From Methylopila capsulata (GTDB taxonomy: Bacteria; Pseudomonadota; Alphaproteobacteria; Rhizobiales; Methylopilaceae): a stretch of 64,000 nucleotides of DNA. Each line of letters starts with the position of its first letter. Within the stretch, counting starts at the first letter, position 1. The notes beneath the pieces were generated by a model, which was given only the letters and a program-made list of their open reading frames with translations, was not told where the DNA came from and did not search any database. A program made the translations under genes and the position numbers. Of this stretch, positions 1-64,000 are shown one piece after another. Location of the stretch: the NCBI RefSeq assembly GCF_016907975.1, contig NZ_JAFBCY010000005.1, forward strand, positions 1-64,000, written 5' to 3'.

Positions 1-614
1 ATCGCCATGTCGGTCGCGACGAACGCCCCGTAGAGCTTCTCGACCACCGAGCCCGCCTGCTTGGCGAGGTCGCCCGAAAGCCCCAGCGCCTTCGCAACCG
101 TCCGCCCATGATGCGGCTGCACGCCGGTCGCGGGATCCACGGTCACCGTGTGGATCTTCTCGGGTGTGTCGTGCGCCACATCCTCGATGTTCATGCCGCC
201 TTCGGTCGAGACGACGAAGGCCACATGGCCGGAATCGCGATCGACGAGGGCCGACAGATAGAACTCCTTGGCGATGTCGGAGCCTTCCTCGACGTAGAGG
301 CGATTCACCTGCTTGCCGGCGGGGCCGGTCTGCAGCGTCACCAGCGTCTTGCCAAGCATCTGGCCAACGAATTCCTTCGCCTCTTCCGGCGACTTGGCGA
401 GCCGGACGCCGCCCTTCTCGCCCGCCTCGGGCTCCTTGAACGTGCCCTTGCCGCGGCCGCCCGCGTGGATCTGCGACTTCACCACCCAGACAGGACCGTC
501 GAGGCCGGCGATCGCCGTGTCGGCGTCCGCGGCGACGAGGATCGGGAAGCCCGTCGGGACCGGAACGCCGAAGGTCCGCAGCAGCGCCTTGGCCTGGTAC
601 TCATGGATGTTCAT
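1..614 (-). CDS. sucC: Succinyl-CoA synthetase beta subunit (partial, N-terminal part)
   Basis: ADP-forming succinate-CoA ligase beta chain of the TCA cycle, which forms ATP while converting succinyl-CoA to succinate with the alpha subunit SucD. About 204 N-terminal residues are present; the rest lies beyond the left edge. The start reads [12 protein letters not shown], the usual family start, and [12 protein letters not shown] near residue 46 is the ATP-grasp nucleotide-binding segment. The start overlaps the end of the upstream small membrane-protein gene by 14 bases, and mdh is upstream on the same strand, so mdh, the small gene and sucC probably form one operon, as is common in alphaproteobacteria. 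Confidence 0.96.
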
Positions 615-1005
615 CGAAGTGTCCCTGAGGCCTGAGTGAGGGCGCCCCGCCGGACGGCGGGGCCGCTCCACGCCGCCCGCGCACGGCCTTGCGGCGACGC
701 TGGACGACCAAGCGGTCCACGCCGTTGGCCACGGAGGCCAGGATGGCGTGCACCAGAAGAAGAAACGCGGTCAGCGACGCGCCCATGACGATCGGGGGCA
801 GGACGCCGTTCACGAAACGGTCGGACGGCTCGCCCGGCCCGAAACCGGAGAAGAGCGCGGCCAGCGCGAACAGCGGTCCGAGGAGACCGCCCGCGAGCGC
901 GGTCGCCCCGTCGACCACGCGACGGACCGGCCCCCTGCCGGGGTTCGGTCCGTCCGGCCAGTCCTTCAGGCCGTCGGCCAGGTCGGACAGGTCCAGGTCG
1001 TCCAT
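601..1005 (-). CDS. Small membrane protein of unknown function between mdh and sucC
   Basis: A 134-residue protein with an acidic N-terminus ([17 protein letters not shown]), two hydrophobic stretches of about 20 residues (roughly residues 37-57 and 68-90) and a strongly basic C-terminal tail. It probably has two membrane helices with the basic tail in the cytoplasm. I do not recognise a family. It lies 67 bases after mdh, and its end overlaps the sucC start by 14 bases, which supports co-translation with sucC. Its frame is open throughout and the gap between mdh and sucC would otherwise be unexplained. Function is unknown. Confidence 0.6.
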
Positions 1006-1072
1006 CGCAGCTCCCGTCGGCGCCTTCCGGCCGCATGACGTCCGCCCCCGTGTCGCTTTAGCCCCGGCCCTT

Positions 1073-2116
<1,044 letters not shown>

Positions 2117-2209
2117 CTATCGCGATTGAGCAATCCGTTCAAGTGATCGGACCTGTGAATTGTGCGCTGCGATCTCGCATTGCGAGGTCGAGCAAAGAGT
2201 AAGGCAGGC

Positions 2210-3376
2210 TCACGTTTCGACCAGCCCCGCAGCGCTTCCGCTCGCCGCGCTGTCGGGCCGTCCATGGGGACGATCGAGCCAGGCGTCGGAGCGCATTTCG
2301 ACCAGGCGCGAGGCGGTCCGGGCGAAGCCGAAGGTCTCGTAGCCCTCGGTCCCGCCCCAGAGACCGTCCGGCTCCGCCTCGGCCGAGGCCACCAGCTTGA
2401 CGTGATGCTCGTAGAGCGCGTCGACCATCGTCATGAAGCGGCGCGCCTCGTTGCGGCGGCCCTCGTCCAATGTCGGCACCCGGTCGAGCACAAGCGTGTG
2501 ATAGCGGCGTGCGATCGCGATGTAGTCGGCGGCGCCGAGCGGTCTCGCGCAGAGATCGTCGAAGCTCGCGCGGGCCACGCCGTTCGACACCCGCGGCAGC
2601 GCCACGTGGCGGCCCTGCACGTCGAGCACGCCCGGCGCGCCGTCGGAGCCCGCAAGCGCGCGGAACGCCTGATCGAGAGCGGCTTCGGCGCGGGCGTCGG
2701 CCGGCGTGTGCCACACGCCCGTGTCGCCCAGCTTCTCGCGGCGGAAATCGGTGGGCGAGGCCAGCTTCACCACCTCCATGCGCTGCTCGAGCATCTTGAT
2801 GAAGGGCGTGAACAGCGAGCGGTTGAGGCCGTCCTTGTAGAGATCCTGCGGCGGCACGTTGGAGGTGGCGACCACCGTGACGCCGGCGGCGAACAGGCGC
2901 TCGAACAACCGCGCGAGGATCATGGCGTCGGCGATGTCGGTGACGTGAAACTCGTCGAAACACAGCAGCGTCGCTTCCGCCGCGAGCGCCTCGCCGACCG
3001 GCGGGATCACGTCGCCGGCAGGCCCCTTGCCGACCTTCGCGTCCGCGCGGGCCGCATGGATGCGGGCGTGCACGTCGATCATGAAATCGTGGAAATGCGC
3101 GCGGCGCTTCTTCGCGACCGGAACGGACTCGAAGAACAGGTCCATCAGCCGCGTCTTGCCGCGGCCGACGTCGCCCCAGACGTAGAGGCCGCGCAAGGGT
3201 TCGGCGGCGCGCTTGGCGAACAGCCAGCCGAGCGCTCCGGACTTGCCGCGCCCGCGGTCGCGCAGCGCCTGGTCAAGCTCGCCCAGGCGACGCACCACCG
3301 CCTCCTGCGCCGGATCGCGATCGAGCGCGCCCGATCGGACGAGCGCTTCGTAGCGCTGGGTGGTGGTTTCGGTCAT
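2210..3376 (-). CDS. zapE: AFG1/ZapE-family ATPase
   Basis: A P-loop ATPase of 388 residues from the AFG1/LACE1 family, known in bacteria as ZapE, a cell-division-associated ATPase. Visible motifs are Walker A GDVGRGKTRL (about residue 68), Walker B LLCFDEFHVTD (about 137), and ATSNVPPQDLYKDGLNR, a typical family segment after the arginine-finger region. The C-terminal part YETFGFARTASRLVEMRS is also characteristic. The gene is 171 bases upstream of mdh on the same strand; an mdh/zapE neighbourhood recurs in Rhizobiales. The cell-division role is taken from the family. Confidence 0.92.
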   Translation of the reverse strand: MTETTTQRYEALVRSGALDRDPAQEAVVRRLGELDQALRDRGRGKSGALGWLFAKRAAEPLRGLYVWGDVGRGKTRLMDLFFESVPVAKKRRAHFHDFMIDVHARIHAARADAKVGKGPAGDVIPPVGEALAAEATLLCFDEFHVTDIADAMILARLFERLFAAGVTVVATSNVPPQDLYKDGLNRSLFTPFIKMLEQRMEVVKLASPTDFRREKLGDTGVWHTPADARAEAALDQAFRALAGSDGAPGVLDVQGRHVALPRVSNGVARASFDDLCARPLGAADYIAIARRYHTLVLDRVPTLDEGRRNEARRFMTMVDALYEHHVKLVASAEAEPDGLWGGTEGYETFGFARTASRLVEMRSDAWLDRPHGRPDSAASGSAAGLVET

Positions 3377-3622
3377 CGCAGGGACGCGACGCCTCGCGGG
3401 GTGGCGGAGCGCGGAGATCGGCCGCGGTCCGAGAGGGACGACCGTCGCTTACCAGACGATCGGGGACCCGTCATGCGGTCCGATCGTGGGACAGACCTTC
3501 GTCGAGCGCGCATCACATCTGCGGAGGCCCAGGAACGCGGCGGTCGTCGGCGGCGTTTCTCCTGCGCCTCGGACGGAAGCCGGATGTCGCCGTCCGCCGC
3601 CTCAACAGAAAGGATCCGCCGC

Positions 3623-3904
3623 GTGCGCACCGCGCTCTGTCTCGCCCTCGGCCTCCTCGCCGCCAGCGTCGCCGCAGCCCACGCGGGCCAGACGAAGACC
3701 CACGCCCGACACGACGCGCGCGTCTACAACCGCGCGCCGGACGACGCCTGGCGGCCGTTCAGCGGCGTCCGGGAGAGGCGAGCTTACGCGCCGGACACGC
3801 CCTACGGCCCGCGCTACCAGACCCAGGAACAGGAGCAGCAGTCGATGTACGACTTCTCCACGGGCAAGCGCGGCAACATGCGGGAGTACTGGTGGCGCGA
3901 CTGA
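3623..3904 (+). CDS. Small exported protein of unknown function (GTG start)
   Basis: A 93-residue product starting at GTG, preceded by AGAAAGGA as a ribosome-binding site about 8 bases upstream. Residues 1-21 (MRTALCLALGLLAASVAAAHA) form a clear Sec signal peptide cut after AHA. The mature part is rich in Tyr, Arg and Gln, for example YGPRYQTQEQEQQSMYDFS, with no cysteine and no family I recognise. It is probably periplasmic. The frame extends upstream without a stop, but only the part from this GTG looks like protein. Followed by the small cluster at 4031-4783. Confidence 0.6.
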   Translation: MRTALCLALGLLAASVAAAHAGQTKTHARHDARVYNRAPDDAWRPFSGVRERRAYAPDTPYGPRYQTQEQEQQSMYDFSTGKRGNMREYWWRD

Positions 3905-4030
3905 CGATCGGCGCAGGCGCGGGCTGAGGCGCGCCGCGGCGGCGGCAAGGCCCCGCCGCGAAGAACTCGGCGCTTGAGCGCGATCGCGCGCGGCTTGTGG
4001 GCCGCTTCCGGGCGGCCTAATCCTAGCCCT

Positions 4031-4345
4031 GTGAAACGGCTGAAGATCCTGACGGTCGCCCTGTGCGTGGCGGTTCTCGCGGTGTGCGCCTGGACGACGC
4101 CTTACGTCTGCGCGCCCGGCGGACATGCGCCTGTGGCCGTCGCCTCGATGCATGGCGAGCATGCCGCCGCCCATCCCGTCGACCGCGCGTCCCACTGCCT
4201 GTCCGTCTGCGCCGCGCTGCCCGCGGCCTTGGCCGCGGCGCTCGCCCCGCGGTCCGAAGGCGAGACCTCCGACCTCTGGCGCGCGCTGGGCGTGCGGAAA
4301 AGCCATACGCCCGACATGGCGAGCCCGCCGCCCCGCTCCGTCTGA
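4031..4345 (+). CDS. Small exported/membrane His- and Cys-containing protein
   Basis: A 104-residue product from GTG at 4031. An in-frame TTG at 3974 exists, but the signal-peptide start MKRLKILTVALCVAVLAVCAW begins here. After the hydrophobic N-terminus comes a segment rich in His, Cys and Met (MHGEHAAAHP, then SHCLSVCAALPAAL) that could bind metal, followed by a second hydrophobic stretch. I do not recognise a family. It sits 51 bases upstream of a DUF305 gene on the same strand, and DUF305 proteins are often found with copper-handling genes, so a role in periplasmic metal handling is possible but is an inference from context. Confidence 0.5.
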   Translation: MKRLKILTVALCVAVLAVCAWTTPYVCAPGGHAPVAVASMHGEHAAAHPVDRASHCLSVCAALPAALAAALAPRSEGETSDLWRALGVRKSHTPDMASPPPRSV

Positions 4346-4396
4346 CGCCTCGGGCGCACCTGCGCCCTCACCTCAACACTCAGATGGAGCACTCAC

Positions 4397-4783
4397 ATGA
4401 CGTCCTTCAAGGCGGCCCTTCTCTGCGCCGCGACCCTCGCCCTCGCGACGCCTGCGGCGGCGGACCAGCACGACGCGTCCGGCCATCAGGGGCACGGAAG
4501 CGCGACCGCCGGGGAAAGCCCGGCGTCCGCGGCCTTCCGCGCCGCGAACAGCAAGATGCATGAGGCGATGACGCTGCCGCTCAGCGGCGACGCCGACGCG
4601 GACTTCCTGCGCGCCATGATCCCCCATCACGAGGGAGCGCTCGACATGGCGCGGATCGAACTCAAGCACGGCAAAAACGCCGCGGCGCGGGAGCTGGCCG
4701 AGCGGATCGTCGCCGCGCAGGAGCGCGAGATCGCGGAGATGAAGGCGCTTCTGGCGCAGATCGAGGCCGCTCCGTCGAAGTGA
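4397..4783 (+). CDS. DUF305 family periplasmic protein
   Basis: A 128-residue protein with a Sec signal peptide (residues 1-22, ending TPAAA), a short His-rich linker (HDASGHQGHGS), and the DUF305 core. The hallmark is DFLRAMIPHHEGALDMARIE near residues 74-93, followed by the helix ELAERIVAAQEREIAEMKALL. DUF305 proteins are periplasmic, ferritin-like helical bundles; some (CopM) bind copper. The gene lies directly downstream of another small exported His/Cys protein, and the two may form a metal-response pair. The exact ligand is unknown. Confidence 0.88.
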   Translation: MTSFKAALLCAATLALATPAAADQHDASGHQGHGSATAGESPASAAFRAANSKMHEAMTLPLSGDADADFLRAMIPHHEGALDMARIELKHGKNAAARELAERIVAAQEREIAEMKALLAQIEAAPSK

Positions 4784-4809
4784 CGCGCGGGCCATAAGCC
4801 TGACGTCCG

Positions 4810-4839
4810 GGAGCGCGCGTCCCGACGGGCGCGCGCTCC
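4810..4839. terminator. GC-rich hairpin between convergent genes
   Basis: A 10-bp perfect stem (GGAGCGCGCG with CGCGCGCTCC) around a 10-base loop fills the gap between the DUF305 gene (plus) and the CMD-family gene (minus). There is no T-tract on either side, so if it ends transcription it does so weakly or with Rho. Confidence 0.45.
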
Positions 4840-5244
4840 TCAGCGGAACGCCGCGTCCACCGGCGGCCGCAGGCCGTTGACAAGGGCGTTGGTCTTGTTC
4901 GCGAGAGCGATCACGGACAGCAGCTCGGCGAGGCCGGCGTCGTCGAGCCCCTTGGCGAGGGCGCCGGCGGTGTGGGAGCGGATGCAGTACTCGCAGCCGT
5001 TCGTCACCGAGACCGCGATGTAGACGAGCTCCTTGGTCAGCGGATCGAGCGCGCCGTCGCCCATCACCGCCTTCACCTCGGCCCAGGTCCGCTCCAGCGC
5101 CGCCGGGTCGTTCGCGAGCGCCCGCCAGAAGTTGTTGACGAGGTCGGTCCTGCGAACCGCCCGGATGTCGTCGAACACGGCGGTCACGCGGGGGTCAGCC
5201 TCGGCGTCGGACACAGGCGGGAGCAGAGGACGGGGATCGGACAT
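4840..5244 (-). CDS. Carboxymuconolactone decarboxylase (AhpD-like) family protein
   Basis: A 134-residue protein of the CMD/AhpD fold. The redox motif is CEYCIRSHTAGA near residue 85, with the CxxC and following His of AhpD-like peroxidase partners. The following helix LDDAGLAELLSVIALANKTNAL is also typical. The start MSDPRPLLPP at 5244 is chosen; an in-frame ATG at 5277 would add 11 residues. The enzyme probably acts as a thiol-dependent peroxidase or reductase; the true substrate cannot be told from sequence. It is transcribed alone and converges with the DUF305 gene. Confidence 0.85.
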   Translation of the reverse strand: MSDPRPLLPPVSDAEADPRVTAVFDDIRAVRRTDLVNNFWRALANDPAALERTWAEVKAVMGDGALDPLTKELVYIAVSVTNGCEYCIRSHTAGALAKGLDDAGLAELLSVIALANKTNALVNGLRPPVDAAFR

Positions 5245-5393
5245 TGCGGTCTCCAACAAAATCGCTTCGCCGACCATTCCGCCCTGCGCTCAGGATCGCA
5301 ACCCGACGCTCGGCGGTGGTCCACCCGCGCGAGAGCCCGTATCTGGCCCTGAGGAAAGCGAGGCGCTTCCGTCACTCGCCCTGGAGACCCGCG

Positions 5394-5774
5394 ATGCCCC
5401 TGACGCTCTGGTGCGTGCTGATCGCCGGTATTCTGCCGATTTTCACGGTCGGCCTCGCCAAATGGAGCGACCGCAACTTCGACAACGCGAACCCGCGCGG
5501 CTGGGCGGATAGCCTGAGCGGTTGGCGCAAGCGCGCCGTCGCCGCCCAGCAGAACGGCTTCGAGGTGTTCCCGCTGTTCGCGGCGGCGGCGCTGGTCGCG
5601 GTGACGCAGGGCGCGGATCTCACCACGGCGAACGCGCTCGCGGTCGCCTTCATCCTGCTCAGGATCGCCTACGTCGCCTGCTATCTCGCGGACCGCCCGA
5701 CCCTGCGCTCGGGGGTGTGGAGCCTCGGCTTCCTCGCGACGGCGACGCTGTTCACGTCTCCGGCGTGGAGCTGA
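5394..5774 (+). CDS. MAPEG family membrane protein
   Basis: A 126-residue integral membrane protein with four hydrophobic segments. The pattern of NPRGWADSLSGWRKRAVAAQ followed by QNGFEVFPLFAAAALVA and FILLRIAYVACYLADRPTLR is typical of bacterial MAPEG proteins (membrane-associated eicosanoid and glutathione metabolism family). The family includes glutathione transferases and peroxidases, but the bacterial members are mostly uncharacterised. The start at 5394 gives MPLTLWCVLIAG, placing the first helix at the N-terminus. Monocistronic, converging with the small gene at 5776. Confidence 0.85.
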   Translation: MPLTLWCVLIAGILPIFTVGLAKWSDRNFDNANPRGWADSLSGWRKRAVAAQQNGFEVFPLFAAAALVAVTQGADLTTANALAVAFILLRIAYVACYLADRPTLRSGVWSLGFLATATLFTSPAWS

Positions 5775-5775
5775 G

Positions 5776-5949
5776 CTACTCGGCGATCAGCGTGAGGCCG
5801 AGCTCGGACGCCTTGGCGTGGACGTCGCCCTGCGAGCGACGCAGCCGCATGGCGATCACGCTTGCAGGCACCTTCTCGCGGGCGAGCGCCTGAAGGTCCT
5901 GCACGTTCTCCACCGTCCACGGACGGTCCTGGTCGACCACGTCGTTCAT
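5776..5949 (-). CDS. 57-residue protein, DNA-binding-like helix pair, unknown
   Basis: A short gene encoding MNDVVDQDRPWTVENVQDLQ and a predicted helix-turn-helix-like second half (residues 21-57: LAREKVPASVIAMRLRRSQG, then DVHAKASELGLTLIAE). AGGGAGGTTGTGATG provides a strong ribosome-binding site. Short proteins of this shape, with a Trp near residue 11 and the ALAREKVPASVIAMRL segment, are common in alphaproteobacteria and resemble the DNA-binding half of larger regulators. It converges with the MAPEG gene, ends 2 bases from it, and has no other partner. Confidence 0.65.
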   Translation of the reverse strand: MNDVVDQDRPWTVENVQDLQALAREKVPASVIAMRLRRSQGDVHAKASELGLTLIAE

Positions 5950-6032
5950 CACAACCTCCCTGACACGCGTTGATCGTTCGATCGACGTGGGTCGGAAGGG
6001 GACGGCTTTCGAGCGCTAGGCACGCCTAAAAT

Positions 6033-6395
6033 TCAGGCGGATTCCACGATGTCCGTCGCAGGCGTTCGCCGTATCCAGAACGGAACGGCGACCCCTGCGA
6101 CATAGAGCACGAGGAAAAACGTCGCGGCGTTGCGGATCGGCGCGGCCCAGAACGCGCGCGACTCGCGCAACGGCGGAGTCTCGCCCGCAAGGCGCGCTCG
6201 GGCGCGTTCGGCGTCGCCTGCGGACGTCCGGATCTCGATGCCGCCCAGGGCCGGAAGCATATGCCAGTCGAGCGAGGCGAACCCGCCGCCGACGACGGTG
6301 ACAGAGACCCCTTCGGCCTCCAAAGCCGACTGTGCGGTCGCGGCGGCGGGGTAGCCGTGACAGACGGCCACGGTGACCAGCGCGTCGGAAGCCAT
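6033..6395 (-). CDS. DUF2007-type protein with C-terminal membrane helix
   Basis: A 120-residue protein. The N-terminal 75 residues (VAVCHGYPAAATAQSALEAE, then GVSVTVVGGGFASLDWHM) match the DUF2007 putative signal-transducing fold, where a cysteine or histidine follows the first strand. A predicted membrane helix is near residues 91-110 (NAATFFLVLYVAGVAVPFWI). It lies 20 bases after sdhB on the same strand and may be the last gene of the sdh operon. Function is not established. Confidence 0.7.
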   Translation of the reverse strand: MASDALVTVAVCHGYPAAATAQSALEAEGVSVTVVGGGFASLDWHMLPALGGIEIRTSAGDAERARARLAGETPPLRESRAFWAAPIRNAATFFLVLYVAGVAVPFWIRRTPATDIVESA

Positions 6396-6415
6396 CGCCC
6401 GCCCCCGCGCCGGCC

Positions 6416-7201
6416 TCAGAACTGCCGCGCGACCATCATGCCCTTGATCTCGGCGATCGCCTTGGCGGGGTTCAGCCCCTTGGGGCAGGCCTTGGCGCAA
6501 TTCATGATGGTGTGGCAGCGGTAGAGCTTGAACGGGTCTTCGAGGTCGTCCAGCCGCTCGCCGGTCGCCTCGTCGCGGCTGTCGATCAGCCAGCGGTAGG
6601 CCTGCAGCAGCGCGGCGGGACCGAGGTAGCGGTCGCCGTTCCACCAGTAGCTCGGGCACGAGGTGGAGCAGCAGGCGCAGAGGATGCACTCGTAGAGGCC
6701 GTCGAGCTTCTCGCGGTCGTCGCGGGACTGCTTCCACTCATCGCCCGGCGCGCGGGTGTCGGTCTTGAGCCAGGGCTCCACGGACGCATGCTGGGCGTAG
6801 AACTGGGTGAGGTCCGGAACGAGGTCCTTCACCACCGGCATGTGCGGCAGCGGGTAGATCTTCACCGTCCCGCCCGAGGCGCAGTCGTCCATGCCCTTGG
6901 TGCAGGCGAGCGTGTTGGTGCCGTCGATGTTCATCGCGCAGGAGCCGCAGATGCCCTCGCGACACGAGCGGCGGAAGGTCAGCGTCGAGTCGATCTTGGA
7001 CTTGATGTAGATCAGCCCGTCGAGGACCATCGGCCCGCAGTCCTCACGATCGACATAGAAGGTGTCGACCCGCGGATTCTGCCCGTCCTCCGGATTCCAG
7101 CGGTAGACCTTGAATTCGGTCGTGGTCTTCGCGCCGGCCGGCTTCGGCCAGGACTTGCCGCCGACGATGCGGGAGTTCTTGGGAAGGTTGAGCTGAACCA
7201 T
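6416..7201 (-). CDS. sdhB: Succinate dehydrogenase iron-sulfur subunit
   Basis: The electron-transfer subunit of respiratory complex II, 261 residues. The [2Fe-2S] ferredoxin domain has [15 protein letters not shown] and a later Cys in NTLACTKGM. The C-terminal domain has [16 protein letters not shown] and [17 protein letters not shown], which bind the 4Fe-4S and 3Fe-4S clusters. The start [16 protein letters not shown] at 7201 is chosen because upstream sequence in frame is not conserved protein. It is separated from sdhA by an alpha/beta hydrolase gene, an unusual order. Confidence 0.97.
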
Positions 7202-7223
7202 GGATTTACGGTTTCCGGTTCGG

Positions 7224-8075
7224 TCAGGCCGCCGCCAATTGCGGCGAGGGCAGGAAACGCAGGAGCGCGGCGACGATCGCTTCGGGCGCGTCTTCCTGCA
7301 CAAGGTGGCCCGCTTCGGGGACGCGGATGAGAGCGCCGCCGGTCAGGCGGCGCGCGAGTTCTTCGCCGCGCTCGATGGGGATCCAGGCGTCCCGATCCCC
7401 CCACAGAAGCTGTACGGGGCAGCGGACGTCGCCATAGCGGGTTTCGATCTCGTCGGTGAACCGCTGATCCATCTGCGCGATCTGGCGATAGAAGGCCGGG
7501 CGCCCGGTCTCGCCGCGCCAGGGCGCCGCGTACCCCTCGAGCGCATCGGCCGCCAGCGGCCGGTGCGCTGCGCCCTTCAGATAAGCGTCGAGGGCCGCCT
7601 CGTGAATGTAATCCGGCATGCCCGAGAAGGCCGCCTCGTGCTCGCGCACATGCCGCACGAACGGCGAGCCCCAGGGCGCGAGCGCGACCGGGTCGACCAG
7701 CGTCAATGACCGGTAGTCCGCGCCGTGAAGGAGGTGCGCGCGCAGCGACGTTGCTCCGCCGAAGTCATGCGCCAGCACGTCGGGCCGATCGAGGCCCAGG
7801 TGCTTGAGGAGAGCCGCCAACATCTCGCCCTGCCGACCCAGCGAAACGTCCTGCCCATCGCGCTTCGACGACTGGCCGTAGCCGATGAGGTCGAACAGCA
7901 CCACCCGTCGCTCGACCGCGAGGATCGGGGCGATGCGCCGCCAGACGAAGGACGAGAACGGCGTGCCGTGCGCCATCACCAGCGGCGGACCGTCGCCGAG
8001 GGAATCGAACGCCACCACGTCGTCGCCGAAGGCGAAACGTTCGCGGAGCGTTCCGGTCGAAGGCGCGGCGGTCAT
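7224..8075 (-). CDS. Alpha/beta hydrolase with Asp nucleophile inside the sdh operon
   Basis: A 283-residue alpha/beta-fold hydrolase. [15 protein letters not shown] (about residues 36-50) is the oxyanion region and matches haloalkane dehalogenases except that the halide-binding Asn of HGNP is Thr. The nucleophile elbow is AHDFGGA (about residue 102), so the nucleophile is Asp, as in dehalogenases and epoxide hydrolases; the usual Trp after Asp is Phe. The acid is in GDRDAWIP and the catalytic His in EAGHLVQED. It starts 4 bases after sdhA stops and ends 22 bases before sdhB, so it is translated in the sdh operon. Substrate unknown; true dehalogenase activity is doubtful given the two changes. 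Confidence 0.85.
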
Positions 8076-8079
8076 CGGT

Positions 8080-9912
8080 TCAGTACACCCGCGCCTTGGG
8101 CTCGATGTACTGGATGTCGTTGGTCATCGTGTAGGTGTGGACCGGCCGGTAATCGATCGAGACCTGCCGCTTCGCCACGTCCGCCCAGGCGAGCGTGTGC
8201 TTCATCCATTCCTTGTCGTCGCGGTCCGGGAAGTCCTCGCGGGCGTGGGCGCCGCGGCTCTCCTTGCGGTTGACCGCGCTGTCCATGGTGACAACGGCCT
8301 GGGCGATCAGGTTGTCGAACTCGAGCGTCTCGATCAGGTCCGAGTTCCAGACCAGCGAGCGGTCGGCGATCCGCACGTCCTCCGCGCCCGACCACACCTC
8401 GTGGATGAGGCCGTGGCCCTCCTGCAGCACCTCGCCGGTGCGGAACACCGCGCAGTTCGACTGCATGACCTTCTGCATTTGGAGGCGAAGCTCCGCGGTC
8501 GAGGTGCCGCCGGAGGCGTTGCGCAGGCGGTCGAGCCGGGCGATCGCGGGCTCGGAGTAGGACGCCTGGGGCTCGCGGTGGGTCGCGTTCGGCTCCATGG
8601 TCGCGGCGCAGCGGTCGGCGGCGGCGCGGCCGAACACCACGAGGTCGATCAGCGAGTTCGAGCCCAGGCGGTTGGCGCCGTGCACCGACACGCAGGCCGC
8701 CTCGCCCAGCGCCATCAGGCCGCGCACCACGGTGTCCGGGTCGCCGTTCGACTTGGTCAGCACCTCGCCGTGAAAGTTCGTGGGGATGCCGCCCATGTTG
8801 TAGTGCACGGTCGGCAGCACGGGGATCGGCTCCTTGGTGAGGTCCACGCCCGCGAACACCTTCGCGCTCTCCGAGATGCCCGGCAGGCGCTCGTGCAGGA
8901 TCTTCGGATCGAGGTGGTCGAGGTGCAGGTAGATGTGATCCTTGTTCTTGCCGACGCCGCGGCCCTCGCGGATCTCGACCGTCATCGAACGGGAGACCAC
9001 GTCGCGGGAGGCGAGATCCTTCGCGGAGGGCGCGTAGCGCTCCATGAAGCGCTCGCCCTCGGAGTTCGTGAGATAGCCGCCCTCGCCGCGGGCGCCTTCG
9101 GTGATCAGGCAACCCGCGCCGTAGATGCCGGTCGGGTGGAACTGCACGAACTCCATGTCCTGCAGCGGCAGGCCGGCGCGCAGCACCATGGCGTTGCCGT
9201 CGCCGGTGCAGGTGTGGGCGGAGGTGGCGGAGAAGTAGGCCCGGCCGTAGCCGCCGGTCGCGAGGATGGTCTTGTGGCTGCGGAAGCGGTGCAGCGTGCC
9301 GTCGTCCATCTTCAGCGCGATGACGCCGACGCAGGCGCCCTCCTCGTCCATCATCAGGTCGATGGCGAAGTATTCGATGAAGAACTCGGCCTTGGCCTTC
9401 AGCGCCGCGCCGTAGAGCGTGTGCAGGATGGCGTGGCCGGTGCGGTCGGCGGCCGCGCAGGTGCGCTGGGCCGTGCCCTTGCCGTAATGGGTCGTCATGC
9501 CGCCGAACGGGCGCTGGTAGATCTTGCCCTCCTCCGTGCGGGAGAACGGCACGCCCCAGTGCTCCAGCTCGTAGACCGCGGCCGGCGCGTTGCGCACGAG
9601 GTACTCGATCGCGTCCTGGTCCCCGAGCCAGTCGGAGCCCTTGACGGTGTCGTACATGTGGAAGCGCCAGTCGTCCTCGCCCATGTTGCCGAGCGCGGCC
9701 GAGATGCCGCCCTGCGCCGCCACGGTGTGCGAGCGGGTCGGAAACACCTTGGTGATGCAGGCGGTCTTCAGGCCGGCTTCCGAGCAGCCGACCACGGCGC
9801 GCAGGCCCGCGCCGCCGGCGCCGACGACGACGACGTCGAAGGCGTGGTCGATGAAGGGATAGGCCCGGCCGTTGAGACCGGGAGCGCCGTTCGGCTTCGC
9901 GGCGTCGGCCAT
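8080..9912 (-). CDS. sdhA: Succinate dehydrogenase flavoprotein subunit
   Basis: The 610-residue catalytic subunit of complex II, which oxidises succinate to fumarate. FAD-binding [14 protein letters not shown] is near residues 27-40, and the histidine for covalent FAD is in [10 protein letters not shown] near residue 62. The substrate-binding part includes [20 protein letters not shown] and the catalytic arginine in the segment [18 protein letters not shown]. The length matches the family. It starts 4 bases before the stop of sdhD and is followed after 4 bases by the hydrolase gene. Confidence 0.97.
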
Positions 9913-9916
9913 GGCG

Positions 9917-10291
9917 TCAGACTCCGAAACTGATCTTCAGAAGCGCGAAGACCGCCGACAGACCGACGACGATCGCGAAAAAGGTGTTGCCCATCAGCAG
10001 AAGCAGCTTGGGCAGCTCCGCATGGACGTAATCCTCGATGATCACCTGCATGCCGATACGCATGTGGACCACGACCGAGATCACGAACAGCAGCATCAGG
10101 ATCGCGACGATCGGATTCGACAGGGTCGCGACGACGCTCGCATGGCTGTCGCCGGCGAGCGACACCAGCACGCCGACGAAGACCGTCGACAGCACGAGAT
10201 TGGAGACGGCGGTCAGCCGCTGAAGCCAGAAATGGTCGGTGCCGGAACGGGCGGCGCCGAGTCCGCGGACCTGGCCGAGGGGGGTGCGCAT
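9917..10291 (-). CDS. sdhD: Succinate dehydrogenase membrane anchor subunit
   Basis: A 124-residue membrane anchor with three predicted helices. [20 protein letters not shown] near residue 16 and [17 protein letters not shown] near residue 79 are the family segments; the His in the second helix region is a likely heme b ligand. Together with SdhC it forms the quinone-reduction site of complex II. The start [17 protein letters not shown] at 10291 follows a GGAGGCACCC ribosome site. It sits between sdhC and sdhA on the same strand. Confidence 0.93.
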
Positions 10292-10302
10292 GGGTGCCTC
10301 CT

Positions 10303-10713
10303 TCAGCCGGTCGCGCCATGGGTCGCGTAGACCACGACCCAGATCAGCACGGTGAGCGCGATCGAGCCGATCAGACCGCCCTTGATCAGGCGCTCGCGGC
10401 TCTGGTGATCGAAGCCGCGGCCGGTGTCCCAGATCAGATGCCGGACGCCGCCGAGGCCGTGATGGATCAGGGCCCAAGTGTAGCAGAACAGCACGAGCTG
10501 GCCGAGGATCGACCCGTAGATCGACTGGATGGTCTCGAAGGCCGAGGGGCCCGACGCCGCGGCGACCAGCCAGATCACCAGCAGGATGGACCCGACGTAG
10601 AGCGCCGCACCTGTGATGCGATGCACGATCGACATCATCATCGACAGCATCGGACGGTAGATCTGGAGGTGCGGGGACAGCGGCCGGTTCGAACCGGCCT
10701 TCGACGACGCCAT
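10303..10713 (-). CDS. sdhC: Succinate dehydrogenase cytochrome b556 subunit
   Basis: A 136-residue heme-anchoring subunit with three helices. RPLSPHLQIYRP, SIVHRITGAALY and HHGLGGVRHLIWDTG are signature segments; the His of the last supplies a heme ligand. The start MASSKAGSNRPLSPHLQ at 10713 is preferred over longer in-frame starts because the family begins a few residues before RPLSPHLQ. It is the first gene of the sdh operon, transcribed leftward from the region at 10714-11071. Confidence 0.95.
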   Translation of the reverse strand: MASSKAGSNRPLSPHLQIYRPMLSMMMSIVHRITGAALYVGSILLVIWLVAAASGPSAFETIQSIYGSILGQLVLFCYTWALIHHGLGGVRHLIWDTGRGFDHQSRERLIKGGLIGSIALTVLIWVVVYATHGATG

Positions 10714-11071
10714 CGCTTTTTGGACCTCTTCGAAGTATGCGCCGGATGGGGTTAGCGGACGCTGCGCTGCAGCGCAATGTCGCAGACCCCCCTCTGAGAC
10801 GAATATCTGAGACGCGCGGATCACGGAGCTTGCCACCGCAGCCGCACAATCCGGCGGCGTGCGAAGCCGGTCCCGCCAGCGTCGGCTCGGTTTATAAACC
10901 GCTGATTTTAAACGATTCCAACCCCCTCCCCCGGCGGTCGACCATCCGTTAGACAGAAGAATGAGTGCGACATAGCGCCGCTAAGTGTTTTACCCGTCTG
11001 GTCGGGGGGGCGGTCAAGCGCGCATTGTGTTCGACAGATCAGCCGCTCGTTTTGCGGCCGCGAACGTTGGG
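10714..11071. promoter_or_regulatory. Divergent promoter region for sdhC and the TetR gene, with a 14-bp palindrome
   Basis: This 358-base gap between the sdh operon (leftward) and a TetR gene (rightward) holds no gene. Its middle is AT-rich relative to its surroundings. At 10888-10901 is a perfect 14-bp palindrome, CGGTTTATAAACCG, just before GATTTTAAACG. Its symmetry suits a dimeric regulator; whether TetR or a respiration regulator binds there cannot be told. Confidence 0.5.
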
Positions 11072-11812
11072 ATGCTCCATATGTCGTCCTCCCCCATGGC
11101 AGCGGGCCTCCCCGCTCAGCCTCGTCGCCGCGCGCCTCGTCTCGCGGGCGACGCCCGGCGCGCGCAGATCATCGCCGCCGCCTGCACCTTCTTCGCGGAC
11201 AACGGCTTCAGCGGCCCCACGCGCGATCTCGCCGCCTCAATCGGCGTGACGCAGGCGCTGCTCTATCGCTACTTCGACCGCAAGACCGACCTGATCGACG
11301 CCGTGTTCGCCGAAGTGTTCCGCGACCACTGGGCTGAAGGCGCGCTCGAGACGCTTAAGTCCATGGCGAACCTGCCGATGGTGGAGCGGACGTCCGCGGT
11401 CTACGAAGGCATGGTGTCGCACATGACCTGCACGGCGACCCGCCTGCTCTTCCGCGCCGGCCTCGACAATTACCCCGGCCCCATCTTCGCCAGCGCCAAC
11501 CGCTGCTGGCCGATCTGGACCGCCATGCTGGACGAATGGCGCCGCGAGGAAGGTTTGCCGTCGCTCGCGAAGCGGCCCATGCTCGAGGGCGAGCGCGCCC
11601 TGATGCTCTCGTTCCACAACGCCATGGTGATGATCCGCGTGCGCGAGCACGTGTTCCACGCCCAGCGCGTGCTGTCCGACGCCGAGGAGATCCGCCAGGT
11701 CGCGGAGACCCACGACGCCGGCATCCGCGAAGTGCTCCACAAGCTGCACGGCGGCGACGCGCATGACGCGCGGAGCCTGCCCGCGAGCGACGAGACCCAG
11801 GCCGCCGCGTAA
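11072..11812 (+). CDS. TetR/AcrR family transcriptional regulator
   Basis: A regulator of about 246 residues. The N-terminal helix-turn-helix is GPTRDLAASIGVTQALLYRY, followed by FDRKTDLIDAVFAEVF, a standard TetR pattern. The C-terminal ligand domain is not recognisable. Three in-frame ATGs (11072, 11081, 11096) are possible starts; 11072 is used, but the true start is uncertain because no clear ribosome site separates them. It is divergent from sdhC; a role in controlling that promoter is a guess from position. Confidence 0.85.
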   Translation: MLHMSSSPMAAGLPAQPRRRAPRLAGDARRAQIIAAACTFFADNGFSGPTRDLAASIGVTQALLYRYFDRKTDLIDAVFAEVFRDHWAEGALETLKSMANLPMVERTSAVYEGMVSHMTCTATRLLFRAGLDNYPGPIFASANRCWPIWTAMLDEWRREEGLPSLAKRPMLEGERALMLSFHNAMVMIRVREHVFHAQRVLSDAEEIRQVAETHDAGIREVLHKLHGGDAHDARSLPASDETQAAA

Positions 11813-11816
11813 GGCG

Positions 11817-12809
11817 TCAGCCGGCGACCGACTGCGCCGGCGCCGGCGTCTCGACGCCGGGTTCGCCCGCCGACGGCGCCAGCTCCGCAAGAACGGCCGC
11901 CGAACTCAGCGGGACCATCATCCGGGCCGCCTTCGGCAGCGTCTCGTAGACCACCGGCATAGTCTCGCGGGTGAGCTCGCCGTCGGTCGCGACCCAGGCG
12001 CGGCGGCGCCATGACTTCGTCACCTCGACCTTGCTGGCGCGGAACGACTCGATCAGCGGGTTGGTCCGCCATCCGCCGGCCACGACGTCGAGGCCGAGCC
12101 GCAGGCGCTCCTTCATCGTTCCGGCGTGGGCCACGATGATCTCAAGTTCGCCCGCGTCGAGCCGCGGTCGCCGCCAGGCGCCGTCGCCAAACGCGTTGTT
12201 GGTGACGAGCACCGCGGTCGCGTCCACCTTGATCGGCGCGCCGTCGATGACGAGCGTGTAGCGCGAGCGACCCGAGCGGAAGAACGCCCGCAGCGCCGCG
12301 AAGCTGAACCCGGCGTAGCGACCGAAGCCCTTCAGCCCCCGCGCCGCCTCCCGCGCCCGCGCCATCTGCGCGAAGAACCCGAGGCCGGAGATCGAGTGGA
12401 ACGGCCGCCCGTTGATGGAGGCGAGGTCGATCATCTGAGGCTCGGAGCGCGCGAGTGCTGAGATCGCCTCCTCCACCTGCTGCGGCACGCCGAGGTCGCG
12501 GGCCAGCAGGTTCATCGTGCCGAACGGCAGCACGCCGAAGGTCTTGCCCGACGAGATCAGCTTCCGCAGCGATCGGGAGAGCGAGCCGTCGCCGCCGCCG
12601 ACGATGATTTCGTCGTGGGCGTCGGCGGCGTTGAGCTCGTCCAGCACACCGCCGAGATCGCGCGGCGGGACCAGGCGCACGTCCACATCCTTGCCGGCCG
12701 CCGCGAAGGCCTTGCGCACCCGCTCTGCGGCGTCCGCGCCGTCGCCGTCTCCAGCGAGATCCTTCAGCGTTCCCGCGCGCGGGTTGAGCAGCACGAGGCA
12801 GCGGGCCAT
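11817..12809 (-). CDS. Diacylglycerol kinase-like lipid kinase
   Basis: A 330-residue protein of the DAGK catalytic/YegS family. LVLLNPRAGT at the N-terminus, IIVGGGDGSLSRSL near residue 68 (the GGDGT nucleotide site) and FGVLPFGTMNLLARDLG near residue 89 are conserved motifs. The C-terminal domain begins near residue 165. These enzymes phosphorylate diacylglycerol or sphingoid lipids, but the substrate is not predictable. It ends 4 bases from the convergent TetR gene and starts 38 bases from the pseudouridine synthase stop on the same strand. Confidence 0.88.
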   Translation of the reverse strand: MARCLVLLNPRAGTLKDLAGDGDGADAAERVRKAFAAAGKDVDVRLVPPRDLGGVLDELNAADAHDEIIVGGGDGSLSRSLRKLISSGKTFGVLPFGTMNLLARDLGVPQQVEEAISALARSEPQMIDLASINGRPFHSISGLGFFAQMARAREAARGLKGFGRYAGFSFAALRAFFRSGRSRYTLVIDGAPIKVDATAVLVTNNAFGDGAWRRPRLDAGELEIIVAHAGTMKERLRLGLDVVAGGWRTNPLIESFRASKVEVTKSWRRRAWVATDGELTRETMPVVYETLPKAARMMVPLSSAAVLAELAPSAGEPGVETPAPAQSVAG

Positions 12810-12847
12810 CGGCGTCGATCCTTCGATGAGGCGGCGAGATCTCCGCG

Positions 12848-13579
12848 CTATATAGGCGCGACGTCTCCCGTGGATATGGGCGCCGGCGCCTCCCAGCCAA
12901 GCGCGGCGAAGGTCGCCGCCATGTGCGGCGGCAGCGGCGCCTCCACCACCACCGGCGGCAGCTTCTCGCGCATCGGGATCGACAGCGCGCGGGCGTGGAG
13001 ATGGAGCGCCGCGCCGCCGGCCGCCTCCGCGCCGTAGATCGGATCGCCGAGCAGCGGCAGGCCGATGTGGGCGGCGTGCACGCGGATCTGGTGGGTGCGG
13101 CCGGTGAGCGGGGAGAAGGCGATCCAGGCCAGGCCGGCGCCGCGCGCCATCACCTTCCATTCGGTCACGGAGGGCTGCCCCGCGGGATCGACCGCCATCC
13201 ACCAGCCCCGCTCGGGACTGCGCTTGGCGAGCGCCGCGTCGATCCGGCCCTCGTCCGCCTCGGGGGCGCCGCGGACCACCGCCCAGTAGGTCTTCGCCAC
13301 CCGCCCGTTCGAAAACAGCTTGCCGAGCCGGGCGAGCGCCTTGCGGTGGCGGCCGAGGACGAGGCAGCCGCTGGTGTCCTTGTCGAGCCGGTGGGCGAGC
13401 GCGGGATTCCGAGGCAGGCCGAACCGCAGGGCGTCGAACATCTGCTCGAGATTCGCGCCGCCCTTCGGACCGGCGTGAACGGGCAGGCCAGCCGGCTTAT
13501 CGACGACGAGCATCAGCCCGTCCCGATGCAGGACGCGGGCGGCGAGGTCGTCCGGCGTGAAGTCGTTGATGTGACGCAT
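12848..13579 (-). CDS. RluA-family pseudouridine synthase
   Basis: A 243-residue pseudouridine synthase. DKPAGLPVHAGPKGG near residue 27 and AHRLDKDTSGCLVLG near residue 62 contain the catalytic Asp of HRLDxxTSG. FSPLTGRTHQIRVHAAHIG is the third family motif. No S4 domain is present, so it is a short member resembling RluA itself, which modifies 23S rRNA and tRNA; the target here is not known. The start MRHINDFTPDDLAARVL at 13579 is chosen; the in-frame sequence upstream is not coding. Confidence 0.9.
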   Translation of the reverse strand: MRHINDFTPDDLAARVLHRDGLMLVVDKPAGLPVHAGPKGGANLEQMFDALRFGLPRNPALAHRLDKDTSGCLVLGRHRKALARLGKLFSNGRVAKTYWAVVRGAPEADEGRIDAALAKRSPERGWWMAVDPAGQPSVTEWKVMARGAGLAWIAFSPLTGRTHQIRVHAAHIGLPLLGDPIYGAEAAGGAALHLHARALSIPMREKLPPVVVEAPLPPHMAATFAALGWEAPAPISTGDVAPI

Positions 13580-13630
13580 TTGCGAAGAGCTGGGTCCGGG
13601 AGCGGTATGGGCGGCGGGCGAGGCCGCACT

Positions 13631-13927
13631 ATGTCGGCGCAGATGAAGCTTGTCGCCACCGTCTTCGAAGTCGACCCCGAACACATAGCGGCCTTTCGCG
13701 CCGCTGTGTTCGCGAGCGCGAACGAGGTCGAGCGCGCCGACCCCGCGTGCCGCGGGGTGGCGATCGCCGAGGACCCCGAGGCGCCGGGCTTTTTCCTCAC
13801 CTCCGCGCTCTACGCCGACGACCAGGCGGCCGCGGCGCACGACCGGACCGCCGCCGGCCGCGCGTTCGAGGAGGCCGTGCGGCCCTTCGTGAAGTTGAAG
13901 CGCGTGCGGCTGTTCGATCTCGGCTAA
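13631..13927 (+). CDS. Antibiotic biosynthesis monooxygenase-like (ABM) small protein
   Basis: A 98-residue single-domain protein of the dimeric alpha/beta-barrel (ABM) fold. MKLVATVFEVDPEHIAAFRA is the first strand and helix, FFLTSALYADDQAAAAHDRT the middle part, and AFEEAVRPFVKLKRVRLFDL the last strand. Such proteins include quinol monooxygenases and heme-degrading enzymes, but most are of unknown role. The gene is divergent from the pseudouridine synthase and 33 bases upstream of glk. Confidence 0.75.
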   Translation: MSAQMKLVATVFEVDPEHIAAFRAAVFASANEVERADPACRGVAIAEDPEAPGFFLTSALYADDQAAAAHDRTAAGRAFEEAVRPFVKLKRVRLFDLG

Positions 13928-13960
13928 GACGCCCGCGTCATACTTGGCTCCGGAGGTTCC

Positions 13961-14911
13961 GTGACCCTTCTCGTCGGCGACATCGGCGGCACCAACTCGC
14001 GCTTCGGGCTCGTGGCCCAAGGCGACCTTCGTCCCGACGGTGTGCGGACCATCAGGAACGACGATCACTCCTCGTTCGAGGAGGCTGTGGCGGCCTATCT
14101 CGATGGGGCGGCGGAACGCCCGAAACGGGCCGCTTTCGCTCTGGCGGGGCCGGTCGCCGGGCGGGCGGCGAAGCTCACGAACCGGGATTGGCCGATCGAC
14201 GCCGACGCGCTCCAGACCCGCCTGGGACTGGACCACGTCGCCCTGCTCAACGACTTTGTGGCCCAGGCCTCCGCGCTTCCTCATTTCCAGGCCGGCGAAA
14301 CCACGCCGATCGGCGACGTCGCCCCCTCCAACGCGGCGTCGAAGGCCGCGCTCGGCCCGGGCACCGGGCTCGGCGTGGCGGGCCTGCTCCTGACCGACGG
14401 CGCGTGGCTACCGGTTCCGAGCGAGGGCGGGCACATCGAACTCGCGGCGGTCGACGCCCGCGAGTTCGCGATCTTCGCGCTCATCCGGCGGGGTTTTGGC
14501 CGCATCTCGGCCGAGCACGTGCTCTCGGGCCCCGGCCTGCGCCGGCTGCACGAAGCGCTCGCCGCCGTCGAAGGCGCCGCGCCGCCCGACCTCGAACCGG
14601 CCGAGATCGTCGCGCAGGCGGAGGCGGGCGACGCAAGTGCGGCGGAGGCCGTGGCGCTGTTCCTGCGTCTGCTCGCGCGCTTCGCCGGCGACGTGGCGCT
14701 GACCTTCGGCGCCCAGGGCGGCGTCTATCTCTGCGGCGGGGTCGCGCCCAAGCTGCTCGGCCTGCTCGACGTCGCGGCCTTTCGCGCCGCGTTCGAAGCG
14801 AAGCGCCCCCACGAGGCGCTGATGCGCAAGACGGCGACGGTCGTCGTCACCAGCGAGGTCGCCGGCCTCATCGGGTGCGCCGCCGCCGTGAGGTCCGATC
14901 GCGCCGCCTGA
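13961..14911 (+). CDS. glk: Glucokinase
   Basis: A 316-residue glucokinase of the bacterial GLK family, which phosphorylates glucose with ATP. It starts at GTG behind GGAGG. The phosphate-binding segment is LLVGDIGGTNSRFGLV at residues 3-18; ALAGPVAGRAAKLTNRDWPI is the sugar-binding part; LLNDFVAQA holds the catalytic Asp near residue 99; and GPGTGLGVAGLL is the adenosine motif. The final part LCGGVAPKLLGLLD is also conserved. Confidence 0.95.
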   Translation: MTLLVGDIGGTNSRFGLVAQGDLRPDGVRTIRNDDHSSFEEAVAAYLDGAAERPKRAAFALAGPVAGRAAKLTNRDWPIDADALQTRLGLDHVALLNDFVAQASALPHFQAGETTPIGDVAPSNAASKAALGPGTGLGVAGLLLTDGAWLPVPSEGGHIELAAVDAREFAIFALIRRGFGRISAEHVLSGPGLRRLHEALAAVEGAAPPDLEPAEIVAQAEAGDASAAEAVALFLRLLARFAGDVALTFGAQGGVYLCGGVAPKLLGLLDVAAFRAAFEAKRPHEALMRKTATVVVTSEVAGLIGCAAAVRSDRAA

Positions 14912-15238
14912 AGCCAGGCCGCCAGGATCGGAAGATGGTCAACGGCCGTTAACGCGCCCGGTAAAGACTGGCTTAACCTCCGTTAACCACAAGCAACAAA
15001 CGACGCCAAATCAACTAAAATTCGAGATGAATTTGATTGAAGCCGGACGCATCCCGCCGTAATTCTGATTTCAAGATGAAGCAATGAAGAGACGGCGAAC
15101 GAAGACCGCCCCTTCAGACGATCATCACCGGAATTGCTTCGGCCACGCCATTCCCGGTCGAAGCAAGCGTGCGAGGCGGCGTCGTTCTGCGACGCCGCCT
15201 CGCTGCGTTTTCAACATCGGTCCCTGCCGGCAGACCGC
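14912..15238. other. Non-coding gap with AT-rich stretch and hairpin
   Basis: These 327 bases hold no gene. 14940-15080 is much richer in A and T than its neighbours and carries several GTTAAC-like hexamers (near 14956 and 14983) and an inverted pair AAATCAA / TTTGATT (about 15008 and 15033). The rest is the terminator-like hairpin at 15171-15203. No promoter can be assigned with confidence. Confidence 0.5.
15171..15203. terminator. 14-bp perfect hairpin downstream of bdhA
   Basis: GCGAGGCGGCGTCG and its exact complement around a five-base loop form a 14-bp perfect stem. On the plus strand it is followed by TGCGTTTTC, a short T-run; on the minus strand it lies 36 bases past the bdhA stop. 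It probably ends bdhA transcription and may also act on read-through from glk. Confidence 0.6.
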
Positions 15239-16021
15239 TCAGGCCGCCGTCCAGCCCCCGTCGATCGGCAGCGTCGCGCCGGTGATCTGGGAGGCGGCGT
15301 CCGAGCACAGAAACACCACGAAGGCCGCGACCTGATCGACCGTGACGAACTGCTTCGTCGGCTGGGCCGCCAGCAGCACGTCGGTCTTCACCTGCTCCTC
15401 CGTCAGGCCGCGGGCCTTCATCGTGTCGGGGATCTGGCGCTCGACCAGCGGCGTCCAGACGTAGCCAGGGCAGATGGTGTTGGCCGTGATCCCCTGCTGC
15501 GCCACCTCGAGCGCCACGGACTTGGTGAAGCCCGCGATCCCATGCTTCGCCGCGACGTAAGCCGACTTGTAGGGCGAGGCCACCAGCGCGTGGGCCGAGC
15601 CGGTGTTGACGATGCGGCCCCAGCCCTTGCGCTTCATGGACGGCAGCGCCGCCTTGGTGGCGTGGAACGCCGAGGACAGGTTGATCGCGATGATCTGGTC
15701 CCACTTGTCCTCGGGGAATTCATCCACCGGCGCCACGAACTGCACGCCGGCGTTGTTGACGAGGATGTCGACGCCGCCGAAGCGTTCGTCCGCGGCCTTG
15801 ACCATGGCGACGATCGCCTTCGGATCGCTCATGTCGGCGCCGTCGTAGAGCGCCGTCACGCCGAACTCCTGCTCGATGGCGGAGCGGATCGCCTCGATCT
15901 CCCCCTTGTCGCCGAAGCCGTTGATCACGACGTTCGCTCCAGCCTGCGCGAGCCCCCGGGCGACCGCGAGCCCGATGCCGCTGGTGGAACCCGTGACGAC
16001 GGCCGTCTTGCCCTTCAGCAT
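15239..16021 (-). CDS. bdhA: 3-hydroxybutyrate dehydrogenase (SDR family)
   Basis: A 260-residue short-chain dehydrogenase that interconverts (R)-3-hydroxybutyrate and acetoacetate with NAD, part of polyhydroxybutyrate turnover. TGSTSGIGLAVARGLAQ at residues 10-26 binds NAD; NNAGVQFV is the NNAG motif; the catalytic set is Ser in GSAHALVAS, YVAAKHG (Tyr and Lys) near residue 157. LPIDGGWTAA is the usual C-terminus. The segment FPEDKWDQIIAINLSSAFH and the length match the BdhA/HbdH group. Confidence 0.92.
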   Translation of the reverse strand: MLKGKTAVVTGSTSGIGLAVARGLAQAGANVVINGFGDKGEIEAIRSAIEQEFGVTALYDGADMSDPKAIVAMVKAADERFGGVDILVNNAGVQFVAPVDEFPEDKWDQIIAINLSSAFHATKAALPSMKRKGWGRIVNTGSAHALVASPYKSAYVAAKHGIAGFTKSVALEVAQQGITANTICPGYVWTPLVERQIPDTMKARGLTEEQVKTDVLLAAQPTKQFVTVDQVAAFVVFLCSDAASQITGATLPIDGGWTAA

Positions 16022-16125
16022 GGCGCGCTCCTGATGCGTTCGCGGCTCGGACGAGCCGTCCCTGGACGGCGACAATCTGGAGCGCCGCCCCGGCCTTCGC
16101 AACGCGCCGTCACACGAACCGTGCT

Positions 16126-16671
16126 ATGAACCGACCGATGACGCAGGCTCACGCCACACACGACCACGCCGACGCCTTCGCGGGTCCCGACCACGACCAT
16201 CACGTCTGCGCGCGCGACGTGATCGCCCGGGCCGAGGCGCTGTGCGCGGCGCGAGGGGCGCGCCTCACCGAGATCCGCCGCCGCGTGCTGGAGGCGCTGG
16301 CCGCCGACCACGCGCCCGCAGGCGCCTACGAGGTCATCGAGCGGCTCGCCAAGGACGGCGAGCGGCGGCCGGCGCCCATCACGGTCTATCGCGCGCTGGA
16401 CTTCCTGCTCGCCCACGGCTTCGCCCACCGCATCGAGAGCCGCAACGCCTTCGTCGCCTGCAGCCACGATCATGGGCCGGACGCCCGGCAGCCGGTGGTG
16501 TTTCTCATCTGCGAGCGCTGCGGCGCGGTCGGCGAGGCGGCGACGCCGAAGCTCGGGGCCGCGCTCGACGAACTGACCAAGGCCGCGGGCTTCCGCCCGC
16601 GCGCGCCGGTGATCGAGATCGCCGGCGACTGCGCCCACTGCCGCGCCGCCGAAGGGGCGCACGAGGATTAA
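16126..16671 (+). CDS. zur: Fur-family regulator, probably Zur
   Basis: A 181-residue Fur-superfamily repressor. The winged helix includes RLTEIRRRVLEAL and ITVYRALDFLLAHGFAHR (recognition helix). Structural zinc cysteines are in ICERCGAVGE and the late GDCAHCRAA. The N-terminus has a His-rich tail (HATHDHADAFAGPDHDHHVC) not seen in most family members. The start is uncertain: ATG at 16126 or 16138. The arrangement is like zinc-uptake regulators; zinc sensing is inferred. Three bases separate its stop from the ispG start. Confidence 0.8.
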   Translation: MNRPMTQAHATHDHADAFAGPDHDHHVCARDVIARAEALCAARGARLTEIRRRVLEALAADHAPAGAYEVIERLAKDGERRPAPITVYRALDFLLAHGFAHRIESRNAFVACSHDHGPDARQPVVFLICERCGAVGEAATPKLGAALDELTKAAGFRPRAPVIEIAGDCAHCRAAEGAHED

Positions 16672-16674
16672 GCG

Positions 16675-17991
16675 ATGACGCGCCTGTCCGAAGTTCCGCT
16701 GTCCGATCCCTGCCTGCCCGAGCCCGCCTCCTGCCCCTCCGCGCTGTCTCCGCGCCGGACGGCGCGGGCGGTCGACGTCGGCGGCGTGACCGTCGGCGGC
16801 GGCGCGCCGATCGTCGTGCAGTCGATGACCAACACCGACACCGCCGACATCGAGGGCACCGTGCGCCAGGTCGCCGCGCTCGCGCGCGCCGGGTCCGAGC
16901 TTGTCCGCATCACCGTCGACCGTGCGGAGGCGGCAGCCGCCGTGCCCCACATCCGCGACCGGCTGGCGGCCCGCGGCGTGACCGTGCCGATGGTGGGCGA
17001 CTTCCACTACATCGGCCACACGCTGCTGTCGGAGCATCCGGCCTGCGCGGAGGCGCTCGCGAAGTACCGCATCAACCCCGGCAACGTCGGCTTCGGCGCC
17101 AAGAAGGACCGGCACTTCGCGCAGATCGTCGAGATCGCCGCGCGGAACGACAAACCGGTGCGCATCGGCGGCAACTGGGGTTCGCTCGACGGCGAGCTGC
17201 TGACCCGGCTCATGGACGAGAACGCCGCGGCGCCGGCGCCGAAGGACGCGCGTGAGGTGACGCGCGAGGCGCTGATCCGCTCCGTGCTGCTCTCCGCCGC
17301 CCGCGCGGAAGAGCTCGGCCTGCCACGGGAAAAGATCATTCTGTCGGCTAAGGTGTCCGCCGTGCAGGATCTGATCGCGGTCTATCTCGAGCTGTCGCGC
17401 CGCGCGGACTACGCGCTGCACCTCGGACTGACCGAGGCCGGCATGGGCTCGAAGGGCATCGTCGCCTCCTCGGCCGCGCTCGGCGTGCTGCTGCAGCAGG
17501 GCGTGGGCGACACCATCCGCGTCTCGCTGACGCCCGAGCCCGGCGGCGACCGCACGGTCGAGGTCAAGGTCGCGCAGGAGATCCTGCAGACCATGGGGTT
17601 CCGGACCTTCGTGCCGCTGGTCGCGGCCTGCCCCGGCTGCGGACGAACCACGTCGACCGTGTTCCAGGAGCTCGCGCGCGACGTCCAGACCTACATCGTC
17701 AACCGCATGCCGGAGTGGAAGGCGCGCTACCCCGGCGCGGAGGCGCTGAACGTGGCCGTCATGGGCTGCATCGTGAACGGCCCGGGCGAGTCCAAGCACG
17801 CCGACATCGGCATCTCGCTCCCCGGCACCGGCGAGGCCCCGACCGCCCCGGTGTTCGTCGACGGCAAGAAGGTCGCCACGCTGCGCGGCCCGAACCTGGT
17901 GCAGGACTTCAAGGAGATGGTCGAGGCCTACGTCGACCGCCGCTTCGGCGGAGCGGGCCAGAGCGCTGCCGGCCAGGACGCCGCGGAGTAG
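16675..17991 (+). CDS. ispG: (E)-4-hydroxy-3-methylbut-2-enyl-diphosphate synthase
   Basis: A 438-residue [4Fe-4S] enzyme of the non-mevalonate isoprenoid pathway, converting MEcPP to HMBPP. The TIM-barrel part has [19 protein letters not shown] near residue 45 and [13 protein letters not shown] near residue 138. The cluster cysteines are in [13 protein letters not shown] (near 319) and [18 protein letters not shown] (near 364). The start [17 protein letters not shown] follows the Zur-like gene by 3 bases, an unexpected pairing of a metal regulator with an Fe-S enzyme. Confidence 0.96.
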
Positions 17992-18008
17992 GCTTCTGGC
18001 GGGGGCCT

Positions 18009-18138
18009 TCCCTTCTCCCCCTGTGGGAGAAGGTGGCGCGAAGCGCCGGATGAGGGGTCGTCTGGGACGTCCTGAACGTGGTGAGGATGATCCAGACGAC
18101 CCCTCACCCCTACCCTCTCCCGCAAGGGGAGAGGGGGA
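18009..18138. repeat. Intergenic palindromic repeat element
   Basis: A 130-base element with two inverted arms. The left arm runs CCCTTCTCCCCCTGTGGGAG through GATGAGGGGTCGTCTGG; the right arm is near its reverse complement, CCAGACGACCCCTCACCCCT then ACCCTCTCCCGCAAGGGGAG. Each arm also folds alone. The shape is that of the short intergenic repeats common in Rhizobiales genomes (CCCCTCACCC / CCTCTCCCGCAAGGGGAGAGG family). It sits between ispG and xthA. Confidence 0.75.
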
Positions 18139-18195
18139 CCGCGACGGCGCGAATCATCTTCACGCATAGAGCCCTGCTCGCCGCGCGTGATCCCC

Positions 18196-18999
18196 TCACA
18201 CGATGTCGACGATCACCGGCACGTGGTCGGACGGGCGCTCCCAGCTGCGGGCGAAGCGCAGGGTCTCGACGCCGGTGGTGCGGGCGGCCACATCCGCGCT
18301 CGCCCAGATGTGGTCGAGCCTGCGGCCGCGGTCGACGGCCTCCCAGTCGGCGGCGCGGTAGCTCCACCAGGAATAAAGCTTCTCGGGATGCGGCACGTGG
18401 CTCCGCACCGTGTCCACCCAGCGGCCGGCCTCGCGCATGGCGTCGAGGCCCTCGGTCTCGACCGGCGTGTGGCTGACGATCTTGAGCAGCTGCTTGTGGT
18501 TCCAGACGTCGCTCGGGTCCGGCGCGATGTTGAGGTCGCCGACCATGATGCGCCGGCCGGTGTCCGCGATCCGCGTCGACCAGTCGGTCAGCTCGGACAG
18601 GAACTGCAGCTTGTGGGCGAACTTCGGGTTGACGATCGGGTCCGGCTCGTCGCCGCCGGCCGGCACATAGAAGTTGTGCACCGTCACGCCCTCGAGCGGG
18701 CCGGCCGCGAAGGTGGTGGCCAGATGCCGGGCGTCGTCCTTGTCGGCGAACCGCTCACGGGCGGTCGTGACGAAGGGGAAGCGCGAGAAGGTCGCGACCC
18801 CGTGGTAGCCCTTCTGGCCGTGCAGCGCGACGTGCTCGAAGCCAAGCTTGCGCACGTCCGACATCGGAAACTTGTCGTCGGGGCACTTGGTCTCCTGCAG
18901 GCAGAGCACGTCGATCCGATGCTCGCGCACGAGCTTCTCGACGAGGCCGATGCGCAGGCGCACCGAATTGATATTCCAGGTGGCGAGGCGAAGCGGCAT
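18196..18999 (-). CDS. xthA: Exodeoxyribonuclease III
   Basis: A 267-residue exonuclease III/AP endonuclease of base-excision repair. Family motifs are LATWNINSVRLRI at the N-terminus, LCLQETKCPDDKFP (metal-binding Glu), the Tyr in HNFYVPAGGDEPD, VGDLNIAPDPSDVWN, and the C-terminal SDHVPVIVDI with the catalytic Asp-His pair. The start MPLRLATWNINSVRL at 18999 is the usual one. It converges with ispG across the repeat element. Confidence 0.95.
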   Translation of the reverse strand: MPLRLATWNINSVRLRIGLVEKLVREHRIDVLCLQETKCPDDKFPMSDVRKLGFEHVALHGQKGYHGVATFSRFPFVTTARERFADKDDARHLATTFAAGPLEGVTVHNFYVPAGGDEPDPIVNPKFAHKLQFLSELTDWSTRIADTGRRIMVGDLNIAPDPSDVWNHKQLLKIVSHTPVETEGLDAMREAGRWVDTVRSHVPHPEKLYSWWSYRAADWEAVDRGRRLDHIWASADVAARTTGVETLRFARSWERPSDHVPVIVDIV

Positions 19000-19076
19000 G
19001 GGCTGGGGCGGGCGACCTGTCGGAGGGGCTCGGCCGGCTTTAGGCCATCGCGCCCCGCGGCGCCAGCGACCTCGCC

Positions 19077-19118
19077 AAAAAGAAAGACGCCCAGCCTCGG
19101 GGGGAAGGCTGGGCGTCT
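19077..19118 (-). terminator. Rho-independent terminator after lolA
   Basis: On the minus strand a 13-bp perfect stem (AGACGCCCAGCCT with its complement, eight-base loop) is followed by TTTCTTTTTGG. It lies about 180 bases beyond the lolA stop and is a convincing intrinsic terminator for the lolA transcript. Confidence 0.85.
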
Positions 19119-19295
19119 CTGCGCTCGAAGCGCTCTCTCGTCGGCATCGGGGGAAGACCGACGACGCGGGGTGCGGCTGCAGACGCGACGGGGGGACGCA
19201 GTCTGTGGCTCGTTCGCCTCGCTCAAGATCCGAGATGGGCCCGCCGCGCCCCGGCGTCAAGAGCCCTGATGCGTGATTCTACGTAGGACGAAAAC

Positions 19296-20024
19296 CTACT
19301 TCGGCGGGCGCGCTACGCCCTGGCGGTTGATGCGGAAAATTCGCGGATCGGGCTTGGCGGAGGTGTCCACGTTCGACAGGGCGACCGAAGTCTCCATGCC
19401 CTGCGCGTCCGTCACCGTCCATTGCTGAAGCTGGTAGTCCGCGCCGCCGAACATGAGCTGGAGCTGGGCCTTGCCGCCGATCGAGCGCTTCTCCTCGAGG
19501 ATCACGGAGACGAGTTCCGGCTCCTGGAACACGCCGAGCACGTTGGCGTCGCCGAGCAGATCGACCTTGCTCTGGAGCAGGAACCGCAAGGGCGTCTGGC
19601 TGAGGGGGTACATGTCCTGGGTGTTGAGCCGGCGGTTTCGGACCACCACCGAATTGCCGTCGGCGATGATTTCGAGCGGGCTCGGCTTGTCGTACTGGAA
19701 ACGGATCTTGCCCGGCCGGTCCATCCACAGCGTGCCGGTGGTGCGCTGACCGTCCGGACCGACCTGCACGAACTTCGCCGTCATCTGCTGCAGGGCGTTG
19801 AAATAGGTGTTCACGCGGGAGAGCGTCGCGCGCTGCGTCGGATCGAGCTTCGCCACAGGCACGCCGCGGTTCGCCGCCGCCAGCTGGGCGTCGGCGACGC
19901 CGGGCGGGGGCGAGACGTCCATCGGCGCCGCCTGCTGCTGGGCGAAGGCGGGGCCGGCGACAACGGCGCTGGCGAGGAAGGCTGCGGCGAGAAGGCGAGT
20001 CATCGGCGGAATGGGCCTCGTCAT
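19296..20024 (-). CDS. lolA: Outer-membrane lipoprotein carrier protein LolA
   Basis: A 242-residue periplasmic chaperone that carries lipoproteins from the LolCDE complex to the outer membrane. The signal peptide is MTRLLAAAFLASAVVAGPAFA, starting at the inner Met near 20003; the longer ATG at 20024 adds seven residues. The core has YFNALQQMTAKFVQVGPDGQ and GTLWMDRPGKIRFQYDKPSP, which match the LolA fold. An N-terminal linker rich in Gln and Pro precedes the domain. Confidence 0.87.
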   Translation of the reverse strand: MTRPIPPMTRLLAAAFLASAVVAGPAFAQQQAAPMDVSPPPGVADAQLAAANRGVPVAKLDPTQRATLSRVNTYFNALQQMTAKFVQVGPDGQRTTGTLWMDRPGKIRFQYDKPSPLEIIADGNSVVVRNRRLNTQDMYPLSQTPLRFLLQSKVDLLGDANVLGVFQEPELVSVILEEKRSIGGKAQLQLMFGGADYQLQQWTVTDAQGMETSVALSNVDTSAKPDPRIFRINRQGVARPPK

Positions 20025-20157
20025 GGGGGACGGCGCCCGGAGACTAGGGCGCGGCGGTCGATCGGTCGACGCTCACCTAGGGCGCGTTCGTGGCGTTTTG
20101 AGGTTTCGCGACGCGCCGCCCCCGGGCATCCTCCGCCGAAACGCGTGAGGAGACGGC

Positions 20158-20892
20158 ATGCTGCGGGGCCTGCGGATCGAGTGGAGCAAGGTCGAGGACC
20201 GCGGCGGTTACCCCTATGACATTCCCGCGATCGCGCAGATCGAGGAGCTCGACCTCAACGCGTCGGTCACGATCTTCGTCGGCGCGAACGGGTCCGGCAA
20301 GTCGACGCTGCTGGAGGCGATCGCGACGCAGCTCCGGTGCAACCCGGAGGGAGGCTCGCGCAACTTCGCGTTCTCGACAGAGAACACGCTGTCCCCGCTG
20401 CACCGGACGATCCGGCTGATCACCGGCGCGCCGGTCCACAAGGATGCATTCTTCTACCGCGCCGACACCTATTTCAACGTCGCGACCGAGATGCGGCGGC
20501 TGGACGGCGAGGCGTCGTTTGGACCGCCCGTCGTCAGCTCTTATGGCGGAACCGACCTTCACGACCTCTCGCACGGACAGGCCGTCATCCGGCTGCTGCG
20601 CCACCGGTTCTCGCCGCGCGGGATTTACGTCATGGATGAGCCGGAGGCTGCTCTCGCGCCCGAGACGCAGTTCGAAGCGATCGCCGCGATCGCCGACCTT
20701 ACCCGCCGCGGAGCGCAGTTCGTGCTTGCAACGCATTCGCCGCTGCTGATGGCGATGCCCGGCGCAACCCTCTACGAGCTCACCGAGCACGGCCTTGAGC
20801 GCCGCGCCTACCACGAGCTCGGCCACGTCCGGCTCTACAAACGCTTCCTCGCCGATCCCGCGAGCGTCCTGGCCCACCTGACGGAGGACTGA
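20158..20892 (+). CDS. Stand-alone AAA-family (ABC-type) ATPase
   Basis: A 244-residue ATPase with Walker A VGANGSGKSTLLEAIATQLR (about residues 41-60), a signature-like LSHGQAVIRLLRHRF, Walker B GIYVMDEPEAALAP and H-loop LATHSPLLMAM. It has no membrane or coiled-coil part, so it is not a transporter ATPase by itself and resembles small SMC/RecF-like or AAA_21 ATPases. Its role is unknown. It starts at ATG behind GAGGAG, is divergent from lolA and converges with ftsK, leaving a 7-base gap. Confidence 0.75.
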   Translation: MLRGLRIEWSKVEDRGGYPYDIPAIAQIEELDLNASVTIFVGANGSGKSTLLEAIATQLRCNPEGGSRNFAFSTENTLSPLHRTIRLITGAPVHKDAFFYRADTYFNVATEMRRLDGEASFGPPVVSSYGGTDLHDLSHGQAVIRLLRHRFSPRGIYVMDEPEAALAPETQFEAIAAIADLTRRGAQFVLATHSPLLMAMPGATLYELTEHGLERRAYHELGHVRLYKRFLADPASVLAHLTED

Positions 20893-20899
20893 CCGGCTC

Positions 20900-23512
<2,613 letters not shown>

Positions 23513-23814
23513 CTCAGGACGCCTCGGCCGCGCGGCCGGACATCCGACGCGACATGCCCCTGCGGGCGGCTCCGCCGCCCGCGATTTCGTCCTTGCAACG
23601 CACCTGCATGAACGACGCGACCCTTCTGAACGCTTGACCGACATGTGGCCGATCGTTTCTCAGATTCTTAGTCCGAGACGGTTAAGAGGGCCTTACCCCG
23701 CGCCGTCAGGCGGCGCCACGGCACCTCTCTCCCCCGCCGCTCTGGGGGTGGCGAACGCAAAAAGGCCCCGGCTTGCGCCGGGGCCTTCCGCTCGAACCTG
23801 GCTGACGCCGAGGA
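23513..23814. other. Gap between ftsK and amtB
   Basis: These 302 bases contain the ftsK promoter region on the minus strand and the amtB terminator at 23762-23787. The in-frame extension upstream of ftsK looks non-coding. I see no other gene or clear motif. Confidence 0.4.
23757..23787 (-). terminator. Rho-independent terminator of amtB
   Basis: On the minus strand AAGGCCCCGGC and its perfect complement (11-bp stem, four-base loop, 23762-23787) are followed by TTTTTGCG. It lies 28 bases past the amtB stop. Confidence 0.88.
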
Positions 23815-25161
23815 TCAGCTGCTGTGGTAGGCGCGCTCGCCGTGCGAGATGAGGTCGAGACCTTCGCGCTCCTCGTCGACCGTCACGCGGAGGCCGACCA
23901 GCACGTCCACGATCTTGAAGATGATGAAGCTGCCGATGCCGGTCCACAGGATGGTGACGCCGACGGCCTTGATCTGCGTGATGACCTGGCCGGCCATCGA
24001 GTAGTCGGCGACGCCGACGCCGCCGAGGGACGGGCTCACGACGATGCCGGTGCCGATCGCGCCGATGATGCCGCCCACGCCGTGGATGCCGAACACGTCC
24101 AGGCTGTCGTCGTAGCCGAGAGCGTTCTTCACCGCGGTGCAGAAGATGAAGCAGACGGTCGCGGCGACGGCGCCGAGAACCAGCGCGCCCATCGGGCCCG
24201 AGACGCCGGCGGCCGGGGTGACGGCCACGAGGCCGGCGACGATGCCCGACGCGAGGCCGAGCATGCTCGGCTTGCCCTTGGAGATCCACTCCACGAACAT
24301 CCAGGCGAGACCCGCCGCGGCGGTCGCGACGAAGGTGTTGAGCAGCGCCAGCGTGGTGACGCCGTTCGCTTCGAGGTTGGAGCCGGCGTTGAAGCCGAAC
24401 CAGCCGACCCACAGCAGACCGGCGCCGATGAGCGTCATCGGCAGGTTGTGCGGAGCGATGATGTCCTTGCCGTAGCCCGTGCGCTTGCCGAGGAGCAGCG
24501 CGCCCACGAGGGCCGCGACGCCGGAGTTGATGTGCACGACCGTGCCGCCGGCGAAGTCAAGCGCGCCCCAGCCGAAGATCATGCCGTTGGCCGACCACAC
24601 CATGTGCGCGACCGGGAAGTACACGAAGGTGCCCCACAGCGCGGCGAACAGCAGAGCCGCCGGGAACTTGATGCGCTCGGCGAAGCCGCCGATGATCAGG
24701 CCGGGCGTGATCGCGGCGAAGGTCATCTGGAAGCAGATGAACACGAACTCGGGGATCACGACGCCCTTGGTGAAGGTGGCCGAGGTGGAGTCCGGGGTCA
24801 CGCCCGAGAGGAAGACCTTGGAGAAGTCGCCGATGAAGGCGCCGCCGTCGCCGAAGGCGAGGCTGTAGCCGTAGACGACCCAGATGATCATCATCAGGCA
24901 GGCGATGGCCGAGACCTGCATCAGGACCGACAGCATGTTCTTGGCGCGGACGAGGCCGCCGTAGAACAGGGCCAAGCCCGGGATGGTCATGAGCAGGACG
25001 AGGACGGTGGAGACCATCATCCAGGTCGTGTCGCCCTTGTTGACCGTCGGCGCGACCTCGGCCGCCGGCGCGGCGGCGTCCTGCGCGTAGACCGCAGTCG
25101 CGAGCATCAGGCCGGCCGTCAAAGCCGGGGCTCCCCAGCGGAGCACGGAACTCAGTTTCAT
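23815..25161 (-). CDS. amtB: Ammonium transporter
   Basis: A 448-residue Amt/MEP/Rh-family ammonium channel with a signal peptide (ending VYAQ) and eleven predicted helices. The transport segments include WTMMVS-like first helix, FYGGLVRAKNMLSVLMQ, FVYFPVAHMVWS (first pore His) and IHGVGGIIGAIGTGI (second pore His). It is 52 bases downstream of glnK on the same strand, the classic glnK-amtB pair in which the GlnK trimer blocks the channel when nitrogen is plentiful. Confidence 0.97.
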   Translation of the reverse strand: MKLSSVLRWGAPALTAGLMLATAVYAQDAAAPAAEVAPTVNKGDTTWMMVSTVLVLLMTIPGLALFYGGLVRAKNMLSVLMQVSAIACLMMIIWVVYGYSLAFGDGGAFIGDFSKVFLSGVTPDSTSATFTKGVVIPEFVFICFQMTFAAITPGLIIGGFAERIKFPAALLFAALWGTFVYFPVAHMVWSANGMIFGWGALDFAGGTVVHINSGVAALVGALLLGKRTGYGKDIIAPHNLPMTLIGAGLLWVGWFGFNAGSNLEANGVTTLALLNTFVATAAAGLAWMFVEWISKGKPSMLGLASGIVAGLVAVTPAAGVSGPMGALVLGAVAATVCFIFCTAVKNALGYDDSLDVFGIHGVGGIIGAIGTGIVVSPSLGGVGVADYSMAGQVITQIKAVGVTILWTGIGSFIIFKIVDVLVGLRVTVDEEREGLDLISHGERAYHSS

Positions 25162-25213
25162 CGAGTGAACTCCCGAAGACGTCGGATAGGGTTGGGGCGT
25201 CGACCGCGGCTCG

Positions 25214-25798
<585 letters not shown>

Positions 25799-25867
25799 CT
25801 ATTTTTAGGCCGACAAATTAGGCGGCGACGTGGCGTCGCTTAGGAAATGAGCAGTCTGACCGCCGCT

Positions 25868-26731
25868 TTACGCGCCAGGCCTGCGCCGGCGGATCAACCC
25901 TTCCTGCGCGACCGAGGCCACGAGCTCGCCTGTTACCGTGTAGATCCGACCGCGCGTGAAGCCGCGGGCGCCGCCGGCGAAGGGGCTGTCCTGGGTGTAG
26001 AGCAGCCATTGGTCCGCCCGGAACGGCCGGTGGAACCAGAGCGCGTGATCAAGGCTCGCGGCCTGGATCTCGCCCGAGAACACCGAGCTGCCGTGCGCCA
26101 CGAGCGCGGTGTCCAGCAGGGTCATGTCGGAGGCGTAGGCGAGCACGCACTGGTGGATCGCTGGATCGTCCGGCAGCGCGCCTGTGGTCCGGATCCACAC
26201 GCTCTGGTACGGCGGACGCGGTTTGCCGTCGAGATAGCGCATCGGATCCACGTGCCGAAGCTCGATCGGCCGCTCGCGCTCGAAGTAGTTGCGGATCGCC
26301 TCCGGCATCGTGGGCATCAACTGCTCCTTGAGCGTGCGCTCGTCGGGCAGGTCTTCGGGCCGCGGGACCTCGGGCATGTCGAGCTGGTGCTCGTAGCCCT
26401 CCTCGTCGAGGTGGTAGGAGGCGGACATCGAGAAGATCGCCTCGCCGTGCTGGATCGCCACCACGCGGCGCGTGACGAAGCTGCGGCCGTCGCGGATCGG
26501 GTCGACCTCGTAGATGATCGGCGTCTTGGGATCGCCCGGGCGCATGAAATAGCCGTGGAGCGAGTGCGGCGGCCGGCCGTCGACCGTGCGGGTCGCCGCC
26601 ACCAGCGCCTGGCCCACGACCTGGCCGCCGAACACCCGCTGCCAGCCGGTCTGTGGGCTCAGGCCGCGGAACAGGTTTTTCTCAAGCGGCTCGAGGTCGA
26701 GAATCTTCAGTAGATCGGCGACGGCGGACAT
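25868..26731 (-). CDS. tesB: Acyl-CoA thioesterase II
   Basis: A 287-residue acyl-CoA thioesterase with two hot-dog domains. LLKILDLEPLEKNLFRGLSP is the typical N-terminus; FGGQVVGQALVAATRTV and LHGYFMRPGDPKTPIIYEVD are in domain one; the catalytic Asp is in domain two around ASLDHALWFHRPFRADQWLL. It releases free fatty acid from acyl-CoA; the physiological role is often in fatty-acid or PHB metabolism. Single gene, leftward. Confidence 0.95.
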   Translation of the reverse strand: MSAVADLLKILDLEPLEKNLFRGLSPQTGWQRVFGGQVVGQALVAATRTVDGRPPHSLHGYFMRPGDPKTPIIYEVDPIRDGRSFVTRRVVAIQHGEAIFSMSASYHLDEEGYEHQLDMPEVPRPEDLPDERTLKEQLMPTMPEAIRNYFERERPIELRHVDPMRYLDGKPRPPYQSVWIRTTGALPDDPAIHQCVLAYASDMTLLDTALVAHGSSVFSGEIQAASLDHALWFHRPFRADQWLLYTQDSPFAGGARGFTRGRIYTVTGELVASVAQEGLIRRRRPGA

Positions 26732-26871
26732 GCGGATTTCCTGACTCGTGCGTTGTGCGAGGATGGACGCGGCGCGTCCCGCGTCAAGGCGTCGCCGCGA
26801 GTGATCCGGCCGACGTCCCGGCGCGAACGAAGCCAGGCGCGGCCTTAAAGGCGCGCGCGGAGGATCCGCCG

Positions 26872-27054
26872 ATGCTGTTCGCCATCCTGATGACCATCTG
26901 CCGCGCGAACGATCCGAGCGCCTGCCATGAGGAGCGCGTCGAGTTCGAAGGTCCGGCGATGGGCTGCATCGTCAGCGCCCAGCCGGTCGTCGTCGATTGG
27001 ACCGACCGTCATCCCGAGTGGACGGTGAAATCCTGGAAATGCCGGCCGCGCTAG
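26872..27054 (+). CDS. 60-residue Cys-containing protein of unknown function
   Basis: A short gene with a GGAGG ribosome site 8 bases upstream of the ATG. The product MLFAILMTICRANDPSACHE continues with four Cys in all (residues 10, 18, 33 and 57) and a conserved-looking end WTVKSWKCRPR. It may be exported or membrane-associated through its hydrophobic start. The pattern (ICRANDPSACHEE, then GCIVSAQPVV) resembles small periplasmic proteins of alphaproteobacteria with no known role. It lies 19 bases before the monooxygenase gene. Confidence 0.6.
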   Translation: MLFAILMTICRANDPSACHEERVEFEGPAMGCIVSAQPVVVDWTDRHPEWTVKSWKCRPR

Positions 27055-27073
27055 GCCGTGCTATCACACGCCC

Positions 27074-28255
27074 ATGACCGATCCCGCTGCGTCCTCCGCT
27101 CCTCTCGACGTCGCCGTCGCCGGCGCCGGCGCCGCGGGTCTCGCGCTCGCCGTGGCGCTGAAGCAGGCGCTCGGGCCGGGCCTCAGGATCACGGCGTTCG
27201 ACCCCGCTCTCGGGCGCGATCCGCGCGACGACGGTCGCGCCTCCATGCTCGCGGCCGACGTCAGGCGTTTTCTCGTTGATCTCGGCGGCTGGCCGGAGGA
27301 GGCCTCCCCGGTCGCAGGGCTCCGGATCACCGACAGCCGGCTCGACGACGTTCTCCGCCCGATCTTTCTTGAGCTCGGGGCCGAGGTCGCGGGCGAGCCT
27401 TTCGCCCATATGGCGTCCGACGCCGACCTCAGGGGAGCGCTGCGCGCGCGGGCCGAGGCGCTCGGCGTCGGTCTGGCCGCGGACAGCGTGGTCGGGCATC
27501 GGCCCGCGGGCGGGGGTCTGGCGCTCTCGCTGGCCTCGGGGGCGGAGACGACGGCGCGCCTCCTGGTCGCCGCCGACGGCGCGCGGTCGAGCGTGCGGGA
27601 GCGCGCGAAGATCGCGACCCACGTGATAGCCTACGACCAGATCGCGCTGACGGCGACGCTCGCCCACGAGCGGCCGCACGGCGGGATCGCGACCCAGCAC
27701 TTCCTGCCCGGCGGCCCGTTCGCGATGCTGCCGTTGGCCGGGAACCGATCGGCGCTGGTCTGGAGCGAAAAGCGATCGGCCGCCGAGGCGGTGATCGCCT
27801 CCGACGACGACGCGTTCCTGGCCGAGGTCGAGCGCCGCGCCGGACCGGAGTTCGGCGCGATCACGCTGGCTGGGCGCCGCGGCTTCTTCCCGCTGCGGCT
27901 GCTGCTCGCCCGAAGCTTCATGGGAGATCGGGTCGCGCTCGTCGCCGACGCCGGCCACGTGGTGCATCCCCTCGCCGGCCAGGGGCTGAACGTCGGCTTC
28001 CGCGACGTGATGGCGCTCGCGCGCGTCGTGGCGGCGGCGGCCCGTTCGGGCGAGGACTGGGGCGCCCCGCAGACGCTCGACCGCTACGAGCGGGCCCGAC
28101 GGTTCGACGTCGCGGCGCTCGGCGCGGCGACCGACGGGCTCTATCGGCTGTTCCGCGCCGACGCGGCGCGGCTTGCGCGCGACGTCGGCATGGGGCTCGT
28201 CGACCGAACGCCGGCGCTCAAGCGCAAGATCGTCGAGATCGCGGCCGGCGGGTGA
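27074..28255 (+). CDS. UbiH/UbiF-type FAD-dependent monooxygenase
   Basis: A 393-residue flavoprotein hydroxylase of the ubiquinone-biosynthesis family. VAVAGAGAAGLALAVALKQA at residues 13-32 binds FAD ADP-moiety; VAADGARSSVRERAKI is the DG motif; VALVADAGHVVHPLAGQGLN, then VGFRDVMALARV, is the second FAD motif. Alphaproteobacterial members (UbiL, UbiH, UbiM) hydroxylate one or more ring positions; which one this is cannot be told from the sequence alone. Confidence 0.88.
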   Translation: MTDPAASSAPLDVAVAGAGAAGLALAVALKQALGPGLRITAFDPALGRDPRDDGRASMLAADVRRFLVDLGGWPEEASPVAGLRITDSRLDDVLRPIFLELGAEVAGEPFAHMASDADLRGALRARAEALGVGLAADSVVGHRPAGGGLALSLASGAETTARLLVAADGARSSVRERAKIATHVIAYDQIALTATLAHERPHGGIATQHFLPGGPFAMLPLAGNRSALVWSEKRSAAEAVIASDDDAFLAEVERRAGPEFGAITLAGRRGFFPLRLLLARSFMGDRVALVADAGHVVHPLAGQGLNVGFRDVMALARVVAAAARSGEDWGAPQTLDRYERARRFDVAALGAATDGLYRLFRADAARLARDVGMGLVDRTPALKRKIVEIAAGG

Positions 28256-28264
28256 GCGCCGACC

Positions 28265-28471
28265 TCAATCCTCGATCGGGCGGGCCTCGTCGGGCAGCAT
28301 GATCGGGATGCCGTCGCGGATCGGGTAGGCGAGCTTCGCGGGCTTCGAGATCAGCTCCTGCCGCGCCGCGTCGTAGGTCAGCGTCGCCTTGGTGAGCGGG
28401 CAGACCAGGATCTCGAGCAGCTTCGGGTCGACGCCGCTGGCGCGGGTCGGGAGATCGGTCGCGTCTGTCAT
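28265..28471 (-). CDS. Trm112 family protein
   Basis: A 68-residue protein with a Trm112/YcaR core: [20 protein letters not shown], then [19 protein letters not shown]. In eukaryotes and archaea Trm112 activates methyltransferases; the bacterial role is unclear. Only one Cys of the usual zinc set is present (Cys24), so it probably does not bind zinc in the eukaryotic way. Its ATGA overlap with the Lon-domain gene shows translational coupling. Confidence 0.88.
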
Positions 28472-29139
28472 TGCAGGGAGGAACTCGCGTCGCCGCGCGC
28501 GCGGGCCAGCTCCATCTCCGTGACGGCGACCAGGATCTCAGCGCGCGATTTGAGATCCGGAGCTTCGAGCAGCGCCTGCTTCTCGCGGGCGCCGAAGGGG
28601 CTCATCATGGCAAGCGCGTTCACGAGCGCCTCGTTGGGCGCGCGGCGGATGCCGTCCCAGTCCGCCTCGAGGTCGTTGGCGGCGAGATAATCCTTGAGCG
28701 TCTTGAGCAGCGCCTCGCGGTCGACGTCGTCCTGGCCCTCGCCGGGGGCGAGATCGAGCGCGAACTCCTCGAACGCGACGCGCGCCTGCCGGTACGGCGT
28801 GGCGGCCGTCAGCTCCTCGGCGAGCTCGAAGCGGGCGACGCCGGTCAGGGTGACGAGGTAGCGGCCGTCCCCGGTCTCTGCGAAGGCCGTCAGGCGCCCC
28901 GCGCAGCCGACGCGCACGAGAGCCGGCCGCTCTTCGTCGTCGGAGGCTTCCGGCGTCGGCTGGATCAGCCCGATCAGGCGATGGGACCGGATCGAATCCT
29001 CGACCATCGCGAGATAGCGCGGCTCGAAGATGTTGAGCGGCATCTCTCCCCGCGGGAGCAGCAGCGCGGCGCGCAGCGGGAACAGCGGGAGAACGTCCGG
29101 AAGCTCGTCGAGCTTATGGTAGATGACGTTGGAGGCCAT
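28468..29139 (-). CDS. Lon protease substrate-binding domain protein
   Basis: A 223-residue protein made only of the N-terminal (LON) substrate-binding domain: [20 protein letters not shown], then [14 protein letters not shown] and [13 protein letters not shown]. The ATPase and peptidase parts of Lon are absent, so it is a stand-alone domain. It lies between ybbN (11-base gap) and the Trm112 gene, an order kept in many alphaproteobacteria; the function is not established. Confidence 0.88.
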
Positions 29140-29150
29140 CCGTCACCCTC

Positions 29151-30065
29151 TCACGAGAACAGCAGCGAGGACAGGCGCTTTCGACCCGCGATCGTGTGCT
29201 CGTCCTTCGGACCCCACGCCTCGAACAGAGACACCAGCTCCTTGCGGGCGCCGTCCTCGTTCCACGAGCGGTCGCGCTTGACGATCTCGAGCAGATGGCC
29301 GAGCGCCTCCTTGCGCAGACCAGCGGCCGCGAGCCCGACGGCAAGATCGAAGCGCGCCTGGTGGTCGGCCGGGTCCGCCGCGACCTTGGCCTCGAGCGGG
29401 GCGAGGTCGCCCACGGCCGCAGCTTTCTCGGCGAGCTCGATCTGCGCCCGCGCCGCCGCGATCGCGGGGTCGGCCGCCTTCGCCTCGGGGGCGGCGTCGA
29501 GCGTCGCCTTCGCGGCGGCGAGGTCGCCCTGGGCGATGAGCGCGCGGGCGAGGCCGCCGATCGCCGCGACCTCCTCCGGCTCCTCCGCGAGGATGTCGGC
29601 GAAGATCGCCGCGGCGGTGACAGCGTCGCCGGCCTCCAGCGCCGCCTCGGCGTCCGCCAGGACCTCGGCGATCCCGCCGCCGCCGACCGGCTCGCCCAGC
29701 AAGCGCTCCACGAAGGCCTGAACCTGCGCCTCCGGCAGCGCGCCCATGAAGCCGTCGACCGGCTGGCCGCGGGTGAAGGCGAACACCGCCGGGATCGACT
29801 GCACGCCGAGCTGGCCCGCGATCTCCGGATACTGGTCGATGTTCATCTTGGCGAGCTTCACCTTGCCGCCCGCCGCCTTGACCACTTTTTCGAGCACGGG
29901 GGTCAGCTGCTTGCAAGGGCCGCACCAGGGCGCCCAGAAGTCGACCAGCACCGGGACGGACTGAGACGCCTGCACCACGTCGGCCATGAAGGTCCGGGTC
30001 GTGGTCTCGACGATGAGGCCGTCGGCGGCTCCGGCGGGGGGCGTGGCGCCATCGGCGAGCGTCAT
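29151..30065 (-). CDS. ybbN: Thioredoxin-fold co-chaperone YbbN (CnoX-like)
   Basis: A 304-residue protein with an N-terminal thioredoxin domain (residues 18-125; VDFWAPWCGPCKQLTPVLEK keeps both cysteines, unlike the E. coli protein) followed by tetratricopeptide-like helices, for example ARFDLAVGLAAAGLRKEALG. In E. coli CnoX protects substrates and hands them to GroEL or DnaK. The start at 30065 gives MTLADGATPPAGA. It is the first gene of the ybbN, Lon-domain, Trm112 run. Confidence 0.92.
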   Translation of the reverse strand: MTLADGATPPAGAADGLIVETTTRTFMADVVQASQSVPVLVDFWAPWCGPCKQLTPVLEKVVKAAGGKVKLAKMNIDQYPEIAGQLGVQSIPAVFAFTRGQPVDGFMGALPEAQVQAFVERLLGEPVGGGGIAEVLADAEAALEAGDAVTAAAIFADILAEEPEEVAAIGGLARALIAQGDLAAAKATLDAAPEAKAADPAIAAARAQIELAEKAAAVGDLAPLEAKVAADPADHQARFDLAVGLAAAGLRKEALGHLLEIVKRDRSWNEDGARKELVSLFEAWGPKDEHTIAGRKRLSSLLFS

Positions 30066-30269
30066 GCGCGGTCTCCTGATGAGGGCGGCGGACGCAGCGA
30101 TCCGCAGCTTTCGTTGGCGAGACAGATGGGGGAACCGGAGCGCGAATGCAAATGGGCCGGGCCGGACCTCGAGGGCAGTTGGTCGCGGAGCGCGGGGTGG
30201 CAACCGCCCCCCGTTCCGAGGCATTGTGAGCGCGCGCCCCCACACGATCCGCAAAGGACACCGCCGCCC

Positions 30270-31553
30270 ATGACCGACACGTCCCTGGCTGACACTCCAA
30301 AGGCCCGCCGCAAGGTCGTCGTGGTGGGCGCGGGCTTCGCGGGCCTCTCCGTGGCCCGGGGCCTCGCCAAGGCGGACGTCGACGTGACCGTGCTCGACCG
30401 GCACAACTACCACTGCTTCCAGCCGCTGCTCTACCAGGTCGCGACCGCCGAGCTGTCCCCGGCCGACATCGCCTGGCCGATCCGGCACGTGCTGAAGTAC
30501 CAGGCCAACGCCAAGGTGCTGCTGGCGAACGTCACCGGCGTCGACGTCGCGAACAAGCGCGTCGTCGCCGACACGGTCACCGTGCCCTACGACGAGCTGG
30601 TGCTCGCCACCGGCGCCACGCACTCCTATTTCGGCCGCGACGAATGGGCGGCGGTCGCGCCGGGCCTGAAGCGGATCGAGGACGCCACCGTCATCCGCCG
30701 CAAGCTGCTGATCGCGTTCGAGCGGGCCGAACTCGCCGACGACCCGGCGGTGCGCGAGCAGCTGCTGACCTTCGCGATCGTCGGCGCCGGCCCGACCGGC
30801 GTCGAGATGGCGGGCGCCATCGTCGAGGTCGCGAAGCACGTCATGCCGTCGGACTTCCGCCGCATCGACCCGCGCACCGCCCGCGTCATCCTGATCGAGG
30901 CCGGACCGCGCGTGCTGCCGGCCTTCCCGGAGGCGCTGTCGGCCTACACCCAGGCGTCGCTGGAGCGGATGGGCGTGGACGTGCGGGTGAACACGAGGGT
31001 GACGAACTGCGACGCCACGGGCGTCGACCTGGAAGGCGGCCGGCTGGACGCCGCGACCATCATCTGGGCCGCGGGCGTCGTGGCCTCGCCCGCCGGCGAA
31101 TGGATCGCCGCGGGGCGCGACCGCGCCGGGCGGGTGCAGGTGGAGAAGGATCTCTCCGTCCCCGGCCATCCCGAAATCTTCGTCATCGGCGACACCTCCG
31201 CCGTATCCCGCGAGGACGGATCGCCAGTGCCGGGCGTCGCGCCGGCGGCGAAGCAGATGGGCGTCTACGTGGCGGACGTCATCGCCTCGCGGGCGCGCGA
31301 CGCCGTGCCGCCGCCGCCCTTCCGCTACAAGCACCAGGGCGACCTCGCGACCATCGGGCGGAAGTCGGCGGTGGTGAAGCTGCCCTACATGAACCTGACA
31401 GGCTTCGTGGCCTGGCTGTTCTGGTCCGTCATCCACGTGTTCTTCCTGATCGGCGTGCGCCACCGCATCGCCGTCGCCTTCAAGTGGGTCTGGGACTTCA
31501 TGACCTTCCAGCGCGGCGCGCGGCTGATCACCGACCAGAAGGACCAGATTTGA
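30270..31553 (+). CDS. ndh: Type II NADH:quinone oxidoreductase (NAD(P)/FAD protein)
   Basis: A 427-residue pyridine nucleotide-disulfide oxidoreductase of the NDH-2 group. KVVVVGAGFAGLSVARGLAK at residues 15-34 binds FAD; FAIVGAGPTGVEMAGAIVEV binds NADH; HPEIFVIGDTSAV near residue 304 is the second FAD motif. The C-terminal amphipathic and hydrophobic end (NLTGFVAWLFWSVIHVFFLI) is the membrane anchor typical of NDH-2. It would feed electrons to quinone without pumping protons. It is divergent from ybbN. Confidence 0.85.
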   Translation: MTDTSLADTPKARRKVVVVGAGFAGLSVARGLAKADVDVTVLDRHNYHCFQPLLYQVATAELSPADIAWPIRHVLKYQANAKVLLANVTGVDVANKRVVADTVTVPYDELVLATGATHSYFGRDEWAAVAPGLKRIEDATVIRRKLLIAFERAELADDPAVREQLLTFAIVGAGPTGVEMAGAIVEVAKHVMPSDFRRIDPRTARVILIEAGPRVLPAFPEALSAYTQASLERMGVDVRVNTRVTNCDATGVDLEGGRLDAATIIWAAGVVASPAGEWIAAGRDRAGRVQVEKDLSVPGHPEIFVIGDTSAVSREDGSPVPGVAPAAKQMGVYVADVIASRARDAVPPPPFRYKHQGDLATIGRKSAVVKLPYMNLTGFVAWLFWSVIHVFFLIGVRHRIAVAFKWVWDFMTFQRGARLITDQKDQI

Positions 31554-31630
31554 CCGGAGACCGCGCCACGCGCGGAACCGAGTCCTAGGCCCCGGAGTTT
31601 GTTCGTCGCACACACAGGGAGGCGACGACC

Positions 31631-31714
31631 ATGATGAAGGGTGGACTGCTTTGGCTGATCGGCATTCCGTTGCCGATCATTCTCATCCTCTGGTTCCTCG
31701 GCTACCTCAGCTGA
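31631..31714 (+). CDS. 27-residue hydrophobic peptide
   Basis: A very short gene with a strong GGGAGG ribosome site and its own terminator. It encodes MMKGGLLWLIGIPLPIILIL and then WFLGYLS: one membrane helix with a Lys near the start. It lies 77 bases after ndh and may be read from that transcript. The product is like other tiny one-helix membrane proteins of alphaproteobacteria (a GIPLPI-type helix); its function is unknown. Confidence 0.6.
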   Translation: MMKGGLLWLIGIPLPIILILWFLGYLS

Positions 31715-31717
31715 TCA

Positions 31718-31757
31718 CCAAAAAGGCCCCGGAGATCGCTCTCCGGGGCCTTTTTGG
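31718..31757. terminator. Bidirectional intrinsic terminator
   Basis: An 18-bp perfect stem (CCAAAAAGGCCCCGGAGA with its complement) and a TCGC loop, with A-runs and T-runs on both sides. It can end the ndh-small peptide transcript (rightward) and the ybbA-ybbP transcript (leftward). Confidence 0.92.
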
Positions 31758-31771
31758 TTCGCGCGCGCCGG

Positions 31772-34354
31772 TTACAGGTTGCGCAGGTGCCGCGCGGGCG
31801 TCTCTCCGAGGATGCGCCAGGTCCCGACGAGGCCGAGCACGATGGTCAGCACCAGCGCGACCAGCGCCGCGCCGCCCGCGCCGACGGGATCGAACCAGAA
31901 GTCGATCCGCATGATCTCGGTGGCGACGGCCCAGGCCGCGAGCGAGCCGACGACGAGGCCGAACACCGCCGTCACGAGACCAAGCAGCGCGTACTCCGCC
32001 GCGAAGGCCGCGAGCAGGCGGCCGCGGGTGGCCCCCAGCGTCTTCAGCACCACCGCCTCGTAGACCCGGCGGCGATGGCCCGCGGCGAGAGCGCCCGCCA
32101 GCACCAGGATGCTCGCGACCAGCGTCACGCCGCTCGCGGCGCGGATCGCGAGCGCGAGGTTGCCGACGATGGCCTCGATGGCGGTCAGTGCGTCCTTCAC
32201 CCGGATCGCCGTCATGGTCGGGAAGTCGCGGGTCAGCTCCCGCAGCAGGCCGAGCTCCTTCGCGTCGCCGGCGCCTTTCGGGAAGCCGACGGTCGCGAGC
32301 GTCATGTAAGGCGCGCCGGCGAAGGCGTTCGGCGAGAACACCATGAAGAAGTTGATCCCCATGGTCTCCCAGTGGATCTCGCGCAGGTTCGCGACCTTCG
32401 CCGTGATCGTCCGGCCGAGCACGTTGACGCCGATCTCGTCGCCGACCTTGAGCCGAAGGCCCTCGGCCAGCCGCCGGTCGAACGAGACCAGCGGAGGCCC
32501 GGCGTAGTCCGCCGGCCACCATTCGCCCGAGATCACGGTTGAGCCTTCGGGCGGCGTGGCGGAGAAGGTCACGCCGCGGTCGCCGCGCAGCGCCCAGCGC
32601 GACTCGGGGTCGACGGCCGCGTCTTCGGAGGGCTGGCCCTTCAGCGCCACGATCCCGCCGCGCAGCATCGGCGTGCTGTTGAAGTCGGCCTCCGGCGCCT
32701 TGGCCTTCACCACCTCGCCGAAGCGGTCGCGTTCGGTGGAGGGGATGTCGAGAAAGAAGAACGCCGGCGCCTTCTGCGGCAGCTCGTTCGACAGCTGGCG
32801 GCGGATCGAGGAGTCGATCAAGGTCAGCGCCACCAGCAACACCAGGCCGAGGCCGAGCGACATGACGACGGACGGCGTCAACGCGCCCGGCCGGTGGACG
32901 TTGGCGAGCGCGAGCTTCAGCTCCACGCGCTTCGGCCGCGGCAGCCGGGCGGCGACCGCCATGATGCCCCAGGAGATCAGCCGGAGCGCCACGAAGGCGC
33001 CGATCGTCGCGACGACGAAGGCGGTGGCGATGCGCCGGTCGTAGGCCGCGAACACCGCAAGTCCGGCGAGCGCGGCTGCGGCCACGCCCGTCGCGATCAT
33101 GTAGCCGAGCCGGGGGTAGCGGCGGTCGGGCGCGATGGCGTCGCGGAACAGCGCCGCGACCGGCACGTCATGCGCGCGGCCGAGCGGCCAGAACGCGAAG
33201 GCGAGCGCGGTCAGGCCGCCGTAAGCCGCGGCCAGCGCCAGCTCCCGCGGGAAGATCGAGGGCGCGAGCGGCAGCGGCAGCAGGCCTTTCAGCGCGTAGG
33301 CCGCCCCGAACGGGATCGCCGCGCCCAGGATCAGGCCGATCGCGACGCCCAGCGCGCCGAGCGCCGCCACCTCGATCAGATGGACGAGGAAGACGGTCCG
33401 CCCCGAGGCGCCGACGCTCTTCAGGATGGCGATGGTGTTGCGTTTGCGGTCGACGAAGGCGGAGATCGCGTTCGCGACGCCGACCCCGCCGACCACGAGC
33501 GCGGCGAGGCCGACGATCGTGAGGAACTGGGTGAAGCGGTCGACGTTGCGCTGCAGCTGCGGCGCGGCATTGAGGCGCGAGCGAGCCTCGAAGCCGGAGC
33601 CCTTGGCCTCGCGCTCGACGTCGGCGAGCAGCGCCCGCACCGCGCCGTCGCCCGGCTCGCCGGGCATCGCGACCCGGTAGGACCAGCGCACGAGGCTGCC
33701 GGGCTGCAGCAGGCCGGAGGCCTTCAGCGCGGGTTCGGACACCAGCACCCGCGGGCCGAAGCCGATGCCGTCCGACAGCTTGTCCGGCTCCTGCGTCAGG
33801 GTTGCGCGGATGTCGAAGCGGGAGGAGCCGATCTCGATGCGGTCGCCGACCTTGACGTCCAGCCGGGCGAGCAGCGCCGGGTCGACCGCCGCGCCGAACG
33901 CGCCGTCCTTCTCCGCCAGAAGGTCCGGCAGCGGGGCGGCGGGTTCGGTCGTGGCGCGGCCGACCATTGGCCAAGCGCCGTCCACGGCCTTGAGTTCGAT
34001 CAGCGTGGAGTCGCCGGAGGCTGCGCGGCCCATGGAGCGCATGGTGGCCACGATCGCGATCCGGCCCTTGCTCTCCAGCAGCGTCAGCTCGGTCGGCGTC
34101 GCCTCGCGGTGCATGAGCGAGAACGCCGCGTCGCCGCCGAGGATCGCGCGGCCCTCGCGCTGCAGCCCCTCGGTCAACCCGCGCGACAGCGAGCCGACGC
34201 CCGCGATCGCCGCGACGCCGAGCGCTAGGCAGCCGAGGAAGACGATGAACCCCTGCACCCCGCCGCGCAGGTCGCGGGCGGCGAGCCGGAACGGGATCGG
34301 CAGGCGGAACGCGGAGCGGCGGTCGGCGGGGCGGTCGGCGGCGACGTCGCTCAC
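31772..34354 (-). CDS. ybbP: ABC transporter permease of the YbbP (FtsX-like) type
   Basis: An 860-residue FtsX-like permease with helices near the N-terminus (GFIVFLGCLALGVAAIAGVG), a large periplasmic segment, two central blocks of helices and a C-terminal FtsX domain (ASGVTLVASILVLAGALAAG). The start GTG at 34354 overlaps the ybbA stop as GTGA, which fixes the start. It pairs with ybbA and tesA as in E. coli. The substrate of YbbAP is not well defined; lipid or lipoprotein export is suspected in some reports. Confidence 0.9.
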   Translation of the reverse strand: MSDVAADRPADRRSAFRLPIPFRLAARDLRGGVQGFIVFLGCLALGVAAIAGVGSLSRGLTEGLQREGRAILGGDAAFSLMHREATPTELTLLESKGRIAIVATMRSMGRAASGDSTLIELKAVDGAWPMVGRATTEPAAPLPDLLAEKDGAFGAAVDPALLARLDVKVGDRIEIGSSRFDIRATLTQEPDKLSDGIGFGPRVLVSEPALKASGLLQPGSLVRWSYRVAMPGEPGDGAVRALLADVEREAKGSGFEARSRLNAAPQLQRNVDRFTQFLTIVGLAALVVGGVGVANAISAFVDRKRNTIAILKSVGASGRTVFLVHLIEVAALGALGVAIGLILGAAIPFGAAYALKGLLPLPLAPSIFPRELALAAAYGGLTALAFAFWPLGRAHDVPVAALFRDAIAPDRRYPRLGYMIATGVAAAALAGLAVFAAYDRRIATAFVVATIGAFVALRLISWGIMAVAARLPRPKRVELKLALANVHRPGALTPSVVMSLGLGLVLLVALTLIDSSIRRQLSNELPQKAPAFFFLDIPSTERDRFGEVVKAKAPEADFNSTPMLRGGIVALKGQPSEDAAVDPESRWALRGDRGVTFSATPPEGSTVISGEWWPADYAGPPLVSFDRRLAEGLRLKVGDEIGVNVLGRTITAKVANLREIHWETMGINFFMVFSPNAFAGAPYMTLATVGFPKGAGDAKELGLLRELTRDFPTMTAIRVKDALTAIEAIVGNLALAIRAASGVTLVASILVLAGALAAGHRRRVYEAVVLKTLGATRGRLLAAFAAEYALLGLVTAVFGLVVGSLAAWAVATEIMRIDFWFDPVGAGGAALVALVLTIVLGLVGTWRILGETPARHLRNL

Positions 34355-35034
34355 GCCGCGGCCTCCGCCAGGCCTTCGACGCGGCCGGAGCGCAGGCGGA
34401 CGGTGCGGCCGCAACGGGCGGCGAGCGCCACGTCGTGGGTCACGAGCACCAGCGTCGCGCCGCGTTCGGCGGTCTTCGCGAACAGCAGGTCGGCGATCTG
34501 CCGGCCGGTCGTTTCGTCGAGATTGCCGGTGGGCTCGTCGGCGACCAGCAGCTCCGGCCGCGAGCTCAGCGCCCGCGCGAGCGCGACGCGCTGCTGCTCG
34601 CCGCCCGAGAGTTCGGCCGGGTGATGATCGAGCCGATGGCCGAGCCCGACCGCGGCGAGCTCCGCCTGCGCGCGCTCGATGGCGTCGTCGACGCCTGCGA
34701 GCTCCAGCGGCACCGCGACGTTTTCGAGCGCCGTCATTGTGGGGATGAGGTGGAAAGACTGGAACACGACGCCTACGTTGCGACCGCGGAACCGCGCGAG
34801 GCCGTCTTCGTCCAGCGCGCCGAGGTCCTGGCCGAGGATCGAGACCGTTCCCCCGTCCGGGCGCTCCAGGCCTGCGAGCGTCATGAGGAGGGTGGACTTG
34901 CCGGAGCCGGACGGGCCGACCAATCCGACCACCTCCCCGCGCCCTATAACGAGGCTCACGTCCTTGAGGATGTGGACGCGCGCCGGACCCTGGCCCAGCG
35001 ACAGATTGACGTTTCGGAGTTCGATCGCAGACAT
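34351..35034 (-). CDS. ybbA: ABC transporter ATP-binding protein YbbA
   Basis: A 227-residue ABC ATPase of the LolD/MacB subfamily. Walker A GPSGSGKSTLL, signature LSGGEQQRVALARAL, Walker B LLVADEPTGNLD and the H-loop VTHDVAL are all present. It shares the four-base GTGA overlap with ybbP. The start codon overlaps the tesA start on the other strand inside CATG at 35032-35035. Confidence 0.92.
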   Translation of the reverse strand: MSAIELRNVNLSLGQGPARVHILKDVSLVIGRGEVVGLVGPSGSGKSTLLMTLAGLERPDGGTVSILGQDLGALDEDGLARFRGRNVGVVFQSFHLIPTMTALENVAVPLELAGVDDAIERAQAELAAVGLGHRLDHHPAELSGGEQQRVALARALSSRPELLVADEPTGNLDETTGRQIADLLFAKTAERGATLVLVTHDVALAARCGRTVRLRSGRVEGLAEAAA

Positions 35035-35761
35035 GAAGCCTCTGGTCTCGGCGCGGAACGCGCCTGTGCGGCGCAGCATCACGTCAGATAACGACGGGAA
35101 CGCGGCGCGCCAGCCGTCTCGCCGCGACTTGCTGGCGCTTGGCGCCGCCGCTCTCGCAAGCGTGATGCCGCTGCGCGACGCGCGCGCCCAAGCTCCGATC
35201 AAACTTGTCGCCTTCGGGGACAGCCTGACCGCCGGCTACGGCCTCGGGCCGCGCGAGGGCTTCGCGCCGCGCCTCGAGGCGGCGTTGAGGGCGCGCGGGC
35301 ACAATGTCGTGGTCGCGAACGCCGGCGTCTCCGGCGACACCGCGAGCGGCGGCGCCGATCGGCTGGACTGGTCGGTGCCGGACGGGACCGACGGCGTGAT
35401 CGTGGAGCTCGGCGCGAACGACATGCTGCGCGGCGTCGACCCGAAGGTGACCCGCGCGGCGATCACGCGCATCCTGGACCGTCTGGCGGCCCGGAAGATC
35501 CCGGCCATGCTCGCCGGCATGCGCGCCTCGCCCAACCTCGGGCCGGACTACGTCAGGCGCTTCGAAAGCATCTATCCCGACCTTGCGACGGAGCGCGGGC
35601 TGGTGCTTTACCCGTTCTTCCTCGAAGGCGTGGTCGGAAACCGCTCGCTCAATCTCCCCGACGGCCTGCACCCGACGGCCGAGGGGGTGGACGTGGTGGT
35701 CGAGAACATCACGCCGACGGTCGAAAAATTCCTCGCCCAGATCGCCGCCCGGCGATCGTAA
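35033..35761 (+). CDS. tesA: GDSL-type arylesterase/thioesterase TesA
   Basis: A 242-residue SGNH hydrolase. FGDSLTAGYGLG holds the nucleophilic Ser (block I); NAGVSGDTASGGADRLDW, ELGANDMLRG and LPDGLHPTAEGV (Asp-His) are blocks II, III and V. The N-terminus has SRRDLLALGAAALASVMPLR, a twin-arginine-like signal, so it may be exported by Tat. The ATG at 35033 overlaps the ybbA start; an in-frame GTG at 35066 would also serve and leaves room for regulation. The tesA / ybbA-ybbP layout matches E. coli. Confidence 0.9.
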   Translation: MKPLVSARNAPVRRSITSDNDGNAARQPSRRDLLALGAAALASVMPLRDARAQAPIKLVAFGDSLTAGYGLGPREGFAPRLEAALRARGHNVVVANAGVSGDTASGGADRLDWSVPDGTDGVIVELGANDMLRGVDPKVTRAAITRILDRLAARKIPAMLAGMRASPNLGPDYVRRFESIYPDLATERGLVLYPFFLEGVVGNRSLNLPDGLHPTAEGVDVVVENITPTVEKFLAQIAARRS

Positions 35762-35843
35762 GGCCTGCCACTTCAACGGCGCTGCCGCCTCGCGATCGAC
35801 CGCGGGCCGGCGCCCACCCGACCTCAACGAAAAGGCTTTTCCG

Positions 35844-36896
35844 ATGGAGTATCGTAAGCTCGGGCGGACGGGGCTAGACGTCAGCGTCGTCTGCCTCGGC
35901 ACCATGACCTTCGGCGAGCAGAACACCGAGGCTGACGGCCATGCGCAGATGGACCGTGCCCGGGACGCCGGCGTGAACGTTCTCGACGCCGCCGAGCTCT
36001 ACCCGATCCCGCCGAAGTCGGAGACGCAGGGGAGGACCGAGGAGATCATCGGCTCCTGGCTCGCCGCCCGCGGCGGACGCGACAGGACGATCGTCGCCAC
36101 CAAGGTGGTCGGCCGCACCGTCATGGAATGGTTCCGGAAGGACGGTTCGAAGGGCGAGCTGTCGCGCGGGCAGATCCGCGAGGCGGTCGAGGGCAGCCTG
36201 AGACGGCTCCGCACCGACTACATCGACCTCTACCAGCTGCACTGGCCGGACCGGGAGGTCACGCAGTTCGGCTCGAACCCGGTGGTGTTCCGCCAGGTGG
36301 AGCCCGCGCCCGGAGAGCACCCGATCCACGAGACGCTGGAGATCCTGGACGAGCTGGTCCGCGAAGGAAAGATCCGGCACGTCGGGCTCTCGAACGAAAG
36401 CGCCTGGGGGACCATGCGTTTCCTCGCCGAATCCGACGCCCGCGGCCTGCCGCGCGTGGCTTCGATCCAGAACGCCTACAGCCTTCTGAACCGCACCTTC
36501 GAGACCAATCTGGCGGAGATCGCCCTGCGCGAGGACGTCGGGCTGCTGGCCTATTCGGCGCTGGGCCAGGGCTATCTCACGGGCAAGTACCGCGACGGCG
36601 CGCTGCCGGCCGGCGCCCGCAAGACGCTGTTCGACCGGCTGCAGCGCTACGAGACGCCGGGCGCCGAGGGCGCGGTCGAGGCCTATTGCGATCTAGCTGG
36701 GGAGATCGGCTGGAGCCCCGCCCATCTCGCCTTGAAGTTCGCGGCCACGCGGTCCTTCATGACCTCCGTGATCATCGGCGCGACCACCCTGGAGCAGCTC
36801 GACCACGACCTCGCGGCCTTCGACCAGCCGTGGTCGGAGGAGATCGAGGCCCGCATCGACGCCATCCACAAGGTCCGCGCGAATCCTTGTCCCTGA
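35844..36896 (+). CDS. Aldo/keto reductase (Tas-like)
   Basis: A 350-residue NADPH-dependent aldo/keto reductase. MEYRKLGRTGLDVSVVCLGT is the family start; the catalytic Asp and Tyr are in VLDAAELYPIPPK, the Lys in TIVATKVVGRT and the His in YQLHWPDREV. GATTLEQLDHDLAAF is the NADPH-binding end. Its length and the ELYPIPPKSETQGRTEEIIG loop match Tas-type reductases. It follows tesA on the same strand after 82 bases. Confidence 0.9.
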   Translation: MEYRKLGRTGLDVSVVCLGTMTFGEQNTEADGHAQMDRARDAGVNVLDAAELYPIPPKSETQGRTEEIIGSWLAARGGRDRTIVATKVVGRTVMEWFRKDGSKGELSRGQIREAVEGSLRRLRTDYIDLYQLHWPDREVTQFGSNPVVFRQVEPAPGEHPIHETLEILDELVREGKIRHVGLSNESAWGTMRFLAESDARGLPRVASIQNAYSLLNRTFETNLAEIALREDVGLLAYSALGQGYLTGKYRDGALPAGARKTLFDRLQRYETPGAEGAVEAYCDLAGEIGWSPAHLALKFAATRSFMTSVIIGATTLEQLDHDLAAFDQPWSEEIEARIDAIHKVRANPCP

Positions 36897-36938
36897 CGGC
36901 CTGACCGCCACGGGACGCGTATTGCGAGGAGGCGCGCC

Positions 36939-37472
36939 ATGCCGCGGCTGTTCACCGCGATCGAGGTGCCCGAGGACATCGGCCTCGCGCTCTCCGGCTA
37001 CCGCGGCGGCCTGTCCGGCGCGCGCTGGATCGACGTCGAGAACTACCATATCACCCTCCGCTTTCTCGGCGACGTGGACGAGGACGTCGCGCAGGAAGCG
37101 GCCCTTCTGCTCGGCAAGATCCGCCGGCAGCCGTTCGACGTCGCGATCGAAGGGCTCGACGCCTTCGGCGGCGCCCGGCCGCGGGCGCTGATCGCCAAGG
37201 TCGCGCCCTCGCCCGCCATCCTCGAACTGCAGGCCGAGCACGAGCGGCTGATGCGCCGGGCGGGCCTTCCGGCCGAGTCCCGGAAGTTCACGCCGCATGT
37301 GACGCTGGCGCGCCTGCGCGACGCCTCGCCCCGCGCGGTCGCCGACTATCTCGGGCTCCGCGGCGGGCCGGCGCGGCTGTCGTTCCGGGCCGAGCAGTTC
37401 GTGATCTACTCGTCGCGCGATTCCGTCGGCGGCGGCCCCTATGTGGTCGAGGCCGCCTACCCGTTGAGGTGA
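36939..37472 (+). CDS. thpR: RNA 2',3'-cyclic phosphodiesterase
   Basis: A 177-residue 2H-family phosphoesterase (formerly LigT). The two HxT motifs are YHITLRFLGDV near residue 36 and FTPHVTLARLRD near residue 116. The start MPRLFTAIEVPEDI with an AGGAGG ribosome site is typical. It opens 2',3'-cyclic phosphates on RNA; the in vivo role is unclear. The gene ends 31 bases from the convergent sulfotransferase. Confidence 0.93.
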   Translation: MPRLFTAIEVPEDIGLALSGYRGGLSGARWIDVENYHITLRFLGDVDEDVAQEAALLLGKIRRQPFDVAIEGLDAFGGARPRALIAKVAPSPAILELQAEHERLMRRAGLPAESRKFTPHVTLARLRDASPRAVADYLGLRGGPARLSFRAEQFVIYSSRDSVGGGPYVVEAAYPLR

Positions 37473-37503
37473 GGCGGGTCGCCGGCCTGCTCCGCGGCTC
37501 GCG

Positions 37504-38232
37504 TCACCGAGCCTTGCGCAGCATCCGCGTGATGAAGCTGGCGCCGGCCACGGTCGGTCGCGGAGGGGCCTTCACGGCCTTGGCCTCCGCCAGCCTGTCG
37601 ATGAACGCCCGCGTCGCGGACGCGTAGAGCCGGGCGTCCTTGGGGTTCAGCGCGAGAATGCGCGCGTAGTCCTCGTCGGCCACCGCGTCCTTGGCGGAGG
37701 TCGCGTTGTATCGGCGGCGCAGCGTCGGCGCGGCTTCGCCGAACAGCAGGCCGAGCCCGAGTTCGAAGCGCTCGGTGAGCCCGGCGAAGGCGAAGGAGGC
37801 GGGATCGGCGCCGGAGAGATAGTGGTCCTGGACGTCCCGCATGCGGCGGAGCTCGGCGAAGGTCGCGAGGTCCATCTTGCTGGGGTCCTCGCCCTCGTCG
37901 AAGCGTCGCTTGAGCGGCTGCTCCCGGATGAAGAAGTAGTGCGACAGCACCCGCTCCACCGGATCGCGCACCCAGGTCCAGACCTGCGCCCCGGGGTCCG
38001 CGACGGCGCTCTCGACCGCGCCGAGGTGATAGTGCCCGTGCAGCACCTCGACGCCCTGGTCCTCGAGCTGGGTCAGCCGGCCGACAATCTCCTTGCGCGG
38101 CGCGCGCAGCAGCGGGTGGGTGTCCGGATCGTTCGCGCCGTAGAACAGCGCCACCTTGTCGCCATAGAGCGCCTTGAGCGCATGGCGAAAGCTGGTGCCG
38201 GCGGTCTTGGGGATGTGGATGGAGAAGATCAT
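37504..38232 (-). CDS. Sulfotransferase family protein
   Basis: A 242-residue cytosolic-type sulfotransferase. SIHIPKTAGTSFRHALKALY at residues 4-23 is the 5'-phosphosulfate (PAPS) loop, and WVRDPVERVLSHYFFIREQP near residue 91 is the 3'-phosphate motif. It likely moves a sulfate group to a sugar or lipid acceptor; the acceptor is unknown. The start MIFSIHIPKTAGTSF at 38232 puts the PAPS loop at the N-terminus; a longer in-frame start at 38316 is possible. Divergent from leuD. Confidence 0.85.
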   Translation of the reverse strand: MIFSIHIPKTAGTSFRHALKALYGDKVALFYGANDPDTHPLLRAPRKEIVGRLTQLEDQGVEVLHGHYHLGAVESAVADPGAQVWTWVRDPVERVLSHYFFIREQPLKRRFDEGEDPSKMDLATFAELRRMRDVQDHYLSGADPASFAFAGLTERFELGLGLLFGEAAPTLRRRYNATSAKDAVADEDYARILALNPKDARLYASATRAFIDRLAEAKAVKAPPRPTVAGASFITRMLRKAR

Positions 38233-38339
38233 GCCGGCGGTTCTGGCGCGGGGGCGACCCGAGGGCAAGAGCGCGAAGGCCGCCGACGGGTTGACCGGCC
38301 GCCTGCGCCGGAGCATGACAGCGCGCGAGGAGAAGACCC

Positions 38340-38945
38340 ATGCAGAAGTTCACCACGCTGACGGGCGTCGCCGCCCCCCTGCCGATGATCAACATCGACA
38401 CCGACATGATCATCCCGAAGCAGTACCTCAAGACGATCAAGCGGACCGGGCTCGGCGCGGGCCTGTTCTCGGAGCTGCGCTACAACGCCGACGGTTCGGA
38501 GAACCCGGACTTCGTGCTGAACCAGCCGGCCTACAAGAACGCGGAGATCCTGGTCGCCGGCGACAACTTCGGCTGCGGATCGTCCCGCGAGCACGCGCCG
38601 TGGGCGCTGCTCGACAAGGGCATCCGCTGCGTGATCTCGACCTCGTTCGCGGACATCTTCTACAATAACTGCTTCAAGAACGGCATTCTGCCGATCGTCG
38701 TCACGCCGGAAGACCACGCCAAGCTGATGGACGACGCGGAGCGCGGCGCCAACGCCCGGCTGACCATCGACCTCGCGGCGCAGACCATCTCCGGCCCCGA
38801 CGGCGGCACGGTGACCTTCGAGATCGACCCGTTCCGCAAGCGCTGCCTGCTGGAAGGCCTCGACGACATCGGCCTGACGATGGAGAAGGTCGACCGCATC
38901 GCCGGCTTCGAGCAGAAGCTCGCCGCCGACCGCCCCTGGGCGTAA
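38340..38945 (+). CDS. leuD: 3-isopropylmalate dehydratase small subunit
   Basis: A 201-residue LeuD of the aconitase family, forming with LeuC the isomerase of leucine synthesis. [20 protein letters not shown] is the start, and [20 protein letters not shown] near residue 79 is the swivelling-domain signature. leuC is not in the window, so the subunits are encoded apart, as is common in Rhizobiales. Confidence 0.95.
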
Positions 38946-39015
38946 AGCGCCCCTGCCGTCCTCAGGGTCGCCCGGAGGACCTTCGGCCGACCTATCACCC
39001 GACAGAGCCCGACCC

Positions 39016-39399
39016 ATGACCCGCCGCCTGATCTCCACCGGTTCGCCCTTCGAGAAGACGGCGGGCTACAGCCGCGCCGTGGTCGACGGCGACCTCGTGT
39101 TCGTCTCCGGCACCACCGGCTACGACTACGCCACGATGACGATGCCGGAGAGCGTCGAGCAGCAGGCCCGCAACGCCTTCGCGACCATCGAGAAGGCGCT
39201 GAAGGAGGCCGGCGCGGGCTTCGCCGACGTGGTGCAGACCCGCTACTACCTGACCGATCCCGCGACCGCGGGCGAGCTGTTCACCGTCACCGGCGAGATC
39301 TTCGGCGAGATCCGCCCGGCGAACACCACGGTCGTCTGCGCGCTGATCAAGCCCGAGATGAAGATCGAGATCGAGGTGACCGCCCGCGTCAGGTCGTGA
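39016..39399 (+). CDS. Rid family protein (RidA-like, catalytic Arg missing)
   Basis: A 127-residue YjgF/YER057c/UK114 protein. VDGDLVFVSGTTGYDYATMT and ANTTVVCALIKPEMKIEIEV are the family segments. In RidA the second reads VEVARLPKD with the imine-binding Arg105; here the aligned residue is Leu (VCALIKPEM). So it is probably not an imine deaminase and belongs to another Rid subfamily. It follows leuD by 70 bases and its 3' end overlaps the DUF2794 gene by 11 bases. Confidence 0.85.
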   Translation: MTRRLISTGSPFEKTAGYSRAVVDGDLVFVSGTTGYDYATMTMPESVEQQARNAFATIEKALKEAGAGFADVVQTRYYLTDPATAGELFTVTGEIFGEIRPANTTVVCALIKPEMKIEIEVTARVRS

Positions 39400-39772
39400 C
39401 GAGGCGGAGCTTCCGGTCCAGCACGTCGAGCACGCGGGCGAGATCGTGCCCGCGCTTGAGGATCAGCCCGGTGGTCGTGACCACGGCGTAGGTCCCCTGC
39501 CGACGCGCGAGCTTCGGCGTCTTCTCGATGCGGTAGAGCGGCGCCTCGCTGGCGCGGCGAAACACCGAGAACACCGCCTGTTCCCTCAGGAAGTCGATGG
39601 CGTAGTCGCGCCACTCGCCGGCCGCGACCATGCGGCCGTAGAGCCCCAGGATGGCCTGTAGCTCGCGACGGTCGAACGAGACCTGCACGGGGACGGACTG
39701 CGGGACGGACGCCGCAGGCGGGGCGCTGGGCGCGGCGCGCGGCGTAAAACGTATGGGCTCCTGATCGCTCAT
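39389..39772 (-). CDS. DUF2794 domain protein
   Basis: A 127-residue protein with a variable Pro-rich N-terminus and the conserved core VQVSFDRRELQAILGLYGRM, AGEWRDYAIDFLREQAVFSV, then APLYRIEKTPKLARRQGTYA. DUF2794 is found almost only in Alphaproteobacteria and has no known function. It is a taxonomic marker for the window. It overlaps the Rid gene on the opposite strand by 11 bases. Confidence 0.92.
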   Translation of the reverse strand: MSDQEPIRFTPRAAPSAPPAASVPQSVPVQVSFDRRELQAILGLYGRMVAAGEWRDYAIDFLREQAVFSVFRRASEAPLYRIEKTPKLARRQGTYAVVTTTGLILKRGHDLARVLDVLDRKLRLVTT

Positions 39773-39847
39773 GGCGCCTCCTTCATCGCGCCGTCATGAT
39801 CGCGCCGCGGAGGGGGGAGCGCAAGCGACGCGGCGACGCGGACGCGA

Positions 39848-40849
39848 TCAGGGCGCGGGCGTGAGCGCCTTGAGGAGCGCGGCTTCGAACTCGGCCGGCG
39901 CCTGCACCTGCGGCGAATGGCCGAGCCTGTCGAAGGCGACGAGCGTCGCGCCGGGAATAGCGGCCGCCGCGGCGCGGCCGAGCGCCGGGTAGTCGCCGAG
40001 CGTCTTCGCGATCTCGGGGGCGGCGCGGTTCGCGCCAGGCGCCGTGCGGTCGAGCTGGCCGATCATCAGCGTGGTCGGGGCAGCGATCTTCGGAAACTCG
40101 TACACGACCGGCTGGGTGTAGATCATGTCGCTGGTCCGCGCGGAGGCGCGCTCGACCTCGTCCTTGCCGTCGCCCGCGTACATCCCGGCGTACATGTCGA
40201 CCCAGCGGTCGTAGGGCGCGCGCCACTCGCCGGAGTAATAGTACTTCAGCTGGTAGGCCTTGACGCTGTCGAAGGAGGTCTTGCGCTCGGCGGCGAGAAG
40301 CTGGTCGATCGGCGCGTAGGGCACGCCCTTCGCCTTCCAGTCCTCGAGGCCGATCGGGTTCACCATCACCAGCCGCTCTACCTCGGCCGGGTAGCTGAGC
40401 GCGTAGCGCGCCGCGAGCATGCCGCCCATGGAATGGCCGACGATCGTCGCGCGGGGAATCTTGAGGCTCTGCAGAAGCGCGTGGGTGTTCGCCGCGAGCT
40501 GGTTGAACGAGTACTGGTAGACGGCCGGCTTCGACGACTTGCAGAAGCCGATCTGGTCCGGGGCGATCACGCGATAGCCCGCACGCGCGAGGGCGCCGAT
40601 CGCGCTCTCGAAGCTCGCCGCGCAGAAGTTCTTGCCGTGCAGCGCCACGACGGTCCGCCCGTTCGCGGGACCGACCGGCGCGACGTCCATATAGGCCATC
40701 TCCACCGGCTCGCCCTGCGAGACGAAGGCGAAGGTCGAGACCGGATAGGGGTAGGCGAAGCCTTCCAAACGCTCGCCGTAGGCGTTCGCCCCTGCGCCGC
40801 CGGCGGAGGCCAGCAGCGCCGCGGCGAACGCCGCGAGGCGGCGGATCAC
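39848..40849 (-). CDS. Exported alpha/beta hydrolase
   Basis: A 333-residue alpha/beta hydrolase with a signal peptide (VIRRLAAFAAALLASAGGAG, cut near residue 22). TVVALHGKNFCAASFESAIG is the oxyanion region, VGHSMGGMLAARYALSYP the nucleophile elbow with Ser, and DRLGHSPQVQAPAEF the catalytic His. The GTG start at 40849 overlaps the stop of the upstream DUF1223 gene as GTGA. The substrate is unknown; the coupling suggests both act in the periplasm. Confidence 0.87.
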   Translation of the reverse strand: MIRRLAAFAAALLASAGGAGANAYGERLEGFAYPYPVSTFAFVSQGEPVEMAYMDVAPVGPANGRTVVALHGKNFCAASFESAIGALARAGYRVIAPDQIGFCKSSKPAVYQYSFNQLAANTHALLQSLKIPRATIVGHSMGGMLAARYALSYPAEVERLVMVNPIGLEDWKAKGVPYAPIDQLLAAERKTSFDSVKAYQLKYYYSGEWRAPYDRWVDMYAGMYAGDGKDEVERASARTSDMIYTQPVVYEFPKIAAPTTLMIGQLDRTAPGANRAAPEIAKTLGDYPALGRAAAAAIPGATLVAFDRLGHSPQVQAPAEFEAALLKALTPAP

Positions 40850-41628
40850 AAGGGATCCCGGAGGCGCGACTGCAGCGTGGGCGCGATCTTCGGCTGCTCG
40901 ACCTGCGCGGCGCCGAGGATCGGCCCCGGCTGCCCGCCGCTGCCCGCCTGCACGACGATCGCGACGGCGTCGCTGTCGGGATGGCTGAGTTCGTCGGCGG
41001 GCACGTCGAACTTGGCGGCGTCCCCGTTCCAGACGCCCAGCCGGGTCATCTTGCGGACCACGTTGGCGTAGGTGACCGTCCGTCCCGCGTTTTCGCCGCG
41101 GCCGATCTGGACGGTGCGCGAGCGCTCGACCGAAAAGGCCCAGATCTCGCCATGGCGCAGCCCGCCCGCGGTCGGCGCGCCGGCGACCGCGACCGACACG
41201 CGGCCGTCCGCAGCGGTCACCGCGACTGGAAGCGTCAGAGCGTTGTCGCCGGCCTCGGCGCGGGTCACGACCCCCGCCACCGCGGCGCCGTCGCCGCCGA
41301 CGGCGGCCTCGCGGCCGTTCACGACGATCTGCGGGGTGTAGATCTTGCGGTCGCCGCGGGTCGCCGCATAGGCGCGCTGCCGCGCGCTGTTGGCCGGGCT
41401 CGCCAGCGTGTCGCGCCAGCCGAGATAGTCCCAATAGTCCACGGGCAGCGTCAGCACGAGGTTCTGCCCGTCACGCGCAAGCTCGCTCGCGAGGCGGTCG
41501 GCCGGCGGGCAGGCCGAACAGCCCTGGCTGGTGAACAGCTCGATCACGCCGCGAGGCGCAGGTTCGCCCGCCTGCGCGACCGGGACGGCCGCGAGGGAGG
41601 AGGCGAAGGCAAGGGCGGCGAGACGCAT
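40846..41628 (-). CDS. DUF1223 thioredoxin-like exported protein
   Basis: A 260-residue protein with a signal peptide (MRLAALAFASSLAAVPVAQA) and a DUF1223 domain whose front is a glutaredoxin-like fold: GVIELFTSQGCSACPPADRL has the CxxC. LTLPVDYWDYLGWRDTLASP and YTPQIVVNGREAAVGGDGAA follow as in the family. It is probably a periplasmic redox protein; function unknown. The start at 41628 is chosen from the signal peptide; an upstream in-frame ATG at 41685 is unlikely. Coupled to the downstream hydrolase. Confidence 0.9.
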   Translation of the reverse strand: MRLAALAFASSLAAVPVAQAGEPAPRGVIELFTSQGCSACPPADRLASELARDGQNLVLTLPVDYWDYLGWRDTLASPANSARQRAYAATRGDRKIYTPQIVVNGREAAVGGDGAAVAGVVTRAEAGDNALTLPVAVTAADGRVSVAVAGAPTAGGLRHGEIWAFSVERSRTVQIGRGENAGRTVTYANVVRKMTRLGVWNGDAAKFDVPADELSHPDSDAVAIVVQAGSGGQPGPILGAAQVEQPKIAPTLQSRLRDPL

Positions 41629-41797
41629 GGGGAACAGCCGGACGTGGACGCATTCGGGAGTCGGAGAGTAGGTCGCGACGCCCATGCGAGACCACTCACA
41701 TGGCGGTGACGCGCGGCCTCGTGATCGGCGCGGGTCCCGGAACGGCGCGTCCGGCGGCGTGGGAGCCGCCGGACGCGGGGAAATGGCGTCGCGCCGC

Positions 41798-44479
<2,682 letters not shown>

Positions 44480-44702
44480 GGGGGCGGGCTCCTCGCTTGA
44501 AGGGGGCCTTGAACGCCTGCGCGGGATGCGCGGACGAGCGGCCGGAGTGACGCGTGCGCTGCACAACTAGTAGTTCCTGCGCGGTTATAGGGGAAGTCGG
44601 AACGCGGTTGAAGCCGCATCGCGTCGCCGCGAAAGTTCTTGGCTCGCACACGAAATCGAGCGGGCGTCGAAGCGTTCCAACGGCCTGCGGCGGGCGGCGG
44701 CC

Positions 44703-45332
44703 ATGAAGCTCGTCGTCGAAGGGCTCGGGGTCGACCGCGGCGGCCGGCCCGTGCTGCGCGATCTCGGCTTCGCCGTCGCGGCCGGCGAGGCGCTCGCGGT
44801 CCTCGGCCCGAACGGCGCCGGAAAATCCACGCTTCTCCGGACGATAGCGGGCTTGATCGCCCCGGCCGCGGGCCGCGTCGCGCTCGAGGGCGGCGATCCC
44901 GATCTCGCGCTCCGCGAGCAGATCCACATGCTGGGCCATCTCGACGCGGTGAAGGGCGGGCTCGCCGTTCGCCGCAACCTGGCCTTCGCCCGTGACGTGC
45001 TCGGCGGCGGCGGCGATCTCGACGCCGCGCTGGAGACGGTGGGCCTCGCCCACATCGCCGACCTGCCCGGCTCCGCGCTCTCCGCCGGCCAGCGCCGACG
45101 CCTCGCGCTGGCCCGGCTCCTCGCCGCCCCGCGCCCCCTATGGCTGCTGGACGAGCCGACCGCGGCGCTGGACGCCGGCGCCCAGCGGCTGCTGGCGCAG
45201 CTGATGGCGGACCACCGCGCGAAGGGCGGCCTGATCGTAGCCGCGACCCACGCCGAACTCGGCCTCCCCGGCGCCGCGACGCTCGACCTGGCCGGCGCGC
45301 GCCGGCCTGCGTCCTTGACGGACGTCAGCTGA
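44703..45332 (+). CDS. ccmA: Heme exporter ATP-binding protein CcmA (orphan)
   Basis: A 209-residue ABC ATPase of cytochrome c maturation system I. Walker A is VLGPNGAGKSTLLRTIAGLI, signature LSAGQRRRLALARLLAAPRP, Walker B LWLLDEPTAALD. It normally works with CcmB, CcmC and CcmD; here none of those follows. Next on the minus strand is an esterase gene that overlaps its 3' end by 8 bases. So ccmBCD must lie elsewhere or are lost. acnA next to ccmA is the usual rhizobial order. Confidence 0.9.
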   Translation: MKLVVEGLGVDRGGRPVLRDLGFAVAAGEALAVLGPNGAGKSTLLRTIAGLIAPAAGRVALEGGDPDLALREQIHMLGHLDAVKGGLAVRRNLAFARDVLGGGGDLDAALETVGLAHIADLPGSALSAGQRRRLALARLLAAPRPLWLLDEPTAALDAGAQRLLAQLMADHRAKGGLIVAATHAELGLPGAATLDLAGARRPASLTDVS

Positions 45333-46002
45333 GGAAGAAGTCGACCGCGCGGGCGGCGACCGCCGGCCGCCAGGCGTGCGGGCCGTCGTACTCCACATAG
45401 GTGACGTCGTAGCCGGCGTCCTTCAGCGCGGCCGCATGCCGGCGGCCGCTGCGCTCGATCGGGATCTGCTCGTCCTTGAGCCCGTGCGAGATGAAGATGC
45501 GCGGCGCGCCCGCCTGCATGTGGACGGACATGAAGCCGGCCGAAGACACGATCATGTGCGTCACGAGATGGCCGTTGGTCGGCCCCAGCGAGAGCGTGTA
45601 GCTGCCGCCGTCGGAGTGTCCGGCGAAGGCGAAGCGCGTCGGGTCGATCATGTAGCGCGCGGCGACCGCCTCCAGCGCGACGTCGAGCCGCTCCCGGTCC
45701 GGGCCGTTGCCGGCGATCACGATGTCCCAGGTCGGGAACAGCGACTGCGGCGCGAGCAGGAGGAAGCCGCGCTCTTCGGCGTGGTCGCGCATCATCGGCA
45801 GGATCTTCTCCGCGCTGCCTCCGCCGCCGTGGAACAGCGTCATCAGCGGCGTCGGGCGGCGCGGGTTCACGCTCTCGGGCACGAACAGGAACGCGTCGCG
45901 CTCCTCGAACAGGCCGAGCGGGTTCAGGCCGGGCGCGAGCGGGTCCCGCGTCGGCAGGCGATGCATGAAGTCGAGCCGGCCGGCGAGATGGGGATCGAGC
46001 AT
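45325..46002 (-). CDS. Alpha/beta hydrolase (phospholipase/carboxylesterase-like)
   Basis: A 225-residue alpha/beta hydrolase. LMTLFHGGGGSAEKILPMMR is the oxyanion part, FAFAGHSDGGSYTLSLGPTN the nucleophile elbow, and the Asp/His pair lies in GLKDEQIPIE and YDGPHAWRPAV. It resembles the short esterases of the phospholipase/carboxylesterase and polyhydroxybutyrate-depolymerase-like groups. No signal peptide is seen. It overlaps ccmA convergently and lies 31 bases after the HPP gene stop. Confidence 0.85.
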   Translation of the reverse strand: MLDPHLAGRLDFMHRLPTRDPLAPGLNPLGLFEERDAFLFVPESVNPRRPTPLMTLFHGGGGSAEKILPMMRDHAEERGFLLLAPQSLFPTWDIVIAGNGPDRERLDVALEAVAARYMIDPTRFAFAGHSDGGSYTLSLGPTNGHLVTHMIVSSAGFMSVHMQAGAPRIFISHGLKDEQIPIERSGRRHAAALKDAGYDVTYVEYDGPHAWRPAVAARAVDFFLS

Positions 46003-46033
46003 GCGGAGGTCTCGTTGGCTTGGATAGCGCGGG

Positions 46034-47203
46034 TCAGGCCGGCGCCGGGGACGGCGGGTCTTCGGTCGCCTGCGCCAGGAGGGCGACCACGAGGTCGGTC
46101 TGGGACACGACGCCGGCGAGCCGTCCGTCGCCGTCCACGACCGGCAGATGATGAAGCCCGGCCTCGGTCATGCGCAGCACCACCTCGGCGATCGAGGTCT
46201 CGGGCCGGACCGCCTTCACCGCGCGCGTCATGATGTCGGCGACCACGCCGTGCGGCGCGCGCAGGCCCCTGAGGCTGACCCGGATGCGCTGCCGCAGGCC
46301 GAGCCTGGGCCCGCGCGCGCCCCAGGTCGTCTTGTCGAGCAGGTCCGTCTGGGTCACGACGCCCAGCACCCGCGCGCCCTCGTCGGTCACCGGCAGCATC
46401 TTCACGTGGTGGCCGCGCATCAGCTCGAGCGCCTCCTTCATCGGGGCGTCCGGACCGATCCCGATGACGTCCTTGGACATGATCTCGGCGCAGGTGGCGG
46501 GGCCCCGGCCCGGCCGGTAGGCGTGGACCTGCGCGCGCCGGAAGATCGCCGCGAGATCCGCCGGGGAGACGTCCAGCACCTGGCCGTAATCCTTGAGCGC
46601 CGCCGCGAGATCGGAGGCGGAGAGCCCGAGCCGGGCGGCGGGCGTGGGATCGGCGGTCCCGCGGTCCGGCGCGGCGCGCGTGGGCCGGTGGGGATAGGTC
46701 CGGCCGGTCAGATTGTTGAAGACGAGCGCGGTCGCGAGCAGCAGGATCGAGTTCGCGAGCACCGGCCAGAGCACGAAGCCGTAGCCGAGGTCATGGATCG
46801 CGGAGCCGCCCAGCACCGCGGTCAGCGCCACGGCGCCGCTCGGCGGATGCAGGCACTTCAGCGAGGCCATGAGAGCGATCGCGACGCCTGCGGCGACGGC
46901 GGCCGCGACGTAGACGTTTGGGATGAGCAGGACCGCGGTGACGCCGACCAGGCCTGCGACGAGGTTTCCGCCCAGGATCGACCAGGGCTGGGCCAGCGGG
47001 CTCGCCGGCACCGCGAACAGCAGCACGGAGGAGGCGCCCATCGGCGCGATCAGAATGGGAAGCGCGGAGCCGTCGCCGACGGCGGCGCGGCTGACGAGAC
47101 CGGTGACGAGAATCCCGATCAGCGCGCCGATCCCGGACCGCGTCCGTTCCTGCAGGCTGATGTGACCGATCTCGGGGATGAGATCGCGCAGGCGGAAGGG
47201 CAT
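46034..47203 (-). CDS. HPP family membrane protein with CBS domain pair
   Basis: A 389-residue protein. The N-terminal HPP domain has four helices and the name-giving segment LKCLHPPSGAVALTAVLGGS near residue 115. Two CBS domains follow, from about residue 240 (EIMSKDVIGIGPDAPMKEAL and DIMTRAVKAVRPETSIAEVV). HPP proteins in plants carry nitrite into chloroplasts; CBS domains usually bind adenylates. So this could be a regulated anion transporter, an inference only. Start MPFRLRDLIPEIGHIS. Confidence 0.9.
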   Translation of the reverse strand: MPFRLRDLIPEIGHISLQERTRSGIGALIGILVTGLVSRAAVGDGSALPILIAPMGASSVLLFAVPASPLAQPWSILGGNLVAGLVGVTAVLLIPNVYVAAAVAAGVAIALMASLKCLHPPSGAVALTAVLGGSAIHDLGYGFVLWPVLANSILLLATALVFNNLTGRTYPHRPTRAAPDRGTADPTPAARLGLSASDLAAALKDYGQVLDVSPADLAAIFRRAQVHAYRPGRGPATCAEIMSKDVIGIGPDAPMKEALELMRGHHVKMLPVTDEGARVLGVVTQTDLLDKTTWGARGPRLGLRQRIRVSLRGLRAPHGVVADIMTRAVKAVRPETSIAEVVLRMTEAGLHHLPVVDGDGRLAGVVSQTDLVVALLAQATEDPPSPAPA

Positions 47204-47401
47204 CGGCGGACAGCCTCCTGGACGTCGTGGGCCGCGAGCTACGGCGCGGGACGTCCGTCCAGGCGTCACGGCCCCATGCGCCGCGCGGCGGGCGCCCGGC
47301 TCGGGGTCGATCTGTGGAATGGCGGCGGGCGGAAAGGCAAGAGGCGACGCCCGACGGCGCCGCCTCCCACACGGGCTTAGAGAGTCGGAGGGCGCCCCTC
47401 C

Positions 47402-48652
47402 TCAGACCGCCCGGGCCTGGTGCAGACGCTCGATCTGCTGCTCGGTGTAGCCGAGATCCTTGAGCACCGCGTCGGTGTGCTCGCCGAGCAGCGGCGAGGC
47501 CTTGATGTCGACCTTCATGTCCGAGAACTTGATCGGGCTGCCGACCGTCAGGTACGTGCCGAGCTGCGGGTGCTGCACCTCGACCACCGTGCCGCTGGCG
47601 CGCAGGCTCGGGTCGACCGAGATTTCCTTCATCGACAGCACCGGCGAGCACGGGATGTCGAACTTGCGCAGGATGTCGACGGCCTCGAACTTGGTCTTGT
47701 CGGCGAGCCACGCCTCGATCACGCCGAAGATGTCCATGATCTTGTCCTGACGGGCGCGGGCGGTGTTGTAGGCCGCGTCGTCGATCCACTCCTCCTTGCC
47801 GATCGCCTTGCAGATCGGCGCCCAGGCGTGGCCCTGGATGGTGAAGTAGATGTAGGCGTTGGGATCGGTCTCCCAGCCCTTGCACTTGAGCACCCAGCCT
47901 GGCTGGCCGCCGCCGCCCGCGTTGCCGCCGCGCGGCACGACGTCCGTGAACTCGCCGTGCGGGTACTGCGGGTACTCCTCGAGGAAGCCGAGGGCGTCGA
48001 GGCGCTGCTGGTCGCGCAGCTTGACGCGGCAGAGGTTGAGCACCGCGTCCTGCATGGAGACGGCGACCTTCTGGCCCTTGCCCGTCTTGTTCTTCTGATG
48101 CAGCGCGGTGAGGATGCCGATCGCGAGATGCATGCCGGTGTTGCTGTCGCCGAGCGCTGCGGCCGACACGGTGGGGGGGCCATCCCAGAAGCCGGTGGTC
48201 GAGGCCGCGCCGCCGGCGCACTGCGCCACGTTCTCGTAGACCTTCAGGTCCTCATAGTGGTGACCGTCGGAGAAGCCCTTCACCGAGGCGAGGATCATGC
48301 CGGGGTTGAGCTCCTGGATGCGCGCCCAGGAGAAGCCCATGCGGTCGAGCGCGCCGGGGCCGAAGTTCTCGACCATGACGTCGGACTCGGCGATCAGCTT
48401 CTCGAGCACCTCCTTGCCTTCCGCCGTCTTGGTGTCGAGCGTGAGGGAGCGCTTGTTCGAGTTCAGCATCGTGAAGTACAGCGCGTCCGCGCCTTCGACG
48501 TGGCGCAGCTGGGAGCGGGTCACGTCGCCGGCGCCGGGGCGCTCGACCTTGATGACGTCCGCGCCGAACCAGGCGAGCAGCTGCGTGCAGGCCGGCCCGG
48601 CCTGAACGTGCGTGAAGTCGATGATCTTGATTCCCTCGAGCGGCTGGGTCAT
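47402..48652 (-). CDS. frc: Formyl-CoA:oxalate CoA-transferase
   Basis: A 416-residue family III CoA-transferase. The catalytic Asp is in [20 protein letters not shown] near residue 165. [20 protein letters not shown] at the start and the segment [20 protein letters not shown] are close to E. coli and Oxalobacter Frc. It swaps CoA from formyl-CoA onto oxalate. Its usual partner oxalyl-CoA decarboxylase (oxc) is not in the window. The start at 48652 follows the standard N-terminus. Confidence 0.93.
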
Positions 48653-48743
48653 CGCAGTGTCACTCCCTCTTGGCGCCACACGGCCCTCTTGGCCGATCTG
48701 ACGCGTTGGCTTTTGGACGCGCAGGCGTTGGACGCCGGCGCGG

Positions 48744-49187
48744 TCAGCTGACCGGCGCTGAACGTGCGGCCGCCTCGAGCTCCGCCAAGCGGCGGCGCAT
48801 CAGGCGTTCGTCGTTCCAGCGCGTGGTTTCGTCGCGAACGATCGCGGAGATCCCGGCGACCGAGCCGTCGGGCGCGCTCAGCAGGCCGACCGTGAAGGCG
48901 ATCGACAGCTGGCGCCCGTCCTTGTGCAAAGCCGGCACGCGAAGCGTGTCCGCGCCGTAGCGCGTCTCGCCCGTCCGCATGCTCTTCTCGTATCCCGCCC
49001 AGTGCCGCGCGCGGTGGCGCTCCGGCGTGATCAGGTCGAGCGACTGTCCGATCGCCTCGTCGGCCGTGAACCCGAAAATCCGCTCGGCCGCCCCGTTCCA
49101 GACCGTGATCAGGCCAGCCGCGTCAGAGACGACGACAGCGTCACCGGCGGTTTCGACGATCTGGGCGAAGTCGATCTCTGCGGACAT
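48744..49187 (-). CDS. Single-domain PAS protein
   Basis: A 147-residue protein made of one PAS domain: [20 protein letters not shown], then [20 protein letters not shown] and [20 protein letters not shown]. The short Arg-rich C-terminal helix has no kinase or GGDEF domain. It could be a stand-alone sensor module passing on a signal by protein contact; ligand and partner are unknown. Starts at 49187. Confidence 0.88.
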
Positions 49188-49873
49188 GTCTGGGCCTGCG
49201 GCGAAGCCGCGTCTCGTCGATTTCCTCGGACAAGCGCCGACAGGAATGGCGAACGCGGCCACGACCCGGACTCCGGGCGTGCAGCGTCAGGCGTTCGTGT
49301 TCGGCGCAACGACGTCGTGCGTCAGATGGTGCGGATGCGGCGCATCACGGGTTCAGTTCCTCCACTTTGTCGAGGCGGCTTCGCCGCTCTCGAGCGCTGT
49401 CCTTGAGGACTTTTGTGCGCTTTGTGGTATTTGGTATGCCAATAACGAGGAGGGTGTCAAGAGCCTCCGCCCTGCCGGCTGCAGGCGCCGCCCTCCCGAG
49501 GGCGTCCGAGGCGCGACCGGCCGTTCGCCGCGACATCCAGGGCGGGCCTTTCCGGCGAGATCAGGCCGGCGTCGCCGCTCCTTCGCAAGATCGCTGCAAA
49601 TGGGCGCACCCCTCTGACCCCACGGCGAAAAATATCCGCATATGGAAATAGAATAATAGTTTTTTGCAGCCTGCTACGGAAGTCATAATACATTTTATTC
49701 GCTTGCTTCTGCCGCCAATATCAATTGCATAGCGCGCATAATTGGAACAATTACACATAGTCACTCATCAACTAATCTTGACTCAATCGATCGATACAAC
49801 AATTGTCCCGCTCGACCTATGCGCTCGACCATATGCCGCCGGCTTGGCGCCGGCCTTCGTCAGCGAGAGAGAC
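49188..49873. promoter_or_regulatory. Gap with AT-rich regulatory region before the ECF sigma gene
   Basis: The first 440 bases carry no gene. At 49640-49810 the composition becomes strikingly rich in A and T against high-GC surroundings. It contains a 13-base dyad AATTGGAACAATT (49740-49752), and CAATTG occurs twice more (49722 and 49799 areas). This is the likely promoter of the sigma-factor gene at 49874; a low-GC patch can also mark acquired DNA. No regulator site could be named. Confidence 0.5.
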
Positions 49874-50413
49874 ATGCCAGCCCAGATCGTCGAACCACGC
49901 GCGCCGGGCCTTCTCGAGGCCTTGCTCGCCGAACGGACTCTGCTCGTCGGAATGGCCCAGAAAATCCTGAAATGCCGCCTGAAGGCGGAAGACGTCGTGC
50001 AGGACGTCGCCGTGAAGCTGTGCCAGGACCCGCCGAAGCGCGCCATCCAGCGGCCGGGGAGCTATCTCCGGCGGATGGTGCGCAACCACGCCATCGACAG
50101 CCTGCGCCGCAGCGTGGGCGAGAGCGCGCAGATGGCGGCGACCGCGGACATGGACGCGCTCGCCTCTCCCTGCGCCTGCCCGCAGGACAGGATCGCGACC
50201 TGCCAGGAGCTGTGCCTTGTCGCCCGCGCCCTGCAGGCGCTGCCGTCCCGCACCCGGCAGGCCTTCGTCGCGCACCGACTGGGCGGCGAGCCGCAGAACG
50301 CCATCGCCGCGCGGCTTCAGGTCTCCCCGACGCTCGTGAACTTCATGATGCGCGACGCCACGGCGTCCTGCCGGAAAGCCCTGGAGCCAGACGAGAGCCG
50401 CTCGGCGGCGTGA
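49874..50413 (+). CDS. ECF RNA polymerase sigma factor, FecI-like
   Basis: A 179-residue extracytoplasmic-function sigma factor. Region 2 includes RLKAEDVVQDVAVKLCQDP, with RPGSYLRRMVRNHAIDSLRR as the -10 contact; region 4 is LQALPSRTRQAFVAHRLGGE and NAIAARLQVSPTLVNFMM. This is closest to the FecI/PvdS iron-starvation group. No FecR antisigma gene lies next to it, and the receptor downstream lacks a signalling domain, so control by iron-dependent transcription is more likely. Start MPAQIVEPRAPG has a GAGAGAG site. Its last 71 bases overlap the PPTase gene. Confidence 0.88.
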   Translation: MPAQIVEPRAPGLLEALLAERTLLVGMAQKILKCRLKAEDVVQDVAVKLCQDPPKRAIQRPGSYLRRMVRNHAIDSLRRSVGESAQMAATADMDALASPCACPQDRIATCQELCLVARALQALPSRTRQAFVAHRLGGEPQNAIAARLQVSPTLVNFMMRDATASCRKALEPDESRSAA

Positions 50414-51110
50414 CCCGGCGGCCGAGCGTCGCCCACGCGACCTGAAGCGCGACCGAGGCGGTCGGAACAGCGAGGGTCGCGATGTGCGCTCCGGTGGGGC
50501 GCAGGGCGTGGAAGCTCCACGGCCCGGCGCAGGCGCCCCGCGCCAGACGCAGCGGCGAGGCGTCGGCGTCGAACGCGATCGCGCGGGGGTCGACCGTCCC
50601 GAGGCCGACGCCTTGCGCCTTCAGGAAGGCTTCCTTCGCCGTCCAGAGCCGGACGAACGTCGCCGCACGCTCCGCCGGGGGCGCGGCGCGCACCGCGTCG
50701 CGTTCGGACGGGGCAAAGGCGACCTCCGCGAGGCCCTCGAAATCCGCATGCGGCTCCAGGCGCTCCACGTCGACCCCCACCTCGCAACCTTGGGACACCG
50801 CGAGCGCAAGCAGCCCGCCCGTATGCGACAGGCTGAACCGCAGGCCCACGCGCTCGCACGGACCGGAGATGCGCGGCTTGCCGCCGGGGTCCGGAGCGAA
50901 GCGCCAGCGCTCCGGCGCGACGTCGCAGTAGGACGAAAGCGTCGTGCGCACGAGCGCCCGCGCCAGCACGTGAAGGCGACGGCTTCCGGGCGCCCGGAGG
51001 GCCTCGGCGCGGCGGCGCTCGCCCGCGTCCATCAGCGCCGCGCACTGGGCGACGACCTCGTCCGGGGCCTCGGACGAGGCGAGCCAGAGATCGACGTCGA
51101 CGGCGCTCAG
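50343..51110 (-). CDS. Sfp-type 4'-phosphopantetheinyl transferase (non-ATG start)
   Basis: A PPTase of about 255 residues that activates the NRPS carrier domain with CoA. Motifs are LRFSLSHTGGLLALAVSQG, GVDVERLEPHADF and RLWTAKEAFLKAQGVGLGTV, all typical of the Sfp/EntD group. No ATG, GTG or TTG is present where homologues begin; a CTG codon at 51108-51110 overlaps the DUF418 stop as CTGA and is my best start. The first ATG lies 26 residues in and would cut conserved sequence. It is the last gene of the leftward siderophore operon. Confidence 0.85.
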   Translation of the reverse strand: MSAVDVDLWLASSEAPDEVVAQCAALMDAGERRRAEALRAPGSRRLHVLARALVRTTLSSYCDVAPERWRFAPDPGGKPRISGPCERVGLRFSLSHTGGLLALAVSQGCEVGVDVERLEPHADFEGLAEVAFAPSERDAVRAAPPAERAATFVRLWTAKEAFLKAQGVGLGTVDPRAIAFDADASPLRLARGACAGPWSFHALRPTGAHIATLAVPTASVALQVAWATLGRRVTPPSGSRLAPGLSGRTPWRRAS

Positions 51111-52279
51111 GACGGCCGCGCCACGCTTGGACGGACGCGGGTCGGACCGGCGTTCATCGCCGCCGCCATGACGCGCTCGGCCGGCCCCGCCCCGAACCGC
51201 CGCTCCCACAACCTCGCCGCCAGCACGAAGCCGAGGAAGATCACGGCCGAGATCCACAGCGTGTCCCACAGCCGCGGCAGGCCGTAGAGCCCGAAGCCGT
51301 AGCCGAAGAAGACCAGCGAGGCGACGACCGAGAACCCGAGATAGATCGTCATCGACATCTTGCCCGCGGGCGCGAGCGCCGCCACCGCAGGCTCCGCCGC
51401 CGGACGGCGCAGGACGTGGAGCCCGAGCGCCAGCAGGACGAGGCTGAGCGGCAGCGCGAACAGCGGGCGGAGCACGAGAGTGAGCAGAAAGAATTTGCTG
51501 CTTCCGGCGCCGCTCGGCACGGAGGCCAGCACGCCGTAGGCGATGTTTCCGAGCACGGCGGGAACCAGCGCGTAGAGCGCGAGCGAGGCCACCAGCTTCG
51601 GCAGCCGTTCGGCGCCCCCGCGCTCGGCGAAGCGACCGGCCGCGAAGCCGAACAGCATGGCGGCGAACGAGAGCGGATAGTTCGACCAGAGGCAGTAGCT
51701 CTGGAACGACGCCCAGTTCTGAAGCCGGATCGCCATGATGTCGAGGAACCCGCCCGAGGCGAGCACAGCGGTGTTGTCGGCGAAGCCGCCGCCGGCCGGC
51801 GGCGCCAGCAGGAACCGCAGGCCGAAGGCCCCGATGCCGAGCACGGCGAGCGTCCAGAAGCCGATCGCGGCGCCCACGAGGAAGCGGCAGGAGCGGTTGC
51901 GGAACAGGATCAGCGCCGCCCCTAGGACCGCATAGGGCAGCAGGATGTCGCTCTCGAACAGCAGCGCGAGGTCGGCGACGCCGAAGGCGCCGAGCGCCAG
52001 CAGCCGCCGTCCGTAGCGTCCGACGCCGTAGCGCGACAGCTGCCGCCACGCGCCGTAGCCGAACAGCGCGGAGAAGATCAGGATGAACTTGCTTTCGAAC
52101 ACGCCCTGGATGGTCGCCGCCGCCAGAAGGTCGGCGACCGATGGGCCGGTCTTCTCCCAGGCGGTCCCGGCGAAGCCGCCGGACAGCGCGAAGAACGGCA
52201 GGTTGACGACGAGGATGCCGAACAGGGCGCAGGCGCGCAGGGCGTCGATCGATTGATCCCGGCCGGTGGGGGCGTGCAT
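51107..52279 (-). CDS. DUF418 family membrane protein
   Basis: A 390-residue protein with about eight to ten membrane helices. SIDALRACALFGILVVNLPF near the start and KFILIFSALFGYGAWRQLSR are typical of the DUF418/YeiB-like family, related to acyltransferase-3-like membrane proteins; the C-terminal DUF418 part includes APAGKMSMTIYLGFSVVAS. The function of DUF418 is unknown. It lies between the PLP enzyme and the PPTase in the siderophore operon, so it may act on or export the product. Start MHAPTGRDQSIDALR at 52279 with GAGAGG upstream. Confidence 0.85.
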   Translation of the reverse strand: MHAPTGRDQSIDALRACALFGILVVNLPFFALSGGFAGTAWEKTGPSVADLLAAATIQGVFESKFILIFSALFGYGAWRQLSRYGVGRYGRRLLALGAFGVADLALLFESDILLPYAVLGAALILFRNRSCRFLVGAAIGFWTLAVLGIGAFGLRFLLAPPAGGGFADNTAVLASGGFLDIMAIRLQNWASFQSYCLWSNYPLSFAAMLFGFAAGRFAERGGAERLPKLVASLALYALVPAVLGNIAYGVLASVPSGAGSSKFFLLTLVLRPLFALPLSLVLLALGLHVLRRPAAEPAVAALAPAGKMSMTIYLGFSVVASLVFFGYGFGLYGLPRLWDTLWISAVIFLGFVLAARLWERRFGAGPAERVMAAAMNAGPTRVRPSVARPS

Positions 52280-52338
52280 GGGGGCCTCTCTGTCTCTCGG
52301 CGGATGAGCGAAGGAACGGGCGGGGCGGGCGCCTTCCG

Positions 52339-53526
52339 TCACCGCCTTGCGCGGGCGAGCGCCTGCTCGACGTCGGTCCAGATGACGTCGGCGTCCTCCA
52401 GGCCGACGCCGAAGCGCACGGCGCGCGGGCTGACGCCGAAGCGCTGCAGGGAGTTCGCCTCGCCCGGCATCTGCAGGGGCGCGAGCGCCGGCATCACCAG
52501 CGATTCCGGCCCGCCCCAGCTGACCCCGATCCGCACGTGGCCGAGCGCGTCGGCGAAGCGCGCGACGTCGATCGCGTCGGTGACTTCGAAGGCGAACAGG
52601 CCGCCGAAGCCCGACAGGGTCGCCTTGCCGGGGTGGTCGCTGAAGGCCGGGTGCCGCACGCGCTCGACCTCGGGGTGGGCGGCGAGCCGCTCCGCGAGCG
52701 CGAGCCCGCTCGCCATGTGGCGCTCCATCCTGAGCGGTAGCGTGCGCATGCCGCGCAGCAGCAGCCAGGCCTCCAGCGGCGAGAGCTTGGCGCCGAGGTA
52801 GGGGTAGGAGCCCGTGTTTATGCGCGCGAGGTGCGCGGCCGAGCCGACGACCAGACCGCCCACCGTGTCGCTGTGCCCGCCAAGATATTTGGAGGCCGCA
52901 TGGATCACGAGGTCGACGCCGTGGGCGATCGGCTTCTGGTAGAGCGGCGTCGCCCAGGAGTTGTCGATGACGGTCAGTACGCCGTGGCGGCGGGCCTCGG
53001 CCGCGACCGCCGGCAGGTCCTGCAGGTCGAAGACGAGCGAGGTCGGGCTCTCGAGGTAGAGCAGCTTGGCGCCCGGCAGGGCGGCGACCACCGCGTCCGT
53101 GTCGGAGCCGTCGACGTAATCGACCGCGACGCCGAACTTCCTGAGGAGCTTCTCGCAGATCCTAAAGGCGTCGCTGTAGAGGTGGCGCACCGCGACGATG
53201 CGGTCCCCCTGCTCCAGGAAGGCGAGCAGGGTGGCCGCGATCGCGCCGGTGCCGCTGGAGAAGGCGCGGGCGGCCTCGGCGCCCTCGAGCGCCGCCACCA
53301 GGCTTTCGAGCTCCATCACGGTCGGGTTGTCGCCGCGCGAGTAGATGAACTGCTTGGAGCGCCCCGCGAACACCGCCTCCAGATCGGCGTAGCTGTCGAA
53401 GGTGAACAGCGAGGTCTGGAAGATCGCGGGCGAGGCGGCGTTGAACGGGCTGTTCGCCGGCGGCGCCGCGATCCGGGTGGCGGCGTCGAGCAGGAGGTGG
53501 TCGGGGTCGAGGATCGGCTTGTTCAT
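52339..53526 (-). CDS. Cystathionine gamma-synthase-like PLP enzyme in siderophore operon
   Basis: A 395-residue fold-type I PLP enzyme of the Cys/Met-metabolism family. The cofactor Lys is in IHAASKYLGGHSDTVGGLVV; YSRGDNPTVMELESLVAALE and TLLAFLEQGDRIVAVRHLYS are the front-part signatures; SFVFDLQDLP-like strand is replaced by TSLVFDLQDLPAVAAEARRH. The family does gamma-replacement and elimination on O-acyl/phospho-homoserine or cystathionine. It is 11 bases downstream of the MATE gene and 60 bases upstream of DUF418. I infer a role in making a building block of the siderophore, since a plain methionine gene would not be expected here. Confidence 0.88.
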   Translation of the reverse strand: MNKPILDPDHLLLDAATRIAAPPANSPFNAASPAIFQTSLFTFDSYADLEAVFAGRSKQFIYSRGDNPTVMELESLVAALEGAEAARAFSSGTGAIAATLLAFLEQGDRIVAVRHLYSDAFRICEKLLRKFGVAVDYVDGSDTDAVVAALPGAKLLYLESPTSLVFDLQDLPAVAAEARRHGVLTVIDNSWATPLYQKPIAHGVDLVIHAASKYLGGHSDTVGGLVVGSAAHLARINTGSYPYLGAKLSPLEAWLLLRGMRTLPLRMERHMASGLALAERLAAHPEVERVRHPAFSDHPGKATLSGFGGLFAFEVTDAIDVARFADALGHVRIGVSWGGPESLVMPALAPLQMPGEANSLQRFGVSPRAVRFGVGLEDADVIWTDVEQALARARR

Positions 53527-53537
53527 GGGGGTCGCCT

Positions 53538-54920
53538 TCACGAGGTCTGGGGCTTGGGCGTCAGGCGGGAAGGATCGGGCCGGCGAAGCTCGCCGAGCAG
53601 CGTCGCGCCGAGGCCCGCCGCGAGCAGCGCCGTCAGACCGGCCGCGGCGGCGAGGCTCCAGGCGACGCCGGCGAAGCCGAACCACAGGGGCAGCACGGCG
53701 AGCAGCGGCAGCAGCAGGTAGCCGTTGGGCGCGAGGCTGAGCGCCGCCGCCTGCCGCGGCTTACCCGCCGACTGGAGCAGGACGAGCAGCACGTAGCGGA
53801 GGCCGAGGAACGGGAACACGACGTGGGACGCCACCAGCGCCTCGGCGGCGAGGTCGATCGTGGCGGGATCGGCGGTGAAGAGGCCCGCGATCGGCCGCGC
53901 GAATAGGATGACGGCGAAGGCGTAGGCCGCGCAGAAGGCGGACGAGGCCGCCCCCATGAATCCGGCGGCGTCCGCCACGCGGCCCCGGTCGCCCGCGCCC
54001 CAGGCGTAGCCGAGCACGGGCTGGCCGCCGAGCGCGAAGCCGATCACCGGCAGGGTGCCGAGGGTCATCACCCGGAGCGCGATCCCGATCGCGGCGATTC
54101 CGGCCTCGCCTGCATGGGCGCCTGCGCTGCGGTAGAGGATGGCGAAGGCGGCGCCGGTCAGCGCGCTGGAGGCCGCGATCGGCAGGCCGATGGCGACGAC
54201 GGGTCCGAGCACTCTTCGGCGCAGACGCGCGAGCCGCGGCGCCACCCGCAGCACGCCCCAGCGGCGGCGGAAGTAGAGCGCGTAGACGCAGAGCACCACG
54301 ACCTGCGAGATCAAGGTGGCGAGCGCCGCGCCCGCGACGCCGAGACCAAACCCGAAGATCAGCACGGGATCGAGCGCGACGTTGAGGCCGAAGCCGCCGA
54401 TCAGCGTCCACATGCTGAAGCGGGTGTTGCCTTCGGAGATCGCGACGAAGTCGCAGATGATCTGCAGCAGGATCAAAGTCGACCCGAGAGCGGCGACGAT
54501 CAGGTAGCTCTCGGCCATCGGCAGCGTCGCCTCCGGCGCGCCGAACAGCTCCAGCAGCGGCCTTCGCGCGAGGATGGTCACGGCCGTTAGCAGCAGGCCG
54601 AGGGGGATCGCGACCGCGATCACGGTGGAGGCGACGACGCCGGCCTCCGTCTTGCGCCGGGCCCCGAGCAGGCGCCCGATGGTGGCCGCCGCGCCGACGC
54701 CGAGGCCCTCGCCGACGGCGGCGATCAGGATGACGATCGGCAGCGCCAAGGTGACCGCCGCGATCGCCTCGACGCCGATCGCCCCTACAAACAGAGCGTT
54801 CGCGGTGTGGTGGGCGGCGTTGGCGGACAGGCCGATGACGGCGGGCAGGGCCAGCCGGACGACGAGGCGCTTGAGGTCCGGCGCGCCGAGGTCGGCGGGG
54901 GCGAACAGGCCCGCGCTCAT
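53538..54920 (-). CDS. MATE family efflux protein
   Basis: A 460-residue exporter with twelve predicted helices. LPAVIGLSANAAHHTANALF and ALPIVILIAAVGEGLGVGAA are the first-half MATE segments, with IGFALGGQPVLGYAWGAGDR in the second half. The start at 54920 overlaps the GNAT stop as ATGA. Its place between a siderophore acyltransferase and a PLP enzyme suggests it exports the finished siderophore. Confidence 0.92.
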   Translation of the reverse strand: MSAGLFAPADLGAPDLKRLVVRLALPAVIGLSANAAHHTANALFVGAIGVEAIAAVTLALPIVILIAAVGEGLGVGAAATIGRLLGARRKTEAGVVASTVIAVAIPLGLLLTAVTILARRPLLELFGAPEATLPMAESYLIVAALGSTLILLQIICDFVAISEGNTRFSMWTLIGGFGLNVALDPVLIFGFGLGVAGAALATLISQVVVLCVYALYFRRRWGVLRVAPRLARLRRRVLGPVVAIGLPIAASSALTGAAFAILYRSAGAHAGEAGIAAIGIALRVMTLGTLPVIGFALGGQPVLGYAWGAGDRGRVADAAGFMGAASSAFCAAYAFAVILFARPIAGLFTADPATIDLAAEALVASHVVFPFLGLRYVLLVLLQSAGKPRQAAALSLAPNGYLLLPLLAVLPLWFGFAGVAWSLAAAAGLTALLAAGLGATLLGELRRPDPSRLTPKPQTS

Positions 54921-55891
54921 GCTGTTTTTTCCGGAGCCCACAGCCGGTCGCCGAAGAAACGCTCGCGCAGGAGCATCACCAGCAGCGCCCGTTTGTGCGG
55001 AAAATCGAAGTGCTTGACCTTGGCGAAGCCGGCCTTGTCGAGGTTGCGGATCTGCTGGGCGTGGGTGGCCCTGGGCTCGCCGACGATGCGCCGGGTCCGG
55101 GGGTCGTCCAGGAACATGTAGTGCATCAGCGAGGGCAGCCAGGCGGTGATGAAGTCCTTGCCGCGAAAGGCGTCTTCGCCGATCAGCACATGCCAGCCGC
55201 GGTCGTGGTCGTCGGCGTCGTAGAACGGTCCGAGCCGATTCTCCTTGGCCCAGTAGAGCTCGAAATAGCCGAAGGGCGCGCCGTCGAACTCGCCGATCAG
55301 GGTGAGCAGGTGCGGGTCGGCCGCGCGCTCCTCCAGCGAGGCGCGATGGGCCTCCAGCGTCCCCGCCTCCTCCCAGACCGCGTCGACCCGCGGGTCGTTC
55401 ATCCAGCGGTGGAACAGGGCAAGGTCGCGGTTAACCTCGAGGGCGCGGAAACGCAACGTCTGGTTAACCCAAGGGATACTCCGGGCGTACACGACGCCGC
55501 GCGGTTTCGAAGGTCGGAGCGGATGGCGGCGCCCGGCCGTGACGACCGGCAGCTCCGGGTAGACGGGCCGGTCGCGCTCCGCGAGCCAGGTCGAGGGCCG
55601 CTGCCAGAGCAGCTCCGGCCGGACCACCAGCCGCCCGGCGTCGGGAACGACGATCGCCTCCGCGATCAGCCGCGCCCGCCCGGCCTCGTCGGCGCAGACG
55701 ACCTCGATCGTCGGGGCCTCCCGGTCCTCCGCGGTCAGAGCTTCCGCGACCGCGGCGACGGCCTTCGCAAGCTGGCCCGGCTCGGCCGGCTCCGGCGCGA
55801 GGACGACGCCGGCCTCCGACCGCTCGATCCGGACGTCCGGGGCCAGGGAGTGCGCTTGGGCGAGGCTCGGGGTTTTGGCGACGACGTTCAT
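54917..55891 (-). CDS. GNAT-type siderophore N-acyltransferase (IucB/MbtK-like)
   Basis: A 324-residue protein with a weakly conserved N-terminal half and a C-terminal GNAT domain of the Acetyltransf_8 group. RHPLRPSKPRGVVYARSIPW, LFHRWMNDPRVDAVWEEAGT, GWHVLIGEDAFRGKDFITAW and ATHAQQIRNLDKAGFAKVKH match the acyltransferases that put an acetyl or longer acyl group on an N-hydroxylamine (IucB, VbsA, MbtK). With the N-hydroxylase at 60457 it would build a hydroxamate. It heads the leftward operon. Confidence 0.9.
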   Translation of the reverse strand: MNVVAKTPSLAQAHSLAPDVRIERSEAGVVLAPEPAEPGQLAKAVAAVAEALTAEDREAPTIEVVCADEAGRARLIAEAIVVPDAGRLVVRPELLWQRPSTWLAERDRPVYPELPVVTAGRRHPLRPSKPRGVVYARSIPWVNQTLRFRALEVNRDLALFHRWMNDPRVDAVWEEAGTLEAHRASLEERAADPHLLTLIGEFDGAPFGYFELYWAKENRLGPFYDADDHDRGWHVLIGEDAFRGKDFITAWLPSLMHYMFLDDPRTRRIVGEPRATHAQQIRNLDKAGFAKVKHFDFPHKRALLVMLLRERFFGDRLWAPEKTA

Positions 55892-56149
55892 GGCGGTCCT
55901 CGGAGTGCTCCCTGATGCGGGAGGCGATTTCGGGGCCTGTTCAGAGCCCGGACGACCGGTTCAGGAGCGCAGCGCGTGCTTCGAGACGCCCCCATCGGCC
56001 GCTCCAAACGGGCCTTCACGACCCAAGACGAGGTCCGCACCCCGGAATTTAGGTTCGGATGAAAAATTCGGCGCCGGCCTAAATCCCGGGCGCTCGGGTC
56101 CGTCTTGGGGGTGTTCGCTCCGGACATCTCTTCCGAGGACCCAAGCCCC
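55892..56149. promoter_or_regulatory. Divergent promoter region of the siderophore operons
   Basis: This 258-base gap separates the leftward GNAT operon and rightward MbtH-NRPS operon. Its core at 56043-56088 is an imperfect inverted repeat: GGAATTTAGG on the left and CCTAAATCCC on the right, with 25 bases between. Read on each strand the arms are GGAATTTAGG and GGGATTTAGG. These could be operator half-sites, or two outward-crossing ECF-type -35 elements. No Fur or RirA box could be matched. Confidence 0.5.
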
Positions 56150-56380
56150 ATGACAGACGACGAGCTTTGGCAGGTCGTGCAGGACCGCGAGGGCCGATAC
56201 TCGGTCTGGCCGCAGGACCGCGCCGCCCCGCTCGGCTGGACCACGACCGGCTTCGCCGGCCGCCGCGCGGCCTGCGTCGCGCACATCGACGCGACCTGGA
56301 CCGACCCGCTCCCCGCCCGCTGGCGGGCCGTTCTCGACGCCCGGACAACGGCTGAACCGAAGGGGTCCGCCCATGCGTGA
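56150..56380 (+). CDS. MbtH-like protein
   Basis: A 76-residue MbtH-family protein, which binds and supports NRPS adenylation domains. DDELWQVVQDREGRYSVWPQ, then PLGWTTTGFAGRRAACVAHI and DATWTDPLPARWR contain the conserved tryptophans. The usual Asn before the acidic pair (N-x-EGQYS) is changed to DREGRYS. It overlaps the NRPS start by eight bases, so the two are translationally coupled. The ATG at 56150 is chosen over the GTG at 56105-56110. Confidence 0.92.
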   Translation: MTDDELWQVVQDREGRYSVWPQDRAAPLGWTTTGFAGRRAACVAHIDATWTDPLPARWRAVLDARTTAEPKGSAHA

Positions 56381-59300
56381 ACCCGTTCTCGCCGCGCCCG
56401 CCGACGTGGTGGACCTCGCCCGGCCGGCGGAGACCGCCGCCGGCTTCCCGCTGTCGGTCGCGCAGAAGCGCATCTGGTCGCTCGGCCTCGTCGGCGCCCA
56501 CGGCGTCTTCCCCGCCCAGACGCTGGCGCTGGTCTTCGCGCAGGCGCCGGACGACGCCGCGCTCCGCGCGCTCGCAGCCATCCACCCCTCGCTCCGCACA
56601 CGCTTCCGGCGGTTCGCCGGCGGGCGCATCGAGCAGGTCGCGGCGCCCGCGGAGGAGTTGGTCGTCGAACGGCTCGACCTCGCCCTGCATCCGGCCGAAT
56701 CCGAAGAGGCCGGCCTCGCCCGCCTGGTCGACGCCTTCGCGGCCCGCCCGTTCGATCTCGACCGCGAGCCTGCGGCCCGCATCGCCCGCATCGCCCTCTC
56801 CGGCGGCCGTTCGGCCATCGCCCTCACGCTGCACCCGATCGTCGCCGACCCCGCCTCGCTGCGCGTTCTCGCCCGCGACCTGGCGGCGGCGGCGAACGGG
56901 GACGCGCCCGGCGAGGTTCGCGACGCCGCGCTGACGCTGGCCCCGGCCGAGCAGGCGTGGCTGCGCGCGCCGGCTTTCGCGGACACCCTGGAGTACTGGC
57001 GCGCGGCCTTCGCGGGCGAGCACGCCGCGGCGACGCTGCCGCTGAAGAACGGCCTCGGCGCCGCCGCGGCCGGCGTCCGCGGGCGCAGCGCGTTCCGGAT
57101 CGCGCCCGAGACCGTGCGGGGCCTTGAAGCGCTTGGCGCCCGCGAGGGCCTGCCGCTCCCGACGCTGGTGTTCGCCGGCTTTCACACCCTGCTCGCCCGC
57201 TACTCCGGCCAGTGGGCGCTCCGCACCGGCATCGTGATCGAGAACCGGGCGGACACCGCCCGCGCCGGAACGGTCGGCCGCTTTGAGGACGTGGCGCCGC
57301 TGCACCTCGACCTGGCCTCAAGCGCGAGCTTCGTCGCTCTTGCCCGCGCGGCGCAGGCTAGGCTCGACGACGCCCTCGCCCACCACGCGCCGATCGAGCG
57401 GCTGGCGCAGGAGCTGTGGCGCCACGAGGGCGACGCCAGCGAAAGCCTGGTGAAGACGCTGTTCGAGTTCCGGGAGGCGCTTGGTCTGGACGAGGCGGCC
57501 CCCCTCACCCGCCCCCTCGCCGCCCGGGCGGACACCGACTTCATCCTCACGGTTCAACCCGCTGCGGACGGCGGGCTGGACGCGGTGATGGACTACGCCG
57601 AGGGGCTCTACGACGCCCGGCTCGTCGCCCGCGCCGCGAACGGCCTGACCCGGATTCTTCGGGCCGCCGCCGAGAACGGCGCGGTGCGCCTGCGCGACAT
57701 CGCGCTGGTCGAGGCCGACGAACTGGACTGGCTCTCCGCGCCCTACCCCGACGACGTGATCGACGACGACCGTCCCGTGCACGAGCTGATCGCGGACCAC
57801 GCGGCGCGGACCCCCGACAAGGTCGCGATCCTCTACGCCGAGGAGAGCTGGACCCACGGCGAGCTCGACCGCTTCGCGAACCGCCTCGCCCATCGGCTCG
57901 TCCGCGAGGGCGTCGGTCCCGAGGACTGCGTCGCGATCGCGGTGAAACGCAGCCCGCAGGCGATCGGCGCGATGCTCGCGACGCTGAAGGCCGGCGGCGC
58001 CTACATCCCCGTGGAGCCCGACCACCCGGCGGTCCGCAACGACCACATCTTCCGCGACGCGGGCGTGAAGGTCATCGTCACCAACAGCTGGCTGACGGCG
58101 AAGATCCCGACCGGGGTCGACGCCGTGGTGCTGGAGCTCGACCGCATCGACCTCGAGGCCGAGCCGGCGGCGGCCCCCGAGACGCCTCCGGTCCACGACG
58201 ACCAGCTCGCCTACGTGATGTACACCTCCGGCTCCACCGGCCTGCCCAAGGGCGTCGGCGTGGAGCACGGGCCGCTGACGCATCACCTGCAGTCGACGGC
58301 GCGGGTCTACGGCATGACCGAGATCTCGCGGGAGCTGCCGTTCCTGCCGTTCTCCTCCGACGGCGGGCATGAGCGCTGGATGAACCCGCTGATGGTCGGC
58401 GGCTCCATCATCCTGCCCGACCAGCCGCTGTGGACGCCGGAGGAAACGCTCGCCGCGATGCGCCGGCATGGGGCGAACAACGCCTCGATCCCCACCACCT
58501 ACCTCCAGCAGCTGGCGGAGGAGGCCGACGCCAATGCAAGCGCGCCGCCCATGCGGCTCTACTCCTTCGGCGGCGAAGGTCTGCCGCAGACCACCTTCGA
58601 GCTGCTGTCGCGCTCGCTGAACTCCGAGTGGCTGATCAACGGCTACGGCCCGACCGAGACCATCATGACGCCGATGGTCTGGAAGGTGCGCGCCGGCGCC
58701 CGCTTCGAAGGGACCTACGCCCCGCTCGGCTGGTGCGTTGGCCGCCGCCGCGCCTATGTGCTGGACGCCGACCTGAACCCCTGCCCGATCGGCGTGACCG
58801 GCGAGCTCTATCTCGGCGGCGAAGGCGTGGCGCGCGGCTATCTCGGCCGGCCCGGCGTCACCGCCGACCGCTTCATGCCGGACCCGTTCAGCGCCGAGGG
58901 CGGCCGGCTCTACCGCTCCGGCGACATGACGCGCTGGCGCGAGGACGGCTCGGTGGAGTTCGTCGGCCGCGTCGACCACCAGGTGAAGCTGCGCGGCTTC
59001 CGCATCGAGCTCGGCGAGATCGAGGCGGCGCTGCTGGCGCAGGACGGCGTGGGCGAGAGCCTCGTCATCCTGCGCGAGGACGACGGCCGCAAGGCGCTGG
59101 TCGCCTATGTGGTCCCGAAGGCCGGGGCGACCCTCGACGGCGACGCGCTTCGCCGCGCGCTGGTGCGGGAGCTGCCGGACTACATGGTCCCGGCCGCCAT
59201 CGTGCCGCTGGAGCGCATGCCGACCAACCCCAACAGCAAGCTCGACCGCATGGCGCTGCCGGCGCCGAAGCTCAAGCTCTCCGAGAGCGTTCCGCCCGCG

Positions 59301-60392
59301 ACGCCGCTGGAGGAGGAGCTGCTGGCGCTCTGGAAGCAAGTGCTGAACGTCGAGGCGCTCGGCGTCACCGACAACTTCTTCGAGATCGGCGGCCATTCGC
59401 TCGCGGCGGTCAAGATCGTGAGCCGGCTTCGCGCGCTGAAGCCGAAGGCCAAGGTGACCATCGCCGACCTGTTCAACGAGGCCACGGTGCGCAAGCTCGC
59501 GGCCTCGATCGAGCGCGGCGGCGAGGCGACCGGCGGCCAGGTGATCCGCCTGCGCGAGAGCGGCTCCCGGCCGATGCTGTACTGCTTCCCCGGCCTGCTG
59601 GTCTCGACCCGCGAGTACGTCAAGCTCGTCGACTTCCTCGGGCCGGAGCAGCCGGCCACGGGCTTCATCTGCTACTCGCTGTCGGAGGAAAAGAAGCTCG
59701 ACGCATCGGTGGAGGAGATCACCGGGCGTTACGTCGACCACATCCGCAAGGAGAGCGCTGGCCGCCCCTGCTTCTTCCTCGGCTGGTCCTGGGGCGGGCT
59801 GCTCGCCTACGAGGCGGCGCGGATGCTGGGCTCCGACATCGACCTCCGGCTCGTCGGCATGATCGACGTCTGCGACCTCGGGACCGAGTTCGCGATCGGC
59901 GCGACGCCGCAGTTCGCTCCGGGCGAGCGCGACGAGCTGCAGCGGCTCGTCACCGAATGGCTGGGCCGCACGAGGATGCGCGCCGACTGGGACCGCCTGC
60001 TCGGCTCCATGGACGCGCGCACCTACGACCAGTTCCTGCGCTTCGTGGGCGACGAGGAGGAGAGCCTGCCGACCGACGGGCCGGACATCTCCAGCCGCGA
60101 GCACACCTTCTGGATCCTGATCGACAACGCGCTGATCTTCCGCCGCCACGTGCTGCAGCCCTTCGACGCGCCGATCCACTCCTGGGCGGCCGAGGACAGC
60201 CTGCACCGCGGGCTCAACCTGATGGACTGGCGCCGACTCTCGCGGCGGGCGAACCCGGCCGAGATCATCGCCGGCACCAACCACCTCCACGTCATCGGAT
60301 CGAGCGCCTTCCACAGCCGCTTCGCGGCGCGGATCGACGAGGCGATGGCGGGGCTGGACGGGACCGAGAGGCGAAAACGCATGAGCGGGTGA
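56373..60392 (+). CDS. One-module NRPS: degenerate C, A, T and TE domains
   Basis: A 1339-residue non-ribosomal peptide synthetase. Condensation-like domain at about 20-430 (SVAQKRIWSLGL), but the HHxxxDG site reads HPIVADP at 154-160, so the catalytic His is Pro. Adenylation domain about 465-970: YTSGSTGLPKGVGVEH at 617, NGYGPTETI at 756, YRSGDMTRW at 847, NPNSKLDRM at 953. Carrier domain: FFEIGGHSLAAVKI with phosphopantetheine Ser1009. Thioesterase from about 1070: GWSWGGLLAYEAARM with Ser1139 and a late NHLHVI His. A manual alignment of the A-domain pocket starts D-G-E, with an acidic residue suiting a basic or hydroxamate-bearing side chain. Likely loads the acylated N-hydroxy amino acid; the TE may oligomerise and release it. 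Confidence 0.93.
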   Translation: MREPVLAAPADVVDLARPAETAAGFPLSVAQKRIWSLGLVGAHGVFPAQTLALVFAQAPDDAALRALAAIHPSLRTRFRRFAGGRIEQVAAPAEELVVERLDLALHPAESEEAGLARLVDAFAARPFDLDREPAARIARIALSGGRSAIALTLHPIVADPASLRVLARDLAAAANGDAPGEVRDAALTLAPAEQAWLRAPAFADTLEYWRAAFAGEHAAATLPLKNGLGAAAAGVRGRSAFRIAPETVRGLEALGAREGLPLPTLVFAGFHTLLARYSGQWALRTGIVIENRADTARAGTVGRFEDVAPLHLDLASSASFVALARAAQARLDDALAHHAPIERLAQELWRHEGDASESLVKTLFEFREALGLDEAAPLTRPLAARADTDFILTVQPAADGGLDAVMDYAEGLYDARLVARAANGLTRILRAAAENGAVRLRDIALVEADELDWLSAPYPDDVIDDDRPVHELIADHAARTPDKVAILYAEESWTHGELDRFANRLAHRLVREGVGPEDCVAIAVKRSPQAIGAMLATLKAGGAYIPVEPDHPAVRNDHIFRDAGVKVIVTNSWLTAKIPTGVDAVVLELDRIDLEAEPAAAPETPPVHDDQLAYVMYTSGSTGLPKGVGVEHGPLTHHLQSTARVYGMTEISRELPFLPFSSDGGHERWMNPLMVGGSIILPDQPLWTPEETLAAMRRHGANNASIPTTYLQQLAEEADANASAPPMRLYSFGGEGLPQTTFELLSRSLNSEWLINGYGPTETIMTPMVWKVRAGARFEGTYAPLGWCVGRRRAYVLDADLNPCPIGVTGELYLGGEGVARGYLGRPGVTADRFMPDPFSAEGGRLYRSGDMTRWREDGSVEFVGRVDHQVKLRGFRIELGEIEAALLAQDGVGESLVILREDDGRKALVAYVVPKAGATLDGDALRRALVRELPDYMVPAAIVPLERMPTNPNSKLDRMALPAPKLKLSESVPPATPLEEELLALWKQVLNVEALGVTDNFFEIGGHSLAAVKIVSRLRALKPKAKVTIADLFNEATVRKLAASIERGGEATGGQVIRLRESGSRPMLYCFPGLLVSTREYVKLVDFLGPEQPATGFICYSLSEEKKLDASVEEITGRYVDHIRKESAGRPCFFLGWSWGGLLAYEAARMLGSDIDLRLVGMIDVCDLGTEFAIGATPQFAPGERDELQRLVTEWLGRTRMRADWDRLLGSMDARTYDQFLRFVGDEEESLPTDGPDISSREHTFWILIDNALIFRRHVLQPFDAPIHSWAAEDSLHRGLNLMDWRRLSRRANPAEIIAGTNHLHVIGSSAFHSRFAARIDEAMAGLDGTERRKRMSG

Positions 60393-60456
60393 GGCGTCCC
60401 CCGCCCGCCAAACGCCTTTCCCAACAAAGCCCTTCCTGTCCAAGGACCTGACGACG

Positions 60457-61794
60457 ATGAGCGACACCGCCCGTACGACCGACCTCGACAGCATCGAACC
60501 CCTGGACCTCGCCGGCGTCGGCGTCGGCCCGTTCAACCTCAGCCTCGCCGCCCAGCTCGACAGCGTGCCGGAGCTCTCCGCACGCTTCTTCGAGCGCCGC
60601 CCGCGCTTCGACTGGCACCCCGGCATGATGCTGCCGGACGTCGAGCTGCAGTCGTCCTACCTCAAGGACCTCGTCACCTCGACCAACCCGACGAGCCCGT
60701 GGTCCTTCACCTCCTACCTCGTCCAGACCAAGCGCTTCTTCGCCTTCCTCAACGCGCACTACGACGCCGCGCCGCGGAAGGAGTTCGCGCGCTATTTCGC
60801 CTGGGTGGCGGAGCAGCTGCCGACGCTGACCTTCGGCGCCGACGTGAGCGAGGTCGACCACGACGGGCGCGACTTCGTGCTGACGGTGGACGGGACGAAA
60901 CGGCGCGCGCGCAACCTCGCGATCGGCGTCGGCATGCAGCCGCAGCTGCCGGACTGGGCGCAGGGCTTCGACCGCGGCCGCTGCTTCCACGCGAGCGAGG
61001 CGGTGGACCGGCTGCCGGGCCTGCCCGCGGGCCGCGTCGCGGTCATCGGCGGCGGGCAGAGCGGCGCGGAGATCGTGCAGCATCTGCTCGCCCAGGAGAC
61101 GCCGCCGCAGGCGCTGAGCTGGCTCAGCCGCCGCCACAACTTCGAGCCGCTGAACGACACGCCGTTCTCGAACCAGGTGTTTTCGCCGGAGTACGTCGAC
61201 GCCTACCGCAAGCTCGGCGACGAGCGGAAGACCGCGGCCTTCGCGACCGCGGTGCTGACCAGCGACGGCGTCTCGCCCTCGACCATCGACGCGATCTACC
61301 GGCGGCTCTACGCCATGCGCTACCTCGAGGACAGCCCGGTCGACGCCGCCATGCTGCCGAGCCGCGACGTGATCCAGGCCGAGGAGCGCAACGGCGAGTA
61401 CCGGCTGATCGTGCGCAACGGATTCGACGGCGGCATCGAGGTGCTGTTCGCCGACGCGCTGGTGCTCGCCACCGGCTACCGCTTCCGCCTGCCGGACGCG
61501 CTGGCGCCGCTGAAGCGCCGGATCGCGACCGACCGGCAGGACCGGCTGATCCTCGCCGACGACTACTCCGTCGCCTGGGACGGGCCGCGCCACGCCCGCA
61601 TCTTCGCGCTCAACGCCGGCCGCCACAGCCACGGCATCGCCGAGAGCCAGCTCAGCCTGATGGCCTGGCGCAGCTCGGCGATCGTGAACGCCCTCGTCGG
61701 CTACGACCGCTTCGACCTGGAGCTGCCCGAGCCGATGGTGAACTGGGCCTCGATCGCCCCGGCCGTCGCCGGCGCCGCCCGGGCCGACGCGTGA
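60457..61794 (+). CDS. IucD-like L-lysine/L-ornithine N-monooxygenase
   Basis: A 445-residue flavin N-hydroxylase for siderophore synthesis. FAD site GVGVGPFNLSLAAQL near residue 22; MLPDVELQSSYLKDLVTSTN then PTSPWSFTSYLVQTKRFFAF near residue 65 is nearer IucD and AlcA than PvdA; NADPH site VAVIGGGQSGAEIVQHLLAQ; ATGYRFRLPDA near 340. It hydroxylates the terminal amine of lysine, ornithine or a diamine; which one cannot be decided. It is 64 bases after the NRPS gene. Start at 60457. Confidence 0.92.
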   Translation: MSDTARTTDLDSIEPLDLAGVGVGPFNLSLAAQLDSVPELSARFFERRPRFDWHPGMMLPDVELQSSYLKDLVTSTNPTSPWSFTSYLVQTKRFFAFLNAHYDAAPRKEFARYFAWVAEQLPTLTFGADVSEVDHDGRDFVLTVDGTKRRARNLAIGVGMQPQLPDWAQGFDRGRCFHASEAVDRLPGLPAGRVAVIGGGQSGAEIVQHLLAQETPPQALSWLSRRHNFEPLNDTPFSNQVFSPEYVDAYRKLGDERKTAAFATAVLTSDGVSPSTIDAIYRRLYAMRYLEDSPVDAAMLPSRDVIQAEERNGEYRLIVRNGFDGGIEVLFADALVLATGYRFRLPDALAPLKRRIATDRQDRLILADDYSVAWDGPRHARIFALNAGRHSHGIAESQLSLMAWRSSAIVNALVGYDRFDLELPEPMVNWASIAPAVAGAARADA

Positions 61795-61915
61795 GAGACG
61801 TCGCCCCCTCGCCCGTGTCGCGCCTTCGCGGCGCGCGGCTTCCCGCACGGAAGCTTGACGGCGGACGCCGGCCAAGCGAGGGGGCGCGCCCAACCTCGAA
61901 CCGCCGGACATCGCC

Positions 61916-62779
61916 TTGACCGACCTTCCCGTGACCCTGCCCGGCTGCGTCCGGTTCGACCTCGCGCCCGCTGCGGGCGGCGCGCCCTACCGCATCTTCC
62001 TGCGGACGCCGCCGGGCGAGGCGCCCGCCGCGGGCTGGCCCGTGATCTATCTCCTCGACGGCAACGCCGTGTTCGCGACCGCCGTCGACGCGCTCCGGTC
62101 ACAGACGCCCTGGCCGATGGGGACGGGGATCTCCGACGCCGTGGTCGTCGCAGTCGGCTATCCCACGGACGGGGCCTACGACAGCGTGCGCCGCTCCTGG
62201 GACTACGGCCCGCCGCCCGGCGCGACCTACCCCCGCCACACGCCGGACGGTCCCGAGGTGCGGACCGGCGGCGCGGCCGACTTCCTCGCCTTCCTCGCGG
62301 ACGAGCTGAAGCCCGAGATCGCCCGCCGGGTCGCGACCGACCCGGCCGGGACCGCGCTGTTCGGCCACTCCTTCGGCGGCCTCTGCGCGCTCTACGGGCT
62401 GTTCACCCGGCCCGAGGCCTTCTCGCACTGGATCGCGGTGAGCCCCACGATCTACTGGGAGGACTTCAACCTCCTCCCCCACGCCGACCGCTTCGGCGCC
62501 CGCGCCGACCGGCCCGCCGGCCTCAAGGTGCTGATCTCGGTCGGCGAGTACGAGGAGCGGCTGGCGCCCTTCCAGATCGGCGCCGCCGACGAGGACAAGC
62601 GCCGCGCGGCGCAGGCGCGTGCGCAGACTGAAAGCCACGCGCGCGCCATGCACGCGCGCCTGGGCGCGCTCGACGGCGTGACTAGCGCCTTCGCGCTGAT
62701 CCGCGGCGAGACCCACATGTCGGTGCTTCCGACAGCAGTCAACCAGGCCATCCGCTTCGCCTTCGGCGCATGGGACTGA
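61916..62779 (+). CDS. Siderophore esterase-like alpha/beta hydrolase (Fes/IroE type)
   Basis: A 287-residue alpha/beta hydrolase of the esterase D/IroE group. AAGWPVIYLLDGNAVFATAV, ALFGHSFGGLCALYGLFTRP (nucleophile Ser) and GETHMSVLPTAVNQAIRFAF (catalytic His) are visible. Relatives cut ester-linked siderophores such as enterobactin or fusarinine to release iron; if so, the product carries ester bonds. TTG at 61916 and GTG at 61931 are alternative starts, neither with a strong ribosome site. No signal peptide, so it acts in the cytoplasm. Confidence 0.85.
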   Translation: MTDLPVTLPGCVRFDLAPAAGGAPYRIFLRTPPGEAPAAGWPVIYLLDGNAVFATAVDALRSQTPWPMGTGISDAVVVAVGYPTDGAYDSVRRSWDYGPPPGATYPRHTPDGPEVRTGGAADFLAFLADELKPEIARRVATDPAGTALFGHSFGGLCALYGLFTRPEAFSHWIAVSPTIYWEDFNLLPHADRFGARADRPAGLKVLISVGEYEERLAPFQIGAADEDKRRAAQARAQTESHARAMHARLGALDGVTSAFALIRGETHMSVLPTAVNQAIRFAFGAWD

Positions 62780-62932
62780 TTTCGTTTGATTGTAAAAATT
62801 AAAAACGCCTCACGCGATAGTTCACGACCGCGTCATCTCGAGGGTCTGACTTCGACGGCGCACTGAAATAGAACGGCGCGACTGGACGTTCCGGTCGGGG
62901 ATCTGCGGGACATACTGAGACTGGGGATGGCG
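62780..62932. promoter_or_regulatory. Gap upstream of the TonB receptor gene
   Basis: A 153-base gap with an AT-rich first part (TGATTGTAAAAATTAAAAAC near 62787) followed by GC-rich sequence. It may carry a promoter of its own for the receptor, but no Fur, RirA or ECF site stands out. Confidence 0.35.
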
Positions 62933-64000
62933 ATGAAGGCTGATGTACTGAAGTTGACGCGCGCGGCGTCTCTGGCGGGCGCGGCGACGGCCGCGGTTCT
63001 CTGCGCCGGCGGGGCTCAAGCCCAGGAAGGCGGGACCACCGCGCTGGAGGAGATCCAGGTCACCGGCGAGGGCCGCAAGGACACCGCGCGCGGCCCGGTC
63101 GAGGGCTACGTCGCCACCCGCTCCAGCGCCGGCACTAAGACCGACACGCCCATTCTCGAGACCCCCCGCTCCGTGGAGGTGATCGGGCGGCAGGAGCTCG
63201 AGGACCGCGGCGTGACCACGCTGCCGGAGGCGGTGCGCTACTCGCCGGGCGTGACGACCAACGGCTCCGGCTTCGACCCCCGCTTCGACCAGATCTCGAT
63301 CCGCGGCTTTGCGGTCAACACTTATGGCGACTACAAGGACGGCCTGCGGCAGACGCAGGGCCAGTTCGCCACCTTCCGCAGCGAACTGTTCGGTCTGGAG
63401 CGCATCGACATCATCAAAGGGCCTGCCGCCGTGCTCTACGGTCAGACGACGCCCGGCGGCCTAATCGACCGCATCTCCAAGCGTCCGACCGAGGCGCCCC
63501 GCCTCGAGATCATGACGAATATGGCGAGCACCGGCCGCTACGAGAGCGGGGTCGACGTCAGCGGACCACTTAACGCGGCGGGCACGGTGCTCGGCCGAAT
63601 GGTGGCTCTGGGTCGGATCGGCGAACTCGACTACGACATCAAGGACGAACGGGCGATGCTGGCGCCGTCGCTGACCTTCGCGCCCAACGATCAGACGAAG
63701 TTCACGATCTACGGGCTCGTGCAGAAGGACGAGACCGACAGCAACGTCGCCGTGATGAACACGTCGAGCGGCGACCCCTTCAATGTCAGAGCGAGCGATC
63801 CAAGCTACGATCACCTGAAGCAAACCCAGTATCAGGCCGGCTACGAATTCTCGCATGAATTCAATGACACGTTCACGTTCCGGCAAAACGCTCGCTACAA
63901 CTACCTCGACATGGACGCTCGTTACCTGACAGCGAACGTCTCTGGCGGCGGATACGATCCAACTCGCCCCAACGTCTATCGACGTGGCTCATACGCGATC
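62933..64000 (+). CDS. TonB-dependent siderophore receptor (partial, N-terminal part)
   Basis: The first 356 residues of an outer-membrane receptor; the gene continues past the window. Signal peptide residues 1-32 (MKADVLKLTRAASLAGAATA, then AVLCAGGAQA). A TonB-box-like region is followed by the plug domain: TPRSVEVIGRQELEDRGVTT, ISIRGFAVNTYGDYKDGLRQ, then ERIDIIKGPAAVLYGQTTPG, GGLIDRISKRPTEAPR. No N-terminal signalling (STN) domain is present. This is the FhuA/FoxA-type layout for ferric hydroxamates. ATG at 62927 in frame would add two residues. The last 250 bases use more A- and T-ending codons than the NRPS. Confidence 0.9.
   Translation, partial: MKADVLKLTRAASLAGAATAAVLCAGGAQAQEGGTTALEEIQVTGEGRKDTARGPVEGYVATRSSAGTKTDTPILETPRSVEVIGRQELEDRGVTTLPEAVRYSPGVTTNGSGFDPRFDQISIRGFAVNTYGDYKDGLRQTQGQFATFRSELFGLERIDIIKGPAAVLYGQTTPGGLIDRISKRPTEAPRLEIMTNMASTGRYESGVDVSGPLNAAGTVLGRMVALGRIGELDYDIKDERAMLAPSLTFAPNDQTKFTIYGLVQKDETDSNVAVMNTSSGDPFNVRASDPSYDHLKQTQYQAGYEFSHEFNDTFTFRQNARYNYLDMDARYLTANVSGGGYDPTRPNVYRRGSYAI

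Follow-up and report, generated by a model that had tools for sequence, protein, structure and literature searches.

The window analysed here comprises 64,000 nucleotides, the first 64 kb of a 280-kb contig of Methylopila capsulata, and contains a siderophore locus that represents one divergent gene set with two directions of transcription (Table 1). With increasing coordinate, the minus strand carries the genes for a 4'-phosphopantetheinyl transferase (PPTase), a DUF418 protein, a PLP-dependent enzyme, a MATE exporter and an N-acyltransferase (vbsA), with the gene of an ECF sigma factor located at lower coordinates on the plus strand; beyond vbsA, the plus strand encodes an MbtH-like protein, a C-A-T-TE non-ribosomal peptide synthetase (NRPS), an N-hydroxylase, an esterase and a TonB-dependent receptor. 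All of the siderophore parts that an earlier note on this DNA had named are thus present as open frames with the expected family matches, and the interval it had assigned to them (49640-64000) is correct. The cluster, however, continues past the window: the receptor gene, cut by the window edge, is complete at contig position 65143, and behind it lie fhuD, fhuB and fhuC, reaching ~69168. Two start codons are uncertain, namely that of the sigma factor gene, for which an upstream TTG at 49742 is an alternative, and that of the PPTase gene, which overlaps the end of the DUF418 gene.

Table 1. Genes and sequence features of the M. capsulata siderophore locus within the window (aa, amino acids).
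Feature	Position	Strand	Basis
ECF sigma factor, RpoI-like	49874..50413	+	Sigma70_r2/r4_2; 33% to R. etli vbs-linked sigma, 36% to Phyllobacterium
4'-Phosphopantetheinyl transferase, VbsP-like	50343..51110	-	ACPS match; 31% to R. etli PPTase
DUF418 (YeiB-type) membrane-spanning protein, putative acyltransferase of the TmAT superfamily that may replace VbsC	51107..52279	-	PF04235
VbsL ortholog, PLP-dependent acyl-hydroxyornithine epimerase, Cys/Met-metabolism fold	52339..53526	-	63% to R. etli VbsL; PF01053 in both
MATE exporter, VbsD position	53538..54941	-	PF01554; 45% to R. etli
VbsA ortholog, N5-hydroxyornithine N-acyltransferase	54917..55891	-	PF13523 (Acetyltransf_8); 60% to R. etli
ECF-type promoter motif CTAAAT-N16-CGTC, predicted driver of vbsA operon	56027..56052	-	
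ECF-type promoter motif CTAAAT-N16-CGTC, predicted driver of vbsG-S-O	56079..56104	+	
MbtH-like protein, VbsG ortholog	56150..56380	+	53% over 64 aa to R. etli
VbsS ortholog, C-A-T-TE NRPS, 1339 aa	56373..60392	+	60% to R. etli VbsS over 97%; Pfam domains
VbsS condensation domain, HPIVADP in place of HHxxxDG	56445..57722	+	
VbsO ortholog, ornithine N5-hydroxylase	60457..61794	+	PF13434; 61% to R. etli
Predicted ferric-siderophore esterase, no vbs name	61916..62779	+	PF00756; 47% to Phyllobacterium vbs-linked hydrolase
TonB-dependent receptor, truncated by the window end (3' end at contig 65143)	62927..64000	+	45% to R. etli receptor

In the downstream flank, a palindromic repeat of ~125 bp, of which the genome holds about a dozen copies, lies between the receptor gene and fhuD (contig 65205-65340), and an Elm1-like gene (PF06258; contig 69184-70233) directly 3' of fhuC occurs a second time in the genome (C1:799392, 53%). 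In a congener (G024), a related copy of the repeat is found in the gap between vbsS and vbsO, and vbsS itself has a net insertion of 192 bp inside the gene.

A tblastn search of plasmids with the NRPS yielded full-length relatives at 60% identity in Rhizobium and Phyllobacterium, including p42f of R. etli CFN42, and it is to the proteins of this plasmid that the pairwise identities of VbsL (over 381 aa), VbsS, VbsO, VbsA, VbsG, VbsD and VbsP in Table 1 refer; FhuB and FhuD are 46% and 40% identical to those of R. etli CFN42, for which the receptor value likewise holds. For vbsA, D, G, S, P and C, the naming follows usage in the vbs literature together with gene position, and the orthology of the PPTase and the MATE exporter is largely positional since their identities are comparably low. 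With VbsL, a VbsS having its specific adenylation code, VbsO and VbsA, linked VbsG, MATE and PPTase genes, and an ECF sigma factor along with its predicted promoter, the locus is very probably a complete vicibactin-type (vbs) siderophore system, the core of which is already well known while its tailoring and iron-release set is a variant one. A novel class of siderophore is ruled out by the VbsS, VbsL, VbsO and VbsA orthologs at ~60% identity. The synthetase, described in the earlier note as an unusual one-module NRPS, turns out to be VbsS, and the cystathionine-gamma-synthase-like enzyme, by which the note had set the locus apart from vicibactin clusters, is VbsL. The DUF418 protein is a true extra. 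VbsL, an epimerase of acyl-hydroxyornithine, serves antiSMASH as the marker for vicibactin, and VbsO is the ornithine hydroxylase (PMC12971057); of all shared parts, the PLP enzyme is thus the most diagnostic. The locus does not fit the aerobactin-type pathway, which employs an IucA/IucC synthetase and no NRPS: the M. capsulata cluster has an NRPS, and none of its proteins that were scanned matched the IucA/C type.

The closeness to known vbs clusters extends to gene order. The p42f cluster shows the same divergent arrangement (sigma factor, PLP enzyme, MATE and GNAT genes on one side, MbtH, NRPS and monooxygenase genes on the other), but its PPTase gene follows the monooxygenase gene, whereas in M. 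capsulata it lies on the other side of the cluster. Both p42f and pRL12 of R. johnstonii 3841 share with M. capsulata (i) vbsA-D-L, vbsG-S-O and the genes for the PPTase, the ECF sigma factor, FhuBD and the receptor, (ii) the divergent layout, and (iii) the adenylation code and the HP motif of the condensation domain, with the promoter motif also found in CFN42. In contrast to these two clusters, that of M. capsulata is devoid of vbsC, an SDR gene and fhuF, and has the esterase and DUF418 genes added. Phyllobacterium zundukense and relatives have the vbs core, the esterase and fhuDBC and likewise no vbsC, but they lack DUF418 and place the sigma factor and receptor genes otherwise. The locus of Azorhizobium doebereinerae UFLA1-100 (L074) comprises the core, the esterase (62%), a DUF418 protein (41%) and the receptor (50%), again without vbsC, its DUF418 gene, however, adjoining the receptor gene on the other strand. 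Finally, among NRPS relatives from other genera, that of Bradyrhizobium manausense (L007) is the most similar (67% identity); its locus also encodes an esterase at 61%, but there vbsC adjoins vbsL and DUF418 is absent.

The adenylation code of M. capsulata VbsS is identical to that of R. etli VbsS. Of 76 VbsS sequences, 75 show this code, DGESYFGMT, in full, and in the last the pattern read only part of it. In all 76 condensation domains of the VbsS type, the HHxxxDG motif is replaced by HPxxxDx, with proline in the place of the second, catalytic histidine (the control, E. coli EntF, reads HHLLVDG). The thioesterase motif GWSWGG and the NHL/THL histidine are conserved among the VbsS compared, one row of which is truncated there. 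Because the condensation domain is without its catalytic histidine, the thioesterase is probably the ester-forming and ring-closing part of the enzyme. Since the route contains no amide made by the NRPS, a working condensation domain would not be needed: VbsA would make the hydroxamate amide, and three esters would be left to the thioesterase. The earlier note had proposed a hydroxamate siderophore, probably ester-linked, from a single iterating module with a thioesterase and accompanied by receptor, exporter, esterase and sigma factor, and this picture holds.

What is observed here is which genes, layout, code and motifs are present and which genes are absent; the chemistry that follows, the acyl group of VbsA included, is predicted from orthology. 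VbsO would hydroxylate ornithine at N5, VbsA would attach an (R)-3-hydroxybutyryl-type group, and the monomer would then be epimerised by VbsL and loaded by VbsS, the thioesterase of which would join three monomers by ester bonds and close the ring. The product would be exported by the MATE protein, its iron complex imported through the TonB-dependent receptor and FhuDBC, and the iron freed upon opening of the ring by the esterase inside the cell. The likely product is a vicibactin-type cyclic trihydroxamate, either in the desacetyl form or with acyl groups attached by the DUF418 protein. One may ask whether a monomer other than that of vicibactin, with lysine for ornithine or with another hydroxyacyl group, yields a different ring. 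VbsS, VbsA and VbsO are only ~60% identical to their counterparts, and the best NCBIfam match of the hydroxylase is to a different model (TIGR04439), below its cut-off. The shared adenylation code argues against a different monomer, as does the presence of PhaB, which scores above the curated cut-off in a profile search of the genome, so that (R)-3-hydroxybutyryl-CoA should be available; we hence regard a different ring as improbable.

In the 259-base gap between vbsA and vbsG, CTAAAT-N16-CGTC occurs twice, once per strand. In the whole genome the exact pattern occurs four times, including these two, and a control pattern does not occur at all. An equivalently positioned copy precedes vbsA in most of the Rhizobium, Phyllobacterium and Bradyrhizobium loci read and in Methylocapsa aurea. 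The motif appears to be the promoter read by the ECF sigma factor of the cluster, and the RpoI-like protein would, on this prediction, activate transcription in both directions. In Rhizobium, the vbs-linked sigma factor is RpoI.

The absence that matters, and which the earlier note did not mention, is that of vbsC. No match to VbsC was obtained in the M. capsulata genome at E<=0.001, and the same search matches Rhizobium, Agrobacterium vitis, Trinickia, Paracoccus siganidrum, Bradyrhizobium iriomotense and Methylocapsa aurea. With VbsC missing, the product would therefore be desacetyl or be acylated by the DUF418 enzyme, and acetylation by a non-homologous acetyltransferase encoded elsewhere could also occur. 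The esterase is found as well in vbs loci of Phyllobacterium, Bradyrhizobium, Azorhizobium and Rhodobacterales, and many Rhizobium clusters have the reductase gene fhuF where M. capsulata has the esterase. Among 76 loci, belonging to few lineages and read with limited flanks, 39 contain the esterase and 17 fhuF, with none containing both. A strict either-or relation of esterase and vbsC was rejected: 36 loci have the esterase only, 34 vbsC only, three both and three neither, the tree gives only 4-5 changes, the independent-pairs test has no power, and one further locus (L107) has both.

The DUF418 gene overlaps that of the PPTase and encodes the only DUF418 protein of the genome. Among vbs loci such a gene is found solely in M. 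capsulata, two congeners (G024 and G023) and A. doebereinerae, and none of these loci contains vbsC; on plasmids, only a Bosea copy was found, away from siderophore genes. A search of PDB sequences gave no match. An AlphaFold2 model computed from two sequences (pLDDT 68.5, pTM 0.73) exhibits the 10-TM fold of the TmAT superfamily, and VIA-align ranks human HGSNAT at the top (Z-score 21.4, 300 residues, r.m.s.d. 3.8), followed by the acyltransferase GWT1 at a Z-score of 14 and by all others below 7; Foldseek returns the same order with weak E-values. HGSNAT is a transmembrane acetyl-CoA:amine acetyltransferase which acetylates an amine across the membrane. The DUF418 protein shares with it the DxxR, FxxxxG and SxxxY motifs and the TMH1 Asn, at an overall sequence identity of only 12-13%. 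DUF418/YeiB proteins have been placed in the TmAT superfamily, the acyl-CoA site of which comprises DxxR, FxxxxG, an Arg of TMH3 and a Tyr of TMH9 (PMC12423673). In the M. capsulata protein, with helix numbers assigned by motif order, we find D13xxR16, F70xxxxG75, R93 and S310xxxY314 along with a DxxRx10N pattern, and D13/R16, F70/G75, R93 and Y314 are invariant, YeiB included. The Asn follows R16 by 11 residues, at a site occupied by His in AT3 proteins; in HGSNAT the Asn is further along the helix.

Because the model resembles HGSNAT and the acyl-CoA motifs are retained, the DUF418 protein may act in place of VbsC as a transmembrane, acyl-CoA-dependent N-acyltransferase of the alpha-amines of the siderophore. 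In favor of this assignment, which we consider possible though rather less than probable, are the fold, with the next family being one of acyltransferases too, the TmAT motifs, and the occurrence in two lineages exclusively in vbs loci without vbsC. Two lineages, however, are few, the model derives from two sequences at a modest pLDDT, and since E. coli YeiB shares most of the motifs, they indicate an acyltransferase and not its substrate. Whether the product is instead plain desacetyl-vicibactin with free alpha-amines, and the DUF418 protein serves some other purpose, for example modification of the envelope, appears evenly balanced. The lack of vbsC in the genome fits such a product, Phyllobacterium and most Rhodobacterales vbs loci are without both vbsC and DUF418, and a natural desacetyl form, vicibactin 7101, reportedly still works as a siderophore. 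Against an unrelated role stand the position of the gene within the operon, overlapping that of the PPTase, its being the sole copy in the genome, and its recurrence, at another position, in the Azorhizobium vbs locus. It is tempting to speculate, albeit tentatively, that an HGSNAT/YeiB-type DUF418 protein replaced soluble VbsC and acylates siderophore amines at the membrane during export.

VbsL was found in 3 of 13 sampled genomes (species) of the genus and VbsS in 8 of 397 genomes of an order-wide sample, and class-wide sampling revealed no further vbs loci. In one congener (G025; L102), the counterparts of contig 45812-49492 (93%) and 68273-69166 (92%) are nearly adjacent, with the intervening 18.8 kb (contig 49493-68272) replaced by ~70 bp and a lone fhuC, 94% identical, remaining. 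This near-empty site suggests that vbs was lost by a deletion which spared fhuC. Elsewhere, the Rhodobacterales loci (L043-L078) have a best VbsO match of only ~30% as compared with ~60% for VbsL, and may thus use a different N-hydroxylase. A vbs locus in a record titled as an actinobacterium, Nocardioides marinus (L066), groups tightly with Phaeobacter and Leisingera and probably reflects a mislabelled or contaminated assembly. The vbs-type locus of Trinickia diaoshuihuensis (L077; Burkholderiales), outside of the Alphaproteobacteria, groups on a long branch with Agrobacterium vitis/Allorhizobium, and horizontal transfer is possible.

Our findings place a full vicibactin-type system in a genus of Rhizobiales where only three of the 13 sampled species carry one, and the absence of the catalytic histidine throughout the VbsS family points to the thioesterase as the part that forms the esters and closes the ring. 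Iron release probably differs among the clusters, with the esterase acting in some lineages and the FhuF reductase in others. Finally, we found no reported bacterial substrate for the DUF418/YeiB-type family, and the alpha-amines of the siderophore would offer a testable one for these widespread and little characterised proteins.
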